NCBI RefSeq assembly: GCF_000011105.1
Contig: NC_000961.1
Location: 1,164,662-1,228,661 of the forward strand
From: Pyrococcus horikoshii OT3
GTDB lineage: Archaea > Methanobacteriota_B > Thermococci > Thermococcales > Thermococcaceae
DNA length: 64,000 nucleotides
Reading direction: 5' to 3'
Made by a program: the position numbers and the translations under genes. The first letter of the stretch is position 1; every line of letters begins with the position of its first letter. Positions 1 through 64,000 of the stretch are shown here, piece by piece. The notes beneath the pieces are model-generated. The model was not told where the DNA came from. It searched no databases and was given only the letters and a program-made list of their open reading frames with translations.

Positions 1-682
<682 letters not shown>

Positions 683-683
683 G

Positions 684-712
684 TTATTTTTCTCCTTTTC
701 CTTTCATTTTTA
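684..712 (+). terminator. T-rich terminator after gltPh
   Basis: Immediately after the gltPh stop the + strand holds several runs of four to five T separated by C-rich bases, the usual form of an intrinsic archaeal terminator. No hairpin is needed or seen. Confidence 0.5.
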
Positions 713-1349
713 TATGTAATACTTGGATCCAATTCTCTCCCCGATATGGGGCTTTTTAAAACGTTATCAAGTTTTATTGTAGGCGATAAATCCCTCTCTA
801 AACCAGCTGGGATAGGGAGCCAAGCTTTCTCCACATAGAGCCTCTCTCTTATACCTCTCCCAAAGATCATCTCTTTTTCGCTTTCCCCTTCTCCACCTCA
901 AGATACAAATACCATAGTAAATTCGAAGAGTTCTTCTTTACAAGTAGAAAAGCCAACTATCTCTCTTCGCTTTGAGAGAAAATTCACGAGCAATAGAAAT
1001 ATATTCTAACGGAGGATGAAGTAGTGGAGCTTCATCTATCAAATACTACTAACCCCACTTCAGCTAAGCTTCTTACTATCTTTAGATGCTTTTTCTGCTG
1101 AGGTTAGTTTCATATTAATAACCACTGGAACTTTCTCTCTAAGCGCGAGTTTAAAAATTTGAGCGTGATATTTCCTTTCCCTCGAAACGGATCACTAAGA
1201 GTGGATACCCTTATGGGAGTAATTGTCAAACCCTCCTTTATTAGACCACTAAGAGGCCTTTTGATAAGGGATGCCTTTGATGGGTTCCAGTTTATGAGAT
1301 ACCGAGCTACTGCAGGGACTGATTCTAAGTGAAATAATTGACAAGGCAA
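700..1349 (-). pseudogene. Radical SAM protein remnant (SPL/COG1533-like), multiple frameshifts
   Basis: Reading the minus strand, three consecutive frames give one continuous protein-like text. About 1349-1140 reads ...RVSTLSDPFRGKGNITLKFL; about 1149-1105 in the next frame reads LREKVPVVINMKL; about 1080-1022 in a third frame reads IVRSLAEVGLVVFDR. The order S-x-L-x-DPF, then K-x-PVVINxK, then LAExGLVxxxxS matches the core of spore-photolyase-like radical SAM proteins, but the N-terminal CxxxCxxC cluster is absent. Further frame-hopping text (for example GFSTCKEELFEFTMVF) continues down to about 700. No intact ORF remains. The family call is inference; the repeated frameshifts are seen directly. 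Confidence 0.45.
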
Positions 1350-1609
1350 GCTCTTTCGAGGGGAGCGGAAACTGGCACGAGAGGAAGTTCTTCCTGATGT
1401 ACGATTTAAGTAACGAGGAAGTCAAGGAATCGCTGAGAAAGGTGAAGCCCCTCGGCTTTAAGGGAGTTATCTACGCGACAACAGCTCCAAACTCTCTGAC
1501 CATGAAGCTCAACGAGCTTATAGAGGAGTGGCTTAAGAAGGATGCCTACTTCCGCCAGCTCAGGAGGATGAAGAAGGGGCCGTGCCTGAATATTGAGGGG
1601 TCTGGTTAG
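1298..1609 (+). pseudogene. Orphan C-terminal gene fragment (possibly DUF3783-like)
   Basis: Open frame of 103 codons beginning directly after a stop codon with no credible start; the only ATG lies at 1397, inside coding-looking text (ELLQGLILSEIIDKA... before it). Its body (DLSNEEVKESL, GFKGVIYATTAPNSL, LNELIEEWLKKDAYF) resembles short archaeal proteins of the DUF3783 type, in which a 'YATxTPxSL' strand precedes a Leu/Glu-rich helix; this family link is a guess. Its 5' end overlaps the 5' end of the radical SAM remnant on the other strand, so the junction looks like a rearrangement scar. Confidence 0.4.
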
Positions 1610-1612
1610 ATT

Positions 1613-1921
1613 TCAATTAGATTTCAAGGTGTATTCCTTCGGTTTTATAATTCTTATGAAGCTGTCGTTCCTCTTTTTGAATTCCTCTGGCTTGATGAGC
1701 ACGGGGCTTATTAGCTCTACGTACCTAAGAAGGACCTCTGTTACCAGCTCAATTACTCCCTCAAAATCAACCTCCCCAACTATCAGAACATCAATGTCGC
1801 TCTCCTTATCGTAGTCATCCCTGGCATAGGAACCGAACAAAAAGAGCCCCTCTATCGAGCTTCCAAAGCGTTCCTTTTAAAGCTTTAAAAACTCGTTAAG
1901 GGCCTGGGCCTTTTTGTCCAT
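1613..1921 (-). pseudogene. MNT-type nucleotidyltransferase (antitoxin-like), in-frame stop at codon 15
   Basis: A 102-residue minimal nucleotidyltransferase of the HEPN/MNT toxin-antitoxin class. It begins at ATG 1921 (MDKKAQALNEFLKL), meets TAA at 1879-1877, and continues in the same frame with KERFGSSIEGLFLFGSYARD then YDKESDIDVLIV. GSYAR plus the DxD pair is the catalytic signature of these enzymes, which AMPylate the HEPN partner. A Leu codon TTA changed to TAA would explain the stop. Translation could restart at TTG 1840 only at the cost of the first strand. The start lies inside the end of the HEPN gene (26 bp overlap), the usual operon layout. Confidence 0.8.
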
Positions 1922-2305
1922 TTTTAACCTCCTCCAGAACACTTTTAATTCTCTCCAGGAAGCGCTCAGCACTTTCAACAACGTTTTCAGCTTCCTCATA
2001 ACTTGGTTCGTAATAGACATCATAGTCAGCCTTTGATCTGAGCGAGAATGCGTAAGGTACTTTGCATAAACTCTTTCTATAAAGCCACTATTAACGAAGT
2101 GAAGGCCAAACATTCTAATAACTCCAGAGTGCTTCCTTGGGTCAATACCTTTCAAGAGAAGCAGAGCTTTGGCAGCATGGAACATTGAGTAGTATGCCCT
2201 GCTTATGGAATCTCTGAGCTTTCCGTTTTCCAGCAGGAGATACGCCGAAGAAAGTTCTTCCTCTGTGATTTTGATATGTTTTTCGACTTCTTCTGGAACA
2301 TCCAT
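1896..2305 (-). pseudogene. HEPN-domain toxin-like protein, single-base frameshift
   Basis: The gene starts at ATG 2305 and reads a HEPN four-helix protein (SRAYYSMFHAAKALLLLKG, then GIDPRKHSGVIRMFG). After YAKYLT near base 2055 the frame is lost. One base forward the text resumes as AFSLRSKADYDVYYEP and EEAENVVESAERFLERI, the expected family C-terminus, ending at TAA 1896-1898. Restoring one base gives about 136 aa, normal length for COG1895. The actual ORF instead runs through the partner's frame to 1877. HEPN proteins of this type are RNases held in check by the MNT partner encoded just downstream. Confidence 0.8.
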
Positions 2306-2420
2306 AATGTAACTCCCGACCTAATTTATGGCACACTCGATATTTAACCCTTCTCTCCCAGTATTATGCCCTCCGGTAGAAGGGGAATCTATAAATACCT
2401 GGAGATAGAAGGGAAGGAGA

Positions 2421-2834
2421 ATGGCAGGTTCCAGACCTCTCGGAGGTATCTTTGCCCTGTACGTCTTCATTGAGGTCCTTGTGGGATTCTAGGATGTTTT
2501 ATTGGGTCTATTCAGACCTGAATTTGACATTGAGTACTACAAAACAACAGAAGAGATCCAATCCGAGAAAGATTATTTGCTGAAGGGAATCCTCCTGACA
2601 TCGTTCGTGACATTGCCCTATTTTCTCCTGGGCAGTTTTAAGGCTCTTGAGAATCCACCAGATGATACTACTGGAACTGTCATTATTCTTTTGTTCTACC
2701 TCGGTGCCTGGGCGAGATTTGTACATAAGCTGTACCTCTGGAAAAAGCTGAACGATCGTTATAAGCATCTTCTTCTCCAGGAAGCAATCGCCAAGGGCGT
2801 TGAAATCGGCATGAAGAAAGCAAAAGAGGACTAA
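2421..2834 (+). pseudogene. Three-TM membrane protein with in-frame TAG at codon 24
   Basis: A purine-rich ribosome binding site (gggaaggaga) sits directly before ATG 2421. The frame reads MAGSRPLGGIFALYVFIEVL then VGF, stops at TAG 2490-2492, and goes on in the same frame for 114 codons (DVLLGLFRPEFDIEYYK...) to TAA 2834. A Trp codon TGG changed to TAG would restore a 137-residue protein with TM helices near residues 8-30, 50-70 and 82-100 and a charged C-terminal tail (GVEIGMKKAKED). If TTG 2502 is used instead, a shorter two-TM product is made without a ribosome binding site. Function not recognised. Confidence 0.6.
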
Positions 2835-3303
2835 TTCTTTCCATCAACCTTTTCAAACGGGTTGTAGATTCTAAGCCCCTCGATACCTTTAAAATCTCTA
2901 ACGCTTCTCGTCACGAGAGTATAGCCGTATCTCAGGGCCGTGGCCGCTATTACAGCATCGGGAGCTTTATGCTTTTCCTTCTCCTAAGCTCGATTGCGAG
3001 TTCGGCAATGTCATCCGTGAGAGGAATTACACGAGCAAAGCTTATGAACTCTCTTGACTTCTCAAAACCCTCCGAAGTGTGGCCCTTCCTTCCAAGGAAC
3101 TCTATCTTGGTGATTATGGAGATGTTGAAGTCCTCCTTTAGGATTTTCTCTATCCTGGGTATCTCATCCTCCGGAATGGCATCGGCGAGGTAGTATATGA
3201 GGATGTTGGTGTTTATCAGAAATCCCTCCCATTCCAATCTCAGCTCCCGAAGGCTCTTTTCGAGGTCTTTTTTCCTTTGTAAAAATCCCCTATACTTTGA
3301 CAC
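2831..3303 (-). pseudogene. VapC-like PIN-domain protein, single-base frameshift
   Basis: GTG 3303 opens a frame with a charged N-terminal stretch (KYRGFLQRKKDLEKSLREL) that resembles the toxin-binding tail of a VapB antitoxin, followed by the PIN core (FLINTNILIYYLAD, SIITKIEFLG). At about 2966 the frame ends early; one base forward it continues PDAVIAATALRYGYTLVT then RSVRDFKG and IYNPFEK, the normal VapC C-terminus, ending at TAG 2831. A lost G in CCGG explains the shift. The first catalytic position is Asn (INTN) where most PIN proteins have Asp. No separate VapB gene lies upstream. Its end overlaps the convergent membrane gene by 4 bp. Confidence 0.75.
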
Positions 3304-3336
3304 TTTAGCGATATAAAAATAAATTCAACATTTTAG

Positions 3337-3938
3337 TCACCTTAGTTTGTTATTTACCTCTTCTTTTGTTGTATAGTGGTGTGCTATGATGTAGTATAGG
3401 CTTCCGAGGAAGAGATAGGCCACTAAAATCGGGGGTGATGTGAGTAGGTTTATTGATGAGAGGGTGTATATTCCAAATAAGCCCAGGAGCCAGTGTTTTT
3501 TGGACTCTCAACTTTAATGATTAACACTACTCCTAGAGCTAGGATGAATACTCCAACTTTTAAGTCAAAGTTGGTAAGTGAAAAGGTTAGGGTGAATAAT
3601 AAAGTGTATAGCCTCCAAAGGTTCTTCTCAAAGTTGTCAAAGTAAGCGGGTATTAGGAACATTGAGGAAATTATAAAGCCAATAACTGAAGGGGGAATAC
3701 TATCCCTTACTAAATACAAGAGTAACGAGAGTGGGTAGAATGACGTTAAGAATGCCAAGCTTGATAAATGCCTCCTCCACCCATACCAGAGGAGGATTAA
3801 GGGGATTGACCCCAAGATAATGGGCGCGCCCACCTCTTGAACAGGCAGCGCCATTAAAACCGCCAAAGGCAACCACGCGAAAAACAACAAAAGAAGTACA
3901 GAAGGAGAAACACTAAAACCCCACCCCACCACGATCAC
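3337..3938 (-). pseudogene. Polytopic membrane protein, frameshift in an A-tract
   Basis: From a GTG start (3938, or an inner GTG near 3932) the frame encodes about six hydrophobic helices up to LIIKVESPKN near 3490. There the coding strand has a run of six A. With seven A the text continues KHWLLGLFGIYTLSSINLL then ILVAYLFLGSLYYIIAHHY and a charged tail ending at TGA 3337, giving about 200 aa. Without the extra base the ORF ends at 3450 after a hydrophilic, unnatural tail. It is the last gene of a minus-strand run (8969 to 3337) that includes proteins of similar length and topology. Function not recognised. Confidence 0.7.
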
Positions 3939-4021
3939 CCCTGGGTAGGAGTTCGTGTTTGAAGACTAGGTTAAAAATGAGAATAATAGGAAGATAGACA
4001 GTTAGAATATTATAAGGCCCG

Positions 4022-4552
4022 CTATAATTCATTTTCCTCACCTTGGTGTTTGAATTCTAGGGTGAAGTCTAGGATGTAGAGTCCCAGCAGTGCTAGAGCT
4101 TGAAGCCCGTAAATTGTGCGATAGTAGAGGACGAGGGTGAGGGGGAGGATAATCATTAAGAGCACGGGTCTCTTAATATCTTCCTTCAGCTTAAAATCAT
4201 AAGCTAAATCACTAATAAACCTCAACACCCTATCCATATAGAACAAGGGTAAAACCATCCACAAAAACCACAAAAGTGCGATAATACTCCCAAGGAATTC
4301 AAATGCCGTAATTACTGCGGCCATTGCGAGCCATATTGGGAAGAATAGTTTTGCCTCGAACTTGAACTTCTCTTTTTCAATCTCTTTATTAAACCACGCA
4401 CTCATAAGAGTGAATACGACAGAATAATAAAAATTAAGATGAAGTATAGGGTATGCATTCAAAGAATAATTATCCCCCGTAATGAACAATAAAATAAGGG
4501 AAACAAGACCAGCCAAAGTCATGGCAATTCGAAGTACTCCTCTAACCTGCAT
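4022..4552 (-). CDS. Polytopic membrane protein, 176 aa, unknown
   Basis: The frame is open from 4627, but ATG 4552 is the likely start because GGAGGAAAG precedes it by seven bases. The product has about five to six TM helices, the first being RIAMTLAGLVSLILLFI, and charged loops (EIEKEKFKFEAK, KLKEDIKRP). It is intact. It overlaps the end of the upstream split membrane gene by 11 bp, so the two are probably co-translated. No family recognised; size and topology are close to its neighbours at 3337-3938, 4542-5074 and 5357-5944, suggesting a set of related membrane subunits. Confidence 0.6.
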   Translation of the reverse strand: MQVRGVLRIAMTLAGLVSLILLFITGDNYSLNAYPILHLNFYYSVVFTLMSAWFNKEIEKEKFKFEAKLFFPIWLAMAAVITAFEFLGSIIALLWFLWMVLPLFYMDRVLRFISDLAYDFKLKEDIKRPVLLMIILPLTLVLYYRTIYGLQALALLGLYILDFTLEFKHQGEENEL

Positions 4553-5074
4553 TGTACTCTTTCCTCCTGTATTTAATTTCTTCAAGCTCTTTAATTTCCA
4601 TGTGGAGCCATAGGGTTGGGATTGCATATACTAACGCTAGTGGTGTTTTATACAGTATTACGAGGAGTAGTGAGGGTATGTATAAGGCTAGCGTACATAG
4701 TTTATTAGTAGTGTTACATGTCCTCTTGAAGAGTCCTGCCAGGAGAAGGCATCCCAAGAGGGCTAGGAATCCTATTTCAGGCTTTAAGAGTAGTAAGAGG
4801 CCTGAAAGTATCATGTAAGGAAAGGAGTATAATTCGCCTACCTAGTAATCCCAAAATAATGTTTCCTAATGCTTATTAGTGCTGTAAGGAGCCATAAGAG
4901 GAACGAGACTCCTATTGGCCACAACGCCTCAGTAGATTCAGTTTTTACAGCAAGATAGAACACTAATACTATTGCACTTAGAGAGGGAAAACTTCGCTTT
5001 GGCGAAGCTATAAAAGCCAGTAACCCAAGCACACTCCAAAAAATAATAGAAACAAATCCCAACCCATCTTTCAA
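4542..5074 (-). pseudogene. Membrane protein split into two ORFs (78 + 90 codons) by a probable 1-base deletion
   Basis: The first ORF (TTG 5074, preceded by GGAGTGGG) encodes three TM helices and ends HYFGITR-stop at 4838. Directly after, one base out of phase, text resumes as VGELYSFPYMILSGLLLLL and runs to TAG 4542 with three to four more helices. One extra G in the sequence ACTAGG would join them as ...GITRVGELYSF..., a 177-residue protein matching the 176-200 aa sizes of neighbouring membrane genes. The second ORF alone (ATG 4814) has no ribosome binding site. If both are really separate, they are two small three-TM proteins. Confidence 0.5.
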
Positions 5075-5092
5075 CCACCCACTCCACTCGAT

Positions 5093-5331
5093 CTATTTAC
5101 TCCCAACCAATCTACCCCCAAACCCAACCTCCTTAAGATTCAGGATAATAGTATCTAGACTTTTTAGTTCAAAACTAACCGTACAAGTAGAGAACAACAA
5201 CTCGTACTGCCCTCTACCTTGACCTCCTGACTGTCAATGCAAGGGTAAAGCTTAGGTTCGTGTGAATCCTGAGTGATAGGCCAATGGGGAGTAGAATTCC
5301 CTCCAAGGATTGCTGGAATTATACCCTTCAT
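5093..5331 (-). pseudogene. Decayed small ORF, two probable frameshifts
   Basis: ATG 5331 has a good ribosome binding site (GGGGTGA) and reads MKGIIPAILGG. One base on, the natural text is ILLPIGLSLRIHTNLSFTL then TVRRSR; a further base on it is RGQYELLFSTCTVSFELKSL then NLKEVGFGGRLVGSK, ending at TAG 5093. This would give a ~78-residue protein with one hydrophobic segment. The frame actually open from 5331 gives 55 residues of poor protein-like composition. Low confidence, but it sits in the operon gap between two membrane genes and fits the local pattern of single-base lesions. Confidence 0.35.
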
Positions 5332-5356
5332 TGAATTCACCCCAACTAACTGGCCT

Positions 5357-5944
5357 TTACGTTATTCTCGGCGGCCTCCACAATCTTGCAAGATCAAACT
5401 TAAGCCAGAGGATAAAAATCAAAATATACACTACAAGGAACGGCAACAATTCTTTCTGAAGTCCAAATTCTTCAATTAAACTACCGAAAGAGAGAACTAC
5501 CCACGGAATCTTAAGTAGGTAGAAGGCCTTTCTCTTCCCCCAGAGGAAGACTAGCCATAAGAGAAGGGAGCATGGCACGTAACCCATCATCAGCGAGAGG
5601 AACCATCCGAAGCTATATGACTTAAAGAGGAAAACGAGGAAAAACGATAGCAATAAAGCGAAGAGAATATCCTCAATTCCTTCATCATGTTTAGGTTCCG
5701 TTACTGGCTTTTCATATTCTTGGGCAAATAGGGCTGTAACAAGGAGGGAAGGAAGAATCCACCAGAAGATTGCTCCGAATACTGAGTGCCACATGTTGTA
5801 GAACACGCTGAAACCGGCTGTGAAAGTCGCTGAGAACACTAGCAGAACAAGAGTCCAGTGGAAAGACCTCCTACTCACTCCAATTATAACCCCCACAAAT
5901 AGAGTGGAATAAAGAAAAAGTGAGAGCTCCATTAATCCACTCAT
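5357..5944 (-). CDS. Polytopic membrane protein, 195 aa, unknown
   Basis: ATG 5944 follows the stop of the large secreted-protein gene by one base, with GGGGGAGG as ribosome binding site inside that gene's end, so the two are translationally linked. The product has about six TM helices in two groups separated by a hydrophilic loop (EYEKPVTEPKHDEGIED, about residues 76-92). The frame is intact. No conserved family is recognised. Being coupled to a giant extracellular protein, it is a candidate membrane anchor or export partner for it; this is inference. Confidence 0.65.
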   Translation of the reverse strand: MSGLMELSLFLYSTLFVGVIIGVSRRSFHWTLVLLVFSATFTAGFSVFYNMWHSVFGAIFWWILPSLLVTALFAQEYEKPVTEPKHDEGIEDILFALLLSFFLVFLFKSYSFGWFLSLMMGYVPCSLLLWLVFLWGKRKAFYLLKIPWVVLSFGSLIEEFGLQKELLPFLVVYILIFILWLKFDLARLWRPPRIT

Positions 5945-5945
5945 T

Positions 5946-8900
5946 CTATCCTCCCCCCACTCTTCCTAAAATACTCCTTAAAGCGGGCAAAAAGAATGAC
6001 TCAGTTGCCTTTAAAATTGCTTCCCCATACTTCCCCACTTTTGCAGCGGTTAGTATTCCTTTTAACGCCTTACCACCAATGATGAATGATCCGATGTCTG
6101 CTGGAATTGTAAGGTAGATTGTGTCGCTTGTTTTTACTTGGATTTGAGTTGAGATTTTGTACTTCTCGTATTTTGAGTATTCGAAATTATTACCCCTTGA
6201 CATTTTCAATTCAAATTCGATTGTTACTGGCAGGTGATAATAACCATGGAGCCAGTAACGTGCAAATGCCATGAAGTCCGAAGTCCAAGCTTCAAAGGTA
6301 ATATAAACATTCCCAGTCTCCCCAGCTTTGATCGTTGTAGTAGTATCCCGAGTTATCACCCCATTAGAATGATCCATTGGGAAGTCTATTGAGAGGACTC
6401 TCGATTCGTCTAACTCGATGGCAACCCCACTCCGAGTTGGATTTCTAAGCTCAACTACACACGTTGCCGTACCCTTGTAGTCAAGAGTTCCACCAACCTT
6501 CAAAACCAAATCATTACAAGACACTCTCGACAACTCTAGCCAATTAACCCTTCCCAAGACTTTAACATCCTCACTTGCCATTTGGCGCCCACCTATTCTT
6601 AGTATTAAGATCGTGTTTTGAGTTAAGGGTCCTATGGTTGCAGTTATTCTTGCAGTCTTGTTGGCGTAGATTGTCAAATATCCATTCGAGATTGAATAAT
6701 TAACACCGTAATAATCCTCATGAGGCCACCAAACGTTCCCAGTATCATCAACCAGCTCAATCGGCCACGTCTGCTTGTAATTCTCCGAATTCTTCACAGT
6801 AATGATAACGCTCACATTATTACCCGCCTCAACAGGATTTGGAACAACCTCAAGCCAAGCAGAAAGCCCATACTCTACCCAAGAAACGTTCAATTCTCCT
6901 TTCTTTTCTTCAACTTTTACTCCCTGATTGTAGAGCTTAATCTCATAAGAGTGCTCTCCACTCTCAGCACTCCACTGGAGGGTTAGGGTTTTAGTAGAGT
7001 CCGAGGGAATGTAAGCACTAGTGGAGTCAACTTCAACACCATCAATGAACAACTTTACGCTAACGCTCCTCCCACTAGAGTAGGAATTCCTAACCCCAAC
7101 CTTGAATGTAACAATCTCCCCAACCCTAGGCAAGTTTGGAGTTATCGTTACAGTAGTAATGCCTAGCGAGCCACTGGACTTTTTCCTTACAGTGAACTCG
7201 CCATCTACACTCTTAGAATGCTGTCCAAACTTACAAGTTAGCACGTAACTGTAAGTTCCAGGGCGAGAGTATGTAATCGAGCCAAAGTTGATTAAGGCGG
7301 TACCCTTACTCCCAGCGTTAAAGCTTTCAGACTTCTGGTAGACACTCCTACTCGCGCCTGAAGTTGGGACTTCAAGGCTGAGCGTACAAGACCCACTAAT
7401 CCCCACATCATTATCATTCCTCACGCGAGCCTTGAAGGTTAAGGCATTACCCTCCACAGGATCCCCATCAATGGAAAGTGAAATGCTAACCTTGCTAGGA
7501 TCAACTGGATCTTTCAAGCTTATTGTCTTTTCATAAGTTCTCTCAGTAGTCTTTGTAGTCATGCTTGAAGTTGCTTGAATGGCCATTGGAGCGTCTCCCC
7601 TATAAGACTTGTAAGTGATTTTTACTGTTCCAGTAACGGTAACGCTGTCACTCCCGTAAACCTTCTCACTAACGGTACTCTTAATCACCTTGACTTCATC
7701 TTTATCCAGCATGTCAACCTTTTCAGTATCCTCGAGCGAAGTCCCATCAAACTCAACGTTAATGTCGTAAACTGCATTATTTTGAGCCTCTACCTCTACC
7801 TCAACTTGATAAGTGGCGTACTCACTCGTGACTTCAACTGGATTTACGCGGACTGCCTTAATTACAAGAATCCCCTCACTCTCTCCAACTGTTAAAGCCT
7901 CCTGGGTTATTTGATCCTTTAATGGTAAGTTCATGCCTCCTGATGATTTTGGAAGAGCGAATATTGGCGGTTTTGGACGTGGGCCTATTGGTTCTCGTTC
8001 TATGTATTTCTTGCTACAGTAATATCCAGCCATTAATGCTCTTGCCAGTTCTACCACCTTGTGATTCAGGAGGTAATTTAGGTCTGGGTTAGAGTTTCCT
8101 AGCTTTTGGGCTTTCAATATTGACTCAACTTGTAATGTTAGGTTATAAGCCCTCAAAGCATCCCAACGATATACGCAGGTAAGTGTATCGAATGATATGT
8201 TTTCGATCATAACATATCCCCTGTTTCCTTCTGCATCCCTGTCAGCTAGTAACGTGTTTGACTCTATGATTTTGATTTCTTTCTCTTTTAACTGTTTAAT
8301 AGCAGAAAGTTCGCCATCTATATCCTGAGAGCGATATGCACGGTAGAATGTTACCCACTCTTTTTCGATAGTAGGAAGAATACTATTGTTAAACCAGATA
8401 TAACTACTAGGGAATAGAAAAGTGACATTTGACCAGTACTTTAACTCTAATGCCCTCGCTTCGTAACTGTTGTATTTAAATGCTACTCTTATGAATGCGT
8501 TTGAGAAGTCTGTTAGGAACTTGCTCATGTTAAAGTCTCCCTGAATTTCATCAGTATGCTCAATCAAGTACTGCTTGAATTTCTCGATTTCTTAATCACT
8601 CCAGCCTTCGTTTTTTAAGGCTTGAACTGTCTCTTGTGGGAGGCCTTTAGCCTTTATCTCCTCAATCATTTCCTTAAGCTCATCCTCAGTGTAGTACAAC
8701 TTGACTCCCGCTGATTCTAATTCTTGAAGGGTTTGCCAGGTTTGGGTTGAGATTATTATGGCATTCTCGGCTCCAGCCTTGGAATTCTCTATTAACTCGT
8801 TTATCGCTGTAATATTTCCAGATTCTGCCTCCTCAATGAGTTTTGCCTCCCTCCAAAGTATTTCCCAAAACTCCTTGTAAGGATCTTGAGTATCAGCTTG

Positions 8901-8969
8901 AACAATACTAGCATTAATTAGACTTCCCAATAATAAACTTATAACAAAAAATATAATACTTCTCCTCAT
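5946..8969 (-). pseudogene. Large secreted Ig-like/beta-sandwich protein cut by one in-frame TAA
   Basis: ATG 8969 (ribosome binding site GGTGACTT) starts a signal peptide (RRSIIFFVISLLLGSLINA) and a helical region ending LKNEGWSD. TAA at 8594-8592 interrupts, and the same frame continues EIEKFKQYLIEHTDEIQGDF for 881 codons to TAG 5946. The joined text WSD-[E]-EIEKFKQYL is smooth, so GAA changed to TAA is likely. The whole protein is about 1007 residues: a helical N-terminal domain with scattered Cys to about residue 320, then several Ig/CARDB-like repeats (for example KVGVRNSYSSGRSVSVKLF, SVIITVKNSENYKQTWPIE), and a weakly hydrophobic C-terminus ending GRVGGG. Restart at ATG 8528 (GGGAGA upstream) would give a product lacking the signal peptide. 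Confidence 0.75.
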
Positions 8970-9074
8970 TCTAAGTCACCAAATTTAACAATTTCAAATA
9001 GTACTTAAAAACATTATCCAATAAAAATCAAACACAATGACAAAACTAATCTAAAAATATATTTATCTTTGACA

Positions 9075-9088
9075 TTATTTTTATAAAC
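9075..9088 (+). promoter_or_regulatory. Probable TATA box for the methyltransferase pair
   Basis: An A/T block (TATTTTTATAAAC) lies about 25-30 bases before the expected transcript start of the gene beginning at 9128. A second A/T block (TAAAAATATATTTATC, 9052-9067) is an alternative. No operator symmetry is evident. Confidence 0.4.
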
Positions 9089-9127
9089 ATGGAAAAAGAT
9101 ATTACAGATTCGACAAGAGGTGAAAGC

Positions 9128-9919
9128 ATGAATCTTGAAGAACTCTATAAGTATCTTTATTGGCGAATGGATCCGAGCGATGAAAGAGCAATAAAAAGAT
9201 TTCAACAAATTATAGAGGTTTTTAAAAAGTTCAGAGATAGTGGATTAGTTCCTACAGAAGCAAAAATTCTCGATATATGTGCTGGAACAGGAATTGCTGG
9301 TGTTGCAATGGCCAAGGTAACAAAAGCTAAAACACTTACACTCCTCGATGCTCGAGAGAGCGATCTTAAGAAGAGTAAAGATTGGGTTAAAATAGCTGGT
9401 CTAGAGTTAAAGCCAAAATTGGTAGTTGGAGATGCTAGAAATGTTGCAGAACTTGTTGATGAACACGACGTTGCTATTCTCTGGGGCTTAACAATGCCCC
9501 ATTTTGATGCCTTTGATGCAGTGAAACTATTTGCTGGCGTTGCCTCAATTTTAAGTGAGGACGGAGTGTTTCTTTTGGAGGAATCTGACAGGGTCTACAG
9601 TATATTTTATAGAACTGGATACAAGGATATACTAGTAGAAACTAAAACAGACACATACACTCTAATTTCAATACACGATGGTTACGACCCGATTAGAGGA
9701 GTATTTAAGAGAACATACTACAAATTACCAGGCTTCGAGAAAATTACAGAGCAAGCCCACAGACTCTGGGACATAGCATCTCAACTTTCCCTTGGAAGTG
9801 TTTTCTTTAAAGAATACAAGGCTATAACTCCCAGTGAGCACGGGGTTATCGGAGTTTCAACTGTTCTATACTTTAGAAAGCCAAGGAAGAAAGTTGCCGA
9901 TGAAATTCTAAGGAGGTAA
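9128..9919 (+). CDS. SAM-dependent methyltransferase (class I)
   Basis: Predicted cytosolic methyltransferase, substrate unknown. Motif I is ILDICAGTGIAGVAMAK near residues 48-64, followed by an acidic strand end (LTLLDARESD) and the motif II/III region VVGDARN and VAILWGLTMPHF. Length 263 aa from ATG 9128, chosen because GAGGTGAAAGC precedes it; an upstream in-frame ATG at 9089 lacks a ribosome binding site. The next gene, another methyltransferase, starts four bases after its stop with its ribosome binding site on the stop codon, so they form an operon. Confidence 0.85.
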   Translation: MNLEELYKYLYWRMDPSDERAIKRFQQIIEVFKKFRDSGLVPTEAKILDICAGTGIAGVAMAKVTKAKTLTLLDARESDLKKSKDWVKIAGLELKPKLVVGDARNVAELVDEHDVAILWGLTMPHFDAFDAVKLFAGVASILSEDGVFLLEESDRVYSIFYRTGYKDILVETKTDTYTLISIHDGYDPIRGVFKRTYYKLPGFEKITEQAHRLWDIASQLSLGSVFFKEYKAITPSEHGVIGVSTVLYFRKPRKKVADEILRR

Positions 9920-9923
9920 AGCA

Positions 9924-10682
9924 ATGTACGAACTCTACACTCTCTTAGCTGAGTATTACGATACGATCTACAGAAGAAGAATTGAGAGGGTTAAAGCTGA
10001 GATAGACTTCGTTGAGGAGATATTTAAGGAAGATGCGAAAAGAGAAGTTAGGCGAGTTCTTGATCTTGCCTGTGGGACGGGAATTCCAACGCTTGAACTT
10101 GCAGAAAGAGGTTACGAAGTTGTAGGTTTAGACTTGCATGAGGAGATGCTTAGAGTTGCCAGGAGAAAGGCCAAAGAAAGGAACCTAAAAATTGAATTCC
10201 TTCAAGGTGATGTCCTTGAGATTGCATTTAAGAATGAATTTGATGCAGTCACTATGTTCTTTTCCACCATTATGTACTTTGATGAAGAGGATCTCAGAAA
10301 ACTCTTCAGTAAAGTTGCTGAAGCTCTCAAGCCTGGGGGAGTATTTATTACGGACTTTCCGTGTTGGTTCTATGGAGGAAGAGATGGCCCAGTAGTTTGG
10401 AACGAACAAAAAGGTGAAGAAAAGCTAGTAATTATGGACTGGCGAGAAGTAGAGCCAGCAGTTCAAAAGCTCCGATTCAAAAGACTTGTCCAAATACTCA
10501 GACCAAATGGGGAGGTAAAGGCATTTCTTGTTGATGATGAGCTTAACATCTACACTCCCAGAGAAGTAAGACTTTTAGCAGAAAAATACTTTGAAAAGGT
10601 CAAAATTTATGGGAATTTGAAAAGGGAACTTTCTCCCAATGATATGAGATATTGGATTGTTGGAATAGCGAAAAGTTTTTAA
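9924..10682 (+). CDS. SAM-dependent methyltransferase (PH1305-like)
   Basis: Class I methyltransferase of 252 aa. It has motif I VLDLACGTGIPTLELAERG (about residues 42-60), the acidic ribose-binding residue in VVGLDLHEEM, FLQGDVLEI, and the post-II strand FDAVTMFFSTIMYF with motif III LKPGGVFITDF. The family resembles ubiquinone/menaquinone-type and small-molecule methyltransferases; the substrate cannot be read from the sequence. I recognise it as the P. horikoshii protein of known structure usually called PH1305. Its last codons overlap the promoter of the 5S rRNA gene that follows. Confidence 0.88.
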   Translation: MYELYTLLAEYYDTIYRRRIERVKAEIDFVEEIFKEDAKREVRRVLDLACGTGIPTLELAERGYEVVGLDLHEEMLRVARRKAKERNLKIEFLQGDVLEIAFKNEFDAVTMFFSTIMYFDEEDLRKLFSKVAEALKPGGVFITDFPCWFYGGRDGPVVWNEQKGEEKLVIMDWREVEPAVQKLRFKRLVQILRPNGEVKAFLVDDELNIYTPREVRLLAEKYFEKVKIYGNLKRELSPNDMRYWIVGIAKSF

Positions 10683-10684
10683 AG
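10675..10684 (+). promoter_or_regulatory. TATA box of the 5S rRNA gene
   Basis: GTTTTTAAAG preceded by a purine-rich BRE (GCGAAAA) lies about 24-33 bases before the mature 5S 5' end, the normal archaeal spacing. It spans the stop codon of the upstream methyltransferase. Confidence 0.7.
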
Positions 10685-10707
10685 TGTTTGTGGGGAGTGG
10701 TTAGTGG

Positions 10708-10830
10708 TACGGCGGCCATAGCGGGGGGGTTACACCCGGTCTCATTTCGAACCCGGAAGTTAAGCCCCCCAGCGATCCCGGTTGTACTGCCCTCCGAGAG
10801 GGGGCGGGAAGCCGGGGACGCCGCCGGCCA
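10708..10830 (+). rRNA. rrf: 5S ribosomal RNA
   Basis: About 123 bases with the universal 5S core: CCCGGTCTCATTTCGAACCC for helix III/loop C, GGAAGTTAAGCC for loop B, a CCTCCGAGAGGGGGCGGGAA helix V/IV block, and terminal helix I formed by GGCGGC near 10711 with GCCGCC near 10820. It is isolated from any 16S or 23S gene, as is common in Thermococcales. The exact ends are uncertain by one or two bases. GC content is far above the flanking genes, as expected for a hyperthermophile stable RNA. Confidence 0.96.
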
Positions 10831-10921
10831 CCCTAATTCTCTTGAACAAAATGTCCAAATTCTTTAAATTTGTAAAGTTTTTATAGGGCAAATATTCAAC
10901 ACATAAACAGGTGAAAATGTG

Positions 10922-12610
10922 ATGACGTTCGATAAGGAGGTTTTAAAGAAGATTAAAGAGGAGGAAAAGCGTTGGGAAGAGACAACGGTAAAGAAGTTCT
11001 TAGAAAAAGCCCCTGAGAGAAAGGAGAAATTCATGACTGATGACGGGTTTGAGATTAAGAGGATATACACGCCAGCTGACTTAGGCGAAGACTGGAATTA
11101 CATGGAAAAGCTAGGATTCCCAGGAGAATATCCCTTCACGAGGGGAGTTTACGCAACGATGTACAGGGGCAGAATATGGACTATGAGACAGTACGCAGGC
11201 TACGCTACAGCAGAGGAGTCAAACAAGAGGTACAAGTACTTACTAAGCCAGGGGCAGACTGGGCTAAGCGTAGCCTTTGACTTACCAACTCAACTCGGTT
11301 ACGATTCAGATCATCCACTAGCCGAGGGTGAAGTGGGAAAGGTTGGTGTTGCAATAGACTCACTCTGGGATATGAGAATACTCTTCGATGGAATACCCCT
11401 TGACAAGGTTTCAACTTCCATGACGATTAACTCCACCGCGGCGAACCTATTGGCAATGTACATCCTAGTTGCCGAAGAGCAGGGAGTTTCCCAGGAAAAG
11501 CTTAGGGGTACCGTCCAAAATGACATTTTAAAGGAATACATTGCGAGGGGAACTTATATATTCCCACCACAGCCGAGTATGAGGCTCACAACTGATATAA
11601 TCATGTACTGTGCTGAAAACGTTCCAAAGTGGAATCCAATAAGCATTAGCGGTTACCACATTAGGGAAGCCGGAGCAAACGCTGTTCAGGAAGTTGCTTT
11701 CACGCTTGCAGATGGTATAGAGTACGTAAAAGCAGTTATCGAGAGAGGAATGGACGTTGACAAGTTCGCTCCAAGGTTGAGCTTCTTCTTTGCAGCGCAT
11801 AACAACTTCTTGGAGGAGATAGCAAAGTTCAGGGCTGCTAGAAGATTATGGGCTTACATAATGAAGGAGTGGTTTAACGCTAAGAATCCAAGGTCAATGA
11901 TGCTCAGGTTCCACACTCAGACAGCTGGTTCAACGCTAACAGCTCAACAACCAGAGAACAACATCGTTAGGGTTGCAATTCAAGCCTTAGCCGCGGTTCT
12001 AGGTGGGACGCAGAGCTTGCACACTAATAGTTACGATGAAGCATTATCCCTACCTACTGAGAAGAGCGTGAGGATAGCCCTTAGAACCCAACAGATCATA
12101 GCTTACGAAAGTGGGGTCGTCGATACCGTAGATCCCCTCGGTGGAGCCTATTATATCGAGTGGTTGACAGATCACATTTACGAGGAAGCCCTCAAGTACA
12201 TTGAGAAGATCCAGAAGATGGGAGGAATGATGAGGGCTATAGAGAGGGGTTACGTACAGAAGGAGATTGCAGAAGCAGCGTATAAGTATCAAAAGGAGAT
12301 TGAAGAGGGTAAGAGGATAATCGTTGGAGTGAATGCATTCGTGACCGACGAGCCAATAGAGGTTGAGATCCTAAAAGTTGATCCTAGCATCAGGGAGAAG
12401 CAGATAGAGAGGTTGAAGAAGTTAAGGAGTGAAAGGGATAACAAGAAGGTTCAGGAAGCCCTGGATAAGCTTAGGAATGCTGCGGAGAAGGAGGATGAAA
12501 ACTTAATGCCTTATATAATTGAAGCTCACAGACATTTAGCAACACTCCAAGAAGTTACGGATGTGCTAAGAGAAATATGGGGGGAATACAGGGCTCCGCT
12601 AATATTCTGA
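10922..12610 (+). CDS. mcmA: Methylmalonyl-CoA mutase, large (catalytic) subunit
   Basis: Interconverts methylmalonyl-CoA and succinyl-CoA with adenosylcobalamin. At 562 aa it is the catalytic TIM-barrel subunit without the C-terminal B12-binding domain, which archaea encode as a separate small protein; none lies nearby. Family motifs visible include [20 protein letters not shown] at the N-terminus, [52 protein letters not shown] and [23 protein letters not shown] 10922 has AGGTGAAAATGTG before it; the GTG three bases upstream is in frame but less likely. A TATA-like GTTTTTATAG lies at about 10876. It is transcribed after the 5S gene from its own promoter. Confidence 0.95.
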
Positions 12611-12660
12611 TTCCATTTTAATATTTTTAAATTAAAAGCTAAAGAGCAAAAACGAACTAA

Positions 12661-12837
<177 letters not shown>

Positions 12838-12900
12838 CTATGAGGGGATTTTTTAAACTTTGCCCATATACTTTTAACCATCTTGACTGGAGCTTAAAAT

Positions 12901-13197
12901 ATGGGTTATGATGAATATTTAACGGTAATTGTATTTGGAATAGGAATAACCCTTACCCTAATTTTTAAAAACTACGACTTCTTGATAATTCCATCACTTG
13001 GAATTCCAATAATTCTAGGTTATTTGGGAAGAAAGGAAAATATATTAGCAAAATCACAGATCTTTGAGAGGGATACAATATTAATGATAGCGTTAATTGC
13101 ATTCATAGTTGTCATACTCAACTACATGATAGACCCAAGGATTGGACTTTTAGTACTGGGTTTAATCATGCCAATAATTTTTGCAATTAAAGGGTAG
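12901..13197 (+). CDS. Small membrane protein, 98 aa, unknown
   Basis: The sequence holds four hydrophobic helices: LTVIVFGIGITLTLIF, LIIPSLGIPIILGYLG, ILMIALIAFIVVILNYM and IGLLVLGLIMPIIFAI, with a charged loop GRKENILAKSQIFERD in the middle. ATG 12901 has a weak GGAGC ahead of it and a TATA-like ATATACTTTT upstream. The stop overlaps the end of the convergent kinase-like gene by 11 bp. No family is recognised; it may be specific to Thermococcales. Confidence 0.6.
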   Translation: MGYDEYLTVIVFGIGITLTLIFKNYDFLIIPSLGIPIILGYLGRKENILAKSQIFERDTILMIALIAFIVVILNYMIDPRIGLLVLGLIMPIIFAIKG

Positions 13198-13846
13198 CTA
13201 TCAGCTCAAACACTTCCCTGGGATCTCCATTCCTCTTATAATACTTAAGGGCCTTTCTCATCTCCTCCCTAAAACTTTCAGTAATGTTAAATTTTTCAGA
13301 AATTCTTCTAGAGACAATGTTATTTCCGAGAAATAACATAGACATTGCTGAAGTTAGGTTCCTTGGCTTCCTGTTCATGCTAGCCTTTTCAAAATCGATT
13401 AGCCAAATATCATCTTTCCCCACGAGAATGTGCTTTCCACCCTGAATTTGTCCATGGTCAATTCCCAAGGTGTCAAGCTTGTACGTCTTCTCAGCTATCC
13501 TAAATAAATGATGCCTCTCGATATTTTCCACCTCCATTAAATGAAGGCCATTGAGATACTCTCGAACAAGCACTTCCCTATCATCTATCTTTCCGTATAG
13601 TATCAATTCACCTGTTATACCAGAACCTTTGAGGATCTCCAAGATCTTTGCTTCTTTTTCCAAATTTCTTCTCGGAGAATCGGGCCTTTGGTACTTTATT
13701 ATAACGTCACTTCCCCCAAATTCGCCTAAAAACACGAAACTTGTGGTACCCTTAGCTAGGAATTTTTTAACTTTAATTCTATACTTCCCTAGTTCCTTAT
13801 TTAATACCTCAATGCTCTTATTTATCACCCCTTCGATTGTCACCAC
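13187..13846 (-). CDS. Protein-kinase-like protein (RIO/COG2112 type)
   Basis: A 219-residue kinase-fold protein. It has a degenerate glycine loop (AKGTTSFVFLGEFGG, about 31-45), the ATP-orienting lysine in DVIIKYQRP, a catalytic-loop-like HGQIQGGKHILV, and IDFEKAS in place of the DFG segment. In the COG2112 family the HGx(L/I) and DFE forms are usual, so it is more likely an active atypical kinase or small-molecule kinase than a dead one; the substrate is unknown. The start is GTG 13846 with no clear ribosome binding site, possibly a leaderless mRNA; an inner GTG near 13828 is an alternative. Divergent from the aminotransferase gene. Confidence 0.7.
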   Translation of the reverse strand: MVTIEGVINKSIEVLNKELGKYRIKVKKFLAKGTTSFVFLGEFGGSDVIIKYQRPDSPRRNLEKEAKILEILKGSGITGELILYGKIDDREVLVREYLNGLHLMEVENIERHHLFRIAEKTYKLDTLGIDHGQIQGGKHILVGKDDIWLIDFEKASMNRKPRNLTSAMSMLFLGNNIVSRRISEKFNITESFREEMRKALKYYKRNGDPREVFELIATL

Positions 13847-13893
13847 CCTATTGTTTTTATACTTCCATAGGTATATAATTGTGGGTGGAGATT

Positions 13894-15045
13894 ATGGAGT
13901 TCGAAGAGGCATTTAAAGAAGTTTATGAGATGGTAAAGCCAAAATACAAGCTTTTTACAGCGGGGCCAGTTGCATGTTTCCCAGAAGTTTTAGAAATAAT
14001 GAAAGTTCAGATGTTCAGCCACAGATCTAAGGAATACAGGAAAGTTCACATGGACACCGTTGAGAGGTTGAGGGAGTTCCTTGAAGTTGAGAAAGGGGAA
14101 GTACTGCTTGTACCAAGCTCAGGAACCGGAATAATGGAAGCCAGCATAAGGAATGGAGTTAGTAAAGGAGGAAAGGTTCTTGTAACCATAATAGGAGCAT
14201 TTGGAAAGAGATACAAAGAGGTTGTCGAATCCAACGGTAGGAAAGCTGTTGTACTGGAGTATGAACCAGGAAAGGCTGTTAAACCCGAGGACCTAGATGA
14301 TGCATTGAGAAAGAATCCTGATGTTGAGGCCGTGACGATAACTTACAATGAAACTTCGACTGGAGTCCTGAACCCATTACCAGAGCTTGCAAAGGTTGCA
14401 AAAGAGCACGATAAGCTTGTATTCGTCGATGCAGTTTCAGCAATGGGAGGGGCCGATATAAAGTTCGACAAGTGGGGGTTAGACGTTGTATTCTCAAGTT
14501 CTCAAAAGGCCTTTGGAGTACCACCAGGATTGGCAATTGGTGCTTTCAGTGAGAGATTCCTTGAGATCGCTGAAAAAATGCCAGAGAGAGGATGGTACTT
14601 CGACATTCCTCTCTATGTAAAGTACCTAAAGGAGAAGGAATCAACACCTTCAACACCTCCGATGCCACAGGTATTTGGAATAAACGTTGCGCTGAGGATA
14701 ATTGAGAAGATGGGAGGAAAGGAAAAGTGGCTAGAAATGTACGAGAAGAGGGCTAAAATGGTTAGAGAAGGAGTCAGGGAGATAGGACTCGATATACTTG
14801 CGGAGCCGGGGCATGAAAGCCCAACTATTACCGCAGTACTCACTCCTCCTGGGATAAAGGGTGATGAGGTTTATGAAGCCATGAGAAAGAGAGGCTTTGA
14901 GCTAGCAAAGGGATACGGTAGCGTGAAAGAAAAGACCTTTAGAATTGGGCACATGGGATATATGAAGTTTGAAGACATCCAGGAGATGCTTGATAACTTG
15001 AGAGAAGTTATAAATGAATTAAAGAAGCAAAAGGGGATCAACTGA
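13894..15045 (+). CDS. Class V PLP aminotransferase (alanine/serine-glyoxylate type, PH1308-like)
   Basis: PLP enzyme of 383 aa in the alanine-glyoxylate/serine-pyruvate aminotransferase family. Visible elements are the N-terminal LFTAGPVACFPEVLE, PSSGTGIMEASIRN for phosphate binding, VTITYNETSTGVLNP, the PLP aspartate in FVDAVSAMGG, and the Schiff-base lysine in SSSQKAFGVPPGLA. The C-terminus has the carboxylate-binding arginine region TFRIGHMGY. I recognise it as the P. horikoshii protein of known structure PH1308. ATG 13894 is preferred over TTG 13879 because GGGTGGAG precedes it. Its end overlaps the convergent ATPase gene by 8 bp. Confidence 0.88.
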   Translation: MEFEEAFKEVYEMVKPKYKLFTAGPVACFPEVLEIMKVQMFSHRSKEYRKVHMDTVERLREFLEVEKGEVLLVPSSGTGIMEASIRNGVSKGGKVLVTIIGAFGKRYKEVVESNGRKAVVLEYEPGKAVKPEDLDDALRKNPDVEAVTITYNETSTGVLNPLPELAKVAKEHDKLVFVDAVSAMGGADIKFDKWGLDVVFSSSQKAFGVPPGLAIGAFSERFLEIAEKMPERGWYFDIPLYVKYLKEKESTPSTPPMPQVFGINVALRIIEKMGGKEKWLEMYEKRAKMVREGVREIGLDILAEPGHESPTITAVLTPPGIKGDEVYEAMRKRGFELAKGYGSVKEKTFRIGHMGYMKFEDIQEMLDNLREVINELKKQKGIN

Positions 15046-15619
15046 TTTTCTCAAGTTTTCCTTCTTTTATCTCATATATTGCATTAACCTTCCTTAGACC
15101 TGTTTTGATATCCCTATAAAGTTCAATTATCAGTTCAAATTTGCTCAAAACATCTTCATCTATTCTAAGCCAGTGCTTTATTTCCTCAAGGACATTTCTA
15201 GATAAGGAAAGTGACGTCACTATGAAACCATACCTGTCTATTAATCTCCTAAGTATCTTGGCAACATCCACCGTGTGTAGCGTATCTATAATAACATAGT
15301 CAGGATCTATCCTCGATATCTCGCTTATTACATCTTCAGTTCGTTGTCCCAGAGATCTCTCATCGAACTCTGTATTTATGACTCTTATGTTCTCTTTAAA
15401 AGGTTTAAACTCATTATAAGCTGTAATAACGGCTATTCTCCAGTTTTCGGGAATTAAGAATGTTAACGCCTCGATTAGCTTAGTTTTTCCAGTTCTTGTA
15501 CCTCCAACTATAACTATATCCTTTTTCTCCATTATGGCTTTCCTTAAGATATCAAGCTGCTCCTTCGTCACGGTTCCATACCTTAGTAGATCTTCAGGAG
15601 TGAAGATATAGACGCCCAT
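15038..15619 (-). CDS. Short VirB11/PilT-like secretion ATPase domain
   Basis: A 193-residue P-loop ATPase of the type II/IV secretion superfamily, holding only the C-terminal ATPase half. It starts with the helical cap TPEDLLRYGTVTKEQLDILR, then Walker A GGTRTGKTKLIEAL (about 39-52), an Asp-box-like EFDERSLGQRTEDV, Walker B DPDYVIIDTLH and a His-box-like segment YGFIVTSLSLS. The larger N-terminal domain that mounts VirB11/ArlI/PilB hexamers on their membrane partner is missing, and no TadC-like membrane gene is adjacent. ATG 15619 is preceded by AGGGTGC. Its role is unknown. Confidence 0.75.
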   Translation of the reverse strand: MGVYIFTPEDLLRYGTVTKEQLDILRKAIMEKKDIVIVGGTRTGKTKLIEALTFLIPENWRIAVITAYNEFKPFKENIRVINTEFDERSLGQRTEDVISEISRIDPDYVIIDTLHTVDVAKILRRLIDRYGFIVTSLSLSRNVLEEIKHWLRIDEDVLSKFELIIELYRDIKTGLRKVNAIYEIKEGKLEKIS

Positions 15620-15667
15620 TTAATGCACCCTGGAGATAACTTATCTTGAGATATTAAAGCGTTTACC

Positions 15668-16354
15668 CTATAACCTTTTCATGGCTTCAATAAGTTGACT
15701 AAATCTCCCAAAGTTCAATAACTCATCTCCAGTTGTTACTAAAACCTCCAAATTAGAGATATCTTTCCCCCGTAGGATCGGGGAAATCGGCCCGTTCAGA
15801 GTTAGGTCATTCCCATAGGCCCAAGGGCTAAACGCTGGGAGGACTATTATATCTTCTCCCCTTAGAAAAACTGGAACCTTAACAATTGCTCCGACTTCGT
15901 CCCTTAACCTTATCGCAGGATGTTCATGCCCGATTATGAATTTATTTCCCTCTATTTCCTTATGTCCGTGCACTATAGTCCAGTTTCCAATTTCTATGCT
16001 TTCCATGATGTCAACATTAAACCTATCTTTGATCCATTCAATCCCTGTGTCATGATTTCCTTTAACTAAAATCACCTCATCAACTACCTCCTTTACTTCC
16101 CTTAAGAATGTTCCAACCTCAAAGAATTCTCTCTTCAGAGGTGTGAAGGAATGCTTAAGATCCCCATTTATAATAAGGGTTTTGGCATTTTCGTGCATTG
16201 CAATAGATTTAACATCTCTTATAACATCCCTAAGAAGTTTTGGAATGTACATTCCCCCCTGAATAGCACTTTCCTCAAACCCTATGTGAATATCCGCTAA
16301 AACTAGAACTTTCCCTATTACTATTGCTTTACCTGGGAGTAGTTTTATTTTCAT
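15668..16354 (-). CDS. Calcineurin-like metallophosphoesterase (COG1407)
   Basis: A 228-residue two-metal phosphoesterase. The motifs appear in order: DxH as LVLADIHIG (about 18-26), GD as IINGDLKHS, GNHD as VKGNHDTG, and the C-terminal GHEHP plus IVHGH histidines. The family (ICC-like, archaeal COG1407) is often linked to DNA repair helicases in other archaea, but the substrate is unproven. ATG 16354 is preceded by GGGGTTGAA. It lies just downstream of the tRNA-Lys gene on the same strand. Confidence 0.85.
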   Translation of the reverse strand: MKIKLLPGKAIVIGKVLVLADIHIGFEESAIQGGMYIPKLLRDVIRDVKSIAMHENAKTLIINGDLKHSFTPLKREFFEVGTFLREVKEVVDEVILVKGNHDTGIEWIKDRFNVDIMESIEIGNWTIVHGHKEIEGNKFIIGHEHPAIRLRDEVGAIVKVPVFLRGEDIIVLPAFSPWAYGNDLTLNGPISPILRGKDISNLEVLVTTGDELLNFGRFSQLIEAMKRL

Positions 16355-16376
16355 TTCAACCCCCTTAGAAGGAGGC

Positions 16377-16454
16377 TGGCGGGCCGGGGGGGATTTGAAC
16401 CCCCGACCTGCGGATTAAGAGTCCGCCGCTCTAACCAGGCTAAGCTACCGGCCC
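16377..16454 (-). tRNA. tRNA-Lys (anticodon CUU)
   Basis: The minus strand reads GGGCCGGTAGCTTAGCC at the 5' end. The anticodon stem GCGGA/TCCGC encloses the loop CTCTTAA (anticodon CTT), followed by GGTTCAAATCC in the T arm and CCGGCCC-G-CCA at the 3' end. The acceptor stem pairs fully and CCA is encoded. Confidence 0.96.
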
Positions 16455-16483
16455 ATAACCCGATGTCTGATGAAATGAGAATT

Positions 16484-16495
16484 GCTTATAAGCTT
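16484..16495 (-). promoter_or_regulatory. Promoter of tRNA-Lys
   Basis: On the minus strand, CCGAAAAGCTTATAAGC supplies a BRE and a TATA box (GCTTATAAGC) about 30-40 bases before the tRNA 5' end. Confidence 0.65.
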
Positions 16496-16519
16496 TTCGG
16501 TAAGAGACTCCGCAGGGAC

Positions 16520-16927
16520 TTATAGGATACAATTACCCCTAATCCTTAGATCATCTAACTTCCTAATTCCCTGTTTTTCTACTGACTCCTCTATGTTAAT
16601 CTTTATAGGTTTTAATGGTCTTAATATAATGGCTTCAACAAAACCCAACTTGAGGGCTTTCCTGGCATAGGCCCTGTGATGACCATCCAGTAAATAGTAC
16701 TTTCCGTTGTACTCTAAAACAATAACCGGAGCATCGTAGCCATGGATCGTCTTTTCTATGACTATTTCCAGCTTTCTCCTTTCTAATTCTCTCTGGGTTG
16801 GTATTAAGTCAGATATATCAACGTACCTATGTACTATCTCAAAGGGAACTCCATATAGTATTTCATTTTCCCTTTTAATCTTCTCAGCCCTTTTAAATGC
16901 CTCCTCTCTCGTTATTATCTTTATCAT
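16520..16927 (-). CDS. ParB/sulfiredoxin-fold protein
   Basis: A 135-residue protein with the ParB/Srx nuclease-like fold. The key segment is YYLLDGHHRAYARKAL (about 79-94), matching the GxHRxxA signature, preceded by PVIVLEYNGK. There is no helix-turn-helix, so it is a stand-alone ParB-N domain; members of this group include ADP-dependent serine kinase and DNA nicking proteins. Function is therefore open. ATG 16927 is chosen because GGGGATATT precedes it; the longer frame to 17002 lacks a ribosome binding site. Divergent from the DUF357 gene. Confidence 0.75.
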   Translation of the reverse strand: MIKIITREEAFKRAEKIKRENEILYGVPFEIVHRYVDISDLIPTQRELERRKLEIVIEKTIHGYDAPVIVLEYNGKYYLLDGHHRAYARKALKLGFVEAIILRPLKPIKINIEESVEKQGIRKLDDLRIRGNCIL

Positions 16928-16979
16928 AATATCCCCAACAAAAATTATTAATACCCAATTATTTTTGTGAATTTTGACG

Positions 16980-17279
16980 ATGTCAAAGCCTGTGACAAAC
17001 ATAATCTCAAAGGAAAAAATTGAGAAATATATCAGTATAACGGAAGAGGCACTAGAAAACCTTGAGATTGCAGTAGATGAGAGAAGCCACCTCTACATAG
17101 TCGCGAAAGACTTTTTAACGATGGCAAGAAGCTACTTTGAGGACGCGAAGTATTACTACAAAAAAGGAGATTACGTAACGGCCTTTGCAGCAATAAACTA
17201 TGCACATGGCTTTATAGATGCGGGAGTGAGATTAGGAGTGTTTAAAGGTGAGAACAACAGACTATATGCTTTCGGGTGA
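16980..17279 (+). CDS. DUF357 family protein
   Basis: A 99-residue all-helical protein with the DUF357 pattern: KYISITEEALENLEI, then FLTMARSYFEDAKYYYKKGD and VTAFAAINYAHGFIDAGVRL. The family is archaeal and of unknown function; the paired helices with a DAGxRLG end are typical. The start is ATG 16980 (TTG 16974 is possible), without a strong ribosome binding site. The DUF555 gene follows after six bases, so they form an operon. Confidence 0.8.
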   Translation: MSKPVTNIISKEKIEKYISITEEALENLEIAVDERSHLYIVAKDFLTMARSYFEDAKYYYKKGDYVTAFAAINYAHGFIDAGVRLGVFKGENNRLYAFG

Positions 17280-17285
17280 TGCGAG

Positions 17286-17600
17286 ATGGGGGATTACATA
17301 GTGGTTTTAGAGGCCCCTATTATAGTTAAAGACGTTGAGAGCGTGGAAGAAGCCATTGAAGCCGCTGTGAATAAAGTTGTCAATGCTCTTGAAAAGGAAA
17401 AGCTTGATTTTGTGAGGGTTGAACTTGGATATTCCAAGTGTCCAGTTTGTGGAGCGCACTTTGAAAGTGCCTTTGTGGTAGGTAATGTGGGGCTCGTGGG
17501 GATATATCTCACTTTGAAGGTATTTAATGCTCAAAGTTTAGAGCATGCCGAAAGAATAGCGAAAGCTGTAGTTGGAAGGGCATTAAAAAAGTCCCATTAA
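17286..17600 (+). CDS. DUF555 family protein
   Basis: A 104-residue archaeal protein. It starts MGDYIVVLEAPIIVKDVESV, carries one zinc-ribbon-like knuckle (YSKCPVCGAHFES, about 49-61) and ends in a helix EHAERIAKAVVGRALKK. The family is conserved in Euryarchaeota with no assigned function. GATGCGAGATGGGG overlaps its start. It is the second gene after the DUF357 gene. Confidence 0.85.
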   Translation: MGDYIVVLEAPIIVKDVESVEEAIEAAVNKVVNALEKEKLDFVRVELGYSKCPVCGAHFESAFVVGNVGLVGIYLTLKVFNAQSLEHAERIAKAVVGRALKKSH

Positions 17601-17674
17601 AGCTTTTTGAAATAAGGGAACTTAACAACGGTAGGGAGGAGAGTAAAGGGATAATGGCAAATGATGAGGAAAAG

Positions 17675-18598
17675 TTAGAGGCCTAGCCTTTCTTTAACAC
17701 TTTTTATATACTCCTCGGGAAGTGCTATCAGGGGATAATAAACCGGGACTGGAAACATTTTAAAATCCTCAGTTATCTCAGAAACTTCACTATTAAGATC
17801 GTTTGGCCTTAGCCCTTTGATAACACCTTTAACTCCAAAGTCTCTTATTAACTTCAAAACCCTGTCAAAACTTTCAGCTACAACAAGAAAGCCTTTAGAT
17901 CCATAAGAATATCTCTTCAAGAGATTCCAAAGGGATCTCACTTTTTCCAGGTTTTTGTCATCCTTCCCAATGTAGACAGGTATTACCTCAACTCCCCTTT
18001 TCATCATTAGAAATATTGCTAAAGCTGAGAGTTCATCATGAAGTATCCCGATCATTCTCCCCTCGGTTCCTATTGGAAGGCCACCCCAACCCTTAATTTT
18101 CTCGGTGTAGATGTAGGCCTTTCCTTGCATGATCTCTATTCCGATTTCAATATCGTAATTTTTAAGATCCACTTCACAATTTTCATTATTTAGAATATAC
18201 TCTCCAACCTTAGCCTGAATTTCTAGACTATCTAAAGGAAACTCTTTTGTTATTCTTCTTGCAGTAACTCTAAATTTTGGCCTTTCTTTTCCTACCTCTT
18301 TAGCCTTTTTCCTAAACATAAGCAAAGCCGTCCTATTTATCTTTTCGAGGGATGCTTCAACTTCCATAGCTGGAGAAATGGAGACTATCCCAAAGACCCT
18401 TACAAGGACATTAGCCGCTTCCTTTGGTGAATTAGTTTTAACTATTATCCTTCCATGTCTTGAAAAAATCTCCTTATAGGGAACTTCCTCCGTAACGAGG
18501 GCCTCCCTAATATTATTCATTAGAATTTTTTCGAACCAAGATCTCGTTTGTCTGGATTTTGTCCCTATCTCCCCATACCTCACGATAACAACGTTCAT
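17675..18598 (-). CDS. THUMP-domain protein related to ThiI, without a PP-loop (PH1313-like)
   Basis: A 307-residue homologue of the tRNA 4-thiouridine synthetase ThiI. The N-terminus (VVIVRYGEIGTKSRQTRSWF) is the ferredoxin-like domain, followed by a THUMP domain (ETEV..., FRVTARRITKEFPLDSLEI, ENCEVDLKNYDIEIGIEI) and a PP-loop-type Rossmann domain. The ATP pyrophosphatase motif SGGxDS is absent: the equivalent site reads GTEGRMIGILHDELSA. It therefore probably binds tRNA but does not adenylate it. I recognise it as the P. horikoshii protein of known structure PH1313. ATG 18598 is the likely start. Confidence 0.8.
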   Translation of the reverse strand: MNVVIVRYGEIGTKSRQTRSWFEKILMNNIREALVTEEVPYKEIFSRHGRIIVKTNSPKEAANVLVRVFGIVSISPAMEVEASLEKINRTALLMFRKKAKEVGKERPKFRVTARRITKEFPLDSLEIQAKVGEYILNNENCEVDLKNYDIEIGIEIMQGKAYIYTEKIKGWGGLPIGTEGRMIGILHDELSALAIFLMMKRGVEVIPVYIGKDDKNLEKVRSLWNLLKRYSYGSKGFLVVAESFDRVLKLIRDFGVKGVIKGLRPNDLNSEVSEITEDFKMFPVPVYYPLIALPEEYIKSVKERLGL

Positions 18599-18679
18599 GG
18601 TCAAAGAGTCGAGCGAGTCCTAAAAAGACTTTTCCTAAAATTTAAAAACCTAGAAGTTTAATAACAATAGGTGATTAAA

Positions 18680-19348
18680 ATGCTTGAGGGGTATTATATA
18701 ATAGAGAACCCAGGTGTTGTTCCTGCCGAGAGAAGATTCAGGATGAAGGACTTAAAAGCCTGGGGCTATGATCTCCACTTAGGAACGATAGAAGGGGAAA
18801 GGGCTTACTTTATATCTAAGACAGGCGAAAGACACGAAGGAGAGACTTACATATTCAAAGGAAAGGAATACCATGTATCTAGAACCCAAAAAGAGATACC
18901 AGAAAATGCAAGACTACTGGCTAGGATTATAATAGAGAGGGGAAATCCTTACTTGGAAGTATGGCTAGAGGAGGAAGATGTTAAGTTCCCGTTAACTAAG
19001 GAGGATCCAAGAATAATCCTAAAGAGAATTTGGGAAAAGGAAAAGCTAAATCAACTTTTAAAGCATGTAAGAGCTGTAGGGCTTACAACCGATTTTTATA
19101 AGGATAATGTCTTCACCCAGGGAATCCCACTTCCCTATGAGGAATATCCACCAAAAGTGAGGAGGGTACTTAGGGAGGTCAAGGACATTCATAGAGATCT
19201 AACTGGATTTGGAAGATTCGTATTTCAGTACTTTGGAGAAGTTGACAAAATGCACAACTATAGGCTGTACTGGACGTTGCCAACGTTGCATTTATTCGAC
19301 ATTGACATAGCGAATGAAGTTGATAAAGTGCTCGGAATGTTAGATTAA
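18680..19348 (+). CDS. Conserved protein of unknown function, 222 aa
   Basis: Mixed alpha/beta protein. The N-terminal half is beta-rich (YYIIENPGVVPAERRFRM, TYIFKGKEYHVSRTQKEI), the C-terminal half is charged and helical (ILKRIWEKEKLNQLLKHVRA) with an aromatic end (MHNYRLYWTLPTLHLFDIDI). No signal peptide or membrane segment is seen. ATG 18680 is supported by AGGTGAT. It is divergent from the ThiI-like gene and followed by a HEAT-like repeat gene on the same strand. No family is recognised; it may be Thermococcales-specific. Confidence 0.65.
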   Translation: MLEGYYIIENPGVVPAERRFRMKDLKAWGYDLHLGTIEGERAYFISKTGERHEGETYIFKGKEYHVSRTQKEIPENARLLARIIIERGNPYLEVWLEEEDVKFPLTKEDPRIILKRIWEKEKLNQLLKHVRAVGLTTDFYKDNVFTQGIPLPYEEYPPKVRRVLREVKDIHRDLTGFGRFVFQYFGEVDKMHNYRLYWTLPTLHLFDIDIANEVDKVLGMLD

Positions 19349-19401
19349 CTTGAGGAAACTTTAAATCTTTTAAAATTTTATTCCAGGAATAGGTGACTCA
19401 A

Positions 19402-19947
19402 GTGCCCCTGTTCTCATTTAGGAGGAGTAATAAAATAAAAAAGTTACTTGAAGATGGAAAAATGGAAGAAGTCGTCAAAAAAGCCCTTGAAAATGAAAAG
19501 ATCGCCAACCATCTAGTAGAGCTGCTCGATGACAAAAATCCTGGGATAGTGGGAGATTCCCTCATGGTCATATCGATGGTCATTAAGGAAAACCCAAATG
19601 CAGTAAGAATTACCCAGGAATTAATTGAAAAGATCTTTGATCTCCTAGCAACATCAAAGGTAGCCTACGTTAAAGATGGAGCTATGGCACTCTTACTGGA
19701 ATTAGCCAAGAACTATGGAAATGAGTTTAGGGAAAGCTTCTCAAAAGGGGTGGAAAAACTAATGAAGAAGGGAGATAAAAGTATCGTTGCATTTGCATTG
19801 CTATTAATCAAAGAGCTAAAGCTCTCTCAATTTAAAGATACCGTCACATCACTACTGGAAGTTGAAGATAAGGTAATACTACCCTTTAAAGGAAGAAGAT
19901 GGGTAAGAATAGGGGATATAGCTAGAGAGGTGCTTGATTCCCTATAG
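19402..19947 (+). CDS. HEAT-like helical repeat protein
   Basis: A 181-residue all-helical protein with degenerate HEAT/armadillo-type repeats: MEEVVKKALENEKIANHLVE, then NPGIVGDSLMVISMVIKE, VAYVKDGAMALLLELAKNYG and KSIVAFALLLIKELKLSQF. Such repeats usually form a protein-binding solenoid. The start GTG 19402 is chosen because AGGTGACT lies five bases upstream; the ORF is open from GTG 19393. Its end overlaps the convergent PHP gene by 6 bp. Partner unknown. Confidence 0.7.
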   Translation: MPLFSFRRSNKIKKLLEDGKMEEVVKKALENEKIANHLVELLDDKNPGIVGDSLMVISMVIKENPNAVRITQELIEKIFDLLATSKVAYVKDGAMALLLELAKNYGNEFRESFSKGVEKLMKKGDKSIVAFALLLIKELKLSQFKDTVTSLLEVEDKVILPFKGRRWVRIGDIAREVLDSL

Positions 19948-20589
19948 GTACTCAGAAAATATCAAATCCTCCTTTGTTCCTCCGGCCTTCTCCAGCATTT
20001 TAAGACTCCAAGATACCTTTCCAACATCTTCGGGCCTATGGGCATCCGTTGCCAGGGATAGCTTTATTCCCCTCTTCACACATTCCCTTATGAATTCTAA
20101 GTCTGGAACCTTGTATCTTGCACTTATCTCAAAGGCTTTTCCATAAGCTTCCGCCAAGTCTAAGATTTCATCTATTTCCTCCCTCGTTGGGTATCCAATC
20201 CATGGAAAAGAATTTCCGAAATGCCCTATTATGTCAACGTTGTCATCCATTATAGCCTTCTTGACGTAATTAATGTACTCATGGGTCCCATTCCTCCCAA
20301 ACCATTCATGAACACTAGCAATTGCGTAATCTAGTTTCTTCCTAAACTCATCAGTAATGTCGGGACCATTTTCCAAGATGTTAGCCTCTATTCCTGCTAG
20401 CACCACTATTTCACTCTCTTCCTTGATGACATTAATTTCATTGATGTACGCTGAGAACCTTGAGGGAGTGAAGAAATGTATGTGGTCACTTATCCCAACT
20501 ATCTTCAAGCCTCGTTTTTCGGCCCATGCTACATTGTCTCTTATTAACCCGATGCCATCTGAATATACCGTGTGGGTATGTAAGTCCAT
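19942..20589 (-). CDS. PHP-domain phosphoesterase
   Basis: A 215-residue PHP hydrolase. The metal-binding motifs are in order: DLHTHTVYSDG at the N-terminus, ISDHIHFF (about 36), VLAGIEAN, the histidines in IASVHEW and IIGHFGN, and the late SLATDAHRPEDVG. The set matches YcdX-type phosphatases and histidinol-phosphatase relatives, so a phosphomonoesterase with a trinuclear metal site is likely. The start is ATG 20589; a GTG one codon earlier is also in frame. The substrate cannot be read from the sequence. Confidence 0.85.
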   Translation of the reverse strand: MDLHTHTVYSDGIGLIRDNVAWAEKRGLKIVGISDHIHFFTPSRFSAYINEINVIKEESEIVVLAGIEANILENGPDITDEFRKKLDYAIASVHEWFGRNGTHEYINYVKKAIMDDNVDIIGHFGNSFPWIGYPTREEIDEILDLAEAYGKAFEISARYKVPDLEFIRECVKRGIKLSLATDAHRPEDVGKVSWSLKMLEKAGGTKEDLIFSEYL

Positions 20590-20672
20590 CACGAAGATGC
20601 AATTATAGGCAAAACTTTAAAACTGCTACGGTCAAGCGAGAGTTGGATTAGATAAATTTAGGAGGGATGAGG

Positions 20673-20876
20673 ATGGGGAAGATAAGACAAGGATTTATTA
20701 AGAGAGTTGCGAGAGAGCTATTTAACAAGTATCCTAATGAGTTCACCAGGGATTTTGAGCATAACAAGAAAAAAGTTCAAGAGCTAACAAATGTAACGAG
20801 CAAGAAGATAAGGAACAGGATCGCTGGATACATAACAAAGCTGGTAAGAATGAAAGAAGAAGGAAAGATACTTTAG
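20673..20876 (+). CDS. rps17e: 30S ribosomal protein S17e
   Basis: A 67-residue basic protein starting [20 protein letters not shown], matching archaeal/eukaryotic S17e throughout ([38 protein letters not shown]). It is part of the small ribosomal subunit head. The start at ATG 20673 follows GGAGGGATGAGG; an ATG two codons earlier is in frame. Its end overlaps the convergent gcvH by 4 bp. Confidence 0.96.
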
Positions 20877-21277
20877 AGAGTTTTCAAGTACTCCGCGTAT
20901 TTTTCTGCATCCATTAACTCTTTAAGTTCTTCCTCTAGGTTCTTTGGTTTTATTTTGGCTATCCAAGCCCCATACGGATCCTCGTTAATCTTTTCGGGGC
21001 TATCACTTAGCTCTTCGTTAACTTCAATGACCTCCCCACTTACAGGAGCGTAAACTTCGCTCACGGCCTTAACGCTTTCAACTTCACATAACACGTCTCC
21101 CTTGCTAACTTCCTTTCCTACCTCAGGTAATTCAACATAGGCTAAATCTCCAAGCTCCTTCTGAGCATAATCAGTTATGCCAACGAGCACGGTTCCATCT
21201 TCTAGAACCTGAGCCCATTCATGGTCCTTTGTATAGTATAGTCCTTCCTTGACCTTGTACTCCCCAACCTCAATCAT
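20873..21277 (-). CDS. gcvH: Glycine cleavage system H protein
   Basis: A 134-residue lipoyl carrier of the glycine cleavage system. The fold markers are [41 protein letters not shown], the lipoyl-lysine site [18 protein letters not shown] (Lys about residue 63) and the C-terminal [14 protein letters not shown]. It shuttles the aminomethyl group between the P and T proteins, which are not in this window. ATG 21277 follows GGTGGTGGTTGTT; upstream codons to 21307 are in frame but unlikely. Confidence 0.95.
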
Positions 21278-21347
21278 AACAACCACCACCTTCCAATTTA
21301 GCAGCAACCTTTAAAATCTTTACAGTAAAAAGGCTGGGGAGTTAACA

Positions 21348-21809
21348 ATGGAAGTGCTTGAGATTAGAGAGGTTCAAGCTAAAGATGTTGTCATTTCTCC
21401 CAGGCCAGTCTGGAAGTGTAGAACGTGCATAATGTATGGAAAGAGACCAAACTGCCCTCCATATGTTCCATCTTGGAAAGAAGCTAGGGAGTTACTAAAA
21501 CATTACAGAAAAATCCTCTTGATAAAGTTTAAGATAGACGTTGAAAATTTTGAAGAAGAGAAAAGAAAAGTTCTTAGGTGGTTACTTAATAAAGAAAAGG
21601 AGCTCTTTAAAAAGGGAAATTATTATTCTCTAGCCCTCTTTCCTGGGAGCTGTAATCTTTGCGATACTTGCACTTTTGAAACGGAAGGGAAGTGTAAGAT
21701 GCCAGAGATGGTTAGACCTAGTATTAATGCAATAGGGATAGAGCTCTCTTCATTGGTTGAAATAAACTTTAATGAACCTGTTCTCTACGGAATTATATTA
21801 GTAGACTAA
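21348..21809 (+). CDS. DUF2284 Cys-rich metal-binding protein
   Basis: A 153-residue protein with two cysteine clusters: VWKCRTCIMYGKRPNCPPYV (about 22-41) and PGSCNLCDTCTFETEGKCKM (about 100-119). This pattern (CxxC...CPP, then CxxCxxC...C) is that of DUF2284/COG5423, predicted metal or Fe-S binding proteins found in methanogens and anaerobes. The role is unknown. GGGGAGTTAACA precedes ATG 21348. It stands alone between gcvH (divergent) and a membrane gene. Confidence 0.8.
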   Translation: MEVLEIREVQAKDVVISPRPVWKCRTCIMYGKRPNCPPYVPSWKEARELLKHYRKILLIKFKIDVENFEEEKRKVLRWLLNKEKELFKKGNYYSLALFPGSCNLCDTCTFETEGKCKMPEMVRPSINAIGIELSSLVEINFNEPVLYGIILVD

Positions 21810-21869
21810 AGTATACATCTATGGAAATTCTTTTAAACATCAGAGCGTAAACTGAAAAGAGGGATAAAA

Positions 21870-22442
21870 ATGAGTCTAAGCAACGCAAAGGTGTACGGTG
21901 GAATTGGAGCAATACTGCAATTAATAGGGCCACTAGTGGGGAGTACCGGTGTAATATTATCGATAGTTGGGCTCGTCCTTGTATTCATTGCGGTGAAGAT
22001 GATAAGCGAAGAAACTAGAGATGACAGGATATTCAGTCTCTATCTAAAGGGGTTCATATCAATGCTCGTTGGTCTAGTGCTCTTTATTGCGGTAGTCTTT
22101 GCAACCGTGGGGTCAGCGATATTCAGAATGACAGGAAAAGCCATGATGTCACCGGCTCATATGATCAGCCTGCTAATCCCAATATTAGCTGGGCTCGTAA
22201 TCTTATGGATTGCATACATAGTTGGAACTTACTTCCAAAAGAAGAGCTTTGAATTGATAACCCAATATACGGGAGTTGACATGTTTAAGACTGCGGGACT
22301 CATTTACTTCATAGGAGCGCTATTGATAATAGTCGCGATAGGCTTCCTCGTGATCATAATTGCAGCGATCCTGGAGGTAGTGGCCTTCTTCTCCTTGCCG
22401 GAAGAAATTAAGGAGTCAGAGATAGCTCCTGTATCTCCTTAA
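21870..22442 (+). CDS. DUF996 membrane protein
   Basis: A 190-residue protein with four TM segments: GGIGAILQLIGPLVGSTGVI and ILSIVGLVLVFIAVKMIS, LVGLVLFIAVVFATVGSAIF, LLIPILAGLVILWIAYIVG and IYFIGALLIIVAIGFLVIII. The N-terminal NAKxYGGIGAIL and the mid loop SEETRDDRIFSLYLKG are typical of DUF996, an archaeal and Thermotogales family of unknown function. AAGAGGGATAAAA precedes ATG 21870. Its end overlaps the convergent GTPase gene by 27 bp. Confidence 0.85.
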   Translation: MSLSNAKVYGGIGAILQLIGPLVGSTGVILSIVGLVLVFIAVKMISEETRDDRIFSLYLKGFISMLVGLVLFIAVVFATVGSAIFRMTGKAMMSPAHMISLLIPILAGLVILWIAYIVGTYFQKKSFELITQYTGVDMFKTAGLIYFIGALLIIVAIGFLVIIIAAILEVVAFFSLPEEIKESEIAPVSP

Positions 22443-23489
22443 CTCCCTTTCAATCTTTTCCCTTGCAACTTTCTCTGCGAGAGGTCTAAGAGTTTTTATG
22501 ATCTCTTCTTTAACTAAATCAATCCCGGTTCCTTTTAAGGCGGAAATTTTTATTGGATTTAGCCCCTTTTCTTTAACAAATTTTTCTAATCTCTTAATAT
22601 TTTCTTCATCGGCTACATCAATCTTGTTTATGACGACAAGGAAAGGTAGGTCTTTGAACTCTCCATGCACCTCCTCAAAAAGATGGATCTGCTCTTCCAG
22701 TGGAAAGCCGCAATGTTCACTGGGGTCAAATATATAGATTATAAGGTTTCCTAAGTACCTTAAGGCTAGGATCGCTTGCTTTTCTATTTCATTTCTCTCG
22801 CTAATGGGCCTATCGAGTAATCCAGGAGTGTCTATAATTTGATATCTGAAGTAACCGTCTTCAAACTGACCTACATTTATTCCTCTAGTGGTAAAGGGAT
22901 AGCTTGCTATCTCAGGCTTGGCAGTTGTTAGGGCTTTTAAAAGGGTCGACTTTCCAACATTTGGATGTCCCGCTATTACAACTGTAGGTATTTCCAAGTC
23001 AACCACGGGAAGATCCTTTAGGACTTCCCTGGCCTTGTTTAGATATCTAAGCCTATCATCTATATCCCTTAGAACACTTGCTACCCTACCATAGAATTGC
23101 CTCCTAAGCTCTGCAATTTCGTTCGGATCGTTTGAGTACCTTATCCTTTCAACGTACCTCTCCTCAAGCTCTCTAATAATTCTGATTGCCCAATCTATCC
23201 CGGCCATGGCCTTATGAAATGTATCCCTGTCAACAAGAACGTCAACTAGCTCTTGATAGAACTTTGGAAGAGTTGAAAGCCCAGGGGTTCTTTCCAGGAC
23301 TTTTCTAAGATTATCCCTCACAACGTTACTTACAGTCCTAACTCTTAACTCCTCTCTCAACCTGGCTTTTTTTACCTTATTTCCCCTAGGTTTAAATGAA
23401 GAAGCAGCTTTTTCAGCTCTTCTAAAGGCTTTATCAATTAATTCGTCAGCGGTAAGTACCGTTGGCATTCTCTCAAATGGATTCCTCAC
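22416..23489 (-). CDS. NOG1-type GTPase
   Basis: A 357-residue archaeal GTPase of the OBG/NOG1 group. It has the helical N-terminal domain typical of NOG1 (residues 1-150), G1 AGHPNVGKSTLLKAL (about 170), G3 DTPGLLDRPISERNEIEK, G4 NKID and G5 SALKGTG. Eukaryotic NOG1 works in 60S ribosome assembly; the archaeal form is thought to do likewise. The start is GTG 23489, preceded by GGGGGTGTGAGAA. It follows the transglutaminase-like gene by 16 bases on the same strand and may share its transcript. Confidence 0.9.
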   Translation of the reverse strand: MRNPFERMPTVLTADELIDKAFRRAEKAASSFKPRGNKVKKARLREELRVRTVSNVVRDNLRKVLERTPGLSTLPKFYQELVDVLVDRDTFHKAMAGIDWAIRIIRELEERYVERIRYSNDPNEIAELRRQFYGRVASVLRDIDDRLRYLNKAREVLKDLPVVDLEIPTVVIAGHPNVGKSTLLKALTTAKPEIASYPFTTRGINVGQFEDGYFRYQIIDTPGLLDRPISERNEIEKQAILALRYLGNLIIYIFDPSEHCGFPLEEQIHLFEEVHGEFKDLPFLVVINKIDVADEENIKRLEKFVKEKGLNPIKISALKGTGIDLVKEEIIKTLRPLAEKVAREKIERELRRYRSYL

Positions 23490-23505
23490 TTCTCACACCC
23501 CCTGA

Positions 23506-24519
23506 TTACATAATCCACCACTCTCTCCTCTTAAGGATGAAGATCCCAAGCATGATGATAACCGAGTAGAGGAATCTCCATCTGTCATCCTCAAGCCTAG
23601 CCTTATAAATCCTTTCTAAGGTTATTCTATCCCTAGTTATTCTGTAAATCCTAACTTCCCTAATTTCCCATATCCTATCAATATTCTCCAGATACTCTTG
23701 AAACTTGGTGGGCTTCGAGCCCCAATCTAAGATCCATAGTGTTCCATTAACGTAAATTCCGGCCGCAGCATGGCCTCCACTAGGCTCTTTCCTAACTACC
23801 GTGTGAACTATATAAACTGGGGAAACATTATTATCTAATAATATATTCGCGACCAGGAGAGCAAAGTCACTACAAACTCCCTTCTTATATCTTAAAGTTT
23901 CTTTAGGAGTCTGAATATAAGTTATAGGGCTTTTAACTCTATCGAAATCATATTCCATATCAGAAATAAACCTTTGAGCTTCCACTCCCTTTTCCCACGA
24001 ATTCCCCCTTAATGTCACGTTAATAGAGCCGTAGCCATATTTAAGAACGCATACCATCGACGTCCTAAAGTCATAAAGCCATGAGGTTCTATAGTTACAT
24101 AGCTCTCTAGGAAAGTCAACGTTTTCATTCAAATACAAAACGTAGTGTTCACTTCTAAAGCTCCACAAATTTGATGTTATCGCGGGAAGGATTATAAACA
24201 CCAAGAAGAGCATCCCAATTATCTTCCAATCAACGAACCTAAAAATCCTTTTATGAAGTGGTTTCGCAAAAAACTTCACATCCGAATACAGCTCTTTTTC
24301 AAGGGCTTCACCGTACCTCCAAAGAATAATAAGGGCCTTATTTTTTTGTTTTCTCTCGGTTTTCATCAAGCTTACTTGTTCAACAACCTTCAGATACTCT
24401 AAAAAAGCCCTATCTGGAGAATTAATCTTAGCTATATTAACAAGCTTTTGACTTATCTCGGGCATTAAACCTTCAAGCTCCTTTGCACATTCCTTTATGA
24501 GCTCTTTATATTCTTGCAT
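23506..24519 (-). CDS. Membrane-anchored transglutaminase-like protein
   Basis: A 337-residue protein with a cytoplasmic helical N-terminus (1-95), a TM helix (IIGMLFLVFIILPAITSNLW), an extracellular transglutaminase core and a C-terminal TM (FLYSVIIMLGIFIL). The catalytic triad is visible: Cys in KKGVCSDFALLVANILLD, His in SGGHAAAGIYVNG and Asp in WILDWGSKP. Such archaeal proteins probably act as surface proteases or peptide cross-linkers. The start is ATG 24519 with no ribosome binding site (TTG 24540 is in frame). Divergent from the aminotransferase gene. Confidence 0.8.
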   Translation of the reverse strand: MQEYKELIKECAKELEGLMPEISQKLVNIAKINSPDRAFLEYLKVVEQVSLMKTERKQKNKALIILWRYGEALEKELYSDVKFFAKPLHKRIFRFVDWKIIGMLFLVFIILPAITSNLWSFRSEHYVLYLNENVDFPRELCNYRTSWLYDFRTSMVCVLKYGYGSINVTLRGNSWEKGVEAQRFISDMEYDFDRVKSPITYIQTPKETLRYKKGVCSDFALLVANILLDNNVSPVYIVHTVVRKEPSGGHAAAGIYVNGTLWILDWGSKPTKFQEYLENIDRIWEIREVRIYRITRDRITLERIYKARLEDDRWRFLYSVIIMLGIFILKRREWWIM

Positions 24520-24583
24520 TTCAAGGATTAAAGTAGGCAAAACTATTTATTAGTGTACTCATAACATATACCAGGTGACCCTA

Positions 24584-25780
24584 ATGATAAGGGCTTCTAA
24601 AAGAGCTCTTTCTATAGAATACGCAATTAGGGATGTTGTACTACCCGCTAGAGAGCTCGAAAAAAAGGGCATAAAAGTGATCAGACTAAACATTGGCGAC
24701 CCCGTTAAATTCGACTTCCAGCCACCAGAGCACATGAAAGAGGCATACTGTAGGGCAATTCAGGAAGGTCATAACTATTATGGAGACAGCGAGGGATTAA
24801 TTGAGCTTAGAGAAGCAATAGTGAAAAGGGAAAAGGAGAAGAATGGGGTTGATATAACTCCCGATGACGTTAGAGTTACGGCCGCTGTAACAGAGGCACT
24901 ACAATTGATATTCGGGGCCCTTCTGGATCCAGGAGATGAGATTCTAATCCCAGGACCGAGCTATCCTCCATATACGGGCTTAGTGAAATTTTATGGCGGA
25001 AAGCCAGTAGAGTATAGAACAATTGAGGAGGAAGGATGGCAACCAGATATAGACGACCTAAGGAAAAAGATAAGTGAAAGAACGAAAGCGATAGCCGTTA
25101 TAAATCCTAACAATCCAACGGGGGCCCTATACGATAAGAAAACTATAGAAGAGATTATAAACGTTGCAGGAGAACACGATTTAGTAGTTTTAAGCGACGA
25201 AATCTACGATTTGATGACTTATGAAGGAAAACACATTTCTCCTGGCTCCTTGACCAAGGATGTTCCAGTTATAGTCATGAATGGATTATCAAAGGTATAC
25301 TTTGCCACGGGATGGAGGCTTGGGTATATGTACTTTGTTGATCCCGAAGGGAAATTAAGCGAAGTCAGGGAAGCAATTGATAAACTAGCAAGGATAAGAA
25401 TATGTCCTAACACACCAGGACAATTTGCAGCGATAGCGGGATTAACAGGCTCCATGGACTATCTTAAAGAGTATATGAAAAAACTAAAGGAGAGAAGAGA
25501 CTTCATATATAAGAGACTCAATGAAATTCCAGGAATAAGCACAACAAAACCCCAGGGGGCATTCTATATCTTTCCAAGAATTGAAGAAGGCCCATGGAAG
25601 AGTGATAAGGAATTTGTGCTCGACGTTCTACATAACGCCCATGTCCTATTCGTTCATGGCTCAGGATTCGGCGAATATGGGAAGGGACACTTCAGAATTG
25701 TATTCTTACCTCCGATTGAAATCCTCGAAGAAGCTATGGACAGGTTTGAGAAATTCATGAGGGAAAGGCTTTCTTCATGA
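24584..25780 (+). CDS. Alanine aminotransferase-like PLP enzyme (class I)
   Basis: A 398-residue fold-type I aminotransferase close to the Pyrococcus alanine aminotransferase. Visible sites are LNIGDPVKFDFQPPEHMKEA, YYGDSEGLIELREAI, the Asn/Asp pair NPNNPTGALYD and VLSDEIYDLM, the Schiff-base lysine in NGLSKVYFATGWRLGY, and the carboxylate-binding Arg in HFRIVFLPP. It converts pyruvate plus glutamate to alanine plus 2-oxoglutarate, the main overflow route in peptide- and sugar-fermenting Pyrococcus. ATG 24584 follows AGGTGACCCTA. Its own TATA element lies in the short divergent spacer. Confidence 0.9.
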   Translation: MIRASKRALSIEYAIRDVVLPARELEKKGIKVIRLNIGDPVKFDFQPPEHMKEAYCRAIQEGHNYYGDSEGLIELREAIVKREKEKNGVDITPDDVRVTAAVTEALQLIFGALLDPGDEILIPGPSYPPYTGLVKFYGGKPVEYRTIEEEGWQPDIDDLRKKISERTKAIAVINPNNPTGALYDKKTIEEIINVAGEHDLVVLSDEIYDLMTYEGKHISPGSLTKDVPVIVMNGLSKVYFATGWRLGYMYFVDPEGKLSEVREAIDKLARIRICPNTPGQFAAIAGLTGSMDYLKEYMKKLKERRDFIYKRLNEIPGISTTKPQGAFYIFPRIEEGPWKSDKEFVLDVLHNAHVLFVHGSGFGEYGKGHFRIVFLPPIEILEEAMDRFEKFMRERLSS

Positions 25781-25818
25781 TATTTTTCTTTTTAACTTAA
25801 CTTTCTGAAAAATGAGTT

Positions 25819-25893
25819 TGGAGCCGGGACCGGGATTTGAACCCGGGTAAAGGGGATCTGCAGTCCCCCGCCTGGCCTCTAGGCTATCCCGGC
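25819..25893 (-). tRNA. tRNA-Cys (anticodon GCA)
   Basis: The minus strand reads GCCGGGATAGCCTAGAGG at the 5' end. The anticodon stem GGGGA/TCCCC encloses CTGCAGA (anticodon GCA); the T arm has GGGTTCAAATCCC; the acceptor ends CCCGGC-T-CCA. CCA is encoded. Confidence 0.96.
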
Positions 25894-25906
25894 ATTACAA
25901 AAAGTG

Positions 25907-25993
25907 TGGCGCCGCGGCGGGGATTTGAACCCCGGCGGGACCACGCCCACCGGCTTAGCAGGCCGGCGCCCTACCAGGCTAGGCTACCGCGGC
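25907..25993 (-). tRNA. tRNA-Ser (anticodon GCU)
   Basis: A class II tRNA of 87 bases with acceptor GCCGCGG/CCGCGGC, anticodon loop CTGCTAA (anticodon GCT), and a long variable arm (GGTGGGCGTGGTCCCGCC) that forms the serine-specific extra stem. CCA is encoded. It is separated from tRNA-Cys by 13 bases and probably transcribed with it. Confidence 0.96.
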
Positions 25994-26020
25994 ACACTCG
26001 ATAGTTTAGAACTAAGGTAG

Positions 26021-26031
26021 GTATTTAAATT
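26021..26031 (-). promoter_or_regulatory. Promoter of the tRNA-Ser/tRNA-Cys pair
   Basis: On the minus strand, AAATTTAAATACC supplies a TATA box (ATTTAAATA) about 28-38 bases before the tRNA-Ser 5' end. It lies in the spacer between tRNA-Thr and tRNA-Ser. Confidence 0.5.
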
Positions 26032-26037
26032 TTTTGT

Positions 26038-26114
26038 TGGAGCCGGGACCGGGATTTGAACCCGGGACCTGGGGATTACGAGTCCCCCGCCCCACCAGGC
26101 TAGGCTATCCCGGC
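26038..26114 (-). tRNA. tRNA-Thr (anticodon CGU)
   Basis: The minus strand reads GCCGGGATAGCCTAGCCTGG at the 5' end. The anticodon stem GGGGA/TCCCC encloses CTCGTAA (anticodon CGT), and the 3' end is CCCGGC-T-CCA with encoded CCA. Its outer halves are nearly identical to the tRNA-Cys gene 200 bases away. A TATA element (TTTTTATAAATC on the minus strand, about 26145-26157) lies upstream. Confidence 0.96.
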
Positions 26115-26373
26115 TCAAGCCCATTTTCATCTAACACATCCCTTGATTTATAAAAATTATCCTAGGCCAAGAAAATCCAGGAGGAAAGATAAAATCCGCA
26201 AACAAGCTTACCCTCCAGCATTAAAACTTCTAAGCTCCTCTAATTGATAAACCACGATATTTTAGATAACCAGAGAAACTTCGAGGTCAACAAAAGACGG
26301 AAGGATAGTTAATAAAGAGGTAATCGACATGTTTAAAAGCCCCTATTATTTCCCCAAGATGAGGTGAGTACTC

Positions 26374-26793
26374 ATGGTCACCAAACGCTTACCTGGGAAA
26401 ATTAGACGAGCCCTTAGGGCGAGATACTATGATATAGAACCTAAGGCTTGGATAGGAAAGAAAGGGATAACGGAGAGCGTGATAAAGGAAATAGAAACCC
26501 AACTTGCTAGAACTGGGGTATTAAAAGTTGAGATAAGAAAGGGAGCCTTTATAGCTACTAAGATGAGTAGGAAGGAAATAGCGGAGAGGGTTGCGGAGCT
26601 CACCGATAGTGAGCTCTTAGAGGTTAGAGGCAAAAGATTTATATTGTTTAAGCCGAGAGAGGGATGGGAGAAATATTTAAAAAAGCTCCAAATGAAGGAG
26701 CAAGCAAAGAAGAAGGTTAAAGAAGAACCAATAAGAAAGATTAAGCTTGATATCCTTGAATTTAGAAAGAAGTTCAAAAGAGGGAGGGGTTGA
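26374..26793 (+). CDS. CRM (YhbY/CRS1) RNA-binding protein
   Basis: A 139-residue protein with one CRM domain. Characteristic text is LRARYYDIEPKAWIGKKGIT, the GxxG-loop equivalent WIGKKGITE, then LKVEIRKGAFIATKMSRKEI and ELLEVRGKRFILFKPRE. A basic C-terminal tail follows (KEQAKKKVKEEPIRKIK). Bacterial YhbY associates with pre-50S ribosomes; this archaeal form, encoded three bases before S19e, probably serves ribosome assembly as well. ATG 26374 follows GAGGTGAGTACTC. Confidence 0.88.
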   Translation: MVTKRLPGKIRRALRARYYDIEPKAWIGKKGITESVIKEIETQLARTGVLKVEIRKGAFIATKMSRKEIAERVAELTDSELLEVRGKRFILFKPREGWEKYLKKLQMKEQAKKKVKEEPIRKIKLDILEFRKKFKRGRG

Positions 26794-26796
26794 AGG

Positions 26797-27249
26797 ATGG
26801 CCACGGTTTATGATGTTCCCGGTGACCTATTGGTGGAGAGAGTTGCCCAGAGACTTAAGGAGATCCCTGAAATTAAGCCTCCAGAGTGGGCACCCTTCGT
26901 AAAGACTGGAAGACACAAGGAGAGACTTCCTGAGCAGGAGGATTGGTGGTACTATAGGGTAGCTTCGATACTTAGGAGAGTATACATAGATGGTCCCGTC
27001 GGGATTGAAAGGCTTAGAACCTATTATGGCGGAAGGAAGAACAGGGGGCATGCCCCAGAGAGATTCTACAAGGCAGGAGGGAGCATAATAAGGAAGGCCT
27101 TACAACAGTTGGAAGCTGCAGGATTCATCGAAAAGGTTCCAGGGAAAGGAAGGGTTGTTACTCCCAAGGGTAGAAGCTTCCTCGACAAGATTGCCACGGA
27201 ACTCAAAAAGGAGCTTGAAGAGATAATACCAGAGCTGAAGAAGTACTAA
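26797..27249 (+). CDS. rps19e: 30S ribosomal protein S19e
   Basis: A 150-residue winged-helix ribosomal protein. Diagnostic segments are [76 protein letters not shown] and [20 protein letters not shown]. It is a component of the small subunit head in archaea and eukaryotes and is absent from bacteria. It is co-transcribed with the CRM-domain gene three bases upstream. Confidence 0.97.
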
Positions 27250-27291
27250 AGGTTTTTATATTCAATTTTTCTAAAATTCTTGGGATGCACA

Positions 27292-27576
27292 ATGGTCAGA
27301 ATAAAGGCATCAAAGCTTAGGGATGTTGAGCTTATAACCGATACTGGGGTAAGGTTAGGTTGGGTTTATGATATACTCTTTGAGGAAGATGGGAGCGAGG
27401 AGGAGAAGGGAAGGATAATAGCAATTCTTGCGGATCCTGATGAAGACCTCGACCTAAAGAAGTTCAAAGTAACAAAGGATGGACTCCTTATTATCCCCAT
27501 AACGGCCGTGAAAAGTATTGGGGAAGTTATAATAGTCGATTCCTCAAAACTTTCCGTGATTGCCAGGGAAAAATGA
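27292..27576 (+). CDS. PRC-barrel domain protein
   Basis: A 94-residue PRC-barrel protein: MVRIKASKLRDVELITDTGV, RLGWVYDILFEEDG, then IAILADPDEDLD and a C-terminal LLIIPITAVKSIGEVIIVD. PRC barrels in archaea act as small adaptor or RNA-processing-associated domains; related small PRC proteins (such as CdpB/CdpA types) also bridge cell-division proteins, but this one is not assignable further. The start is ATG 27292, possibly leaderless; TTG 27280 is in frame. The stop overlaps the next start by 4 bp. Confidence 0.8.
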   Translation: MVRIKASKLRDVELITDTGVRLGWVYDILFEEDGSEEEKGRIIAILADPDEDLDLKKFKVTKDGLLIIPITAVKSIGEVIIVDSSKLSVIAREK

Positions 27577-28166
27577 ATCTTAAGGAACTATTTCCAGAAG
27601 AAGGCAAAGTTTATGAATGCATACTGATAACTAAGTCTAATCTAACCCCCATTGGAATAGTTAGAGTTGGAGATTTCCTAAAATTTAAAATTTTTGAAGG
27701 AAGAAGCTTTGAGGATCTCAGCATTAGTAACTTTGCGATAGTTCAAATTGTCGATGATATTGAGTTATTAGTATCTCTTGCATTCAACATATTTCCAAAT
27801 CTAGAATTCGAGCCGGCTTTGAAAGTTCCACTAAAAAAGATCAAGGGATATCCCTGGGTTGAGGGGAGAGTTAATTGCCATAAAGAAGTTATAGAAGATG
27901 AAGTTGGGAAAAGCTTAGCTAAGAATTGCACGCTTACACCTATTTATATTGGAATGGTAAAAAAGTTACCAAGGCCAATTAGCAGGGCCGATAATTACCT
28001 CCTAGAATTTGCGATAATTGCAACGAGGATACTTGTAGCAAGAAAAAGAGGATTAAGAATAGATGGTCTCTTAAAGAAGGCCGAAGAGGCCTATGAGATG
28101 TATATAAGGCTAGGGGGAAAATCAAAAATAGCAGAAGAGATAAATGAGCTTATCAAGAGAGAGTAA
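27573..28166 (+). CDS. DUF447 family (flavin-reductase-like split barrel) protein
   Basis: A 197-residue protein with the DUF447 pattern: an N-terminal split-barrel (YECILITKSNLTPIGIVRVG, IVDDIELLVSLAFN) and an all-helical C-terminus (FAIIATRILVARKRGLRIDG, then a helix ending INELIKRE). The fold is related to FMN-binding proteins; no reaction is assigned. ATG 27573 overlaps the PRC-barrel stop (ATGA), so the two are translationally coupled. Its end overlaps the convergent surface-protein gene by 14 bp. Confidence 0.8.
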   Translation: MNLKELFPEEGKVYECILITKSNLTPIGIVRVGDFLKFKIFEGRSFEDLSISNFAIVQIVDDIELLVSLAFNIFPNLEFEPALKVPLKKIKGYPWVEGRVNCHKEVIEDEVGKSLAKNCTLTPIYIGMVKKLPRPISRADNYLLEFAIIATRILVARKRGLRIDGLLKKAEEAYEMYIRLGGKSKIAEEINELIKRE

Positions 28167-29694
28167 ACTGTAGGATTGCTTCCTCCCCTGGCCCAAGTTC
28201 ATCAATTCTCCATATTATCTTATTATCTTCAATTTCAACGTTCCCTCTACTAGCCCACGCATCCTTAACATTTGCGAGCTTCTCGTACTTAAATTCCTTA
28301 ACGCCTCTAAGACGCGGAGCTTTTATCTTGACGAAATAGTATTTATCGATGCTTTCCTCTACTATTATTGGCCTAAAGAATGCCAAATATGAGGAGGCTC
28401 CAAAAACCGCTAGAAATCCAATTACTAAGAGAACAAAGTTGATATCAGAAGCTGATCTCTCTTTTCCTGGAGCTAAGGGTACATAGGTTGAGGTTGTCGT
28501 CGTTGTTAGGGTTTCTGTAATCGTTTTAGTAATTAACTCCTTTTTAGGTTTACTAGCGATTACGTTAACCTGGGTACTAGCCGGTAGGTAATTCTCGCTC
28601 TCGATTTTAATTTCAGCAGCACCTACCCCAATTTTTTCTACGTTAAATTCCGCAATCCCATTCTCGTCGGTAACGGAGTATAAAGTATCTCTAGATCCCT
28701 GGACAACAACTGTAATTCCCTTAATTGGGTTTCCTTTAGAGTCTAGAACCTTAACCCTTAATGTATTATTAATTTGGGAAGCCAAAATGATCGGCCTCTC
28801 CACCTCAACTATCTTTTCAGAGATAATCCCATCCAAATCCGCTTTAATGATATACGTTCCTGGCTCCGTGACATCGAGGGTGACGAAACCGAGACTATTT
28901 GTCGTGAACTCCCTTCCATTGATCCATACCTTAATCCCCTCCACCGGAAAGTCTTCTTCTCTTACATTAACGAATATCTTTCCTCCCCTGAAGTATGCAT
29001 CCATTGTTAGGTTCCTTCTATATACGGTGAAGCTGTAGGTTACGTTTTCCTTTCTCCCATAAAACTCCGCTTCAAAGCGAAGGGTATAATTCCCCAAAGG
29101 TAGCTTTCCTAAGTTAATCTCCCTTCTCCAAACTCCCCAACTGTCTATCATTGGCTTGTAGGAAGTTTCAAGCATTAGTTTACCGTTCTTGAATAGCTTT
29201 ACATAAGCTTCACCATAGAGGAGTAGGTTTGATGTAGAATCAATGGAGAGGATGAAGGTTGCATTTTCACCGTATAGATACTTACCTTTCCCCTCAATTG
29301 ATAGGGTAAAGTTCACAACCGATTTTACCTTGACTTTTACGGTATCTTCAGCGATCTGATTTCCAAATTTAGCAACTATGTGAACATTATAAAGCCCAGC
29401 TTCAGGCTTTACAAGGAAAATTTTCATCGGAAATTCATGAGATGAATTTGGCTCTAAGAAATTTAAGAATTCTTGAGTGAAGAGGATCCCTTTAATGGTA
29501 TCGATGGAATAAATGGTAACGTTTCTAGCGGTTTCGTTTCCTACATTTTTTATTGTGACGTTTACAACCAAGGTCTGACCAGGAAATCCCTCAACGCTCT
29601 TTGGGGATACCTTTAAAACCAAGACAGGCTGTGAGCTAACAGGTGGCGTTAGGAGCAACGCAAGGAGGAGGGCTAAAAATAGATATCTCCTCAT
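28153..29694 (-). CDS. Secreted, membrane-anchored CARDB/Ig-like protein
   Basis: A 513-residue surface protein. It has a signal peptide ([20 protein letters not shown]), a CARDB/NEW3-like domain ([20 protein letters not shown], about 35-130), further beta-sandwich repeats including a carboxypeptidase-regulatory-like unit ([20 protein letters not shown]), a Thr-rich stalk ([15 protein letters not shown], about 388-403), a TM helix ([20 protein letters not shown]) and a ~65-residue cytoplasmic domain ending [14 protein letters not shown]. Its start overlaps the hjc stop (ATGA), so it is translated with Hjc though functionally unlike it. Confidence 0.8.
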
Positions 29695-30065
29695 TTTTGT
29701 TCCCCCACCTCAAGTTTCCTTTGAAGGCCTACTACAACTTCGAGGGTTTCTCCATCATTTGGAGAGATAACAAGGTTTCCTTCACCGCTAGGTCTGAAGA
29801 ACCTCCACCCAACTCCCAGGAACTTTACAGCTAGAACTGGGGTACCACCAAATTTATTCGCGAATTCAACTAGCTTCTTCAGATCATCCCCCTTTATGTA
29901 AAGCTTCCCCTTCTTCGTCGTCTTAACTTCGATACAAAGGTAAATTTTACCATTTCCAGCTACTACATCAACTTTCTTGCTACCTGCAGATCTAATTACG
30001 GCAAATCCAAGTCTTTCCAATTTTTTTATCAATTCCCTTTCAGCGTTTGCTCCCTTTCTATACAT
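29691..30065 (-). CDS. hjc: Holliday junction resolvase Hjc
   Basis: A 124-residue archaeal Holliday junction endonuclease that cuts four-way junctions symmetrically as a dimer. The nuclease motif is complete: Glu9 in [14 protein letters not shown], Asp in [11 protein letters not shown], and the ExK pair in [16 protein letters not shown]. It acts with RecJ/Hel308-type enzymes in recombination and fork repair. A TATA element lies in the spacer shared with the divergent helicase gene. The downstream surface-protein gene starts inside its stop codon. Confidence 0.96.
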
Positions 30066-30118
30066 ACTATTCCTTAATCGAATGATACATTTTTAAGTTA
30101 ACCCTCGAGCTTGATCTG

Positions 30119-32857
30119 ATGCATATAGTGCTAAAGAAGGCCATTAAGGAGAAGTTTGGAAAGTTAAACAAGCTTCAAATTCAAGCCTTTAAGGCAATAT
30201 ATGGAGAAGGGGAGAGCGTCCTAATTATAGCCCCAACTGGAAGTGGAAAAACTGAAGCCGCTATTATACCAGTCATAAATTCAATTCTTAAGGATAACCT
30301 TCGGCCAATTTCATGCTTATATATAGCCCCGTTGAAGGCATTAAACAGAGATCTATTAGAGAGGTTAAAATGGTGGGGAGAGAAGACTGGAATTAAAGTT
30401 GAAGTTAGACATGGAGATACTCCCCAGTCAATGAGAGCAAAGCAGGTAAAGAACCCTCCCCACATATTAATAACTACTCCCGAAAGCTTGCCAGCGATCC
30501 TCACCACAAAGTCGCTGAGGAAGTATTTGGAGAACGTTAAGTTCGTCATAGTAGATGAGATAACTGAACTCGTTGACAATAAAAGAGGTATTCAGCTAAT
30601 ACTGAACTTAAAGCGACTTTCCTTGATAGCCGATTTTATAAGAATAGGGTTATCCGCTACGGTCGGAAACGAGGAGGAAATAAGAGAGTGGTTTGAGGCT
30701 AAAAGGATAATAAAGCCACATTTAAAGAAAAGGTACAAGTTTAAGGTACTTTACCCCCAACCAAAGCCTGAGGACCAGGAACTAGCAGAAAAGCTCAAGG
30801 TTCCAGGTGACGTTGCTACCAGGCTTAGAACTTTATGGGAGATCGTTGAGAAATATAAAAAGGCGTTGATTTTTGTAAACACGAGGCAGTTTGCAGAAAT
30901 TTTAGGGCACAGACTGAAAACCTGGGGAAAGCCTGTGGAGGTGCACCATGGAAGTCTCTCAAAAGAGGCCAGAATTGAGGCCGAGAGAAAGCTCAAGGAG
31001 GGTAAGATAAAAGCTTTAATATGCACATCCTCAATGGAACTGGGAATTGACATCGGAGATGTGGATGTGGTAATCCAATACATGAGTCCAAGGCAAGTAA
31101 ACAGACTAATTCAAAGGGCCGGAAGGAGCAGGCATAGGCTCTGGGAAGTTAGTGAAGCTTACATAATTACGACGGGTGTAGAGGACTATCTGCAGGGTCT
31201 TGTCATAGCAAAAAGGGCACTTGAAGGGAAGCTCGAGGGAGTAAAACCCTATGAAAATGCTCTAGACGTTCTCGCTCATTTTATCGTTGGATTGCTGATC
31301 GAGTATAGAGACTTAAAGATAAATGAACCCTACAGGCTCGCCAAGGATACTTACCCCTATAGGAAGCTTAGGTGGGAAGACTACCTTAGAGTCCTCGAGA
31401 TCTTAGAGGAAGCTGGAATAATAAAGAGACATGAAGATAGGCTTAGACTGGGAAGAAAATCATTCAAGTACTATTTTGAAAATTTATCAACAATTCCCGA
31501 TGAGGTAAGTTACAAGGTAATAGACGTTGTCTCTGGAAAGCTTATAGGAAGGTTGGACGAGAACTTCGTAATCAACTTGGAAGAAGGTATTGAATTTATT
31601 ATGCACGGTAAAAGTTGGCTGGTTCTTGAGATAAAAGATGATGTAATTAAGGTGAGAGAGAGTGAAAACATAGAAGGGGCCATACCAAGTTGGGAAGGTG
31701 AGCTGATACCCGTTCCATATGAGGTTGCCATTGAGGTTGGAAGGTTAAGAAGGGAGCTTGTTCAGGATAAAGAGAGAGCTATTAGACTCATTAAGGGAGT
31801 GGAGTTCGAAGAGAAGGAGCTAGACATTGCAAGGGAAAGATTAAAAGAGAATGATCTTATACCGAGCGACAGGGATATCTTGATTAGCGTTTTTCCAAAC
31901 TTAGTTATAGTCCACTCAGACTTTGGGAACAAAACTAATGAAGGACTAGCCAGATACATTCTTGCTTTTCTTTCGCTTAAGTATGGAAAGATATTTTCAG
32001 CTAGAACCCAGTCCAATGGAATAATAATAACAACCCCCTTCAAGATGAATCCAGATGAAATCAAGGATATCCTTAGAATTAAAGGTAACGTTAGGGAGAT
32101 AATTTCCAGGGCCCTTAAGGATAGCCCAATATATAGGTGGAAAATGCTTAACGTCGCTAAGAGAATGGGAGCCCTTCGAAAAGATGCAAGAATTAAAAAG
32201 GTAGAGAGACTGTTTGAAGATACGATCATCGAAGTAGAAACTTTCAACGAGATATTTCACGATAAAGTAGATGTAGAGCGCGTGAATACTGTCCTTAAGA
32301 AAATTAAAGATGGAGAGATTAGGGTAAAGGGAAGGATCCTGGAGGAACCAACGTCACTGGAACTTGAATACATGAGGCTGAGAGGAGAATTTTTAATGAC
32401 TTCTCCACTCGACGAGAAGGAGATTGAACTTCTATTTAAAGAAAAACTATTAGAAAGCTCAATAACTCTCGTATGTACAAATTGTGGATTTTCCTGGGAA
32501 ACAAAGGTTAGAAGGATTATAGATAGGATAGGAGATATAAAATGTCCGAAGTGCGGATCGAGGATGTTAGCTCCCCTTCATCCAAAGGATGCTGAAGCCT
32601 TTAAACTTTCCCTTAAAAAACTTAAGAGTGGAGAAAAGTTATTCGAGAAAGAGGAGAAAGCTTACCTTAAAGGCCTAAAAGCCGCGGACTTGCTGAATAG
32701 CTATGGAAAAAACGCTCTACTAGCCTTAGCAACTTACGGAGTAGGGGTTAAGACTGCAACCAGGATACTTTCGAGGTCATATTCAGAAGAGATGTTGATA
32801 AAGGAGTTAATGGAGCTCGAAAAACGTTATATAAGGACAAGAAAGTTTTGGGAATGA
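30119..32857 (+). CDS. Lhr-type superfamily 2 DNA helicase
   Basis: A 912-residue helicase. RecA1 has APTGSGKTEAAI (about 38-49), LYIAPLKALNRDLLERL (Ia), TTPESL (Ib), VDEITEL (II, DEVx type) and LSATVGN (III). RecA2 has KALIFVNTRQFAEILG (IV), CTSSMELGIDIGDVDVVIQY (V) and QRAGRSRHR (VI). Then follow a winged helix and an Lhr-core-like domain, and a C-terminal zinc ribbon (CTNCGFSW...CPKCGSRM, about 786-820). Archaeal Lhr proteins translocate 3'-5' on DNA and unwind RNA:DNA hybrids and forks. ATG 30119 has only weak ribosome-binding context. The gene is divergent from hjc. Confidence 0.9.
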   Translation: MHIVLKKAIKEKFGKLNKLQIQAFKAIYGEGESVLIIAPTGSGKTEAAIIPVINSILKDNLRPISCLYIAPLKALNRDLLERLKWWGEKTGIKVEVRHGDTPQSMRAKQVKNPPHILITTPESLPAILTTKSLRKYLENVKFVIVDEITELVDNKRGIQLILNLKRLSLIADFIRIGLSATVGNEEEIREWFEAKRIIKPHLKKRYKFKVLYPQPKPEDQELAEKLKVPGDVATRLRTLWEIVEKYKKALIFVNTRQFAEILGHRLKTWGKPVEVHHGSLSKEARIEAERKLKEGKIKALICTSSMELGIDIGDVDVVIQYMSPRQVNRLIQRAGRSRHRLWEVSEAYIITTGVEDYLQGLVIAKRALEGKLEGVKPYENALDVLAHFIVGLLIEYRDLKINEPYRLAKDTYPYRKLRWEDYLRVLEILEEAGIIKRHEDRLRLGRKSFKYYFENLSTIPDEVSYKVIDVVSGKLIGRLDENFVINLEEGIEFIMHGKSWLVLEIKDDVIKVRESENIEGAIPSWEGELIPVPYEVAIEVGRLRRELVQDKERAIRLIKGVEFEEKELDIARERLKENDLIPSDRDILISVFPNLVIVHSDFGNKTNEGLARYILAFLSLKYGKIFSARTQSNGIIITTPFKMNPDEIKDILRIKGNVREIISRALKDSPIYRWKMLNVAKRMGALRKDARIKKVERLFEDTIIEVETFNEIFHDKVDVERVNTVLKKIKDGEIRVKGRILEEPTSLELEYMRLRGEFLMTSPLDEKEIELLFKEKLLESSITLVCTNCGFSWETKVRRIIDRIGDIKCPKCGSRMLAPLHPKDAEAFKLSLKKLKSGEKLFEKEEKAYLKGLKAADLLNSYGKNALLALATYGVGVKTATRILSRSYSEEMLIKELMELEKRYIRTRKFWE

Positions 32858-32936
32858 TCCACCAAAAGACCTTTATACTTAATTAAAATCTAAAGTGTAA
32901 GAGGCAATAAAATAAATAATGGGGGTCGAGATAGCG

Positions 32937-35039
32937 ATGAGAAAAGCTAGCATCTTGCTAACGATTCTTCTTTTGACAGGCTTTATTATGGAGATGTTCA
33001 TCCCTGTAGTTTCCGGAGAGGAAAAGTACTCTGAACTTTCAACCGTAGGCCTAAAGTTAGGATGGGGAGTAAAATTCGCCCAAAAGTATGTGGTGAAGCT
33101 CGTAGACGTGGATCAGAACTGGACAATGGTAAGGATAAATATTTATGAGAACGGTAACCCCACAGCGAAGTTTATATTAAAAGAGGGGGAAGTTGGATAT
33201 TATCCACAAGAGAATAATGTCATATTCAGGGTCAAGGTCGTTGGAATATGGAAAGATAAGGGAGTAGTATACGTAAAGATAGGAACCCCACTAAAACTAC
33301 TCGACGATAAGGTCGTTATATACAAAGGTTCTTCATACACGATTCCTAGTCCTTTTCCAAGATATAAGATAAAAGTCATAGAGGTTCCTTCAGATTCCAA
33401 GGCTACCCTTGAAATAACTTACCCAGATGGTAGTAGCGTAAGGAAGGTAATAGAAAAAGACTCCCCCGTTTCAATACCTTACAAGGTTAGTGACGAATTC
33501 GTACAATCATCTTACATCTTAATAGAACTCGTTAGTGCCGAGGAGAACAAGAAAATTGTCGTGAACGTTTACGGGGCAAAAATGACCTTTCAAGGAGCAC
33601 AGATAGTTAAACCTGAAGAGAAACCCTCTGAAGAGGAGACAAAGGTTACAGAGGTCAGCCAAGAAGTATATGGGGGATTACTTTACGTGGGAGAGACCCT
33701 GACGATTGAATACAACAACACGAAGTATGGATTAAAGTTATTATCCGTTGGATACTATTCCAGATTTGAGCTTCTGAATTCAAAGGGAGAAGTTATGGAA
33801 AAGTTCTCTATAAGGGAAGGTAACATCTATCAATTGGTAAAGGCCCCATTTAGAATTGAGATTCCACCAAACAGCGTAGATCTAACTTATAATAGAACAT
33901 ATATTAGGGTTTTCGGGCCATTAGGGGCGTTAGCTTTACCCATAATAAGACAAGCAAATGTTACTGCAGAATTAGCGGTAAATGAAAAGCAGATACTGTT
34001 AAATGGAGATGAACTCGTTGTCTTCATAAAAGTTAAGAACCTGGGCAGAGGGAATGCCTTTCAAGTTAAAGTCATAGCTCCAGTTCCAAATAACTTCCAG
34101 CTCAGGAGTGGGATAGGTACATGGACTCTAAACACCCTAGAAGCGTATTCCGAGATGCCAGTCTTGGTTTACACGTTGAAGCCAACTAAGGTGGGAGAAT
34201 ATAAACTTGGCCCAGTTCTCGTGGAATACTACAATGAGGCGGGAGAGAAGGTCACGGTTAAATCTAACGTTATAGAGAAAATAATAGTCTATGGTACTCC
34301 GGAGATAAAGCTAGAGGCCAAGGTTCTAACTGATAATAAAACATGGAGCAACTACGTGGATGCCAAAGTTAACTCAACGATAAGACTGAGGTTCAAAGTT
34401 TCAACCGAGGGTGAGAGCGGAGAGTACGAGTTCATTAAAAATGCGAGCATAATAGTGAATATGGGAGACTTCTTAGATGGAAAAGAGGTTATTCCCATAG
34501 GGTATCTACCTGCAGGTAAGGAGAAGGTTGTTGAAGGGCAGTATTTAGTGCTAAAGAAGGGAATTCACAGGATTGGTGTTACGTTAGTCTACCAGGATCC
34601 ACTTGGAAACTGGCATAGAATTAGCTATCCAAACCTTATATTGATAAACAGTATACCGCCGAAGGTTATAGTGAAGAAAGAGGTCGTCGAGAAGTGGCCA
34701 GAGCCCAATGAGTTACCTGGGTATATAGATACCGTTCTATCAACGCTCTCCAATCCCACTCCCCTAGCTGAGAAGATAGTGAACGTTTCATCTAAGTACG
34801 TGAAACAAGAGCAAAATACCGGGATAAGTGCAACTAAGGTACTTGGAGTTATAACAATCATCCTGGGCGTTGCACTCATTGGAACGGGGTACATGGCCGT
34901 AAAGTATAGGAATGATTTAGAAGCACTAAAGGCTAAAAAGAAGAAATCCAGACCAGGAGGATTGCCTAAAAAAGAAGAAGAGCAAATAACCGAACAAAAA
35001 TCTGAAGAAAAAGAGGGAGAGATTGAACTTCTTTCTTGA
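32937..35039 (+). CDS. Large secreted S-layer-like/CARDB protein with C-terminal TM anchor
   Basis: A 700-residue surface protein. The signal peptide is RKASILLTILLLTGFIMEM; repeated beta domains follow, among them YKIKVIEVPSDSKATLEITY and a COG1361-like segment (VVFIKVKNLGRGNAFQVKV, about 362-380). A TM helix (VLGVITIILGVALIGTGYM, about 640) and a Lys/Glu-rich cytoplasmic tail (KKKKSRPGGLPKKEEEQ) end it. ATG 32937 is preferred for its signal peptide; ATG 32919 is in frame. A TATA-like CTTTATACTTAA lies at about 32869. It is first in the co-directional run leading to CetZ and the pilin-like genes. Confidence 0.75.
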   Translation: MRKASILLTILLLTGFIMEMFIPVVSGEEKYSELSTVGLKLGWGVKFAQKYVVKLVDVDQNWTMVRINIYENGNPTAKFILKEGEVGYYPQENNVIFRVKVVGIWKDKGVVYVKIGTPLKLLDDKVVIYKGSSYTIPSPFPRYKIKVIEVPSDSKATLEITYPDGSSVRKVIEKDSPVSIPYKVSDEFVQSSYILIELVSAEENKKIVVNVYGAKMTFQGAQIVKPEEKPSEEETKVTEVSQEVYGGLLYVGETLTIEYNNTKYGLKLLSVGYYSRFELLNSKGEVMEKFSIREGNIYQLVKAPFRIEIPPNSVDLTYNRTYIRVFGPLGALALPIIRQANVTAELAVNEKQILLNGDELVVFIKVKNLGRGNAFQVKVIAPVPNNFQLRSGIGTWTLNTLEAYSEMPVLVYTLKPTKVGEYKLGPVLVEYYNEAGEKVTVKSNVIEKIIVYGTPEIKLEAKVLTDNKTWSNYVDAKVNSTIRLRFKVSTEGESGEYEFIKNASIIVNMGDFLDGKEVIPIGYLPAGKEKVVEGQYLVLKKGIHRIGVTLVYQDPLGNWHRISYPNLILINSIPPKVIVKKEVVEKWPEPNELPGYIDTVLSTLSNPTPLAEKIVNVSSKYVKQEQNTGISATKVLGVITIILGVALIGTGYMAVKYRNDLEALKAKKKKSRPGGLPKKEEEQITEQKSEEKEGEIELLS

Positions 35040-35106
35040 TTTAATTATTTTTAGTGCAAAAGTTTTATCTACTAAGCCTTCTGATTTTCTTAAAGGAGGG
35101 GAAGTT

Positions 35107-37182
35107 ATGAGGGGATCGATTGCCATCATTATCACTATAGCCCTTATCACGGCCCCCGTCTCTGCTGTAAGCATGTTAGATTACTCGACAAACATCGTCA
35201 AGAGCTTCAGGGATATTTCAAAAACTGAGGACTTAAGCTTAATAGTTATGGCACTTTCCCTGGCCCTTAATAGAACCGAGAATCTAAATGAAGATGATGT
35301 CTGGAAGTTCACTAATGAACTTATAAACTGGCAGAATGAAGATGGAGGATGGGGATACTTTTTTGGAAGTATCAGCTCAGTTCCGGATACCAGTTTTGCC
35401 CTAATTGCATTAAGTAAGGCGAGAGGAGTTATAGGGGGAAACGCCAGTAGAAGGGTGAAGATAGAGAACTCTATAGTAAAGGGTGTAATTTACCTCGAGA
35501 GGACATTCAATGGAAATGGATGGGGGTACTTAAAGGGAATGCCAACTGATTATAGGAGCACATTACTCGCTTCTGCTGCGCTTGTGATGCTTGGAAAGGA
35601 TAGGGACTATGTTAGGGATGCATATAGGACTATAAAATCTAAGCTCCCCAATGATCCCTTCTCACTTTACTTGTGGGCGATAGTCACGAAGAACATCACG
35701 GGAGAGGTACCAAGTTCTGTAATAGAAAAGCTCAAGGAATTCCATAGAGATGAGGGAGAGCTTGCCGCAGCGACGTATTCATTGCTTGAACTTGAGGGGC
35801 TAACATTCGAAACAGCCTTGATGCTTTCGGAACTTGAAGATTATAGGAGTGAATGGACAAATATGTACTATCCAATATACTCCACAATGGCCTTTTCAAT
35901 AGTCTCGGAGAAGATAATAAAAGCAGGCGAGGATAAACTACTTAAGCTATGCTCCATTCTTCCCGAGCTACAGAATGAGGACGGGGGTTGGGGCCTTTAT
36001 AAGGATTCTTATTCTGATGTTATAGTTACCTATCACGTACTAAACTCCCTCAGAATTTGTAATCCGAGAAGCGATGCTGCGAGAAAAGGGCTGAATTTTA
36101 TGAGGAATAAAATGAAGGAAGCAGAGAGGGAAATTAGAAGTGACAAATATCTAAGAAAGGAATATCTTTACGCGCTTTTATCCCTAATAGAATATAACAA
36201 CCTCTCGAAGGAGGAGAGGGAAAATGCGATATCCTTAATAATGTCCTCGAAGTGGGAGAACAGCATAGGGAAGCAACCAAACATAGTTGCCTTAGCGATA
36301 AGAGCACTAATAGGCTTAGGAGTTCCTCAAAGTAACGAAAGGATCAGGGAAGGGCTTGAATGGGTGATGGAAAAAGAGGTAGACGGTGGATGGGGGTTCA
36401 TATTTAAAACTCCACTCGTTGAGTGGTACTTTGCCCCTACCTATTTGCACACCTTCGAGGTTTTTAATGCACTGCTACCGATCTTAGGGAAAGAGAAGCT
36501 AAAAGATACAATAGAATTTTTGAAGAAGAATGAGCCCGATATTGAATGGCAAAAGTTATACGTTTACGTAACCCTCATGAAACTGGGAGAAAAACCTGAG
36601 TGGAGTATTTCAATACCGAATGATTATTACAGCAGTCCAATCGTAGATGCCATGCTGATTGAATATTACGCCATATCTCCCGAGGTTCCCAAAGTGAATA
36701 TCTACACTATCCTCTCAGAGTTCAAGAATGGTAAAGTAGAGATCAGATCAGATAACGCCAAGCTTGCGATTATAGTTTCTAAGAACTTAGAGGCAACATT
36801 AAATTCAACGACAAAGATAAGGATAACCGAGCTATTAAGCATTCCAGATACGGGGAACTACGTAATAATAGGCCCTGTGGGAAGAATAGACGTCTCAAAG
36901 TACAATGGAGACGTTGGAATTAGCCTCAAGTTAGGAAAGTTTACGGTATGTGGAGTCCCATTGACAGGAGATGGAAACTTAGTCATAATTCCTGGAAGGA
37001 ACAGGAAAGGGGCCCTGCTACTTATTCTCTATCGTGGAAGGAACACGGATAAGATAGCAGAGTTAATTTTACAGCCAAAACTCCTAAAATACTTCCATGG
37101 AAAAGCCGTAATTGCTGAATGGAAGGATAGAAATAGGAATGGAAGGGTGGAGAGCGATGAGCTAATGGTTAAGTTCCTATGA
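35107..37182 (+). CDS. Secreted alpha/alpha-toroid protein (squalene-cyclase/prenyltransferase repeat) with EF-hand-like loop
   Basis: A 691-residue protein. The signal peptide is RGSIAIIITIALITAPVSA. The main body is an alpha/alpha toroid with QW-type repeats: WQNEDGGWGYF (76-85), GNGWGYLKG, LQNEDGGWGLYKD (near 287) and EVDGGWGFIFKTP (near 423). This fold occurs in terpene cyclases and in thioester-containing complement-like domains; no cyclase DxDD or QxxDGSW acid is obvious, so binding is more likely than catalysis. The last 25 residues hold DRNRNGRVESDE, a perfect EF-hand calcium loop pattern. GGAGGGGAAGTT precedes ATG 35107. The cetZ start follows after 12 bases. Confidence 0.75.
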   Translation: MRGSIAIIITIALITAPVSAVSMLDYSTNIVKSFRDISKTEDLSLIVMALSLALNRTENLNEDDVWKFTNELINWQNEDGGWGYFFGSISSVPDTSFALIALSKARGVIGGNASRRVKIENSIVKGVIYLERTFNGNGWGYLKGMPTDYRSTLLASAALVMLGKDRDYVRDAYRTIKSKLPNDPFSLYLWAIVTKNITGEVPSSVIEKLKEFHRDEGELAAATYSLLELEGLTFETALMLSELEDYRSEWTNMYYPIYSTMAFSIVSEKIIKAGEDKLLKLCSILPELQNEDGGWGLYKDSYSDVIVTYHVLNSLRICNPRSDAARKGLNFMRNKMKEAEREIRSDKYLRKEYLYALLSLIEYNNLSKEERENAISLIMSSKWENSIGKQPNIVALAIRALIGLGVPQSNERIREGLEWVMEKEVDGGWGFIFKTPLVEWYFAPTYLHTFEVFNALLPILGKEKLKDTIEFLKKNEPDIEWQKLYVYVTLMKLGEKPEWSISIPNDYYSSPIVDAMLIEYYAISPEVPKVNIYTILSEFKNGKVEIRSDNAKLAIIVSKNLEATLNSTTKIRITELLSIPDTGNYVIIGPVGRIDVSKYNGDVGISLKLGKFTVCGVPLTGDGNLVIIPGRNRKGALLLILYRGRNTDKIAELILQPKLLKYFHGKAVIAEWKDRNRNGRVESDELMVKFL

Positions 37183-37194
37183 GGTGATTCAAAG

Positions 37195-38292
37195 GTGCGG
37201 GCGATAATAATAGGGATAGGTCAGTGTGGGACGAAGATAGCCGATATATTTTCCCTGGTTGACTTTGAAGCCTTAGCTATAAACACTTCAAAAAGCGATC
37301 TCGAGTACCTAAAGCACATACCACCGGAGAGGAGAATTCTAGTAGGGGAGAGCATTGTCGGTGGAAAGGGAGTAAATGCAAATCCTCTCCTGGGAAGGGA
37401 AGCTATGAAAAGGGACCTTCCGATGGTCATGAAGAAAATATCTTCGCTCGTGGGATACGAAGATGTAGATATATTCTTCTTAACTTTCGGCTTTGGAGGG
37501 GGAACGGGAGCCGGAGGAACCCCAGTTCTTGCAGAGGCATTAAAGGAGGAATACCCTGACTCCCTAGTCGTTGCCATAGGAGCTTTACCATTAAAAGAGG
37601 AAGGGATAAGGCCCACGATCAACGCTGCGATAACCATAGATAAGCTGTCTAGAATAGTTGACTCGATAATAGCAATAGACAACAACAAGCTAAAGGAGAG
37701 CGATGAGGATATAAGCCAAGCCTATGAAAAGATAAATTATGCAATAGTCGAAAGAATAGCATCGCTTTTAGCCTTAATAGACGTTCCCGGGGAGCAGACC
37801 TTGGATGCGAGCGATTTGAAATTTGTACTAAGGGCCATGGGAAGCTTTGCAACGGTTGGCTATGCGAAAGCGGATGCCACAAAAATCAAGAGCCTTTCGA
37901 GGTTAATCATAAGATCCTTTGAAAACGAAGGACTTTACCTTGACGTTAACCTAGAATCTGCCCTCTATGGTCTAGTTGCAATTCACGGGCCTCCCGAGGT
38001 TTTAAAGGCTAAGGAGATATTCGATGCACTAAGTGAGCTATCCCAAAGGATTAGGGGAAAGCAGATATTCAGGGGATTCTACCCCGATCCCAGGGAAAGG
38101 GAAGTCGAAGTTGTCACGTTGCTTAGCGGAATTTACGAGAGTAAAAGCATAGAGAATATCGTGATAACTGCAAAGAGATATGCGAGAGAATTTATGAAAG
38201 CAAAGGAAGAGGGAGAAATGAAAAAGAGAGAATTACTTAAAGGTTTACCAGATTTTGAGGATATATATCCCGGTGAGGTAGATGAAGGTTAA
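37195..38292 (+). CDS. cetZ: Tubulin/FtsZ-family protein CetZ
   Basis: A 365-residue cytoskeletal GTPase. It has the N-terminal Rossmann start IIIGIGQCGTKIADIFS (4-20), T3-like VGGKGVNANPLLGREAMK, the tubulin signature GGGTGAGGTP (101-110), and GALPLKEEGIRPTINAAITI for the ribose loop. The Q-CGTK and NANPLLG forms fit CetZ (former FtsZ3) rather than FtsZ1/FtsZ2. CetZ proteins in haloarchaea control cell shape and motility. The start is GTG 37195 after GAGGTGATTCAAAG. It overlaps the next gene by 11 bp and lies in the surface/pilin-like cluster. Confidence 0.93.
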   Translation: MRAIIIGIGQCGTKIADIFSLVDFEALAINTSKSDLEYLKHIPPERRILVGESIVGGKGVNANPLLGREAMKRDLPMVMKKISSLVGYEDVDIFFLTFGFGGGTGAGGTPVLAEALKEEYPDSLVVAIGALPLKEEGIRPTINAAITIDKLSRIVDSIIAIDNNKLKESDEDISQAYEKINYAIVERIASLLALIDVPGEQTLDASDLKFVLRAMGSFATVGYAKADATKIKSLSRLIIRSFENEGLYLDVNLESALYGLVAIHGPPEVLKAKEIFDALSELSQRIRGKQIFRGFYPDPREREVEVVTLLSGIYESKSIENIVITAKRYAREFMKAKEEGEMKKRELLKGLPDFEDIYPGEVDEG

Positions 38293-38875
38293 AGATTCAG
38301 TAGAGGTTGCATTGGAGTTAAACGAGAAGGATTTGTACTCGCACATAGCTCATGAGAGTGCTGAGGATATGATAAGGATAATCTCATCGATGGATGCCGA
38401 GAGGGCCAAGCTAAGGGGAGAAGTAGTTTACCATCAGGATGATTGGGATCTTTTAATAAGGGAAAGGATAAGGAAGGGGAAGAGGCACACTGCATTCGAC
38501 TTCTACAACCCAATTTTACTGGATATTTGGGAGGAAAAAGTGAAGGAGGCTAAGAAGTCCTTGAGATTGCTGAAATACTTCATAGCAGGAATCGTTGGGA
38601 TTCTTGCGGTAACAGCCTTACTAATGGTTTATACTGGATATCCCATTATAATTCTTGGACTAGGATTGCTCCCGTTAGCACTTTTTGCTTATGACTACTT
38701 TCACGCGAAAGCCGATCTAGCTTATTATGAGCTCGTCCAATTCTTCATATACGAATTGAAAGAGATAATTAAGAAATTCGAGTTGGACAAGAGCAAGTAT
38801 CCAATTAAAATTTACAGCAGAGACTACAACGGAGTAGAATTTAAAAAGGGTGGAAAAGCCCTCATAAAAGCTTAA
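38282..38875 (+). CDS. Two-TM membrane protein between cetZ and the pilin-like genes
   Basis: A 197-residue protein. Cytoplasmic N-terminus of about 100 residues (ALELNEKDLYSHIAHESAED, KAxxRGEVVYHQDDWDLL), two adjacent TM helices (LLKYFIAGIVGILAVTALLM and YPIIILGLGLLPLALFAYDY), and a charged C-terminal tail with a basic end. ATG 38282 lies inside the last codons of cetZ, so its translation is coupled to CetZ. It is a plausible membrane tether or adaptor for CetZ; that is inference from position only. No family recognised. Confidence 0.7.
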   Translation: MKVKDSVEVALELNEKDLYSHIAHESAEDMIRIISSMDAERAKLRGEVVYHQDDWDLLIRERIRKGKRHTAFDFYNPILLDIWEEKVKEAKKSLRLLKYFIAGIVGILAVTALLMVYTGYPIIILGLGLLPLALFAYDYFHAKADLAYYELVQFFIYELKEIIKKFELDKSKYPIKIYSRDYNGVEFKKGGKALIKA

Positions 38876-38910
38876 ATATATTCATACCCAAGATTCCCCT
38901 AGTGGAAAAG

Positions 38911-39510
38911 ATGAGGAAGGGTCAGATATCGATAGAGTTCCTCTTCCTAATCACGGTACTCATGATAATGTTAATCTATTCTCTAAATAACGTAACGTTC
39001 ACTCGGGGTCCTTCCGTTGACCTTTTAGCAACGCAGATTAATATCGAAGAGAAATCCCTTGCTAATGCGATCTCCAATACGATTAGCCAAGTCTATTCCC
39101 AAGGCCCAGGGGGAAAGGCCACAACCTACATAACCCTGACCTACTTAAGAAACGAGGGGAATATAGAGAAAGCCTTCAAGATTTCAAATCCTGTAATTTT
39201 AGTATTCTACTCTAATGGGACGTACGTTGCGATAGTTGATGAGAATAACGCTAGCATTTATACCTATGGCCCCAACAAGAATGCGTTCTGGAGCTATTCA
39301 CTATACGCAAGGGATCTTTTAGCTAACTACACGGTCTTCGGAAATAAGCTTCTCGTCAACTTTGATGGAAATAAAAGGGAAATTGCCTGCCTAATTATAA
39401 AGCCCTCGGAAATACCTAAGAAGCTAAAGATAGTTGTTGAGTGGAATCCAGACTTAAGTACATCCTGGAGCTATAACTCCGGAGAGCTTAAGATAGTAAT
39501 AGGTGAGTAA
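38911..39510 (+). CDS. Pilin-like protein 1 (class III signal, QISIEF)
   Basis: A 199-residue protein. It starts MRKGQISIEFLFLITVLMIM: a short basic leader ending in Gly, then Q-x-S-I-E-F and a hydrophobic stretch, the archaeal class III (type IV pilin-like) signal cut by EppA/PibD-type peptidase with the helix kept. The rest is an extracellular beta domain with several Asn-X-Ser/Thr sites. ATG 38911 is chosen over GTG 38902. A T/A-rich stretch with TTAAATATATT at about 38872 could be a promoter. The next gene starts after one base. Confidence 0.82.
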   Translation: MRKGQISIEFLFLITVLMIMLIYSLNNVTFTRGPSVDLLATQINIEEKSLANAISNTISQVYSQGPGGKATTYITLTYLRNEGNIEKAFKISNPVILVFYSNGTYVAIVDENNASIYTYGPNKNAFWSYSLYARDLLANYTVFGNKLLVNFDGNKREIACLIIKPSEIPKKLKIVVEWNPDLSTSWSYNSGELKIVIGE

Positions 39511-39511
39511 C

Positions 39512-39925
39512 ATGAGGAGTCAAGTATCCATAGACTTCCTCATAGCCCTAACGCTTGTAACCATAACAGCGTTAAACCTAATTAGCCTGGGCTTAACCCA
39601 AATGGAGGAGGCTAAATCCTTTGACCTGTCTAGCAAAGTGAAGGTGTTTGCCATAGATGTTAGGGATACCGTGACGAAAGTTTACAGTTGTGGGGAAGGG
39701 TTTGCGGTTAAAAAAACTTGGCCCTTCGAGCTGAATCCCGGGGATGAAATCATAGTTTCCCTCGAAACCTCAGGAATTGTGAACGTGACGCTTATAACGG
39801 GGGGAAAGAGGTATACGGTAATAGAGAGGCTACAGGTTCCGATAGCCGAGAATAGTAGTGTGATCCTAACAACAGAAAAGAGAAACTTCTGGATAAAGTT
39901 TGAAGGAGGAGTAAAGGTTGAGTAA
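39512..39925 (+). CDS. Pilin-like protein 2 (QVSIDF)
   Basis: A 137-residue protein beginning MRSQVSIDFLIALTLVTITA, a class III-type leader with S rather than G before the Q and Asp at the Glu+5 position. The ectodomain is short with paired beta strands (IIVSLETSGIVNVTLITGGK) and two Cys-free halves; one Cys sits at YSCGEGF. The ribosome binding site TAGGTGAGTAAC overlaps the previous stop; ATG 39512 is preferred over the upstream in-frame codon 39503. It overlaps the next gene by 8 bp. Confidence 0.8.
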   Translation: MRSQVSIDFLIALTLVTITALNLISLGLTQMEEAKSFDLSSKVKVFAIDVRDTVTKVYSCGEGFAVKKTWPFELNPGDEIIVSLETSGIVNVTLITGGKRYTVIERLQVPIAENSSVILTTEKRNFWIKFEGGVKVE

Positions 39926-40346
39926 AAGGGGACAGACATCCATAGAAGAGCTATTCATTCTGATAATCATATTAGCTGGGGCCATGGTGGTGATTCCAGG
40001 ATATCTAGACAACGATGCTAAGGCCAGTGTCGTGGTTCACGTTAAGGATGTTACCCGGGAGGGATGCGACTACTTGAACTTAGGAGTTATCATAAATGAA
40101 TCTAAGTATGCTCCCCTTAACGGGATCATTAATAGTTCTGTAAGGTGCTTCTTGAAGAGAATATCGTTTGAGGAGAATAAGAGCGAGATAAACGTGACGA
40201 TTTATGTAGAATCAAATGCCAACGTTAGTGAGGCCCTCAAGGAGTTCATCATAAACTCGCTTAGGGAGAGAGAGGGCTTCTCGTACTCTAATGGTGTATT
40301 ATCATACAGGGGAATCAAGGTGAAGGTGGAGGTACTTGAATCATGA
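39918..40346 (+). CDS. Pilin-like protein 3 (GQTSIEEL)
   Basis: A 142-residue protein starting MSKRGQTSIEELFILIIILA, a clear class III signal (RG|QTSIE). The ectodomain has two Cys (REGCDYLNLG and VRCFLKR) that could pair, and Asn-X-Ser/Thr sites. The start codon is TTG 39918, preceded by GGAGGAGTAAAGG and lying within the last codons of the upstream gene. Its stop overlaps the next start as ATGA. Compact size suggests a minor or initiating pilin. Confidence 0.8.
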   Translation: MSKRGQTSIEELFILIIILAGAMVVIPGYLDNDAKASVVVHVKDVTREGCDYLNLGVIINESKYAPLNGIINSSVRCFLKRISFEENKSEINVTIYVESNANVSEALKEFIINSLREREGFSYSNGVLSYRGIKVKVEVLES

Positions 40347-41773
40347 GGAGAGGACAATTACTATCTATAGATGCGTTGCTTTCACTCGTTGTCATGGCCT
40401 TCCTTCTAGCCTCACTAATCAACGTTTCATCTAACCTAAGGGGAGAGGTAGTTTCCGCAGTAAACTGGTTTAGTAGAAGCAATATAGCCGAGAACATGGC
40501 CGATGTACTTTTAGAATCTCCCGGAGAGCCTGAAAATTGGAATGAAAATGTTAACTCAACAAATGTAGTTGGGCTTGTTAGCTCCCCTGGAATCGTTGAT
40601 TATGAAAAGTTGAAAACCCTTGTTAAAAATATAAACAACCCTAGAATTTTAAGTTCACTGTACAACCTAAGCCTTAAGAAGGACTTTCTAATTGAGTTCT
40701 ACCTTTCACTGGTTAACGTTAGTGTTTATGGTCAGTTTCCGAAGGTTTACATAGATAATATGACTTTTTCAAACCCAAGTGGAAAACCTCCAGGTGTAGA
40801 GTTCACAATCTCAAGCAAGGGAAACAGGGCATTTGAAGTTACATACTTAGAGCTAGTAAGAGAGGGAGTGAAATACATCAACGAGGAAGTTTTAGATTTA
40901 ACAACTGGAGCAAATCTTAATCTAGAAGATGGAGATAGACTAAAGTTTATTCTAGCAGAAGACGTAACTTTAACCGTTAAGAGAGCTAGCGGTGGGGGAA
41001 CGGTATTTCAAAAACAGATTCCAGCAGGAGCTGTCGTTGAGATCTTGGTTACAGGTCCCGAGGTTAGTAATTTTAAGCTAACGTTTCAGGGAAGCTGGAA
41101 CGTGTTTAAATTCACGGGACAGGGAAATGTCGTAGTCACGGTATCATCTTATTCAAATACAACCCCTGAAATTGTGGCAAATAAAACGTTCTATACAACT
41201 CTTTTAACCCTGGGAACGCCAACTTATTGGTTTGCTGTAATAAATGGAAGCCTAGTTACTGATAAGGACACAATACTAAGTTCAATGAACAGATCAGAAT
41301 GGATAGAACCAATTTATAGGATAGTAACGGTGGAGAGATTTGAGTACAACTTATCCAAGGGGCCCTCAGGTGAAGATCCACTAATTTATGGAGTTCTCTC
41401 CCAACCTTTACCTTCGGAAGCGTTCTTAATGGTTTCAGCTCCCAACACCCCAGGGAACGTTACATTCGTCACGGTTTCTGGTCCAAAGGTTAGGGGAGTT
41501 CTAGTCTATAGGGAGGAAAGCAACGATATACTTAGGGCTATTATAATTGAGGATAACAAAACTATCCTATACAGGGGAAACACATCTTCGATCTCGATAC
41601 CACTTGATAAGATATTTGACAGCTATGAGAACGGTATAATAGGGATGTGGCTTTATTCTACCACATGGAACAGGCAAAATGTAAATATTACCATAATACC
41701 ATCTATAAAATGGGTAATAAAACCAATGAAAGATCTAGCGTTGGTGAAGTTAGTGGTGTGGGATGATTCATGA
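40343..41773 (+). CDS. Pilin-like protein 4 with large ectodomain, 476 aa
   Basis: It starts MRRGQLLSIDALLSLVVMAF: basic residues, Gly, Q-L-L-S-I-D, then a hydrophobic helix, matching a class III signal with an Asp at +6. The 440-residue ectodomain is beta-rich and Asn/Ser/Thr-rich (FPKVYIDNMTFSNPSGKPPG, GGGTVFQKQIPAGAVVEILV). Start and stop are joined to both neighbours by ATGA overlaps. The N-terminus is clearly related to that of the next protein (SIDALLSL versus TLDALLSL), implying duplication. Confidence 0.75.
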   Translation: MRRGQLLSIDALLSLVVMAFLLASLINVSSNLRGEVVSAVNWFSRSNIAENMADVLLESPGEPENWNENVNSTNVVGLVSSPGIVDYEKLKTLVKNINNPRILSSLYNLSLKKDFLIEFYLSLVNVSVYGQFPKVYIDNMTFSNPSGKPPGVEFTISSKGNRAFEVTYLELVREGVKYINEEVLDLTTGANLNLEDGDRLKFILAEDVTLTVKRASGGGTVFQKQIPAGAVVEILVTGPEVSNFKLTFQGSWNVFKFTGQGNVVVTVSSYSNTTPEIVANKTFYTTLLTLGTPTYWFAVINGSLVTDKDTILSSMNRSEWIEPIYRIVTVERFEYNLSKGPSGEDPLIYGVLSQPLPSEAFLMVSAPNTPGNVTFVTVSGPKVRGVLVYREESNDILRAIIIEDNKTILYRGNTSSISIPLDKIFDSYENGIIGMWLYSTTWNRQNVNITIIPSIKWVIKPMKDLALVKLVVWDDS

Positions 41774-43869
41774 GAAGGGGATTCATATTTACCTTGGACG
41801 CTTTACTATCATTAATATTAGTTGTAACGGTACTAGCGTCAGTTGTTAGTATAGAAAATAGAGTATCCCAGGTTTATTTAACGTCAATGAGATCGCAGTC
41901 TAGGGATATAGCCAAAGAAATGCTAATGGTATTAAGAACCGTTCCTTTAAACGAAATAGTTCCTCCCGAGAAAATAGAGGAGTGGGAAGATAACGGGATC
42001 CTGGACAGTGATTTAGTTGACCCGAGCATGAGCCCATTAGATATAGTGGCCACCTACTGGGCGACCCAGAATATATATCCTGAAAAAAACCTGCGGCACA
42101 AAGCTGAAATTATCCTGGGGTACATCTTAAACGAAACCCTTCCAGGATACTACTACGAGCTCATGATAAATAATTATACGAGCCCGTACCTAAGGAAGGT
42201 TGGGGCTAATTATTCTAAAGCCCTGGAAGTTTCACCAGCAACCCTAGTCATGAGCGGCTACGCTTATAACCAGACGCCTAGGGGGTATATGGCAAGAGCT
42301 TATCTCACAAGGGTAACTACTATAAGAAAGGAGTTATATGGATGGATGAGAGTTTTAGCTGGCGGGTATTCTTATTATAACAACTTAAACAAGCTAACGA
42401 TAATTAGAAAAATATATCTACCTATAGACGCCAGAATAATGGAAGCTGATGGAAAATTTGTAACAAGACAGGGCGAATACTTGGAGCTATATATTAATGA
42501 CGTTAGGGTTGGCGGGGATTATGGTCAAATAAATATAGACGACTTAACTCCATATCTAAAACCTGGGGAGAATATAATAAAGTTAATATTCTCATCTTTT
42601 AGCTCACTTTTTAGAAGCCCACAAGACGAGATAGGATCAGCAAGTGGAACTACAATGTACGTTAAATACAAAACTCAAAGCTCAGAAGTAGAGGATCCAG
42701 GGATAGTAAAAATCTACAATGTTACCTCCAAAGAAACAGGGATAATGTATCTCCTGGAACTCTTTGTTCCAGGGAACATAACATCAATTTACATGAAATT
42801 TAAAGTTGATGGAGTCAGCTACGTTACCCTATACTATGGATTTGGAGGAAATCTTACTTTATTGCTGACTAAAACTCCACAGAACGGTATCGTGGAATTT
42901 ACGGATGATGAGATTAGAGATGCAGTAAATATGAAGATATGTGGGGGAAGAGATTGTTATGATGAATTTAAAGAAAACCTCAGCAAGATGGTCTTCGACT
43001 TTGTTCTCGGCTTCGATGCATATTATGACCCTGAGAGGGGAGAATGGAGATATGAGGGAAGAGATACACCCAATACAGGAACTAGAGTAATTTACGGATA
43101 TCCCGATTCTGAAGTTGTCATAAAGTACAAGCCAAGGATACTAATAACTAGGTATAGTATTCCCATTTCAATGTATTTCCCATATGGAGATAAGAGAGTA
43201 AGTTATCCAAGTAATGGGGAGTTTGGGAATACCGGACTTAGAGTTGAATATCAATTACCTTCAATCGCGGATCCATGGTATGCGGATTTCTGGGTTGGAT
43301 ACACATTTGTTGATTACACAACCATTCAAAATCTCTATGAAAATGGAAAATTATTCTATTCTGGACCTTTGGGTAGATATGCAATAAGGGTTGCCTACAC
43401 AAGGATTTATCCTTGGATGATGGTTCCCGGTCAGACAAATGTATTCGAAATTAAAATGACCAATGGTAGTTCATACGTAAGAGATGGAGAAACTAGGGGA
43501 GTAATTAAATACTTTATTCAGGCCTATGCTGGATATGGGAACATATTTCCAAAGTTCATTAGAACCGGATGTAAGGGATATAACATAACTTATTATTGGA
43601 TAGGGGATTCAAATCAACATTACGTGCTTGCCGGAGAAGAGCCTTATTGTAATCTAACAGCTGACGATCTGCTTGTGGGAAGAAATATTTATGCTGTTGA
43701 TGATGCAATAGTGAGGTTATTTAACAATCTCGGAGGAAATGGAACTAAGGATAGTCCGCTATTTGTGGAACTACCATCAAATGTCATGATCGACTTTGCA
43801 TCAATGGGAAACATTCCAGGATTGTTCACGCCAATTAGGATTACCCTAAGGGTTTGGAGGGAGAAATAA
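41770..43869 (+). CDS. Pilin-like protein 5 with very large ectodomain, 699 aa
   Basis: The N-terminus MRRGFIFTLDALLSLILVVT keeps the basic-Gly leader and a hydrophobic helix but replaces Q-x-S-I-E with F-I-F-T-L-D, so processing by the prepilin peptidase is plausible but not certain. The ectodomain of about 660 residues is rich in Tyr, Asn and Gly (GYAYNQTPRGYMARAYLTR, YYDPERGEWRYEGRD), with Cys pairs (KICGGRDCYDE, RTGCKGYN...EPYCNL) that could form disulphides. Its ATG lies in the previous stop (ATGA) and its stop TAA overlaps the next ATG by one base. Confidence 0.72.
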   Translation: MRRGFIFTLDALLSLILVVTVLASVVSIENRVSQVYLTSMRSQSRDIAKEMLMVLRTVPLNEIVPPEKIEEWEDNGILDSDLVDPSMSPLDIVATYWATQNIYPEKNLRHKAEIILGYILNETLPGYYYELMINNYTSPYLRKVGANYSKALEVSPATLVMSGYAYNQTPRGYMARAYLTRVTTIRKELYGWMRVLAGGYSYYNNLNKLTIIRKIYLPIDARIMEADGKFVTRQGEYLELYINDVRVGGDYGQINIDDLTPYLKPGENIIKLIFSSFSSLFRSPQDEIGSASGTTMYVKYKTQSSEVEDPGIVKIYNVTSKETGIMYLLELFVPGNITSIYMKFKVDGVSYVTLYYGFGGNLTLLLTKTPQNGIVEFTDDEIRDAVNMKICGGRDCYDEFKENLSKMVFDFVLGFDAYYDPERGEWRYEGRDTPNTGTRVIYGYPDSEVVIKYKPRILITRYSIPISMYFPYGDKRVSYPSNGEFGNTGLRVEYQLPSIADPWYADFWVGYTFVDYTTIQNLYENGKLFYSGPLGRYAIRVAYTRIYPWMMVPGQTNVFEIKMTNGSSYVRDGETRGVIKYFIQAYAGYGNIFPKFIRTGCKGYNITYYWIGDSNQHYVLAGEEPYCNLTADDLLVGRNIYAVDDAIVRLFNNLGGNGTKDSPLFVELPSNVMIDFASMGNIPGLFTPIRITLRVWREK

Positions 43870-46319
43870 TGAGGAGAGGTTTTATTCTTAATTCGGCAGT
43901 GTTAGTTCTCCTAATCCCCCTCCTTCTATTAGTTGCAACTTATGAAGATGTTTCTTCTTTCATCGTTAAGAGCCAAAGTGAGAGATTTCAATTAGGTAGA
44001 ACTCATGATCTTGTAACTTTCTTAGATTTAGAGTTCCAAAGAGCCCTTGAAATATCTGGGAAGAGGGCGGTAGTGACGATAGTTGATTATGTCTCCTTGA
44101 CTGGTAACTTCATAAACCCTAATTACATGGTGAATAACACCATAGCCGATCTAGTAAGAACAGGTTCATCCCCCTCAATATCTGGATATGATCCAACCAG
44201 GATAATGCAGGGTCAAACCCTAAGAAACTGGCTATCCAATATAAGTTCCCTGCTCATTGATCAGGGGTTCATCCTTTACCCAGACGACCAAACAATTTTA
44301 AAGAGCATTAAATTAAAAGTAGCTCCCTTGGACGCGTTTAGAATTATTATAAAGGGGTTTATTCCGAACATAACGATAAGAGATAAAAGCGGAAGAATTG
44401 TATACTCAGGTCCTATACCCTCAAATGGAAAGTACGCTTATTCAGTAGTTAGCATAGTAGACATGGAAGATCCATTCCACTCTGCGATGACTGGAGGTAG
44501 ATACCACCGCTCAATCAGGGTATGCAAACATTCGATTCCAGAATTTGGGCAAAGGCCTATTATATTGGCCAATGGAAGCGGGGAGAGCAACAAACCAGTC
44601 CTTTTAGGAAGATATGGAGAAACTTTGCTCTATAATTCCACGCATATTTATGACGATGAGGGGAATTATATAACTAACTTGACTATAAATGGAGTCAATG
44701 TTTCAACATCAGAGGTAATCAAAAATATTGGGGATATGGGAGTTATTGTGTTCTCAAATATCTCAGGGCAAAGCTATGGATGGTGTTCGAGCTTAGGATA
44801 CCGGGTTAATATAACGGTGACAAATAATCTGGGAGAGGATCTAACGGATTATCAGATCCCACTCTTAATATCAGTTGCAAAACTTCCATCTGATGTTGTT
44901 AATGCAATTTTTGAGAATACAAATTCAACTAACTATTCAGATATATTTAAGAATGGAGCAAGTATAGAAATTTACGATTCTTCATGCAATAAGATTCCAT
45001 TCTGGATAGAATATTGGGACCCTGTAAACAAGAAAGCTCTTATCTGGATCAGAGACTCAATCGGAGCTGGGCAGTCAAAGACATACTCATTGTACTTTGG
45101 AGAAGGAAATCCAACAAAAGGAAATGGGGACCAGGTCTTTTTATTCTTTGATGATTTCGAAGATGGCACGTGGGATGACAAGTGGTATGTCGTGGAAGAG
45201 ACACCATCAATTATTAACGGAGAGCTTTACATCCCAGGGGGAAATGAAACACTTGCAATAAGAACTAAGAGCTTCATAAACTATAATGGAGGATTTGCAG
45301 TAAGATTCAGAATGAAAGGCAAAATGAATGCAGATTTCGATGCAGGTATTGGAGTTGAAGATGTAACTGGTTTGATTTTGCTATTTACTGACGATTATTA
45401 CCCAGGGCAAGGTCTAGCTATTTGGTGGGCTGTTTCGGTTAGAAACTATTATTTATGGCTTCTTCAGAATTTTTATGATTATGGAAGAGAAGATATCACA
45501 ACTTATCATACTTATGAAGCTATTATAATTCCAGCCGGGATATTTCGGAGTGAAGTAACTTTTAAAGATTTAATGGATGCCTCAGGAAATTTAATTACTG
45601 GGAGAGATAATACCAATAATTATCTGATCTTCTTCTTCCCTCCAAGGTATCTCTATTTAGTCATTGATAGTGGAAGTAAAGTCAGAGGAGCATACTTTGA
45701 TTACGTCTTCATCCGCAAGTATCCGGAAGCTAATGGAGATCTACTTGATGATTCAATGGGATTTAGTGGAATAGCCCTAAATGCAGGGGATGTAGAGGAA
45801 AAACCGTTTATTCCAACAAAGAAGTCCCCAGGAGCAGCATACGATATACAGCCACTTATAGATTGTCTCCTAGACCAGAGGTACTTTGCGATAAAAGATG
45901 GATGGTCATTCTTCGAGAGACTTGAAGGAAGTAACAAAAATCACCTAGTTTATGAGAGGATGGCAAATGAAACTCAAGATGAATTGGGGATCTCATATAA
46001 CGGTAAACACTTCCCAATAGGCCTAGTGAGCTTTATGATACCATATGAAATATATGATAGGAAATTAGCAACCCTAATGATCGAGATCGGGAAAAATCCA
46101 AATGAGGAGAGAGTATCGAGTGCTGATTACTACTTCCTAACCTATTATTTTGGAGGTGGAAATAAGGTTGAGGGTTATAGGGTTTGGGGAATCTCATATG
46201 GAGTAACATCTGAAGGAGATCTCTCTAACATTCCTTTCTTCCTCGATCCTCAGACCGCCAAAGAGATCCTAGGAACCCAGGGAACTTGTGATTTATTAGT
46301 TGGTTATAACTGCAGGTGA
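43869..46319 (+). CDS. Pilin-like protein 6: DUF2341 and LamG-like ectodomain, 816 aa
   Basis: It starts MRRGFILNSAVLVLLIPLLL, a leader like the upstream two but without an acidic residue at +5. The middle holds a DUF2341 domain (YRVNITVTNNLGEDLTDYQI, SIEIYDSSCNKIPFWIEYWD, then GQSKTYSLYFGEGN, about residues 317-415), followed by a concanavalin/LamG-like beta sandwich (FFDDFEDGTWDDKWYVVEE, NGGFAVRFRMKG). DUF2341 occurs in surface proteins that may bind glycans. The C-terminal 200 residues are unassigned. ATG 43869 follows GGGAGAAATA; the ORF is open from 43854. Confidence 0.75.
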   Translation: MRRGFILNSAVLVLLIPLLLLVATYEDVSSFIVKSQSERFQLGRTHDLVTFLDLEFQRALEISGKRAVVTIVDYVSLTGNFINPNYMVNNTIADLVRTGSSPSISGYDPTRIMQGQTLRNWLSNISSLLIDQGFILYPDDQTILKSIKLKVAPLDAFRIIIKGFIPNITIRDKSGRIVYSGPIPSNGKYAYSVVSIVDMEDPFHSAMTGGRYHRSIRVCKHSIPEFGQRPIILANGSGESNKPVLLGRYGETLLYNSTHIYDDEGNYITNLTINGVNVSTSEVIKNIGDMGVIVFSNISGQSYGWCSSLGYRVNITVTNNLGEDLTDYQIPLLISVAKLPSDVVNAIFENTNSTNYSDIFKNGASIEIYDSSCNKIPFWIEYWDPVNKKALIWIRDSIGAGQSKTYSLYFGEGNPTKGNGDQVFLFFDDFEDGTWDDKWYVVEETPSIINGELYIPGGNETLAIRTKSFINYNGGFAVRFRMKGKMNADFDAGIGVEDVTGLILLFTDDYYPGQGLAIWWAVSVRNYYLWLLQNFYDYGREDITTYHTYEAIIIPAGIFRSEVTFKDLMDASGNLITGRDNTNNYLIFFFPPRYLYLVIDSGSKVRGAYFDYVFIRKYPEANGDLLDDSMGFSGIALNAGDVEEKPFIPTKKSPGAAYDIQPLIDCLLDQRYFAIKDGWSFFERLEGSNKNHLVYERMANETQDELGISYNGKHFPIGLVSFMIPYEIYDRKLATLMIEIGKNPNEERVSSADYYFLTYYFGGGNKVEGYRVWGISYGVTSEGDLSNIPFFLDPQTAKEILGTQGTCDLLVGYNCR

Positions 46320-46326
46320 TGGTCAA

Positions 46327-47064
46327 ATGAGCCTAGAAAACCTACTATACTCAATAGGTTTAGCTATGGAAAAGGTTTTCATCAAGATTAAAGAGTTTTT
46401 ATTACCAAAACCCACAGAAAATCCTGAATCCTTTAGATTCCTAAGAAAATTAGTGAAAAGAAACATCACATATCATGAGCTCGTAAGTTTGCGACTCCAG
46501 CTTATATTCATAATTTACCTTATCTCTTTACTTCTGATAACGATGTTATTAAAAGATCCTTTAACGCTACTTCTAACTTTTGTCATAGAGTTCTTGTACA
46601 TTAGGTACACGATCATCAGAAATTGGAACCTAATTATAGGGCCGAGAGCATACAGGTTTTTCTACTATGGAATTTCAACGATAACATTTGTAGCCTTTCT
46701 GGGTTATGTGCTCATTAGAAAAGTGGCAACAGAACTAATATATTACCTAACCTATATATCTTCAATTTTTGTGATAGTTGTTGTATTTAGATATTACTTC
46801 AAGCATAAGTTCGGTAGAGACTACACATACGGGATCATTGAAGAGGTGAAAGAGGACTTAGTTAGAGTTTTCGTTCACGATGATATAGCAGCTAACGTTA
46901 AGCCCGGCTATTACTGGGTTCCAAAGGTTAGCGAAGCTAAAGAAGGGGACATAGTAAAGCTACTCGTTGAGAATAGAACGTTTAGGAGCTCCATCCCAGT
47001 TAGGATCCTTGAGGTGTCTCAGTCCTCCCAAACTTCTACGGAACCAAAGGAGGAGAGCGAATAA
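46327..47064 (+). CDS. DUF2101 membrane protein
   Basis: A 245-residue protein. An amphipathic N-terminus (SLENLLYSIGLAMEKVFIKI) is followed by four TM helices between about residues 60 and 165 (LQLIFIIYLISLLLITMLL, LTLLLTFVIEFLYIRYTII, FFYYGISTITFVAFLGYVLI, LIYYLTYISSIFVIVVVF) and a cytoplasmic OB-like tail (GIIEEVKEDLVRVFVHDDI). It matches DUF2101, an archaeal family of unknown role. AGGTGATGGTCAA precedes ATG 46327, eight bases after the last pilin-like gene. It is a candidate membrane platform for that cluster by position only. Confidence 0.75.
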   Translation: MSLENLLYSIGLAMEKVFIKIKEFLLPKPTENPESFRFLRKLVKRNITYHELVSLRLQLIFIIYLISLLLITMLLKDPLTLLLTFVIEFLYIRYTIIRNWNLIIGPRAYRFFYYGISTITFVAFLGYVLIRKVATELIYYLTYISSIFVIVVVFRYYFKHKFGRDYTYGIIEEVKEDLVRVFVHDDIAANVKPGYYWVPKVSEAKEGDIVKLLVENRTFRSSIPVRILEVSQSSQTSTEPKEESE

Positions 47065-47294
47065 AGGATTAATAGGTATATCGTTGTTATCGGCTCGATG
47101 CCAAAGGTTTTGACGCTTCCATATCCCTTCTTTGGAATTATTAAGCTCTCAATGTTCCCAAGCTCAGGATCTATTATTACCCTATCGTGAGAAACTATGA
47201 GTTCAAATCCTAACCCGTCGCATATTCTATTAATTAAGGTTATCATCTTCTTCCAGTTGGATATTTCAATTTTATAATATATGGAGTATCCCAA
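47019..47294 (-). CDS. Small protein of unknown function, convergent and overlapping DUF2101
   Basis: About 91 residues from TTG 47294 (ribosome-site-like GTTGGTGGTAC upstream): YYKIEISNWKKMITLINRIC, GFELIVSHDRVIIDPELGNI, IPKKGYGSVKTFGIEPITTI. The text has normal alpha/beta composition, so I take it as a real gene although the open frame extends to 47432 without a good start. An A/T-rich element (TTATAATAAAGC on the minus strand, near 47338) could be its promoter. The last 46 bases overlap the end of the DUF2101 gene on the opposite strand. No family recognised. Confidence 0.5.
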   Translation of the reverse strand: MGYSIYYKIEISNWKKMITLINRICDGLGFELIVSHDRVIIDPELGNIESLIIPKKGYGSVKTFGIEPITTIYLLILYSLSSFGSVEVWED

Positions 47295-47409
47295 AGTACC
47301 ACCAACATTAGTTATGCAGATTGGTTTAAAAGCTTTATTATAGGAACCAAAAATTAGAGATGAAGAGATGATGAGTAAACCCGTTGCTGAGCGGTGATGA
47401 GAGGATCGA

Positions 47410-48138
47410 CTAGCTGAACAACATCTTAACAACCATTAAGTACAGGATCATCCCTATAGCTTTTTTAACTTGCTCAGAGCTCATCTTAAAGTGCATCAAA
47501 TGGGTTCCAATCCATCCTCCAGCAAGGGCCGAAATCGAGACCCAAGCTAGCAACCTTAGATCCAAAGTCCCCATTCCCCAATACGTAAGGAAGCCACTGA
47601 GAGATGAGAAGAATACTACTAAAGCTGTTGTAGCAGCGACCTTCTTGGGCTCGTAGCCAAGCATTATTAGGGCCGGGCTTATTATCCCTCCTCCCCCTAC
47701 GCCGAGGAGCCCTCCCAAGAAGCCAGCTATTCCTCCAATTACCGAGCCTTCCACTAAATGATTACCATTTTCCGCCCTCTTCCTGGGCTTAAAGAATAGT
47801 AACATAGTTCCAGAATACACTAAGAATGCCATGAAAATTAGAAAGATGTACCTCCTAGGTATAAACTTTCCAGTATAAGCTCCAAGAGGAGCTACCATGG
47901 TTGCTACAAGAAGTATTGGGAGGCCCAACTTGAGCTCAAGCTTTCCGTGCTTTAAGTTCTTCACCGTAGCGGAAAGCATTGAAAGCGTATTTATAAATAA
48001 TCCCGTTGGCTTTGCTGTCATTAACGGTACTCCAAGCCAAGCCATAACAGGAACTATAGCTATGGCACTTCCCACTCCTCCAATTGAAAAAATAACGCTT
48101 AATATAAAAGATATTAGAGCCAGCTCTACATAGTTCAT
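47410..48138 (-). CDS. TSUP-family (TauE/SafE) anion permease
   Basis: A 242-residue membrane protein with about eight TM helices in two repeated halves. Each half starts with the TSUP glycine motif: FSIGGVGSAIAIVPVMAWLG near the N-terminus and GFLGGLLGVGGGGIISPALI in the second half. The family exports or imports sulfite, sulfoacetate or similar sulfur anions; direction and substrate are not set by the sequence. AGGAGGTGGTTAA precedes ATG 48138. It is followed by no same-strand partner of clear sulfur function. Confidence 0.85.
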   Translation of the reverse strand: MNYVELALISFILSVIFSIGGVGSAIAIVPVMAWLGVPLMTAKPTGLFINTLSMLSATVKNLKHGKLELKLGLPILLVATMVAPLGAYTGKFIPRRYIFLIFMAFLVYSGTMLLFFKPRKRAENGNHLVEGSVIGGIAGFLGGLLGVGGGGIISPALIMLGYEPKKVAATTALVVFFSSLSGFLTYWGMGTLDLRLLAWVSISALAGGWIGTHLMHFKMSSEQVKKAIGMILYLMVVKMLFS

Positions 48139-48215
48139 TTAACCACCTCCTTATTAGACTCCCAATAAAATTTTAGGCTAGCTTAAAAATGTTAAGGTAC
48201 AAGAAAAAGAGATAA

Positions 48216-48782
48216 TCAAAGTTCTCCACAGAGCTTAGCGAAGTTCCTTAGAATTTCCTCTCCTTTTTCAGTGTGGGCAACTTCCGGATGGAACTGAACA
48301 CCGTAAATAGGTAATTCTTCGTGCTTCATAGCCTCTATGGGACACGTTTCGCTCCTTGCAAGGATCTTAAACTTGGGGGGAAGCTCTTTCACTTCATCCA
48401 TGTGACTCTCCCAGACCTTTAACCTCTTCGGGAGTCCTTTGAATATTTCATCCTCATCAATTATCTCGATCTCAACCAGACTGTACTCAGCTTTTTCTCC
48501 CCTCCCTACTTTCCCGCCGAAGAACTTGGCTATCAACTGATGACCTAAGCATATTCCAAGGATTGGAACGTTAAATTCATCGTAGTGCTCAAGGACCTTC
48601 TCACAGTTTCCCGTGTTCTCCAAGCTAGGCCCTCCGGAAAAGATTATTCCCTTAGGATTCATTGCCTTTATTTCTTCAAGGGGAGTTGTATTTGGAATTA
48701 TCTTTGTCTCAACGCCAAGATAACGGAGGGTCCTCCATATCCTGTGAACGTATTGACCACCATTGTCCATTATCACTATCAT
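48216..48782 (-). CDS. guaAA: GMP synthase, glutamine amidotransferase subunit
   Basis: A 188-residue class I glutaminase that feeds ammonia to the separate ATP-pyrophosphatase subunit to convert XMP to GMP. Triad and oxyanion motifs: [15 protein letters not shown], nucleophile Cys in [17 protein letters not shown], and His/Glu in [15 protein letters not shown]. Eukaryotes and bacteria carry this as a domain of one GuaA chain; archaea such as Pyrococcus split it. ATG 48782 is preferred, with GAGGGATTGGTG before it. It follows guaAB by ten bases in the same operon. Confidence 0.96.
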
Positions 48783-48792
48783 CACCAATCCC

Positions 48793-49719
48793 TCACTCAA
48801 ACTCTATTGTCGCTGGAGGCTTATTTGTTATATCGTAGAGAACCCTTCCAACCTCAGGGATCTCGCTCGTTATCCTGAAGGCTATCCTCTGCAGAACCTC
48901 CCAGGGGACGTTCATTGCATTGGCCGTCATTCCATCGATACTCTCGACGATCCTAACGGCTATCGTCTCCTTATAGGCCCTTATATCTCCCTGAACTCCA
49001 ACCGTCTTAACCCCTAGGAGGACGGCAAATGCTTGCCAGGGCCTTAATCCGGCCCTCTCAACTTCTTCCTCGACTATGGCGTTTGCCTCCCTAACGATCC
49101 TTATCTTTTCAGGGGTTACCTCCCCTATTACCCTAACAGCAAGTCCAGGCCCTGGGAAGGGCATCCTGTTGTATATCTTCTCGGGCAATCCCAGGAACTT
49201 TGCCAGCTCTCTAACTTCATCCTTGTATAGATCCCTCAATGGCTCGATGAGCTTAAGGTTTAACTTCTCCGGTAAACCTCCTACGTTGTGGTGGCTCTTG
49301 ATCTTTCCCTGACTCTCTATCCAGTCGGGAGCTATTGTTCCCTGGATTAAATATTCCGCTCCTATCTTCTTTGCAACTTCCTCAAATACCTCTATGAAGA
49401 CCCTCCCTATGATCTTCCTCTTTTCCTCGGGATCCGTTACACCCTTGAGGGCCGAGAAGAACCTATCCTGGGCGTCGACGTAGTGGAGGTTCATTCCGAA
49501 CTCATCCCTGAACGTCTTAACCACGAACTCTGGCTCACCTTTCCTTAAGAATCCAGTATTCACGAATACCGCATGCAATCTGTCTCCTATAGCTTTATGG
49601 GCTAAAACTGCCGCCGTTGAGCTATCCACACCACCTGAGAGTGCGATTATAGCTTTAGAGTCCCCTACAGTCTCCCTAATCTCCCTAACCTTCTCCTCAA
49701 CGAACCTTCCCCAATCCAT
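48793..49719 (-). CDS. guaAB: GMP synthase, ATP-pyrophosphatase subunit
   Basis: A 308-residue PP-loop enzyme that adenylates XMP and replaces the adenylate with ammonia. The PP-loop is [20 protein letters not shown] (about 23-42). Further conserved segments are [46 protein letters not shown] and, near the end, [20 protein letters not shown] with the dimerisation domain before it. The ATG follows the purP stop directly (TGAATG), so the three genes purP-guaAB-guaAA form an operon for late purine synthesis. Confidence 0.97.
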
Positions 49720-50742
<1,023 letters not shown>

Positions 50743-50763
50743 TTAAAAATTGGCAATTTTTAA
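50743..50763. promoter_or_regulatory. Perfect 10-bp inverted repeat between divergent purP and thiB
   Basis: TTAAAAATTG, one G, then CAATTTTTAA: a perfect palindrome with a one-base centre, 22 bases from the purP start and 96 bases from thiB. It is AT-rich and could act as a TATA element in either direction or as an operator. Confidence 0.4.
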
Positions 50764-50858
50764 GATTTATTTTACCATATTCTATGCAAAATACTTAGTT
50801 TTAGCATCGAATAGCTTGGTTTTTAAGTTCTCATTGAAATGTTGGAACGGGGATGAAC

Positions 50859-51896
50859 ATGAGATGGAAGGTGATAGCTGGAATAGTGATGATACTGCTC
50901 GTCGCTGGATGCATAGGAGGAAAAGGAGAAGAGGAGAAAACGCTGACTGTTTACGCCTATGACAGCCTAGAGTACTGGCTCAAGGAGGTTATCCCTGAGT
51001 TTGAGAAAGAGTACAACGTTAAAGTTAATTTAGTCCTAGTTGGAAGCACGGGGGAACTTGTAAACAGGCTAATACTCGAAAAGGATAATCCGCAGGCAGA
51101 CGTAGTAGTTGGAATAGACAACACGTTCCTTGCAAAGGCCTTAAGTGCCGGAGTGCTTGATACTTACAAGCCCAGGAACATAGATGAGTTGTATCCTTGG
51201 CTCGTGGAGAAGTTTGATCCAACTTACCATTTAATTCCCTTCGACTATGGATTCCTAGCCTTCAACTACAGAACGGATATGGTTAAAGAACCTCCCAAAA
51301 GCTTAGACGACTTATTAAATGAGAAATGGAAAGGGAAAATAATTATAGAGGATCCGAGAACTAGCTCTCCTGGGTTAGCATTCATGTTTTGGACGATAGC
51401 CGTTTACAAGGATAAATGGCTCGAATACTGGGCGAAGCTCAAGGATAACGTTCAGATCGTCAAGGGATGGAGCGCTGCATGGGAAGCCTTCAGCAAGGGA
51501 GAGTTTCCAGTGGTCTTGAGTTATGTAACCTCCCCGGCCGCAACCGTCTACTACGATAACAAAACGAACGTGAGAGCAATCATATTTAGAGAGGGGAACT
51601 ACCTCCAGATCGAGGGGGTTGGAATAATTAAGGGAAGTAAAAACAGGAAATTGGCCGAGAGATTCGTAGAGTTCCTAATAAGTCAAAAAGCCCAGGAAAA
51701 ACTACCAACGACGCAGTGGATGTTCCCAGCTAATAAGAACGTTAAGCTTCCAGAGGTTTACAAGTATAACCCAAAGGTTGATTTCAGTAAAGCCGTCTAT
51801 TTAGATCCAAAACTCATTCAGGAAAACTACGAGAAGTGGATAAGGGAGTGGACTGCTGTGGTAGTCGAGGGAAAGAATCCTAAGGAAGTATCTTGA
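50859..51896 (+). CDS. thiB: Thiamine ABC transporter substrate-binding lipoprotein (ThiB type)
   Basis: A 345-residue lipoprotein. The lipobox is VMILLVAGCIGG (Cys about 19). The mature part matches ThiB along its length: LTVYAYDSLEYWLKEVI, NPQADVVVGIDNTFLAKA, LIPFDYGFLAFNYR, IIIEDPRTSSPGLAFMFW, KGWSAAWEAFSKGE, LSYVTSPAATVYY and TTQWMFPANKNV. It binds thiamine outside the membrane for the ThiP/ThiQ pair. ATG 50859 (GGGGATGAAC before it) or ATG 50853. Unusually it is convergent with thiQ, the stop regions overlapping by 17 bp. Confidence 0.88.
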   Translation: MRWKVIAGIVMILLVAGCIGGKGEEEKTLTVYAYDSLEYWLKEVIPEFEKEYNVKVNLVLVGSTGELVNRLILEKDNPQADVVVGIDNTFLAKALSAGVLDTYKPRNIDELYPWLVEKFDPTYHLIPFDYGFLAFNYRTDMVKEPPKSLDDLLNEKWKGKIIIEDPRTSSPGLAFMFWTIAVYKDKWLEYWAKLKDNVQIVKGWSAAWEAFSKGEFPVVLSYVTSPAATVYYDNKTNVRAIIFREGNYLQIEGVGIIKGSKNRKLAERFVEFLISQKAQEKLPTTQWMFPANKNVKLPEVYKYNPKVDFSKAVYLDPKLIQENYEKWIREWTAVVVEGKNPKEVS

Positions 51897-52872
51897 ATTC
51901 TCTAACTCTAATTCTAACCTTTTTTGGAATTTTCTTTCCAATCCTACTCAAAAGTTCCTCAGCTATTATCTCCCTCCCCTCGATTGATAACCTCAGCCTT
52001 ACCCTCCCTGGAAGGAGCTCATAACCTATAACCTCGGCCTCAATCCCTTCTCCAACCGCTACGTTCTCAGGCCTAAAGAATATCTTCCCCTTCCCCTCCC
52101 TACCAACTTCAAAGCAAAGATCACCCAAGCATGCTCTTCCTTCCTTAGCTTCAAGTTCCACTATATTACTTATCCCCAGGAAATTCGCGACGAACTCGTT
52201 TTTCGGGTTATAGTAAAGATCGTAAGGTTCACCAACCTGCTCTATCCTTCCAAAGTTCATAACCGCTATCCTATCGCTTAGCACCATGGCCTCTTCCTGA
52301 TCGTGGGTAACGTAAATTGTCGTTATGCCGAGCTCCTTCACTATCCTCTTAATTTCCCCCCTAAGCTTTTCCCTGACCTTCGCATCGAGATTACTAAGGG
52401 GCTCATCGAGGAGCAGTACATCGGGCTCTATTACAAGGGCCCTCGCCAGGGCAACCCTCTGCTGTTGCCCTCCACTCAGTTCCTCAGGTAGTCTATTTTC
52501 AAATCCTCTCAGCCCAACTAAGTCTAGAACTTCCCTAACCCTCTTTTCTATTTCCATCCTGGGTACCCGTCTAACTTCCAAGCCAAAGGCTACGTTTTTG
52601 AATACTGTCATATGGGGGAAGAGGGCATAATCCTGGAAGACTAATCCGATGTTCCTCTCGTAAGGGGGAAGATCCGTAATATCCCTACCATCAAAGTACA
52701 CCCTACCTTTATCCGGCTTCTCAAGCCCAGCTATTATCCTTAGGGTTGTTGTCTTACCACATCCGCTCGGGCCTAAAAGGGTGAGTAGTTCACCATCTTT
52801 AACGCTTAAGCTAACCTTTAACTCGAACTCCCCAAACCTCTTGATTATATCCCTAAGTTCAATGCTCACCAT
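51880..52872 (-). CDS. thiQ: ABC transporter ATPase (ThiQ/PotA type)
   Basis: A 330-residue ATPase. It has Walker A LLGPSGCGKTTTLRIIAGLE (33-52), Q-loop VFQDYALFPHMTV, signature LSGGQQQRVALARALV, Walker B VLLLDEPLSNLDAK and the switch His in TIYVTHDQEEAM. The C-terminal ~110 residues form a regulatory TOBE-like domain (KIFFRPENVAVGEGIEAEVI). It is longer than E. coli ThiQ because of this domain. ATG 52872 lies in the last codons of thiP (7 bp overlap). It powers thiamine uptake with ThiP and ThiB. Confidence 0.85.
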   Translation of the reverse strand: MVSIELRDIIKRFGEFELKVSLSVKDGELLTLLGPSGCGKTTTLRIIAGLEKPDKGRVYFDGRDITDLPPYERNIGLVFQDYALFPHMTVFKNVAFGLEVRRVPRMEIEKRVREVLDLVGLRGFENRLPEELSGGQQQRVALARALVIEPDVLLLDEPLSNLDAKVREKLRGEIKRIVKELGITTIYVTHDQEEAMVLSDRIAVMNFGRIEQVGEPYDLYYNPKNEFVANFLGISNIVELEAKEGRACLGDLCFEVGREGKGKIFFRPENVAVGEGIEAEVIGYELLPGRVRLRLSIEGREIIAEELLSRIGKKIPKKVRIRVREFKILP

Positions 52873-54455
52873 ACCTCTTCACCGATCCTTTCAATTAGGA
52901 GGAAGCTGAGCATTGATATAGCCATTAATATGACGGAGAGCGCTGACGCTGGTCCGAACTGTCTCGAGCTTATGAACTTATATATAGCTAGTGTCAGGGT
53001 TGTATACTCGGGTTTAGCAAGCATGTACGTGGTAGCCAGCTCGGCTACGCTTATGGCAAAGGCGAAGACCGAAGCAACGAGGACACCTCCCTTGATTAGA
53101 GGTAATTCAATCCTCATAAAAGAGTAAGCTTCATTGGCCCCCAAGGTTAGGGCCGCTTCGCTTAGATTCTTCTTAACCTTCTGAATTGCCAAGGAAACAG
53201 TTCTGAATACGAAAGGATAGGCGACTGTTGCATGCGCGAGAGCTATAAGGATCCAGTGTCCATAAATTGGAGAGCTTCTGAAGGTTATTAAGTACCCAAG
53301 CCCAAGTATAACCGGGGAAGACGCTAAGGGAAGAGTAACTAAGACATCTATGATGCTTTTTCCTCTAAGTTTCTTCCTAATAGATAGATAAGCTAACGGG
53401 AGTGAGAGTAACAAGGATATACCCACCGCTAGAAATCCAAATCTAAGTGTGTTCAGTAAGGCAAAGAGGCTGCTCGTTCCAAACATGGGATTGTACTCCT
53501 GGGAGAAAGCTCTTCTATACCACTCAAAGCTGAATTTACCGTTGAACATGAAAGAGTCGAGGAATACAGCAAAGAGGGGACCTAAAATTAAGAGGAATAT
53601 AAGGATGAAGTACGACAGGATAAGGATCCCACCGGGACTTAAGGTTAACTTCTTCCTCCTCACATTGACTTTCTGCTCTTCTTCCCTTGAGTACGCGCTC
53701 GCAATTTTGATATATAAATACATGAGGAGGAAGTTAAAGACTAACTGAAGTAGGGCTAGGGAAGAGCTCGTCTTGAAGTCGAGGAGCATCATTGCCGATG
53801 AGAATATGGCTACCTCGATGGTAGCGTACTTGTACCCTCCAAGTATCAGGGGAATTGAGAAGCTCATAAAGCAGAATATAAACGTCATTAGAGATGACAA
53901 TAGTATTGAGGGGAATAGAAGGGGTAGTGTAACCTTTCTGAATAGGGTAAACCCTTTAGCTCCAAGGCTTAACGCCGCTTCTTCATAGTGCGGATTAATC
54001 CTCTCCCAAGCTGAAGAGACTATCCTAACCACTACTGGGTAATTATAAAAGATGTGGGCGAGCACTATGGCCTTCCAAGAGTAAAGGATATTAAGCCATG
54101 AAAAAGGTCCCTGCTTCCCAAAGAGAATTATAAACCCCAGGGCCACCATCACACTTGGCATAACGAATGGAACCGTTATGATAGCCTTCAAGGTCCTCTT
54201 CCCTGGGAAGTCATAATGAGATAGCACGTAAGCTCCAGGAAAGCTAACGATCAAAGTTAAGACTGTAGATAAAACAGCTTGCCCAAACGTGAAGGAGATA
54301 ACCCTTCTATAGTATGAATCCCTAAGCACAGCAAGAAGACCCTGAAAGCTTAGTCCAAGGGAAAGGATCCTCAGAAATGGAATGTAGAATAGGGTAAAGA
54401 GAAGCAGAAACGAGGAGAAAGCTAGAATTGTGAAAATGCTAACCCTTACCCTCAT
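52866..54455 (-). CDS. thiP: ABC transporter permease, fused double module (ThiP type)
   Basis: A ~529-residue permease with twelve TM helices in two six-helix halves, each holding the cytoplasmic EAA loop: EEAALSLGAKGFTLFRKVTL and SEAALTLGANEAYSFMRIEL. Both halves in one chain is the arrangement of ThiP and of ferric (FbpB/SfuB) permeases; the ThiB neighbour supports thiamine. The open frame begins at 54545, but ATG 54455 or ATG 54470 is likely, since upstream codons lie within the oxidoreductase gene (17 bp overlap with 54455). It is thus co-transcribed with that gene. Confidence 0.85.
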   Translation of the reverse strand: MRVRVSIFTILAFSSFLLLFTLFYIPFLRILSLGLSFQGLLAVLRDSYYRRVISFTFGQAVLSTVLTLIVSFPGAYVLSHYDFPGKRTLKAIITVPFVMPSVMVALGFIILFGKQGPFSWLNILYSWKAIVLAHIFYNYPVVVRIVSSAWERINPHYEEAALSLGAKGFTLFRKVTLPLLFPSILLSSLMTFIFCFMSFSIPLILGGYKYATIEVAIFSSAMMLLDFKTSSSLALLQLVFNFLLMYLYIKIASAYSREEEQKVNVRRKKLTLSPGGILILSYFILIFLLILGPLFAVFLDSFMFNGKFSFEWYRRAFSQEYNPMFGTSSLFALLNTLRFGFLAVGISLLLSLPLAYLSIRKKLRGKSIIDVLVTLPLASSPVILGLGYLITFRSSPIYGHWILIALAHATVAYPFVFRTVSLAIQKVKKNLSEAALTLGANEAYSFMRIELPLIKGGVLVASVFAFAISVAELATTYMLAKPEYTTLTLAIYKFISSRQFGPASALSVILMAISMLSFLLIERIGEEVW

Positions 54456-56460
54456 CACACTTTGTCCCATAATTTTCCTTTTCAATTTTTCTAATCCTTG
54501 CAGCTGAAAACTTAAACTCTGGAGTTCCGGCCTTGTTAAGCGCATCGTTTGTCAGCAGATTGGCATCAAAGTGAAAGGGTATTGCTATGACGCCCTTTTG
54601 GATTTTCGCTATCTTTGCTTTTAGCCTTAAGCTTCCCCTTCTCGTCTCCACGATAACGTAGTCACCATCCTCAATTCCATACTCCCGAGCATCCTCCCTG
54701 CTTATAAAGACAACTGACTCTCCAGACATCTTAGCTAAGGAAGGACTTCTCCTCGTCATCTCTCCCGTGTTGTAGTGATTTATCAGCCTGACGGTTGTAA
54801 GTATAAGTGGATACTCTCCGTTTGGTTCCTCCCAGGGCATGATCTGTTCAACAGCTACGAACCGGGCCTTTCCATCGTGTGTATTAAACGAATCAACGTA
54901 TAGCCTTGGAGCAGGAATTATAATTCCCCTTGCTTTAAGTTCCTCGATGCTTCTATTCCTAAGCGCTGGAAAGAGTTTAAAGTACTCCCTCGTTATATCC
55001 TCAACTTTTGAATAGTCAAAACCCTTAAGGCCTAAGGCCCTTGCAAGCATTACAAGGATTTCCCAGTCAGGCTTACTTTCTCCAGGAGGATCGCAGACCT
55101 TAAAACTCCACTGGATCCTTCTCTCGCTGTTCATATAGGAACCTTCCTTCTCACAGAAGGCCGCTGCGGGAAGGATGTAGTGTGCGAAGCGCGCTGTTTT
55201 CGTTAGGAACAGATCCTGAACAACGAGAAGGTCAAGCTTAGTTAAAGCTTTTCTAACCTTCAGCGCGTTAGCATCGCTCACCGCTGGATTCTCACCAACG
55301 ATGTAGAGGGCCTTTAAGTCACCTTTAAGTATAGCATCCCAGTACTCAGTTAAATAAAATCCCCTTTCGGTGGGAAGATCCTCCACTCCCCACATCTTAG
55401 CAACTTTTCTCCTAAATTTAGAATCGCTTAAGGGAATGTAACCGGGAAGAAATTCACTCAATGTTCCCATGTACGCAGCGCCTTGAACATTGTTCTGCCC
55501 TCTCATTGGGTACAATCCTCCCTTCTCACCGAAATATCCTAAAAGAAGGGCAATATCTACCAAAGCCAAGACATTTTCAACGCCGGAAATTTGCTGAGTT
55601 ATTCCCATTCCCCACATTATCGCGCCGCTTCCAGCTTTAGCAAAAACTTCAGCAACTTCCCTTATGAGCTCAGCTGGAACGCCGGTAACCTTTTCAGCGT
55701 ACTCAGGTGTGTACTTTTTCACCCCCATCCTTATCTCTGAGAATCCAGTAGTTCTGCTCTCTACAAACTCTTTATTGTAGAGGTTGCCCTCTATTATAAC
55801 GTTCATAATAGCATTTGCGAGCGTTATATCTGTTCCCGGTTTTATAACGAGCCTGTAATCAGCAAATCTCATTGTGAGCGTTTCCCTAATGTCAATGACT
55901 ATTATCTTGCCTCCCCTTCTTTTCGCGCCGAGTATGTATTGCATGACAACTGGATGGGTCTCTGCTGGATTGTAACCCCAGATCATTATAGCACCAAATC
56001 TCTCTAGATCTGAGTATGGGTTCGTCTGAACGCCATCTCCTAAGGTAAGTTTAAGGGCATGGACGCTTGATTCGTGACAGAGTCTAGCACAGTTGTCAAC
56101 ATTATTCGTCCCAAGAAGTCTCGCAATTTTCTGTATTAGGTAATTTTCCTCATTAGTAACCTTCGATGAGGCAATAAATGCTATTGATCCTGGGCCATAA
56201 TCCTCGATGATCTCCTTCAGTTTAGTTGATATTTCGGAGATCGCTTTTTCCCATGAAATTCTTCTAAAGCTTTCCCCTTCTTTTTTTAAAGGATGCTTTA
56301 GTCTATCCTTTGAGAATACATGCTCCAAAGCATACAATCCCTTAGGGCAAAGCTTTCCCCTGTTGGGTTCTCCAGGATAAGGCTTTACCCTCCTACTTTT
56401 CGGGTCAATTAATAGGTTGCAACCAAAGCCACAGTATGGGCATACAACCCTAACTCCCAT
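54439..56460 (-). CDS. Formate-dehydrogenase-like molybdo/tungstopterin oxidoreductase
   Basis: A ~673-residue catalytic subunit of the DMSO-reductase family. The N-terminal [4Fe-4S] ligands are CPYCGFGCNL and LCPKGLYALEH. The metal ligand is Cys in NVDNCARLCHESSV, the place of the selenocysteine in FdhH, with the following His kept. Other sites: MIWGYNPAETHPVVMQYILG, GMGITQQISG, RGQNNVQGAAYMG, and the pterin-binding C-terminal RRSPSLAKMSG and VIAIPFHFDANLLTNDALN. Tungsten is likely in a hyperthermophile. No electron-transfer subunits are adjacent. The start is ATG 56460 or ATG 56478; an A/T element just upstream suggests a near-leaderless mRNA. Confidence 0.88.
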   Translation of the reverse strand: MGVRVVCPYCGFGCNLLIDPKSRRVKPYPGEPNRGKLCPKGLYALEHVFSKDRLKHPLKKEGESFRRISWEKAISEISTKLKEIIEDYGPGSIAFIASSKVTNEENYLIQKIARLLGTNNVDNCARLCHESSVHALKLTLGDGVQTNPYSDLERFGAIMIWGYNPAETHPVVMQYILGAKRRGGKIIVIDIRETLTMRFADYRLVIKPGTDITLANAIMNVIIEGNLYNKEFVESRTTGFSEIRMGVKKYTPEYAEKVTGVPAELIREVAEVFAKAGSGAIMWGMGITQQISGVENVLALVDIALLLGYFGEKGGLYPMRGQNNVQGAAYMGTLSEFLPGYIPLSDSKFRRKVAKMWGVEDLPTERGFYLTEYWDAILKGDLKALYIVGENPAVSDANALKVRKALTKLDLLVVQDLFLTKTARFAHYILPAAAFCEKEGSYMNSERRIQWSFKVCDPPGESKPDWEILVMLARALGLKGFDYSKVEDITREYFKLFPALRNRSIEELKARGIIIPAPRLYVDSFNTHDGKARFVAVEQIMPWEEPNGEYPLILTTVRLINHYNTGEMTRRSPSLAKMSGESVVFISREDAREYGIEDGDYVIVETRRGSLRLKAKIAKIQKGVIAIPFHFDANLLTNDALNKAGTPEFKFSAARIRKIEKENYGTKCDEGKG

Positions 56461-56544
56461 TCCGATCCCATTGAGCATATAAATGTTAAAAATAAAAATA
56501 TTATTCGCAAGTAATTTACATAAATATGACCAAAAATGGGGAAC

Positions 56545-57135
56545 CTAGATTACCTTCCTTAAGAAGTACTCATGGATTCTAGTGTCATTGGTAAGTTCTG
56601 GATGAAACTCCAGGCCGATTATGTTTTCCTGCTCAACCCCCACTACCCTATCCTCCAGCCAAGCTAGGGGTTTAACTTTCTCCGACAATAACTCAACTAT
56701 CCTGGGGGCCCTAATGAATACCCCAATGAAAGGTTCATCGTCAAATGCTAACTTCACAGGAGCTTCAAAGCTGTCAACTTGCCTTCCGTAGGCGTTCCTA
56801 TTTACCTTAACATCCAGAACCTCTAAGAACTTCTGCTCAGGAGTTGCCCCTAGGACTTCCTTTGCAAGCATTATTAATCCTGCACAAGTCCCCATCACCG
56901 GTAAACCATCCTCAACCATCTTTTTAATGGGCTCAAAAAGCCCCGTCCTTTGCATGAGCCTTGATATTGTTGTGCTCTCCCCTCCAGGGATTATTACCGC
57001 ATCAACACCCTTAAGCTGCTCAGGCCTCTTGAGCCAGATCACTTCCCCAGGAAGCTCGAGCTTCTCGATGGCCATTTTAGTAGCTTCAATGTGCTCGCTA
57101 ACATCTCCTTGCAATCCTACAACTCCAACCTTCAT
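56545..57135 (-). CDS. pdxT: PdxT, glutaminase subunit of PLP synthase
   Basis: A 196-residue class I-like glutaminase. Triad: Cys in MGTCAGLIMLAKEVLG, His/Glu in IGLEFHPELTNDTRIHEYFL. Other markers are VGVVGLQGDVSEHIEATKMA and VIIPGGESTTISRLMQRTG. It releases ammonia that tunnels to PdxS to build pyridoxal 5'-phosphate. GGAGGTTTTTCC precedes ATG 57135. It follows pdxS by 28 bases in one operon. Confidence 0.96.
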   Translation of the reverse strand: MKVGVVGLQGDVSEHIEATKMAIEKLELPGEVIWLKRPEQLKGVDAVIIPGGESTTISRLMQRTGLFEPIKKMVEDGLPVMGTCAGLIMLAKEVLGATPEQKFLEVLDVKVNRNAYGRQVDSFEAPVKLAFDDEPFIGVFIRAPRIVELLSEKVKPLAWLEDRVVGVEQENIIGLEFHPELTNDTRIHEYFLRKVI

Positions 57136-57163
57136 GGAAAAACCTCCAAAAAGAGGAAAGAAA

Positions 57164-58171
57164 TCAGATACCTCTCTCCTCCATTCTAACCTGTAATTCC
57201 TCTATAGCTTGACCCCTCATAGGTTCTCCTATTTCCCTGCTTATTTCAGCAAGTACATCTGGTTCATCCCAGTGGTTAACGGCTTCAACTATTGCCCTCG
57301 CCATCTTTGGAGGATTGGAACTCTTGAAGATTCCAGAACCTACAAATACTCCATCCATTCCCATGGCCATCATTAGAGCTGCATCCGCTGGCGTAGCGAC
57401 TCCACCAGCGGCGAAGTTGACAACTGGTAACCTTCCAAGCTTCTTTATCTCTAGGAGTATTTTGTATATATCCTCGACTATCTCTCTGTACGTGAAGCCC
57501 TCGTAAATCGGCTCGTTCTCAAGAACCCTCTTTGGTAAACCGCTTATCTCCTTAACGCTGAATGCTAGTCTTAGGTAAGGTTCAGCGAACTTCTCCGCAA
57601 CTCCGTAGATTTCTTCATCTGTCATCCTCTGAATTAGTCTTATGTTCTCGTTAACTAACCTGACGTGCCTTACCGCTTCAATTATGTTTCCGGTTCCTGC
57701 TTCGCCCTTAGTTCTTATCATTGCGGCTCCTTCCCATATCCTCCTCACGGCCTCTCCAAGGTTCCTTGCACCACAGACAAAGGGAGCAGTGAACTTCTTC
57801 TTGTAAATGTGGAAGAACGGATCTGCTGGGGTAAGAACCTCGCTTTCATCTATCATGTCAACTCCTAGGGCTTCTAGGATCCTTGCCTCGGCCTCATGTC
57901 CGATTCTACACTTGGCCATTACCGGAATCGTCACGGCATCCATTATCTCTTGGATCTTCTCAACAGGGGCCATTCTCGCAACGCCACCGGCCTTCCTTAT
58001 GTCTGCAGGAACCTTGTGAAGGGCCATTACTGCAACTGCACCAGCCTCTTCAGCTATTCTAGCTTGTTCCGCGTTGGTTACATCCATTATAACTCCGCCT
58101 TTTACCATCTTTGCGAAACCCCTCTTCAGCCTCTCAGTTCCCTTTTCCATAATTATTTTCAACTTGTCCAT
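57164..58171 (-). CDS. pdxS: PdxS, synthase subunit of PLP synthase
   Basis: A 335-residue TIM-barrel enzyme that makes PLP from ribose 5-phosphate, glyceraldehyde 3-phosphate and ammonia. Highly conserved text: [80 protein letters not shown] and [19 protein letters not shown]. It is longer than bacterial forms (~295 aa) because of an insertion ([20 protein letters not shown], about 208-227) before the late barrel, which seems usual in Pyrococcus. AAGGAGGTGGCTTGAT precedes the ATG, and a strong TATA lies upstream. Confidence 0.97.
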
Positions 58172-58207
58172 ATCAAGCCACCTCCTTACGATTTATATCA
58201 AGTTAAG

Positions 58208-58221
58208 TCTTTATATAAAGT
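58208..58221 (-). promoter_or_regulatory. Promoter of pdxS-pdxT
   Basis: On the minus strand AAAAACTTTATATAAAGAC gives a BRE-like A-rich lead and the TATA box CTTTATATAAAG, about 40-50 bases before the pdxS start. The TATA itself is a palindrome. Confidence 0.65.
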
Positions 58222-58235
58222 TTTTCCTTGATTTA

Positions 58236-58529
58236 TTACTTCCATTCCCTGACCAGCCTCTCTATTTCCTTTTTCACCCTCTCTCGATCCTTTTTATCAA
58301 CAACCAGAAATACATCCTGAACTGAACCCTCACTTTTTGCTATGAGCTTTAATCCAGTCAAAGTCTCCCTGGAAACTTTTATTTCAAATCCCCTAGAATC
58401 AGATGGATAGATCCTTCCTGGGATGACCTTCTTAACCTCAGGAATCTTCGCTATCTCCTCTAATGGTTTCTCAAGACCCTTCAAGAAGTGATGTTCCCTC
58501 TTTACTCCCTTTTTGAAGTGCTTAGGCAT
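58236..58529 (-). CDS. Small basic protein, unknown (possibly DUF2103-like)
   Basis: A 97-residue protein: a basic histidine-bearing N-terminus (MPKHFKKGVKREHHFLKGLE), a middle KVIPGRIYPSDSRGFEIKVS with several strand-forming residues, and a C-terminal strand-helix (VQDVFLVVDKKDRERVKKEI). The 'HHFLKGLEKxL' start and 'PGRI' turn recall DUF2103 predicted metal-binding proteins, but I cannot confirm this. ATG 58529 has no ribosome binding site, so the mRNA may be leaderless. It lies between thi4 and pdxS on the same strand. Confidence 0.6.
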   Translation of the reverse strand: MPKHFKKGVKREHHFLKGLEKPLEEIAKIPEVKKVIPGRIYPSDSRGFEIKVSRETLTGLKLIAKSEGSVQDVFLVVDKKDRERVKKEIERLVREWK

Positions 58530-58552
58530 GTTTTAATAATGAGAAAAAAGGG

Positions 58553-59311
58553 TTAAGACTTTAACTTTTTTAGTATTTCCTGAGCAGCTTTCCTGCCACT
58601 AAGGAACATTCCACCAAAGATGGGCCCCATCCTTGGGGCCCCGGCAATTGCATTCGCGGCCATTCCAGTTACATACAGGCCGGGAAATACTTCCCTTGTA
58701 TTCTTTACCGTTAGTTTTTCACCTTGCTCGGCCCACATTGCTCCTTCTCCAGGGATTTCCTTAAGTAATCCCCTTTTTACAAGGAACTGTGCTACTTGAG
58801 CTCCGTGACCAGTTGAATCTATTACGTACTTAGCCTCAATCGTCAACGGGTCAACGTGAAGCCCCGCCATTAACACAGGAGTCCAGTTTATCACTATTCC
58901 AGAAACCCTATTGTCTTTAATGACTAGGTCTTCAACCTCTATCATATTAAATATCTTAACCCCTGATTTCACAACCTTGCTAGCTATTGTAGTCGCAACC
59001 TCAATGGCATCGGCAACGTAATAACCTTTTTCAAACTCCTCATACCTTATTCCAAACTCATCTAAAATTTCTCTGGCCTCGTCTTGAACGACAACCTTAT
59101 TGAAGCCCATTCCTCCACCCCAGATTCCTCCACCAATTGATAACTTTTTCTCGAATATTGCAACTTTTGCCCCTCCTTTAGCTAGGTAATAGGCTGCAAC
59201 CATCCCAGAGGGCCCCGCACCCACTATTGCTACATCTAGTTCTAGATTGTTCAGAAGATCCCTGTAGTAACTCTCAACTATCGCCCTCGTTATCGTAACT
59301 TCCCTCAGCAT
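58553..59311 (-). CDS. thi4: Thiamine thiazole synthase Thi4 (sulfide-using archaeal form)
   Basis: A 252-residue FAD/NAD-type Rossmann protein that makes the thiazole moiety of thiamine from NAD and glycine. Dinucleotide fold: [37 protein letters not shown]. At the place of the sacrificial Cys of yeast Thi4 this protein has His ([17 protein letters not shown]), as in Methanocaldococcus Thi4, which uses free sulfide and iron catalytically. C-terminal [23 protein letters not shown] 59311 follows GGTGGGGAAG. It complements thiamine uptake by the ThiBPQ system 5-8 kb away. Confidence 0.93.
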
Positions 59312-59355
59312 CTTCCCCACCGCCTAAAACTTCATTTTTAATATTAAAAACTTTG

Positions 59356-59802
59356 TTATAGGATTATTTTCGGCACCCCTAGCATCGAAAGGATGTTTCC
59401 AACTTCCTCAGGATTATTCGTTGAAAACGAAACTGTTATTCCCTTCCTTCTCTTAAGTAAGATACATCCCTTTGCAGGTACGGTGAAGTGAAGTATCGCC
59501 CCTCTTGACTGGCAGGACATCCAATGCTTCCCTATTGAGTATCCCTCTATTTCCTCTATCCTAACTGTCTTCCTTAGGAGAATACCTAACCTCCCCCTGA
59601 TCCTTATGCTTTCCTCGTCGATGGTGATTTTAATTGCAGAAGCATCCATTAGAATAATGGAAACTACCAAGGCTTCAATTCCAAGTATTTTCAATGCTTC
59701 AGGTTGATTTCTTAAAGCTATCATGAGGACTAAGATCGGTAAGAGGACTATCCCAAGGATTAAATTCAAAAGTCTGCTACTTACAACTTCCTCGTACAGC
59801 AT
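59356..59802 (-). CDS. Two-TM protein with PH-like (bPH2/YdbS-type) domain
   Basis: A 148-residue protein. Two TM helices at the N-terminus (LLNLILGIVLLPILVLMIAL and LKILGIEALVVSIILM) are followed by a beta-rich ~95-residue cytoplasmic domain (KITIDEESIRIRGRLGILL, VRIEEIEGYSIGKHWMSC, then ILLKRRKGITVSFST), typical of short bacterial PH-like membrane proteins. The start ATG 59802 lies about 30 bases after a TATA element (TTATTTAAAAC), so the transcript is probably leaderless; TTG 59820 is in frame. Function unknown. Confidence 0.65.
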   Translation of the reverse strand: MLYEEVVSSRLLNLILGIVLLPILVLMIALRNQPEALKILGIEALVVSIILMDASAIKITIDEESIRIRGRLGILLRKTVRIEEIEGYSIGKHWMSCQSRGAILHFTVPAKGCILLKRRKGITVSFSTNNPEEVGNILSMLGVPKIIL

Positions 59803-59842
59803 GCTCAAAGTTGGGGGCAAAGTTTTAAATAAATTATTTTAT

Positions 59843-61753
59843 TCATCCATATGGATTAACTTCCACCCAAGTTGAATGGAACGCTGATCCCTTGCCATAT
59901 TTTTCTACTTTCTCATCTGTCGTTAAGAAGTTTGCATTCCAACCAAGTAACTTGGGCCAAAAAGCTTTGTATAGGATAACAACTCCTTTTGGAACATCTT
60001 CAGTTATCTTAACTTTAGTTATAACTCTACCATTTTCATTGAAAACACCGACTTTATCCCCATCCTTAATGCCTCTAACCTTTGCATCTTCTGGATTCAT
60101 GTATAAGTTTGGATCTATAATCCCATGGGTGGTATGATATTGGCTCGTTATCGTCATCCTGTGGGTAGGAGTTAGCAACCTCAACGGGTACTTGCCCTTG
60201 AACTTCTTGTACTCTGGAAATGGTCCTAGGCCCCTGGAAACAGCTCTTTGAGAGTAGAACTCTATCTTTCCGCTAGGGGTTTTCCAATTCCTTGGTCCTT
60301 CTGGCACCTTTATAAAACCTCTTCTCTTAAGCTCTTCAAAACTTATTCCATTGGCCTCTAAAACCTTCCTAATCACGTCTTCATCGCTTTCATATAGATA
60401 GGGGACCCTAATACCCAGGGACTTGGCTATAAGCCTAGTCACCTCACTGTTACTCTTTCCTGGGCCCTTAGCGACGGGTTCATTCAATAGAACGTATCTG
60501 TGATAGTAAGAGTCAACTATATCTAGTCTTTCGAAAAAGGTGTTAGCTGGAAGAACTACGTCTGAAAATAGAGCGGTATCCGTAAGGAATATGTCATGGG
60601 TAACAACAAAAACGTCACTCTTCTTTAAGGCTCTTCTAAGCCTGTTCTGATTAGGATAGCTAGCTAAGGGGTTTGAATTATAAATGTAGAGGAATTTGAT
60701 ATCATCGCTCTCTATTACCTTGGTAAGCTCCATTTGTGGGATCTTATTCTCAGGTTTTGTTCTCAGGAATTTCCCCTCGGCATAGCTTTTATCTATCGTC
60801 TTCATGTCATATATAAAGCCGAACTTATGACCAACCAACACTGGTAAGATCGCCACTGCCCTTACAGCTTCTCCACCAGCTAGGGATCTTTGAAAGCCAT
60901 AACCTATGTGAATTATCCCCCTCTTCTCAGTAAATTCCCTTGCAAATTCTTTAATCCTCTCTGGTTTAATACCTGTCTCTTGGCTTACATAATTAAGTGA
61001 TAGTCTAGTTACATAATTCTTGAATTCTTCAAACCCATAGACATTCTTAGTTACAAAGTCCTTGTCATAAAGCTCCTCTTCAATTATAACCTTTGCAACT
61101 CCTAATGCAAATAGTACATCTGTGTCAGGCCTTATTTGGAAGAATTTATCGCTCCTCTTAGCGGTTTCAGTTCTCACAACATCTACCGTCCAAATTTCTA
61201 CATTACCCTTCTTTGCCAGCATGAAGCCATGAAGATTCGTCCAGAAGGCATTTATCCCCCAGTAGACGAGGAGTTTATGCTCCTTAATCTTTTCAGGATC
61301 CATCCCAACTGCAGTCCCATAGATATCTTTTAGAGCCTCCTGTCCAGCTCTGTCGCATATACCACTATCTATAGTGCTAGCATTAAGATAGTGGAAGAGA
61401 CGCATCGGGAAGTAATAGTTGACAATTCCTCTGTCTCCAGCGTACTTATAAACTAGAATGCTTTCGCTCCCGTACTCTTTTATAGTCTCCTGAAGCTTTT
61501 CTTTAATTAAGGTGAGGGCTTCTCCCCAAGAAACTTCCTTAAAATCCTCATCTCCCCTCTTACCTTCCCTGACGAGAGGAGATTTTAGCCTTTCATTGGA
61601 GTGAAACCACCTAGGTAACAGAGCCCCCTTGGGACACAGGAAACCTTGAGTTATTGGATGATCGGGGTTTCCCCTCACTATTAACTTCCCATTTTTAATC
61701 TCGCTCATTATTGAACAGGTATCATAACAATCCCTCATGCACGCGGAGAACAT
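59843..61753 (-). CDS. Molybdo/tungstopterin oxidoreductase (DMSO-reductase family)
   Basis: A ~636-residue enzyme. [4Fe-4S] ligands: CMRDCYDTCSIMS and FLCPKGALLPRW. Other sites: metal-ligand region SGICDRAGQEALKDIYGTAV with Cys then Asp, LVYWGINAFWTNLHGFMLAK, HIGYGFQRSLAGGEAVRAVA, and C-terminal pterin segments HRMTITSQYHTTHGIID and VILYKAFWPKLLGWNANFLT. The substrate cannot be read; no adjacent Fe-S or membrane subunit is seen. ATG 61753 is chosen because GGTGAAATAC precedes it; GTG 61762 overlaps the upstream stop. It is the last gene of a four-gene minus-strand run from 62802. Confidence 0.83.
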   Translation of the reverse strand: MFSACMRDCYDTCSIMSEIKNGKLIVRGNPDHPITQGFLCPKGALLPRWFHSNERLKSPLVREGKRGDEDFKEVSWGEALTLIKEKLQETIKEYGSESILVYKYAGDRGIVNYYFPMRLFHYLNASTIDSGICDRAGQEALKDIYGTAVGMDPEKIKEHKLLVYWGINAFWTNLHGFMLAKKGNVEIWTVDVVRTETAKRSDKFFQIRPDTDVLFALGVAKVIIEEELYDKDFVTKNVYGFEEFKNYVTRLSLNYVSQETGIKPERIKEFAREFTEKRGIIHIGYGFQRSLAGGEAVRAVAILPVLVGHKFGFIYDMKTIDKSYAEGKFLRTKPENKIPQMELTKVIESDDIKFLYIYNSNPLASYPNQNRLRRALKKSDVFVVTHDIFLTDTALFSDVVLPANTFFERLDIVDSYYHRYVLLNEPVAKGPGKSNSEVTRLIAKSLGIRVPYLYESDEDVIRKVLEANGISFEELKRRGFIKVPEGPRNWKTPSGKIEFYSQRAVSRGLGPFPEYKKFKGKYPLRLLTPTHRMTITSQYHTTHGIIDPNLYMNPEDAKVRGIKDGDKVGVFNENGRVITKVKITEDVPKGVVILYKAFWPKLLGWNANFLTTDEKVEKYGKGSAFHSTWVEVNPYG

Positions 61754-61758
61754 GTATT

Positions 61759-62025
61759 TCACCTTTCAACTTTATATTTTACAACGTACCTCCCCTTTTC
61801 AAAATCTTCCTCGCTTTCCAAGATCTCAACTGGTTTTATTTTTAATCCGAAATCCAAGGCATCCCAGGATATATCCTCGAAGTAATCGTAAAGGCCACAG
61901 GTTTTGCAGAAGCTACCCGTAAATTCTATTATCACTTCATCATCTGAAAAGCGTAATATCTTTGCCTGGGCCTCACTCCCATGAAGTCTGTTAAATTCCT
62001 TGATAACTCTCTCAAGCTTTTCCAT
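61759..62025 (-). CDS. Small CxxC protein, probable companion of the pterin oxidoreductase
   Basis: An 88-residue alpha/beta protein: KVIKEFNRLHGSEAQAKIL-like helix and strand at the start, the knuckle FTGSFCKTCGLYDYFEDI (about 36-53), and a C-terminal strand EKGRYVVKYKVER. GGAGGAGATTAAAA precedes ATG 62025. Its stop lies just before the likely ATG of the oxidoreductase, so the two are probably co-translated. A maturation or electron-transfer role is a guess from position. No family recognised. Confidence 0.65.
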   Translation of the reverse strand: MEKLERVIKEFNRLHGSEAQAKILRFSDDEVIIEFTGSFCKTCGLYDYFEDISWDALDFGLKIKPVEILESEEDFEKGRYVVKYKVER

Positions 62026-62027
62026 TT

Positions 62028-62306
62028 TTAATCTCCTCCTAAATAGTCAAGAGTCTCATCAACGAACTCCTCAAAAGCTTCCTCGCTAACTTCTTCGAGC
62101 TTAAATGAGAAAGATTCTCCTAAGTACCACCTTATGGCTACTTTTCCTTTATTAGTTTCGGCCACAACTAAGCCGAAAGGCATATCTCCGACCCAGTAGT
62201 GCCTATAAAAGTTTACTTTGAAGCCATTTTCTCGGAGCTTTTCAAGAATAAAGGCTAAGGCCTCTTCAGGCCCTCCCTTAACCTTTGCGAATCCTATAAC
62301 ACTCAT
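62028..62306 (-). CDS. Small hypothetical protein, 92 aa
   Basis: A compact alpha/beta protein: MSVIGFAKVKGGPEEALAFI, NGFKVNFYRHYWVGDMPFGL, KVAIRWYLGESFSFKLEEVS, and an acidic C-terminus. ATG 62306 is chosen because GGTGGGGAGA precedes it. Its stop is two bases before the ATG of the CxxC protein, so it belongs to the same operon. No family recognised; the pattern suggests a small ligand-binding or adaptor fold. Confidence 0.6.
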   Translation of the reverse strand: MSVIGFAKVKGGPEEALAFILEKLRENGFKVNFYRHYWVGDMPFGLVVAETNKGKVAIRWYLGESFSFKLEEVSEEAFEEFVDETLDYLGGD

Positions 62307-62337
62307 TCTCCCCACCTTCGGTTTAATTAGTTATACA

Positions 62338-62802
62338 TTATGATTTGATATTCGAACCTTTATAGATTTTTCTCAGCTCTTTGATTGCATATTTTTCACC
62401 AGTTAGACTATCAACTATGAACTCATTCCCGATCCAAAACACCTTATATACCTTTTCTTTTCTTACTATTTCAACTCGAGGTAACCACCAGGATATTATC
62501 CTAGAGTTACCCCAAATTATAGCGCTTTCAATAGCTTTTTTTCTGGCTTCCTCCTCATCAACTAAGAACTCCATAATGGTATTCTTAGGAACGTCCCATT
62601 CCTCTATTTCGATGAGCCTATCTCCCCTTTCAACTCCCAGCCTATAAGCATCTACGTATGCAAAATAATCAATAACCCTATCTCTCATTCCTAGGCGTTT
62701 ATAAAACAACCTAAGCTGGAATATCCAATATGGATAAAGTATAAACTTTGCAGAGCTTTCCTCACTTAGTTTAAATACTGGTTTCATAACTTTGACAATC
62801 AT
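62338..62802 (-). CDS. Conserved hypothetical protein, 154 aa
   Basis: An intracellular protein with many aromatic residues: ILYPYWIFQLRLFYKRLGMR, YFAYVDAYRLGVERGDRLIE, then ARKKAIESAIIWGNSRII and a C-terminal SLTGEKYAIKELRKIYKG. GGGGGTGAAAACTAT precedes ATG 62802, and the TATA box TATTTATATG lies about 36-45 bases upstream. It begins the run that ends with the pterin oxidoreductase. Divergent from the symporter operon. No family recognised. Confidence 0.65.
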   Translation of the reverse strand: MIVKVMKPVFKLSEESSAKFILYPYWIFQLRLFYKRLGMRDRVIDYFAYVDAYRLGVERGDRLIEIEEWDVPKNTIMEFLVDEEEARKKAIESAIIWGNSRIISWWLPRVEIVRKEKVYKVFWIGNEFIVDSLTGEKYAIKELRKIYKGSNIKS

Positions 62803-62837
62803 ATAGTTTTCACCCCCTAATTTATGATATTTTTTTC

Positions 62838-62847
62838 ATATAAATAC
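62838..62847 (-). promoter_or_regulatory. TATA box of the minus-strand oxidoreductase operon
   Basis: On the minus strand TATTTATATG, preceded by a G-rich stretch (GGGGG), lies about 36-45 bases before ATG 62802. It is arranged back to back with the symporter promoter ten bases away. Confidence 0.55.
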
Positions 62848-62856
62848 CCCCTAAAT

Positions 62857-62866
62857 CTTTATATAC
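62857..62866 (+). promoter_or_regulatory. TATA box of the symporter operon
   Basis: CTTTATATAC with CCTAAAT before it lies about 47-56 bases upstream of ATG 62913. The two divergent TATA boxes sit within 30 bases, so regulation of one operon may affect the other. Confidence 0.55.
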
Positions 62867-62912
62867 TATAAGTCGAATATTTACATTTTGAAATTTATTG
62901 GAGGTGACTTAG

Positions 62913-63080
62913 ATGGGTTTTAGTGGAGCAGCTTGGGCCACGCTGCTAGTTCCAACGATTCTTGCTTTTGTAGTAATGATAGTTTATGGGTTTTGGGACA
63001 AAATTACGGGGAAGGAGTACTATGTAGATGAGGATATTTTAGCATATGATGAAGAGCTTACCAAGGAGGGTAGAGCATGA
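62913..63080 (+). CDS. Small one-TM protein, symporter accessory subunit-like
   Basis: A 55-residue protein: MGFSGAAWATLLVPTILAFV, one TM helix to about residue 28 (VVMIVYGFWDK), then an acidic tail (TGKEYYVDEDILAYDEELTK). GGAGGTGACTTAG precedes ATG 62913. Its stop overlaps the ATG of the sodium:solute symporter (ATGA), so the two are coupled. Small one-TM proteins are known partners of SSS-family transporters in bacteria and archaea; assignment here rests on size, topology and coupling. Confidence 0.75.
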   Translation: MGFSGAAWATLLVPTILAFVVMIVYGFWDKITGKEYYVDEDILAYDEELTKEGRA

Positions 63081-64000
63081 ATCTAGGGATTCTTCTTGGC
63101 TTTTTGATTTACCTAGTTCTATTAGCCTACATTGGTTGGTGGGCCAATAGATACACTAAAACAGAGGAGCAATACTTCATAGGCGGAAGGAAAGTTCACG
63201 TTCTAGCAGCAACCCTTTCAGATAAGGCCAGCGACTTCTCAGGATGGCTCATGTTAGGTTATCCTGGAACGGCATTTAAAACAGGATTAGGAGCTTTTTG
63301 GGCCGCCATAGGATGTCTCTTCGGAACTCTAGCAGATTATCTCCTCATAGGACCTAGACTAAGGATATATGCCGGAAAGTTTAGATCCATAACACTTCCA
63401 GACTATTTAGAGGCAAGATTAAAGGATAATACAAAGTTAATAAGGATTCTAAGCGCTGCTATAATTCTGATCTTCATGACGGCCTACGTAGCTGCTCAGT
63501 TTGCTGCTGGAGGAAAGACTTTCTCAGAGGCCTTTGGAGTTAGCGTGACAACCGGAATACTGATAACAGTGATAATCCTAACGGCATATGTTATTACTGG
63601 AGGTTTCTTTGCAGTCGTATGGACTGATGTAGTTCAGGCTATGTTCATGCTCTTAACCTTAATTATAATGCCAATTTTAGCCCTTGCGGAGATTGGAGGT
63701 CTAGATAAAGCAACTCAAATAATTGGCTCAGTTAATCCAGCTAAACTCCACCCCTTTGGAGGAGCGACGGGTCTAGCAGCTATAGTTTTTGCCATAGGTT
63801 ACGCTTCATGGATCGTTGGTTACCTTGGACAGCCTCATATAGTAACGAGATATATGAGCGTTGAGGATCCCAGGAAATTAAGGAGACCTGGAATATTCAT
63901 CAGCGGAATATGGACAACTATAGTTCTATGGGGAGCATTCTTCGCAGGATTCCTAGGATTTGCACTAGCTATAAATGGAAGTATAAAAATTGATGACCCA
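63077..64000 (+). CDS. Sodium:solute symporter (SSS/PutP-like), 3' end outside window
   Basis: The first 308 codons of an SSS-family transporter, open to the window end. It begins MNLGILLGFLIYLVLLAYIG, then RYTKTEEQYFIGGRKVHVLA, the conserved unwound TM1 segment SDKASDFSGWLMLGYPGTAF, and LPDYLEARLKD in the next loop. Later helices include YVAAQFAAGGKTFSEAFGV, YVITGGFFAVVWTDVVQAMF and YASWIVGYLGQPHIVTRYMS. The motifs resemble the proline/pantothenate branch; the solute is uncertain. ATG 63077 lies in the stop of the small accessory gene. Seven or eight TM helices are visible. Confidence 0.88.
   Translation, partial: MNLGILLGFLIYLVLLAYIGWWANRYTKTEEQYFIGGRKVHVLAATLSDKASDFSGWLMLGYPGTAFKTGLGAFWAAIGCLFGTLADYLLIGPRLRIYAGKFRSITLPDYLEARLKDNTKLIRILSAAIILIFMTAYVAAQFAAGGKTFSEAFGVSVTTGILITVIILTAYVITGGFFAVVWTDVVQAMFMLLTLIIMPILALAEIGGLDKATQIIGSVNPAKLHPFGGATGLAAIVFAIGYASWIVGYLGQPHIVTRYMSVEDPRKLRRPGIFISGIWTTIVLWGAFFAGFLGFALAINGSIKIDDP

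What the first reader, a model, noticed from the sequence alone, without database searches (positions are those of the whole stretch)
5946..8969. Giant secreted protein cut by one TAA that separates signal peptide from ectodomain
Seen: residues 1-125 with signal peptide, TAA at 8594-8592, then 881 codons in the same frame with no break; WSD-stop-EIEKFKQYL reads as a GAA to TAA change. Without read-through the ectodomain would be made, if at all, as a leaderless cytosolic protein from 8528.
Basis: partly seen in the sequence, partly recalled or inferred. Interest (0 to 1): 0.6.

Follow-up and report, generated by a model that had tools for sequence, protein, structure and literature searches.

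The report
Stop-broken archaeal surface protein gene
A heat-loving archaeon carries a large secreted-protein gene cut by a single stop codon; relatives show it is a recently broken copy of a known, highly variable gene system (VARTIG), and the comparison strengthens the idea that the system makes interchangeable toxin-like tips, each matched to its own protective membrane protein.

Summary
A TAA at 8594-8592 (- strand) splits one frame into 125 codons with a signal peptide and 881 open codons. In 16 of 16 related copies aligned at the junction a sense codon stands there with no gap: one gene, one nonsense codon. It is the large 'head' gene of VARTIG, a hypervariable Thermococcales module published in 2021 (PMC8416519). 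Breakage is common: of 56 head genes not cut by a contig end, 31 are intact, 2 shortened in frame, 23 broken, in differing ways. No listed row of two control genes has an internal stop. This argues against programmed read-through; a base error in this one record stays possible. The other head of this genome is frameshifted. Beyond the finding: where membrane proteins encoded next to two C-terminal tips are alike, the tips are alike too (78 of 79 pairs; shuffles mean 6.4, maximum 17). Some tips look hydrophobic and glycine-zipper-like. Both fit a polymorphic membrane-toxin/immunity system. This gene itself is probably just a recent pseudogene.

The parts
5946..8969 (-). VARTIG head gene (arCOG07710-type large Ig-domain secreted protein), one frame interrupted by one stop codon
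   Evidence: family named from PMC8416519
8976..8980 (-). GGTGA, ribosome-binding-site-like, before the head start codon
   Evidence: read from sequence; function inferred
8892..8969 (-). signal-peptide-like N-terminus (about 26 residues)
   Evidence: sequence; one hydrophobic segment; no signal-peptide program was run
8595..8969 (-). first open piece, 125 codons
   Evidence: profile positions 6-138
8592..8594 (-). in-frame TAA; relatives have a sense codon here
5949..8591 (-). second open piece, 881 codons: rest of the N-terminal domain, Ig-like region (by homology), C-terminal tip
   Evidence: profile positions 140-1030
5949..6479 (-). hypervariable C-terminal tip (last 177 residues); outside this genome it matches L026, L098 and, as a remnant, L110
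5357..5944 (-). paired membrane protein, 195 aa, about 6 hydrophobic segments, starts 2 nt after the head; inferred immunity protein of this tip
4515..5081 (-). 567-bp stretch 97% identical to a stretch in the second VARTIG locus of the same genome (G000:C1:543417-543978); holds a broken membrane gene (pieces 4838-5074 and 4542-4814)
4022..4627 (-). membrane ORF of the VARTIG array (homologues in L028 and L035)
3450..3938 (-). membrane ORF of the VARTIG array (homologue in L038)

Best explanation
This is the head gene of a VARTIG module, recently inactivated by one nonsense codon. Shown: one continuous ancestral frame, a stop where relatives have a sense codon, and no more decay after the stop than before it. 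Inferred: translation starts normally and stops at codon 126, so only a short exported N-terminal fragment is made; the Ig-like region and tip are not exported, and if made at all from an internal start they stay in the cell. The second head copy of the genome is broken too, so no intact head was found in it. In intact relatives the head is most likely a secreted surface effector with a constant N-terminal domain, an Ig-like stalk and an exchangeable C-terminal tip; the membrane protein encoded directly downstream is the dedicated partner of that tip, most likely its immunity protein. I put the nonsense-allele reading at about 0.85 and the effector/immunity reading of the family at about 0.5.
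For: Junction: 16 of 16 aligned copies have a sense codon and no gap; 32 of 32 long heads have a residue there. At columns at least 95% conserved the window departs in 3 of 33 before and 4 of 33 after the stop. The genome's second head, about G000:C1:539758-542756, is frameshifted. Family-wide: 23 of 56 assessable heads broken (3 nonsense with three different codons, 17 frameshift or larger indel, 3 truncated or N-terminus lost), 2 shortened in frame, 31 intact; in genomes of 5 contigs or fewer 13 of 26 broken (hand tally). Controls: a 912-aa helicase is whole in one frame in 80 of 94 genomes and a 563-aa enzyme in 84 of 94; no listed row has an internal stop. Pairing: 31 of 31 intact and 16 of 17 tested broken heads are followed within 250 nt by a membrane ORF, against 36 of 400 random window places and 23 of 204 random places in the loci. 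78 of 79 membrane-similar pairs are tip-similar (shuffles mean 6.4, max 17); head versus orphan 42 of 42 (mean 3.5, max 10); 22 of 23 membrane families consistent, 16 with both head and orphan members. The window's tip and partner recur side by side in L026, L098 and, with a tip remnant, L110.
Against: One base decides the case and only one record of this genome was available, so a base error is not excluded. The window head departs at 7 of 66 conserved columns, more than most intact heads, though L029 (10 of 70) and L111 (10 of 69) depart more. No toxin domain above cut-off was found in the window's tip. The partner family also occurs without a whole tip: L095 and L079 have relatives of the 195-aa protein with at most a few tip-end residues before them by eye, and in L079 the partner is itself in two pieces. 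177 of 255 tip-similar pairs lack similar partners. A partner membrane protein could also be an anchor or receptor. The control genes are housekeeping-like, so they gauge sequencing error, not the normal decay of dispensable genes; the 14 and 10 genomes without a whole control gene were not examined.
Confidence: 0.78

Rival explanations
1. The TAA is a base error in the deposited genome sequence and the gene is intact in the organism.
For: A single base separates TAA from sense codons; the remaining 881 codons are open and undecayed. The genome is probably an old reference (size 1,738,505 recalled as that of Pyrococcus horikoshii OT3; no call confirmed it).
Against: 13 of 26 VARTIG heads in genomes of 5 contigs or fewer are broken (hand tally), while no listed row of two control genes has an internal stop, so breakage is a property of the family and not of sequencing in general. 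The second head in the same genome is also broken and a nearby membrane gene is broken in both loci.
Confidence: 0.13
2. The stop is read through (programmed recoding), so that a little full-length protein is made.
For: The frame stays open for 881 codons after the stop.
Against: No conserved stop in the family: the two other heads classed as nonsense have TGA (G059, profile 190) and TAG (G046, profile 52). TAA ends 21 of 49 ORFs tallied in the window. No TAA recoding is known to me in archaea (recalled). No recoding signal or suppressor tRNA was searched for.
Confidence: 0.03
3. The gene has become two working genes: a short secreted N-terminal protein and a cytosolic Ig-domain protein started at 8528 or 8567.
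For: An ATG at 8528 follows GGGAGA with suitable spacing.
Against: That ATG is the Met of the family's DFNM-type motif, so it is there for coding reasons. The split falls inside one conserved domain. A signal peptide and paired cysteines in the family argue for an extracellular role (PMC8416519).
Confidence: 0.03
4. The family is not an effector/immunity system but a self/nonself or adhesion marker; the membrane partner is an anchor or presenter of the tip.
For: The authors of PMC8416519 list this among three hypotheses and read a hydrophobic end with DNNxxxGG as a possible sorting signal. An anchor would also co-vary with its tip.
Against: Partners fall into many groups not alike at E 1e-6: 23 shared plus 12 unique among 80 pairs, which fits immunity better than anchoring. 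Tip-partner pairs without signal peptide and stalk are kept in tandem arrays.
Confidence: 0.35

Closest known systems
VARTIG module, head protein arCOG07710 (Makarova et al. 2021, PMC8416519)
   Same: Large secreted Ig-type head as first gene of a co-directed array, constant N-terminal domain, hypervariable C-terminus, small membrane proteins downstream; the paper itself notes pseudogene fragments. The paper calls it unique to Thermococcales; here relatives outside the family were limited to weak matches to the Ig-like part in three genomes and one contig filed as Helicobacteraceae.
   Different: This head carries an internal TAA. No orphan Ig cassette was found in this array, the tip ends in GGG without the DNNxxxGG motif, and a stretch is shared with the second locus of the same genome.
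Polymorphic toxin systems (CDI, Rhs, MafB type; recalled, and as compared in PMC8416519)
   Same: Constant export/stalk part, exchangeable C-terminal tip, orphan tips with partners in tandem, one specific partner per tip.
   Different: No toxin domain above cut-off in the ten tips scanned; partners are polytopic membrane proteins; no killing has been shown.
Glycine-zipper / class II bacteriocin-like peptides (Pfam PF13488, PF05433, PF10439)
   Same: Five of ten scanned tips (L027, L105, L107, L108, L101) match glycine-zipper families; two pass Pfam gathering scores (L108 PF13488 26.5 vs 25; L101 PF05433 26.3 vs 24.2).
   Different: The ten tips were picked by eye from 48, partly for glycine-rich ends, and such matches are prone to composition. 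Bacteriocin_IIc stays below its cut-off (best E 0.0032). The window's own tip has no such match.

Membership tests
VARTIG head (arCOG07710) | Large protein homologous to the family along its length | tested here: met
   The two pieces match profile positions 6-138 and 140-1030 of 1054; alignment.
VARTIG head (arCOG07710) | One uninterrupted coding sequence | tested here: not met
   TAA at 8594-8592: a broken member, not a working one.
VARTIG head (arCOG07710) | First gene of a co-directed array of small membrane-protein genes | tested here: met
   ORFs 5357-5944, 4022-4627, 3450-3938, all - strand, with 6, 5 and 4 hydrophobic segments.
VARTIG head (arCOG07710) | Smaller Ig proteins homologous to the C-terminus encoded downstream | tested here: not met
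   None in window 1-20000. Of the 16 other 20-kb loci, 13 have them clearly, L038 weakly, L041 and L042 not. The paper allows islands of a single gene.
VARTIG head (arCOG07710) | Several Ig-fold domains in the C-terminal half | tested here: inconclusive
   No Pfam match above cut-off, no PDB sequence match; inferred from homology to the published family.
VARTIG head (arCOG07710) | Hypervariable C-terminus | tested here: met
   Over all 124 fetched loci the last 177 residues match, outside this genome, only L026, L098 and weakly L110.
Polymorphic toxin system | Tip-specific partner gene directly downstream | tested here: met
   78 of 79 membrane-similar pairs also tip-similar; shuffles mean 6.4, max 17.
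Polymorphic toxin system | Recognisable toxin domain in the tip | tested here: inconclusive
   Ten of 48 head tips scanned with Pfam: glycine-zipper families in five, none in the window's tip.
Polymorphic toxin system | Toxicity of the tip and protection by the partner | not testable with these tools
   Needs experiment.

The most novel reading that the evidence does not exclude
VARTIG is an archaeal polymorphic membrane-toxin system. Exchangeable hydrophobic, sometimes glycine-zipper, tips on Ig stalks attack the membranes of competing Thermococcales, and each tip travels with its own membrane immunity protein. The head is lost so often (half of heads in near-closed genomes) because the weapon is costly, while its immunity genes stay useful and can outlive their tips. 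The window is one such weapon caught soon after loss, its partner gene still open.
Probability: 0.4. Interest if true: 0.72.

Novelty: new member of a known kind. Interest (0 to 1): 0.38.

Why it matters
The stop itself is an ordinary pseudogene event. What the check adds is a test of an open question: the authors of VARTIG named the lack of any identifiable toxin as the main caveat to the toxin hypothesis (PMC8416519, Discussion). The tip-to-partner co-variation found here is what an immunity system predicts, and the glycine-zipper tips suggest a membrane target for some of them. It also cautions that many VARTIG heads in public genomes are not coded whole, so experiments should choose intact loci.

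Tried and rejected
Programmed recoding: rejected, because lesions differ in place and kind across the family. Slippage-based phase variation: most breaks looked to lie outside long runs; a few (L043, L084, L090) lie in short A-runs and one of L031 at a T-run, by eye, so it is not formally excluded. A shared break hot spot: L091 and L092 break at the same profile place (152-153), and L040, L084, L096 near 188-199; I did not test these for common descent. 'The partner is kept after the head dies' as evidence of selection: 16 of 17 partners are open, but single-lesion heads are recent and partners are short, so this is weak; L110 and L095 hold open relatives of the window's partner behind a reduced tip, L079 a split one.

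One search covered all 124 fetched loci and added L110, L095, L079 and L098.

Tools that gave little: Pfam and NCBIfam on the pieces (no match above cut-off for either piece of the head), PDB sequences (none), viral contigs (none), AlphaFold of the N-terminal domain without an alignment (mean pLDDT 46.7, helical, not used). One genome-contig scan gave one relative, L026.

Rows set aside: of 66 head places, 10 cut by a contig or record end (L100, the second head in L028, L068, L082, L083, L087, L089, L093, L099, L039/L113) were left out of the tally, which was made by hand. 'Intact' means one open frame of at least 850 aa from the start of the profile. One search was given 17 of the 23 broken heads; L042, L043, L088, L092, L094 and L097 were not put in, nor the shortened L085 and L098. 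Searches used 80 tips (48 labelled head, 32 orphan) whose frame was at least 300 nt, reached profile position 850, ended in a stop and had a membrane ORF within 150 nt. Partners without a whole tip, and tips without a partner, were dropped by that rule, so the counts do not say how often either stands alone. The head label of the last piece of L081 and the tip of L095 (a frame ending early) are uncertain. L098 was outside the rule and checked afterwards.

Full report
Observation. On the minus strand an ATG at 8969 starts 125 codons with a signal-peptide-like beginning; a TAA stands at 8594-8592; 881 further codons follow in the same frame to the stop at 5948-5946. By base composition an 881-codon run without a stop has a probability of about 5e-27.

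One gene, not two. The piece after the stop was searched in 41 genomes; 17, the own one included, have a match. In 16 of 16 related copies aligned at the junction a sense codon stands at the stop without a gap, in the context W-[S/T/N]-[D/E]-x-[E/Q/D]-[I/V]. In a second alignment, of 32 long open heads, the residue is E in 22, D in 6, S in 2, N in 1 and T in 1. At columns at least 95% conserved the window departs in 3 of 33 before the stop and 4 of 33 after it. Most intact heads depart in 0-2 of about 33 on each side, but L029 shows 8 of 35 after and L111 6 of 36 before. The part after the stop has not decayed more than the part before it, so the lesion is probably recent.

Which family. The relatives form the VARTIG module of Thermococcales, described by Makarova, Wolf, Karamycheva and Koonin (PMC8416519; I saw the abstract, Results parts 1 and 2 of 3, the Discussion and found passages). 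The head (arCOG07710) is a large Ig-domain protein at the 5' end of an array of small, mostly membrane, proteins; its C-terminus is hypervariable. The paper says several head genes appear to be fragments of pseudogenes. Its main text has the word horikoshii only in a reference title; figures and supplements were not seen, so I cannot say whether this locus was listed. That the genome is P. horikoshii OT3 is recalled from its size; no call confirmed it. The search term VARTIG returned six papers, of which two (PMC8416519 and the editorial PMC10112665, seen in the listing only) seem by title to concern this system; arCOG07710 returned one.

How common breakage is. With the conserved N-terminal domain of ten intact heads (A1) I searched the 94 genomes held for the family: 51 have a match. 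I took the head loci and scored all frames with a profile of 32 long heads. Of 66 head places 10 are cut by contig or record ends. Of the other 56, 31 are intact, 2 are open but shortened in frame (L085, L098) and 23 are broken: 3 by nonsense (window TAA at profile 139; G059 TGA at 190; G046 TAG at 52, perhaps with a later frameshift), 17 by frameshifts or larger indels, some with several lesions, and 3 truncated or without the N-terminus (L080, L042, L101) (tallied by hand). In genomes of at most 5 contigs 13 of 26 are broken. As controls, a 912-aa helicase is whole in one frame in 80 of 94 genomes and a 563-aa enzyme in 84 of 94 (88 have a match); no listed row has an internal stop, but the list was cut at its end and the remaining genomes, mostly drafts with partial matches, were not examined. 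Sequencing error is therefore not the usual cause of broken heads, though it stays possible for this single base. The other head of the same genome (in L041) is frameshifted.

Tip and partner. Two nucleotides after the window head starts a 195-aa membrane ORF. Relatives of it were sought in all 124 fetched loci. In L026 and L098 it directly follows a tip homologous to the window's. In L110 it follows a tip remnant (E 5e-5). In L095 and L079 only a few residues resembling the tip's end precede it, by eye, and in L079 it is in two pieces. Generalised: 31 of 31 intact heads and 16 of 17 tested broken heads have a membrane ORF within 250 nt, against 36 of 400 random places in the window and 23 of 204 in the loci. 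Among 80 tip-partner pairs, 79 cross-locus pairs have similar membrane proteins and 78 of these have similar tips; shuffled labels give a mean of 6.4 and at most 17 (with class-wise shuffling mean 6.5, max 15). Between heads and orphans it is 42 of 42 (mean 3.5, max 10). These are 23 membrane families with two or more loci, 22 of them fully consistent and 16 with both head and orphan members, plus 12 unique ones; related genomes are among them, so 23 is nearer the number of independent cases than 79. The reverse holds less strictly: of 255 tip-similar pairs 177 lack similar partners, 68 of these at 60 bits or more and 16 at 120 or more.

What tips might do. The last 80 residues hold the most hydrophobic stretch beyond residue 300 in 25 of 32 heads (31 intact and the window's), and 9 of 32 reach a transmembrane-like score against 0 of 32 bodies. 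Ten tips, picked by eye partly for glycine-rich ends out of 48, were scanned with Pfam: five match glycine-zipper families, two of them above the cut-off, three match nothing, one (L039) gives a weak unrelated match, and the window's gives only a weak match to a delta-endotoxin C-terminal domain below its cut-off (E 0.078), which I do not count. The window's tail is only moderately hydrophobic (1.24). So a membrane target is a hypothesis for part of the family, not a result for this gene. The authors read the same hydrophobic ends as a possible sorting signal.

Within-genome exchange. Window 4515-5081 is 97% identical over 567 bp to G000:C1:543417-543978, in the second VARTIG locus of the genome. 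Both copies hold a broken version of a membrane gene of about 175 codons that is whole in other genomes; both lack the same internal stretch, and a 5-nt difference distinguishes them. The paper saw no exchange between loci of one genome, speaking of the tip region; this is such an exchange in a membrane gene.

Verdict. A real, probably recent nonsense allele of a known hypervariable archaeal head gene, most probably non-functional; ordinary in itself. The comparison gives new support for a toxin/immunity-like logic in VARTIG.

Noticed in passing
window 4515-5081 and G000:C1:543417-543978: 567-bp stretch 97% identical between the two VARTIG loci of one genome, each holding the same broken membrane gene; the published account saw no within-genome exchange of the tip region.
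   Followed up: partly
L098 oriented 1731-2390 (G093): A 220-aa open gene fuses the family's signal peptide and first 90 or so residues directly to a distal tip related to the window's, followed by a relative of the window's membrane partner: a natural mini-head.
   Followed up: partly
L110 5883-6683, L095 oriented 5973-6542, L079 oriented 5272-5837: Relatives of the window's 195-aa partner standing behind a reduced tip or almost none; partners may outlive their tips.
   Followed up: partly
L028 8144-9968 and L036 13941-15759: 1.8 kb of VARTIG array 97% identical between two species (G007 and G003); other listed stretches shared by that pair of loci are 81-91% identical.
   Followed up: no
L026 (contig JALUKO010000395.1): A 6.3-kb contig filed under a Helicobacteraceae metagenome bin carries VARTIG cassettes, one with an in-frame TAG at 3976; probably a mis-binned Thermococcales contig.
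   Followed up: no
window 1616-2305 (- strand): Two small adjacent ORFs look by eye like a nucleotidyltransferase/HEPN toxin-antitoxin pair (recalled motif, not tested); a weak PIN-domain match lies at 2950-3303 (below cut-off).
   Followed up: no
window 28153-46319: Near an Lhr-like helicase gene lie large proteins, including one with DUF2341 (43854-46319) and one with carboxypeptidase-regulatory/Ig-like matches (28153-29694).
   Followed up: no
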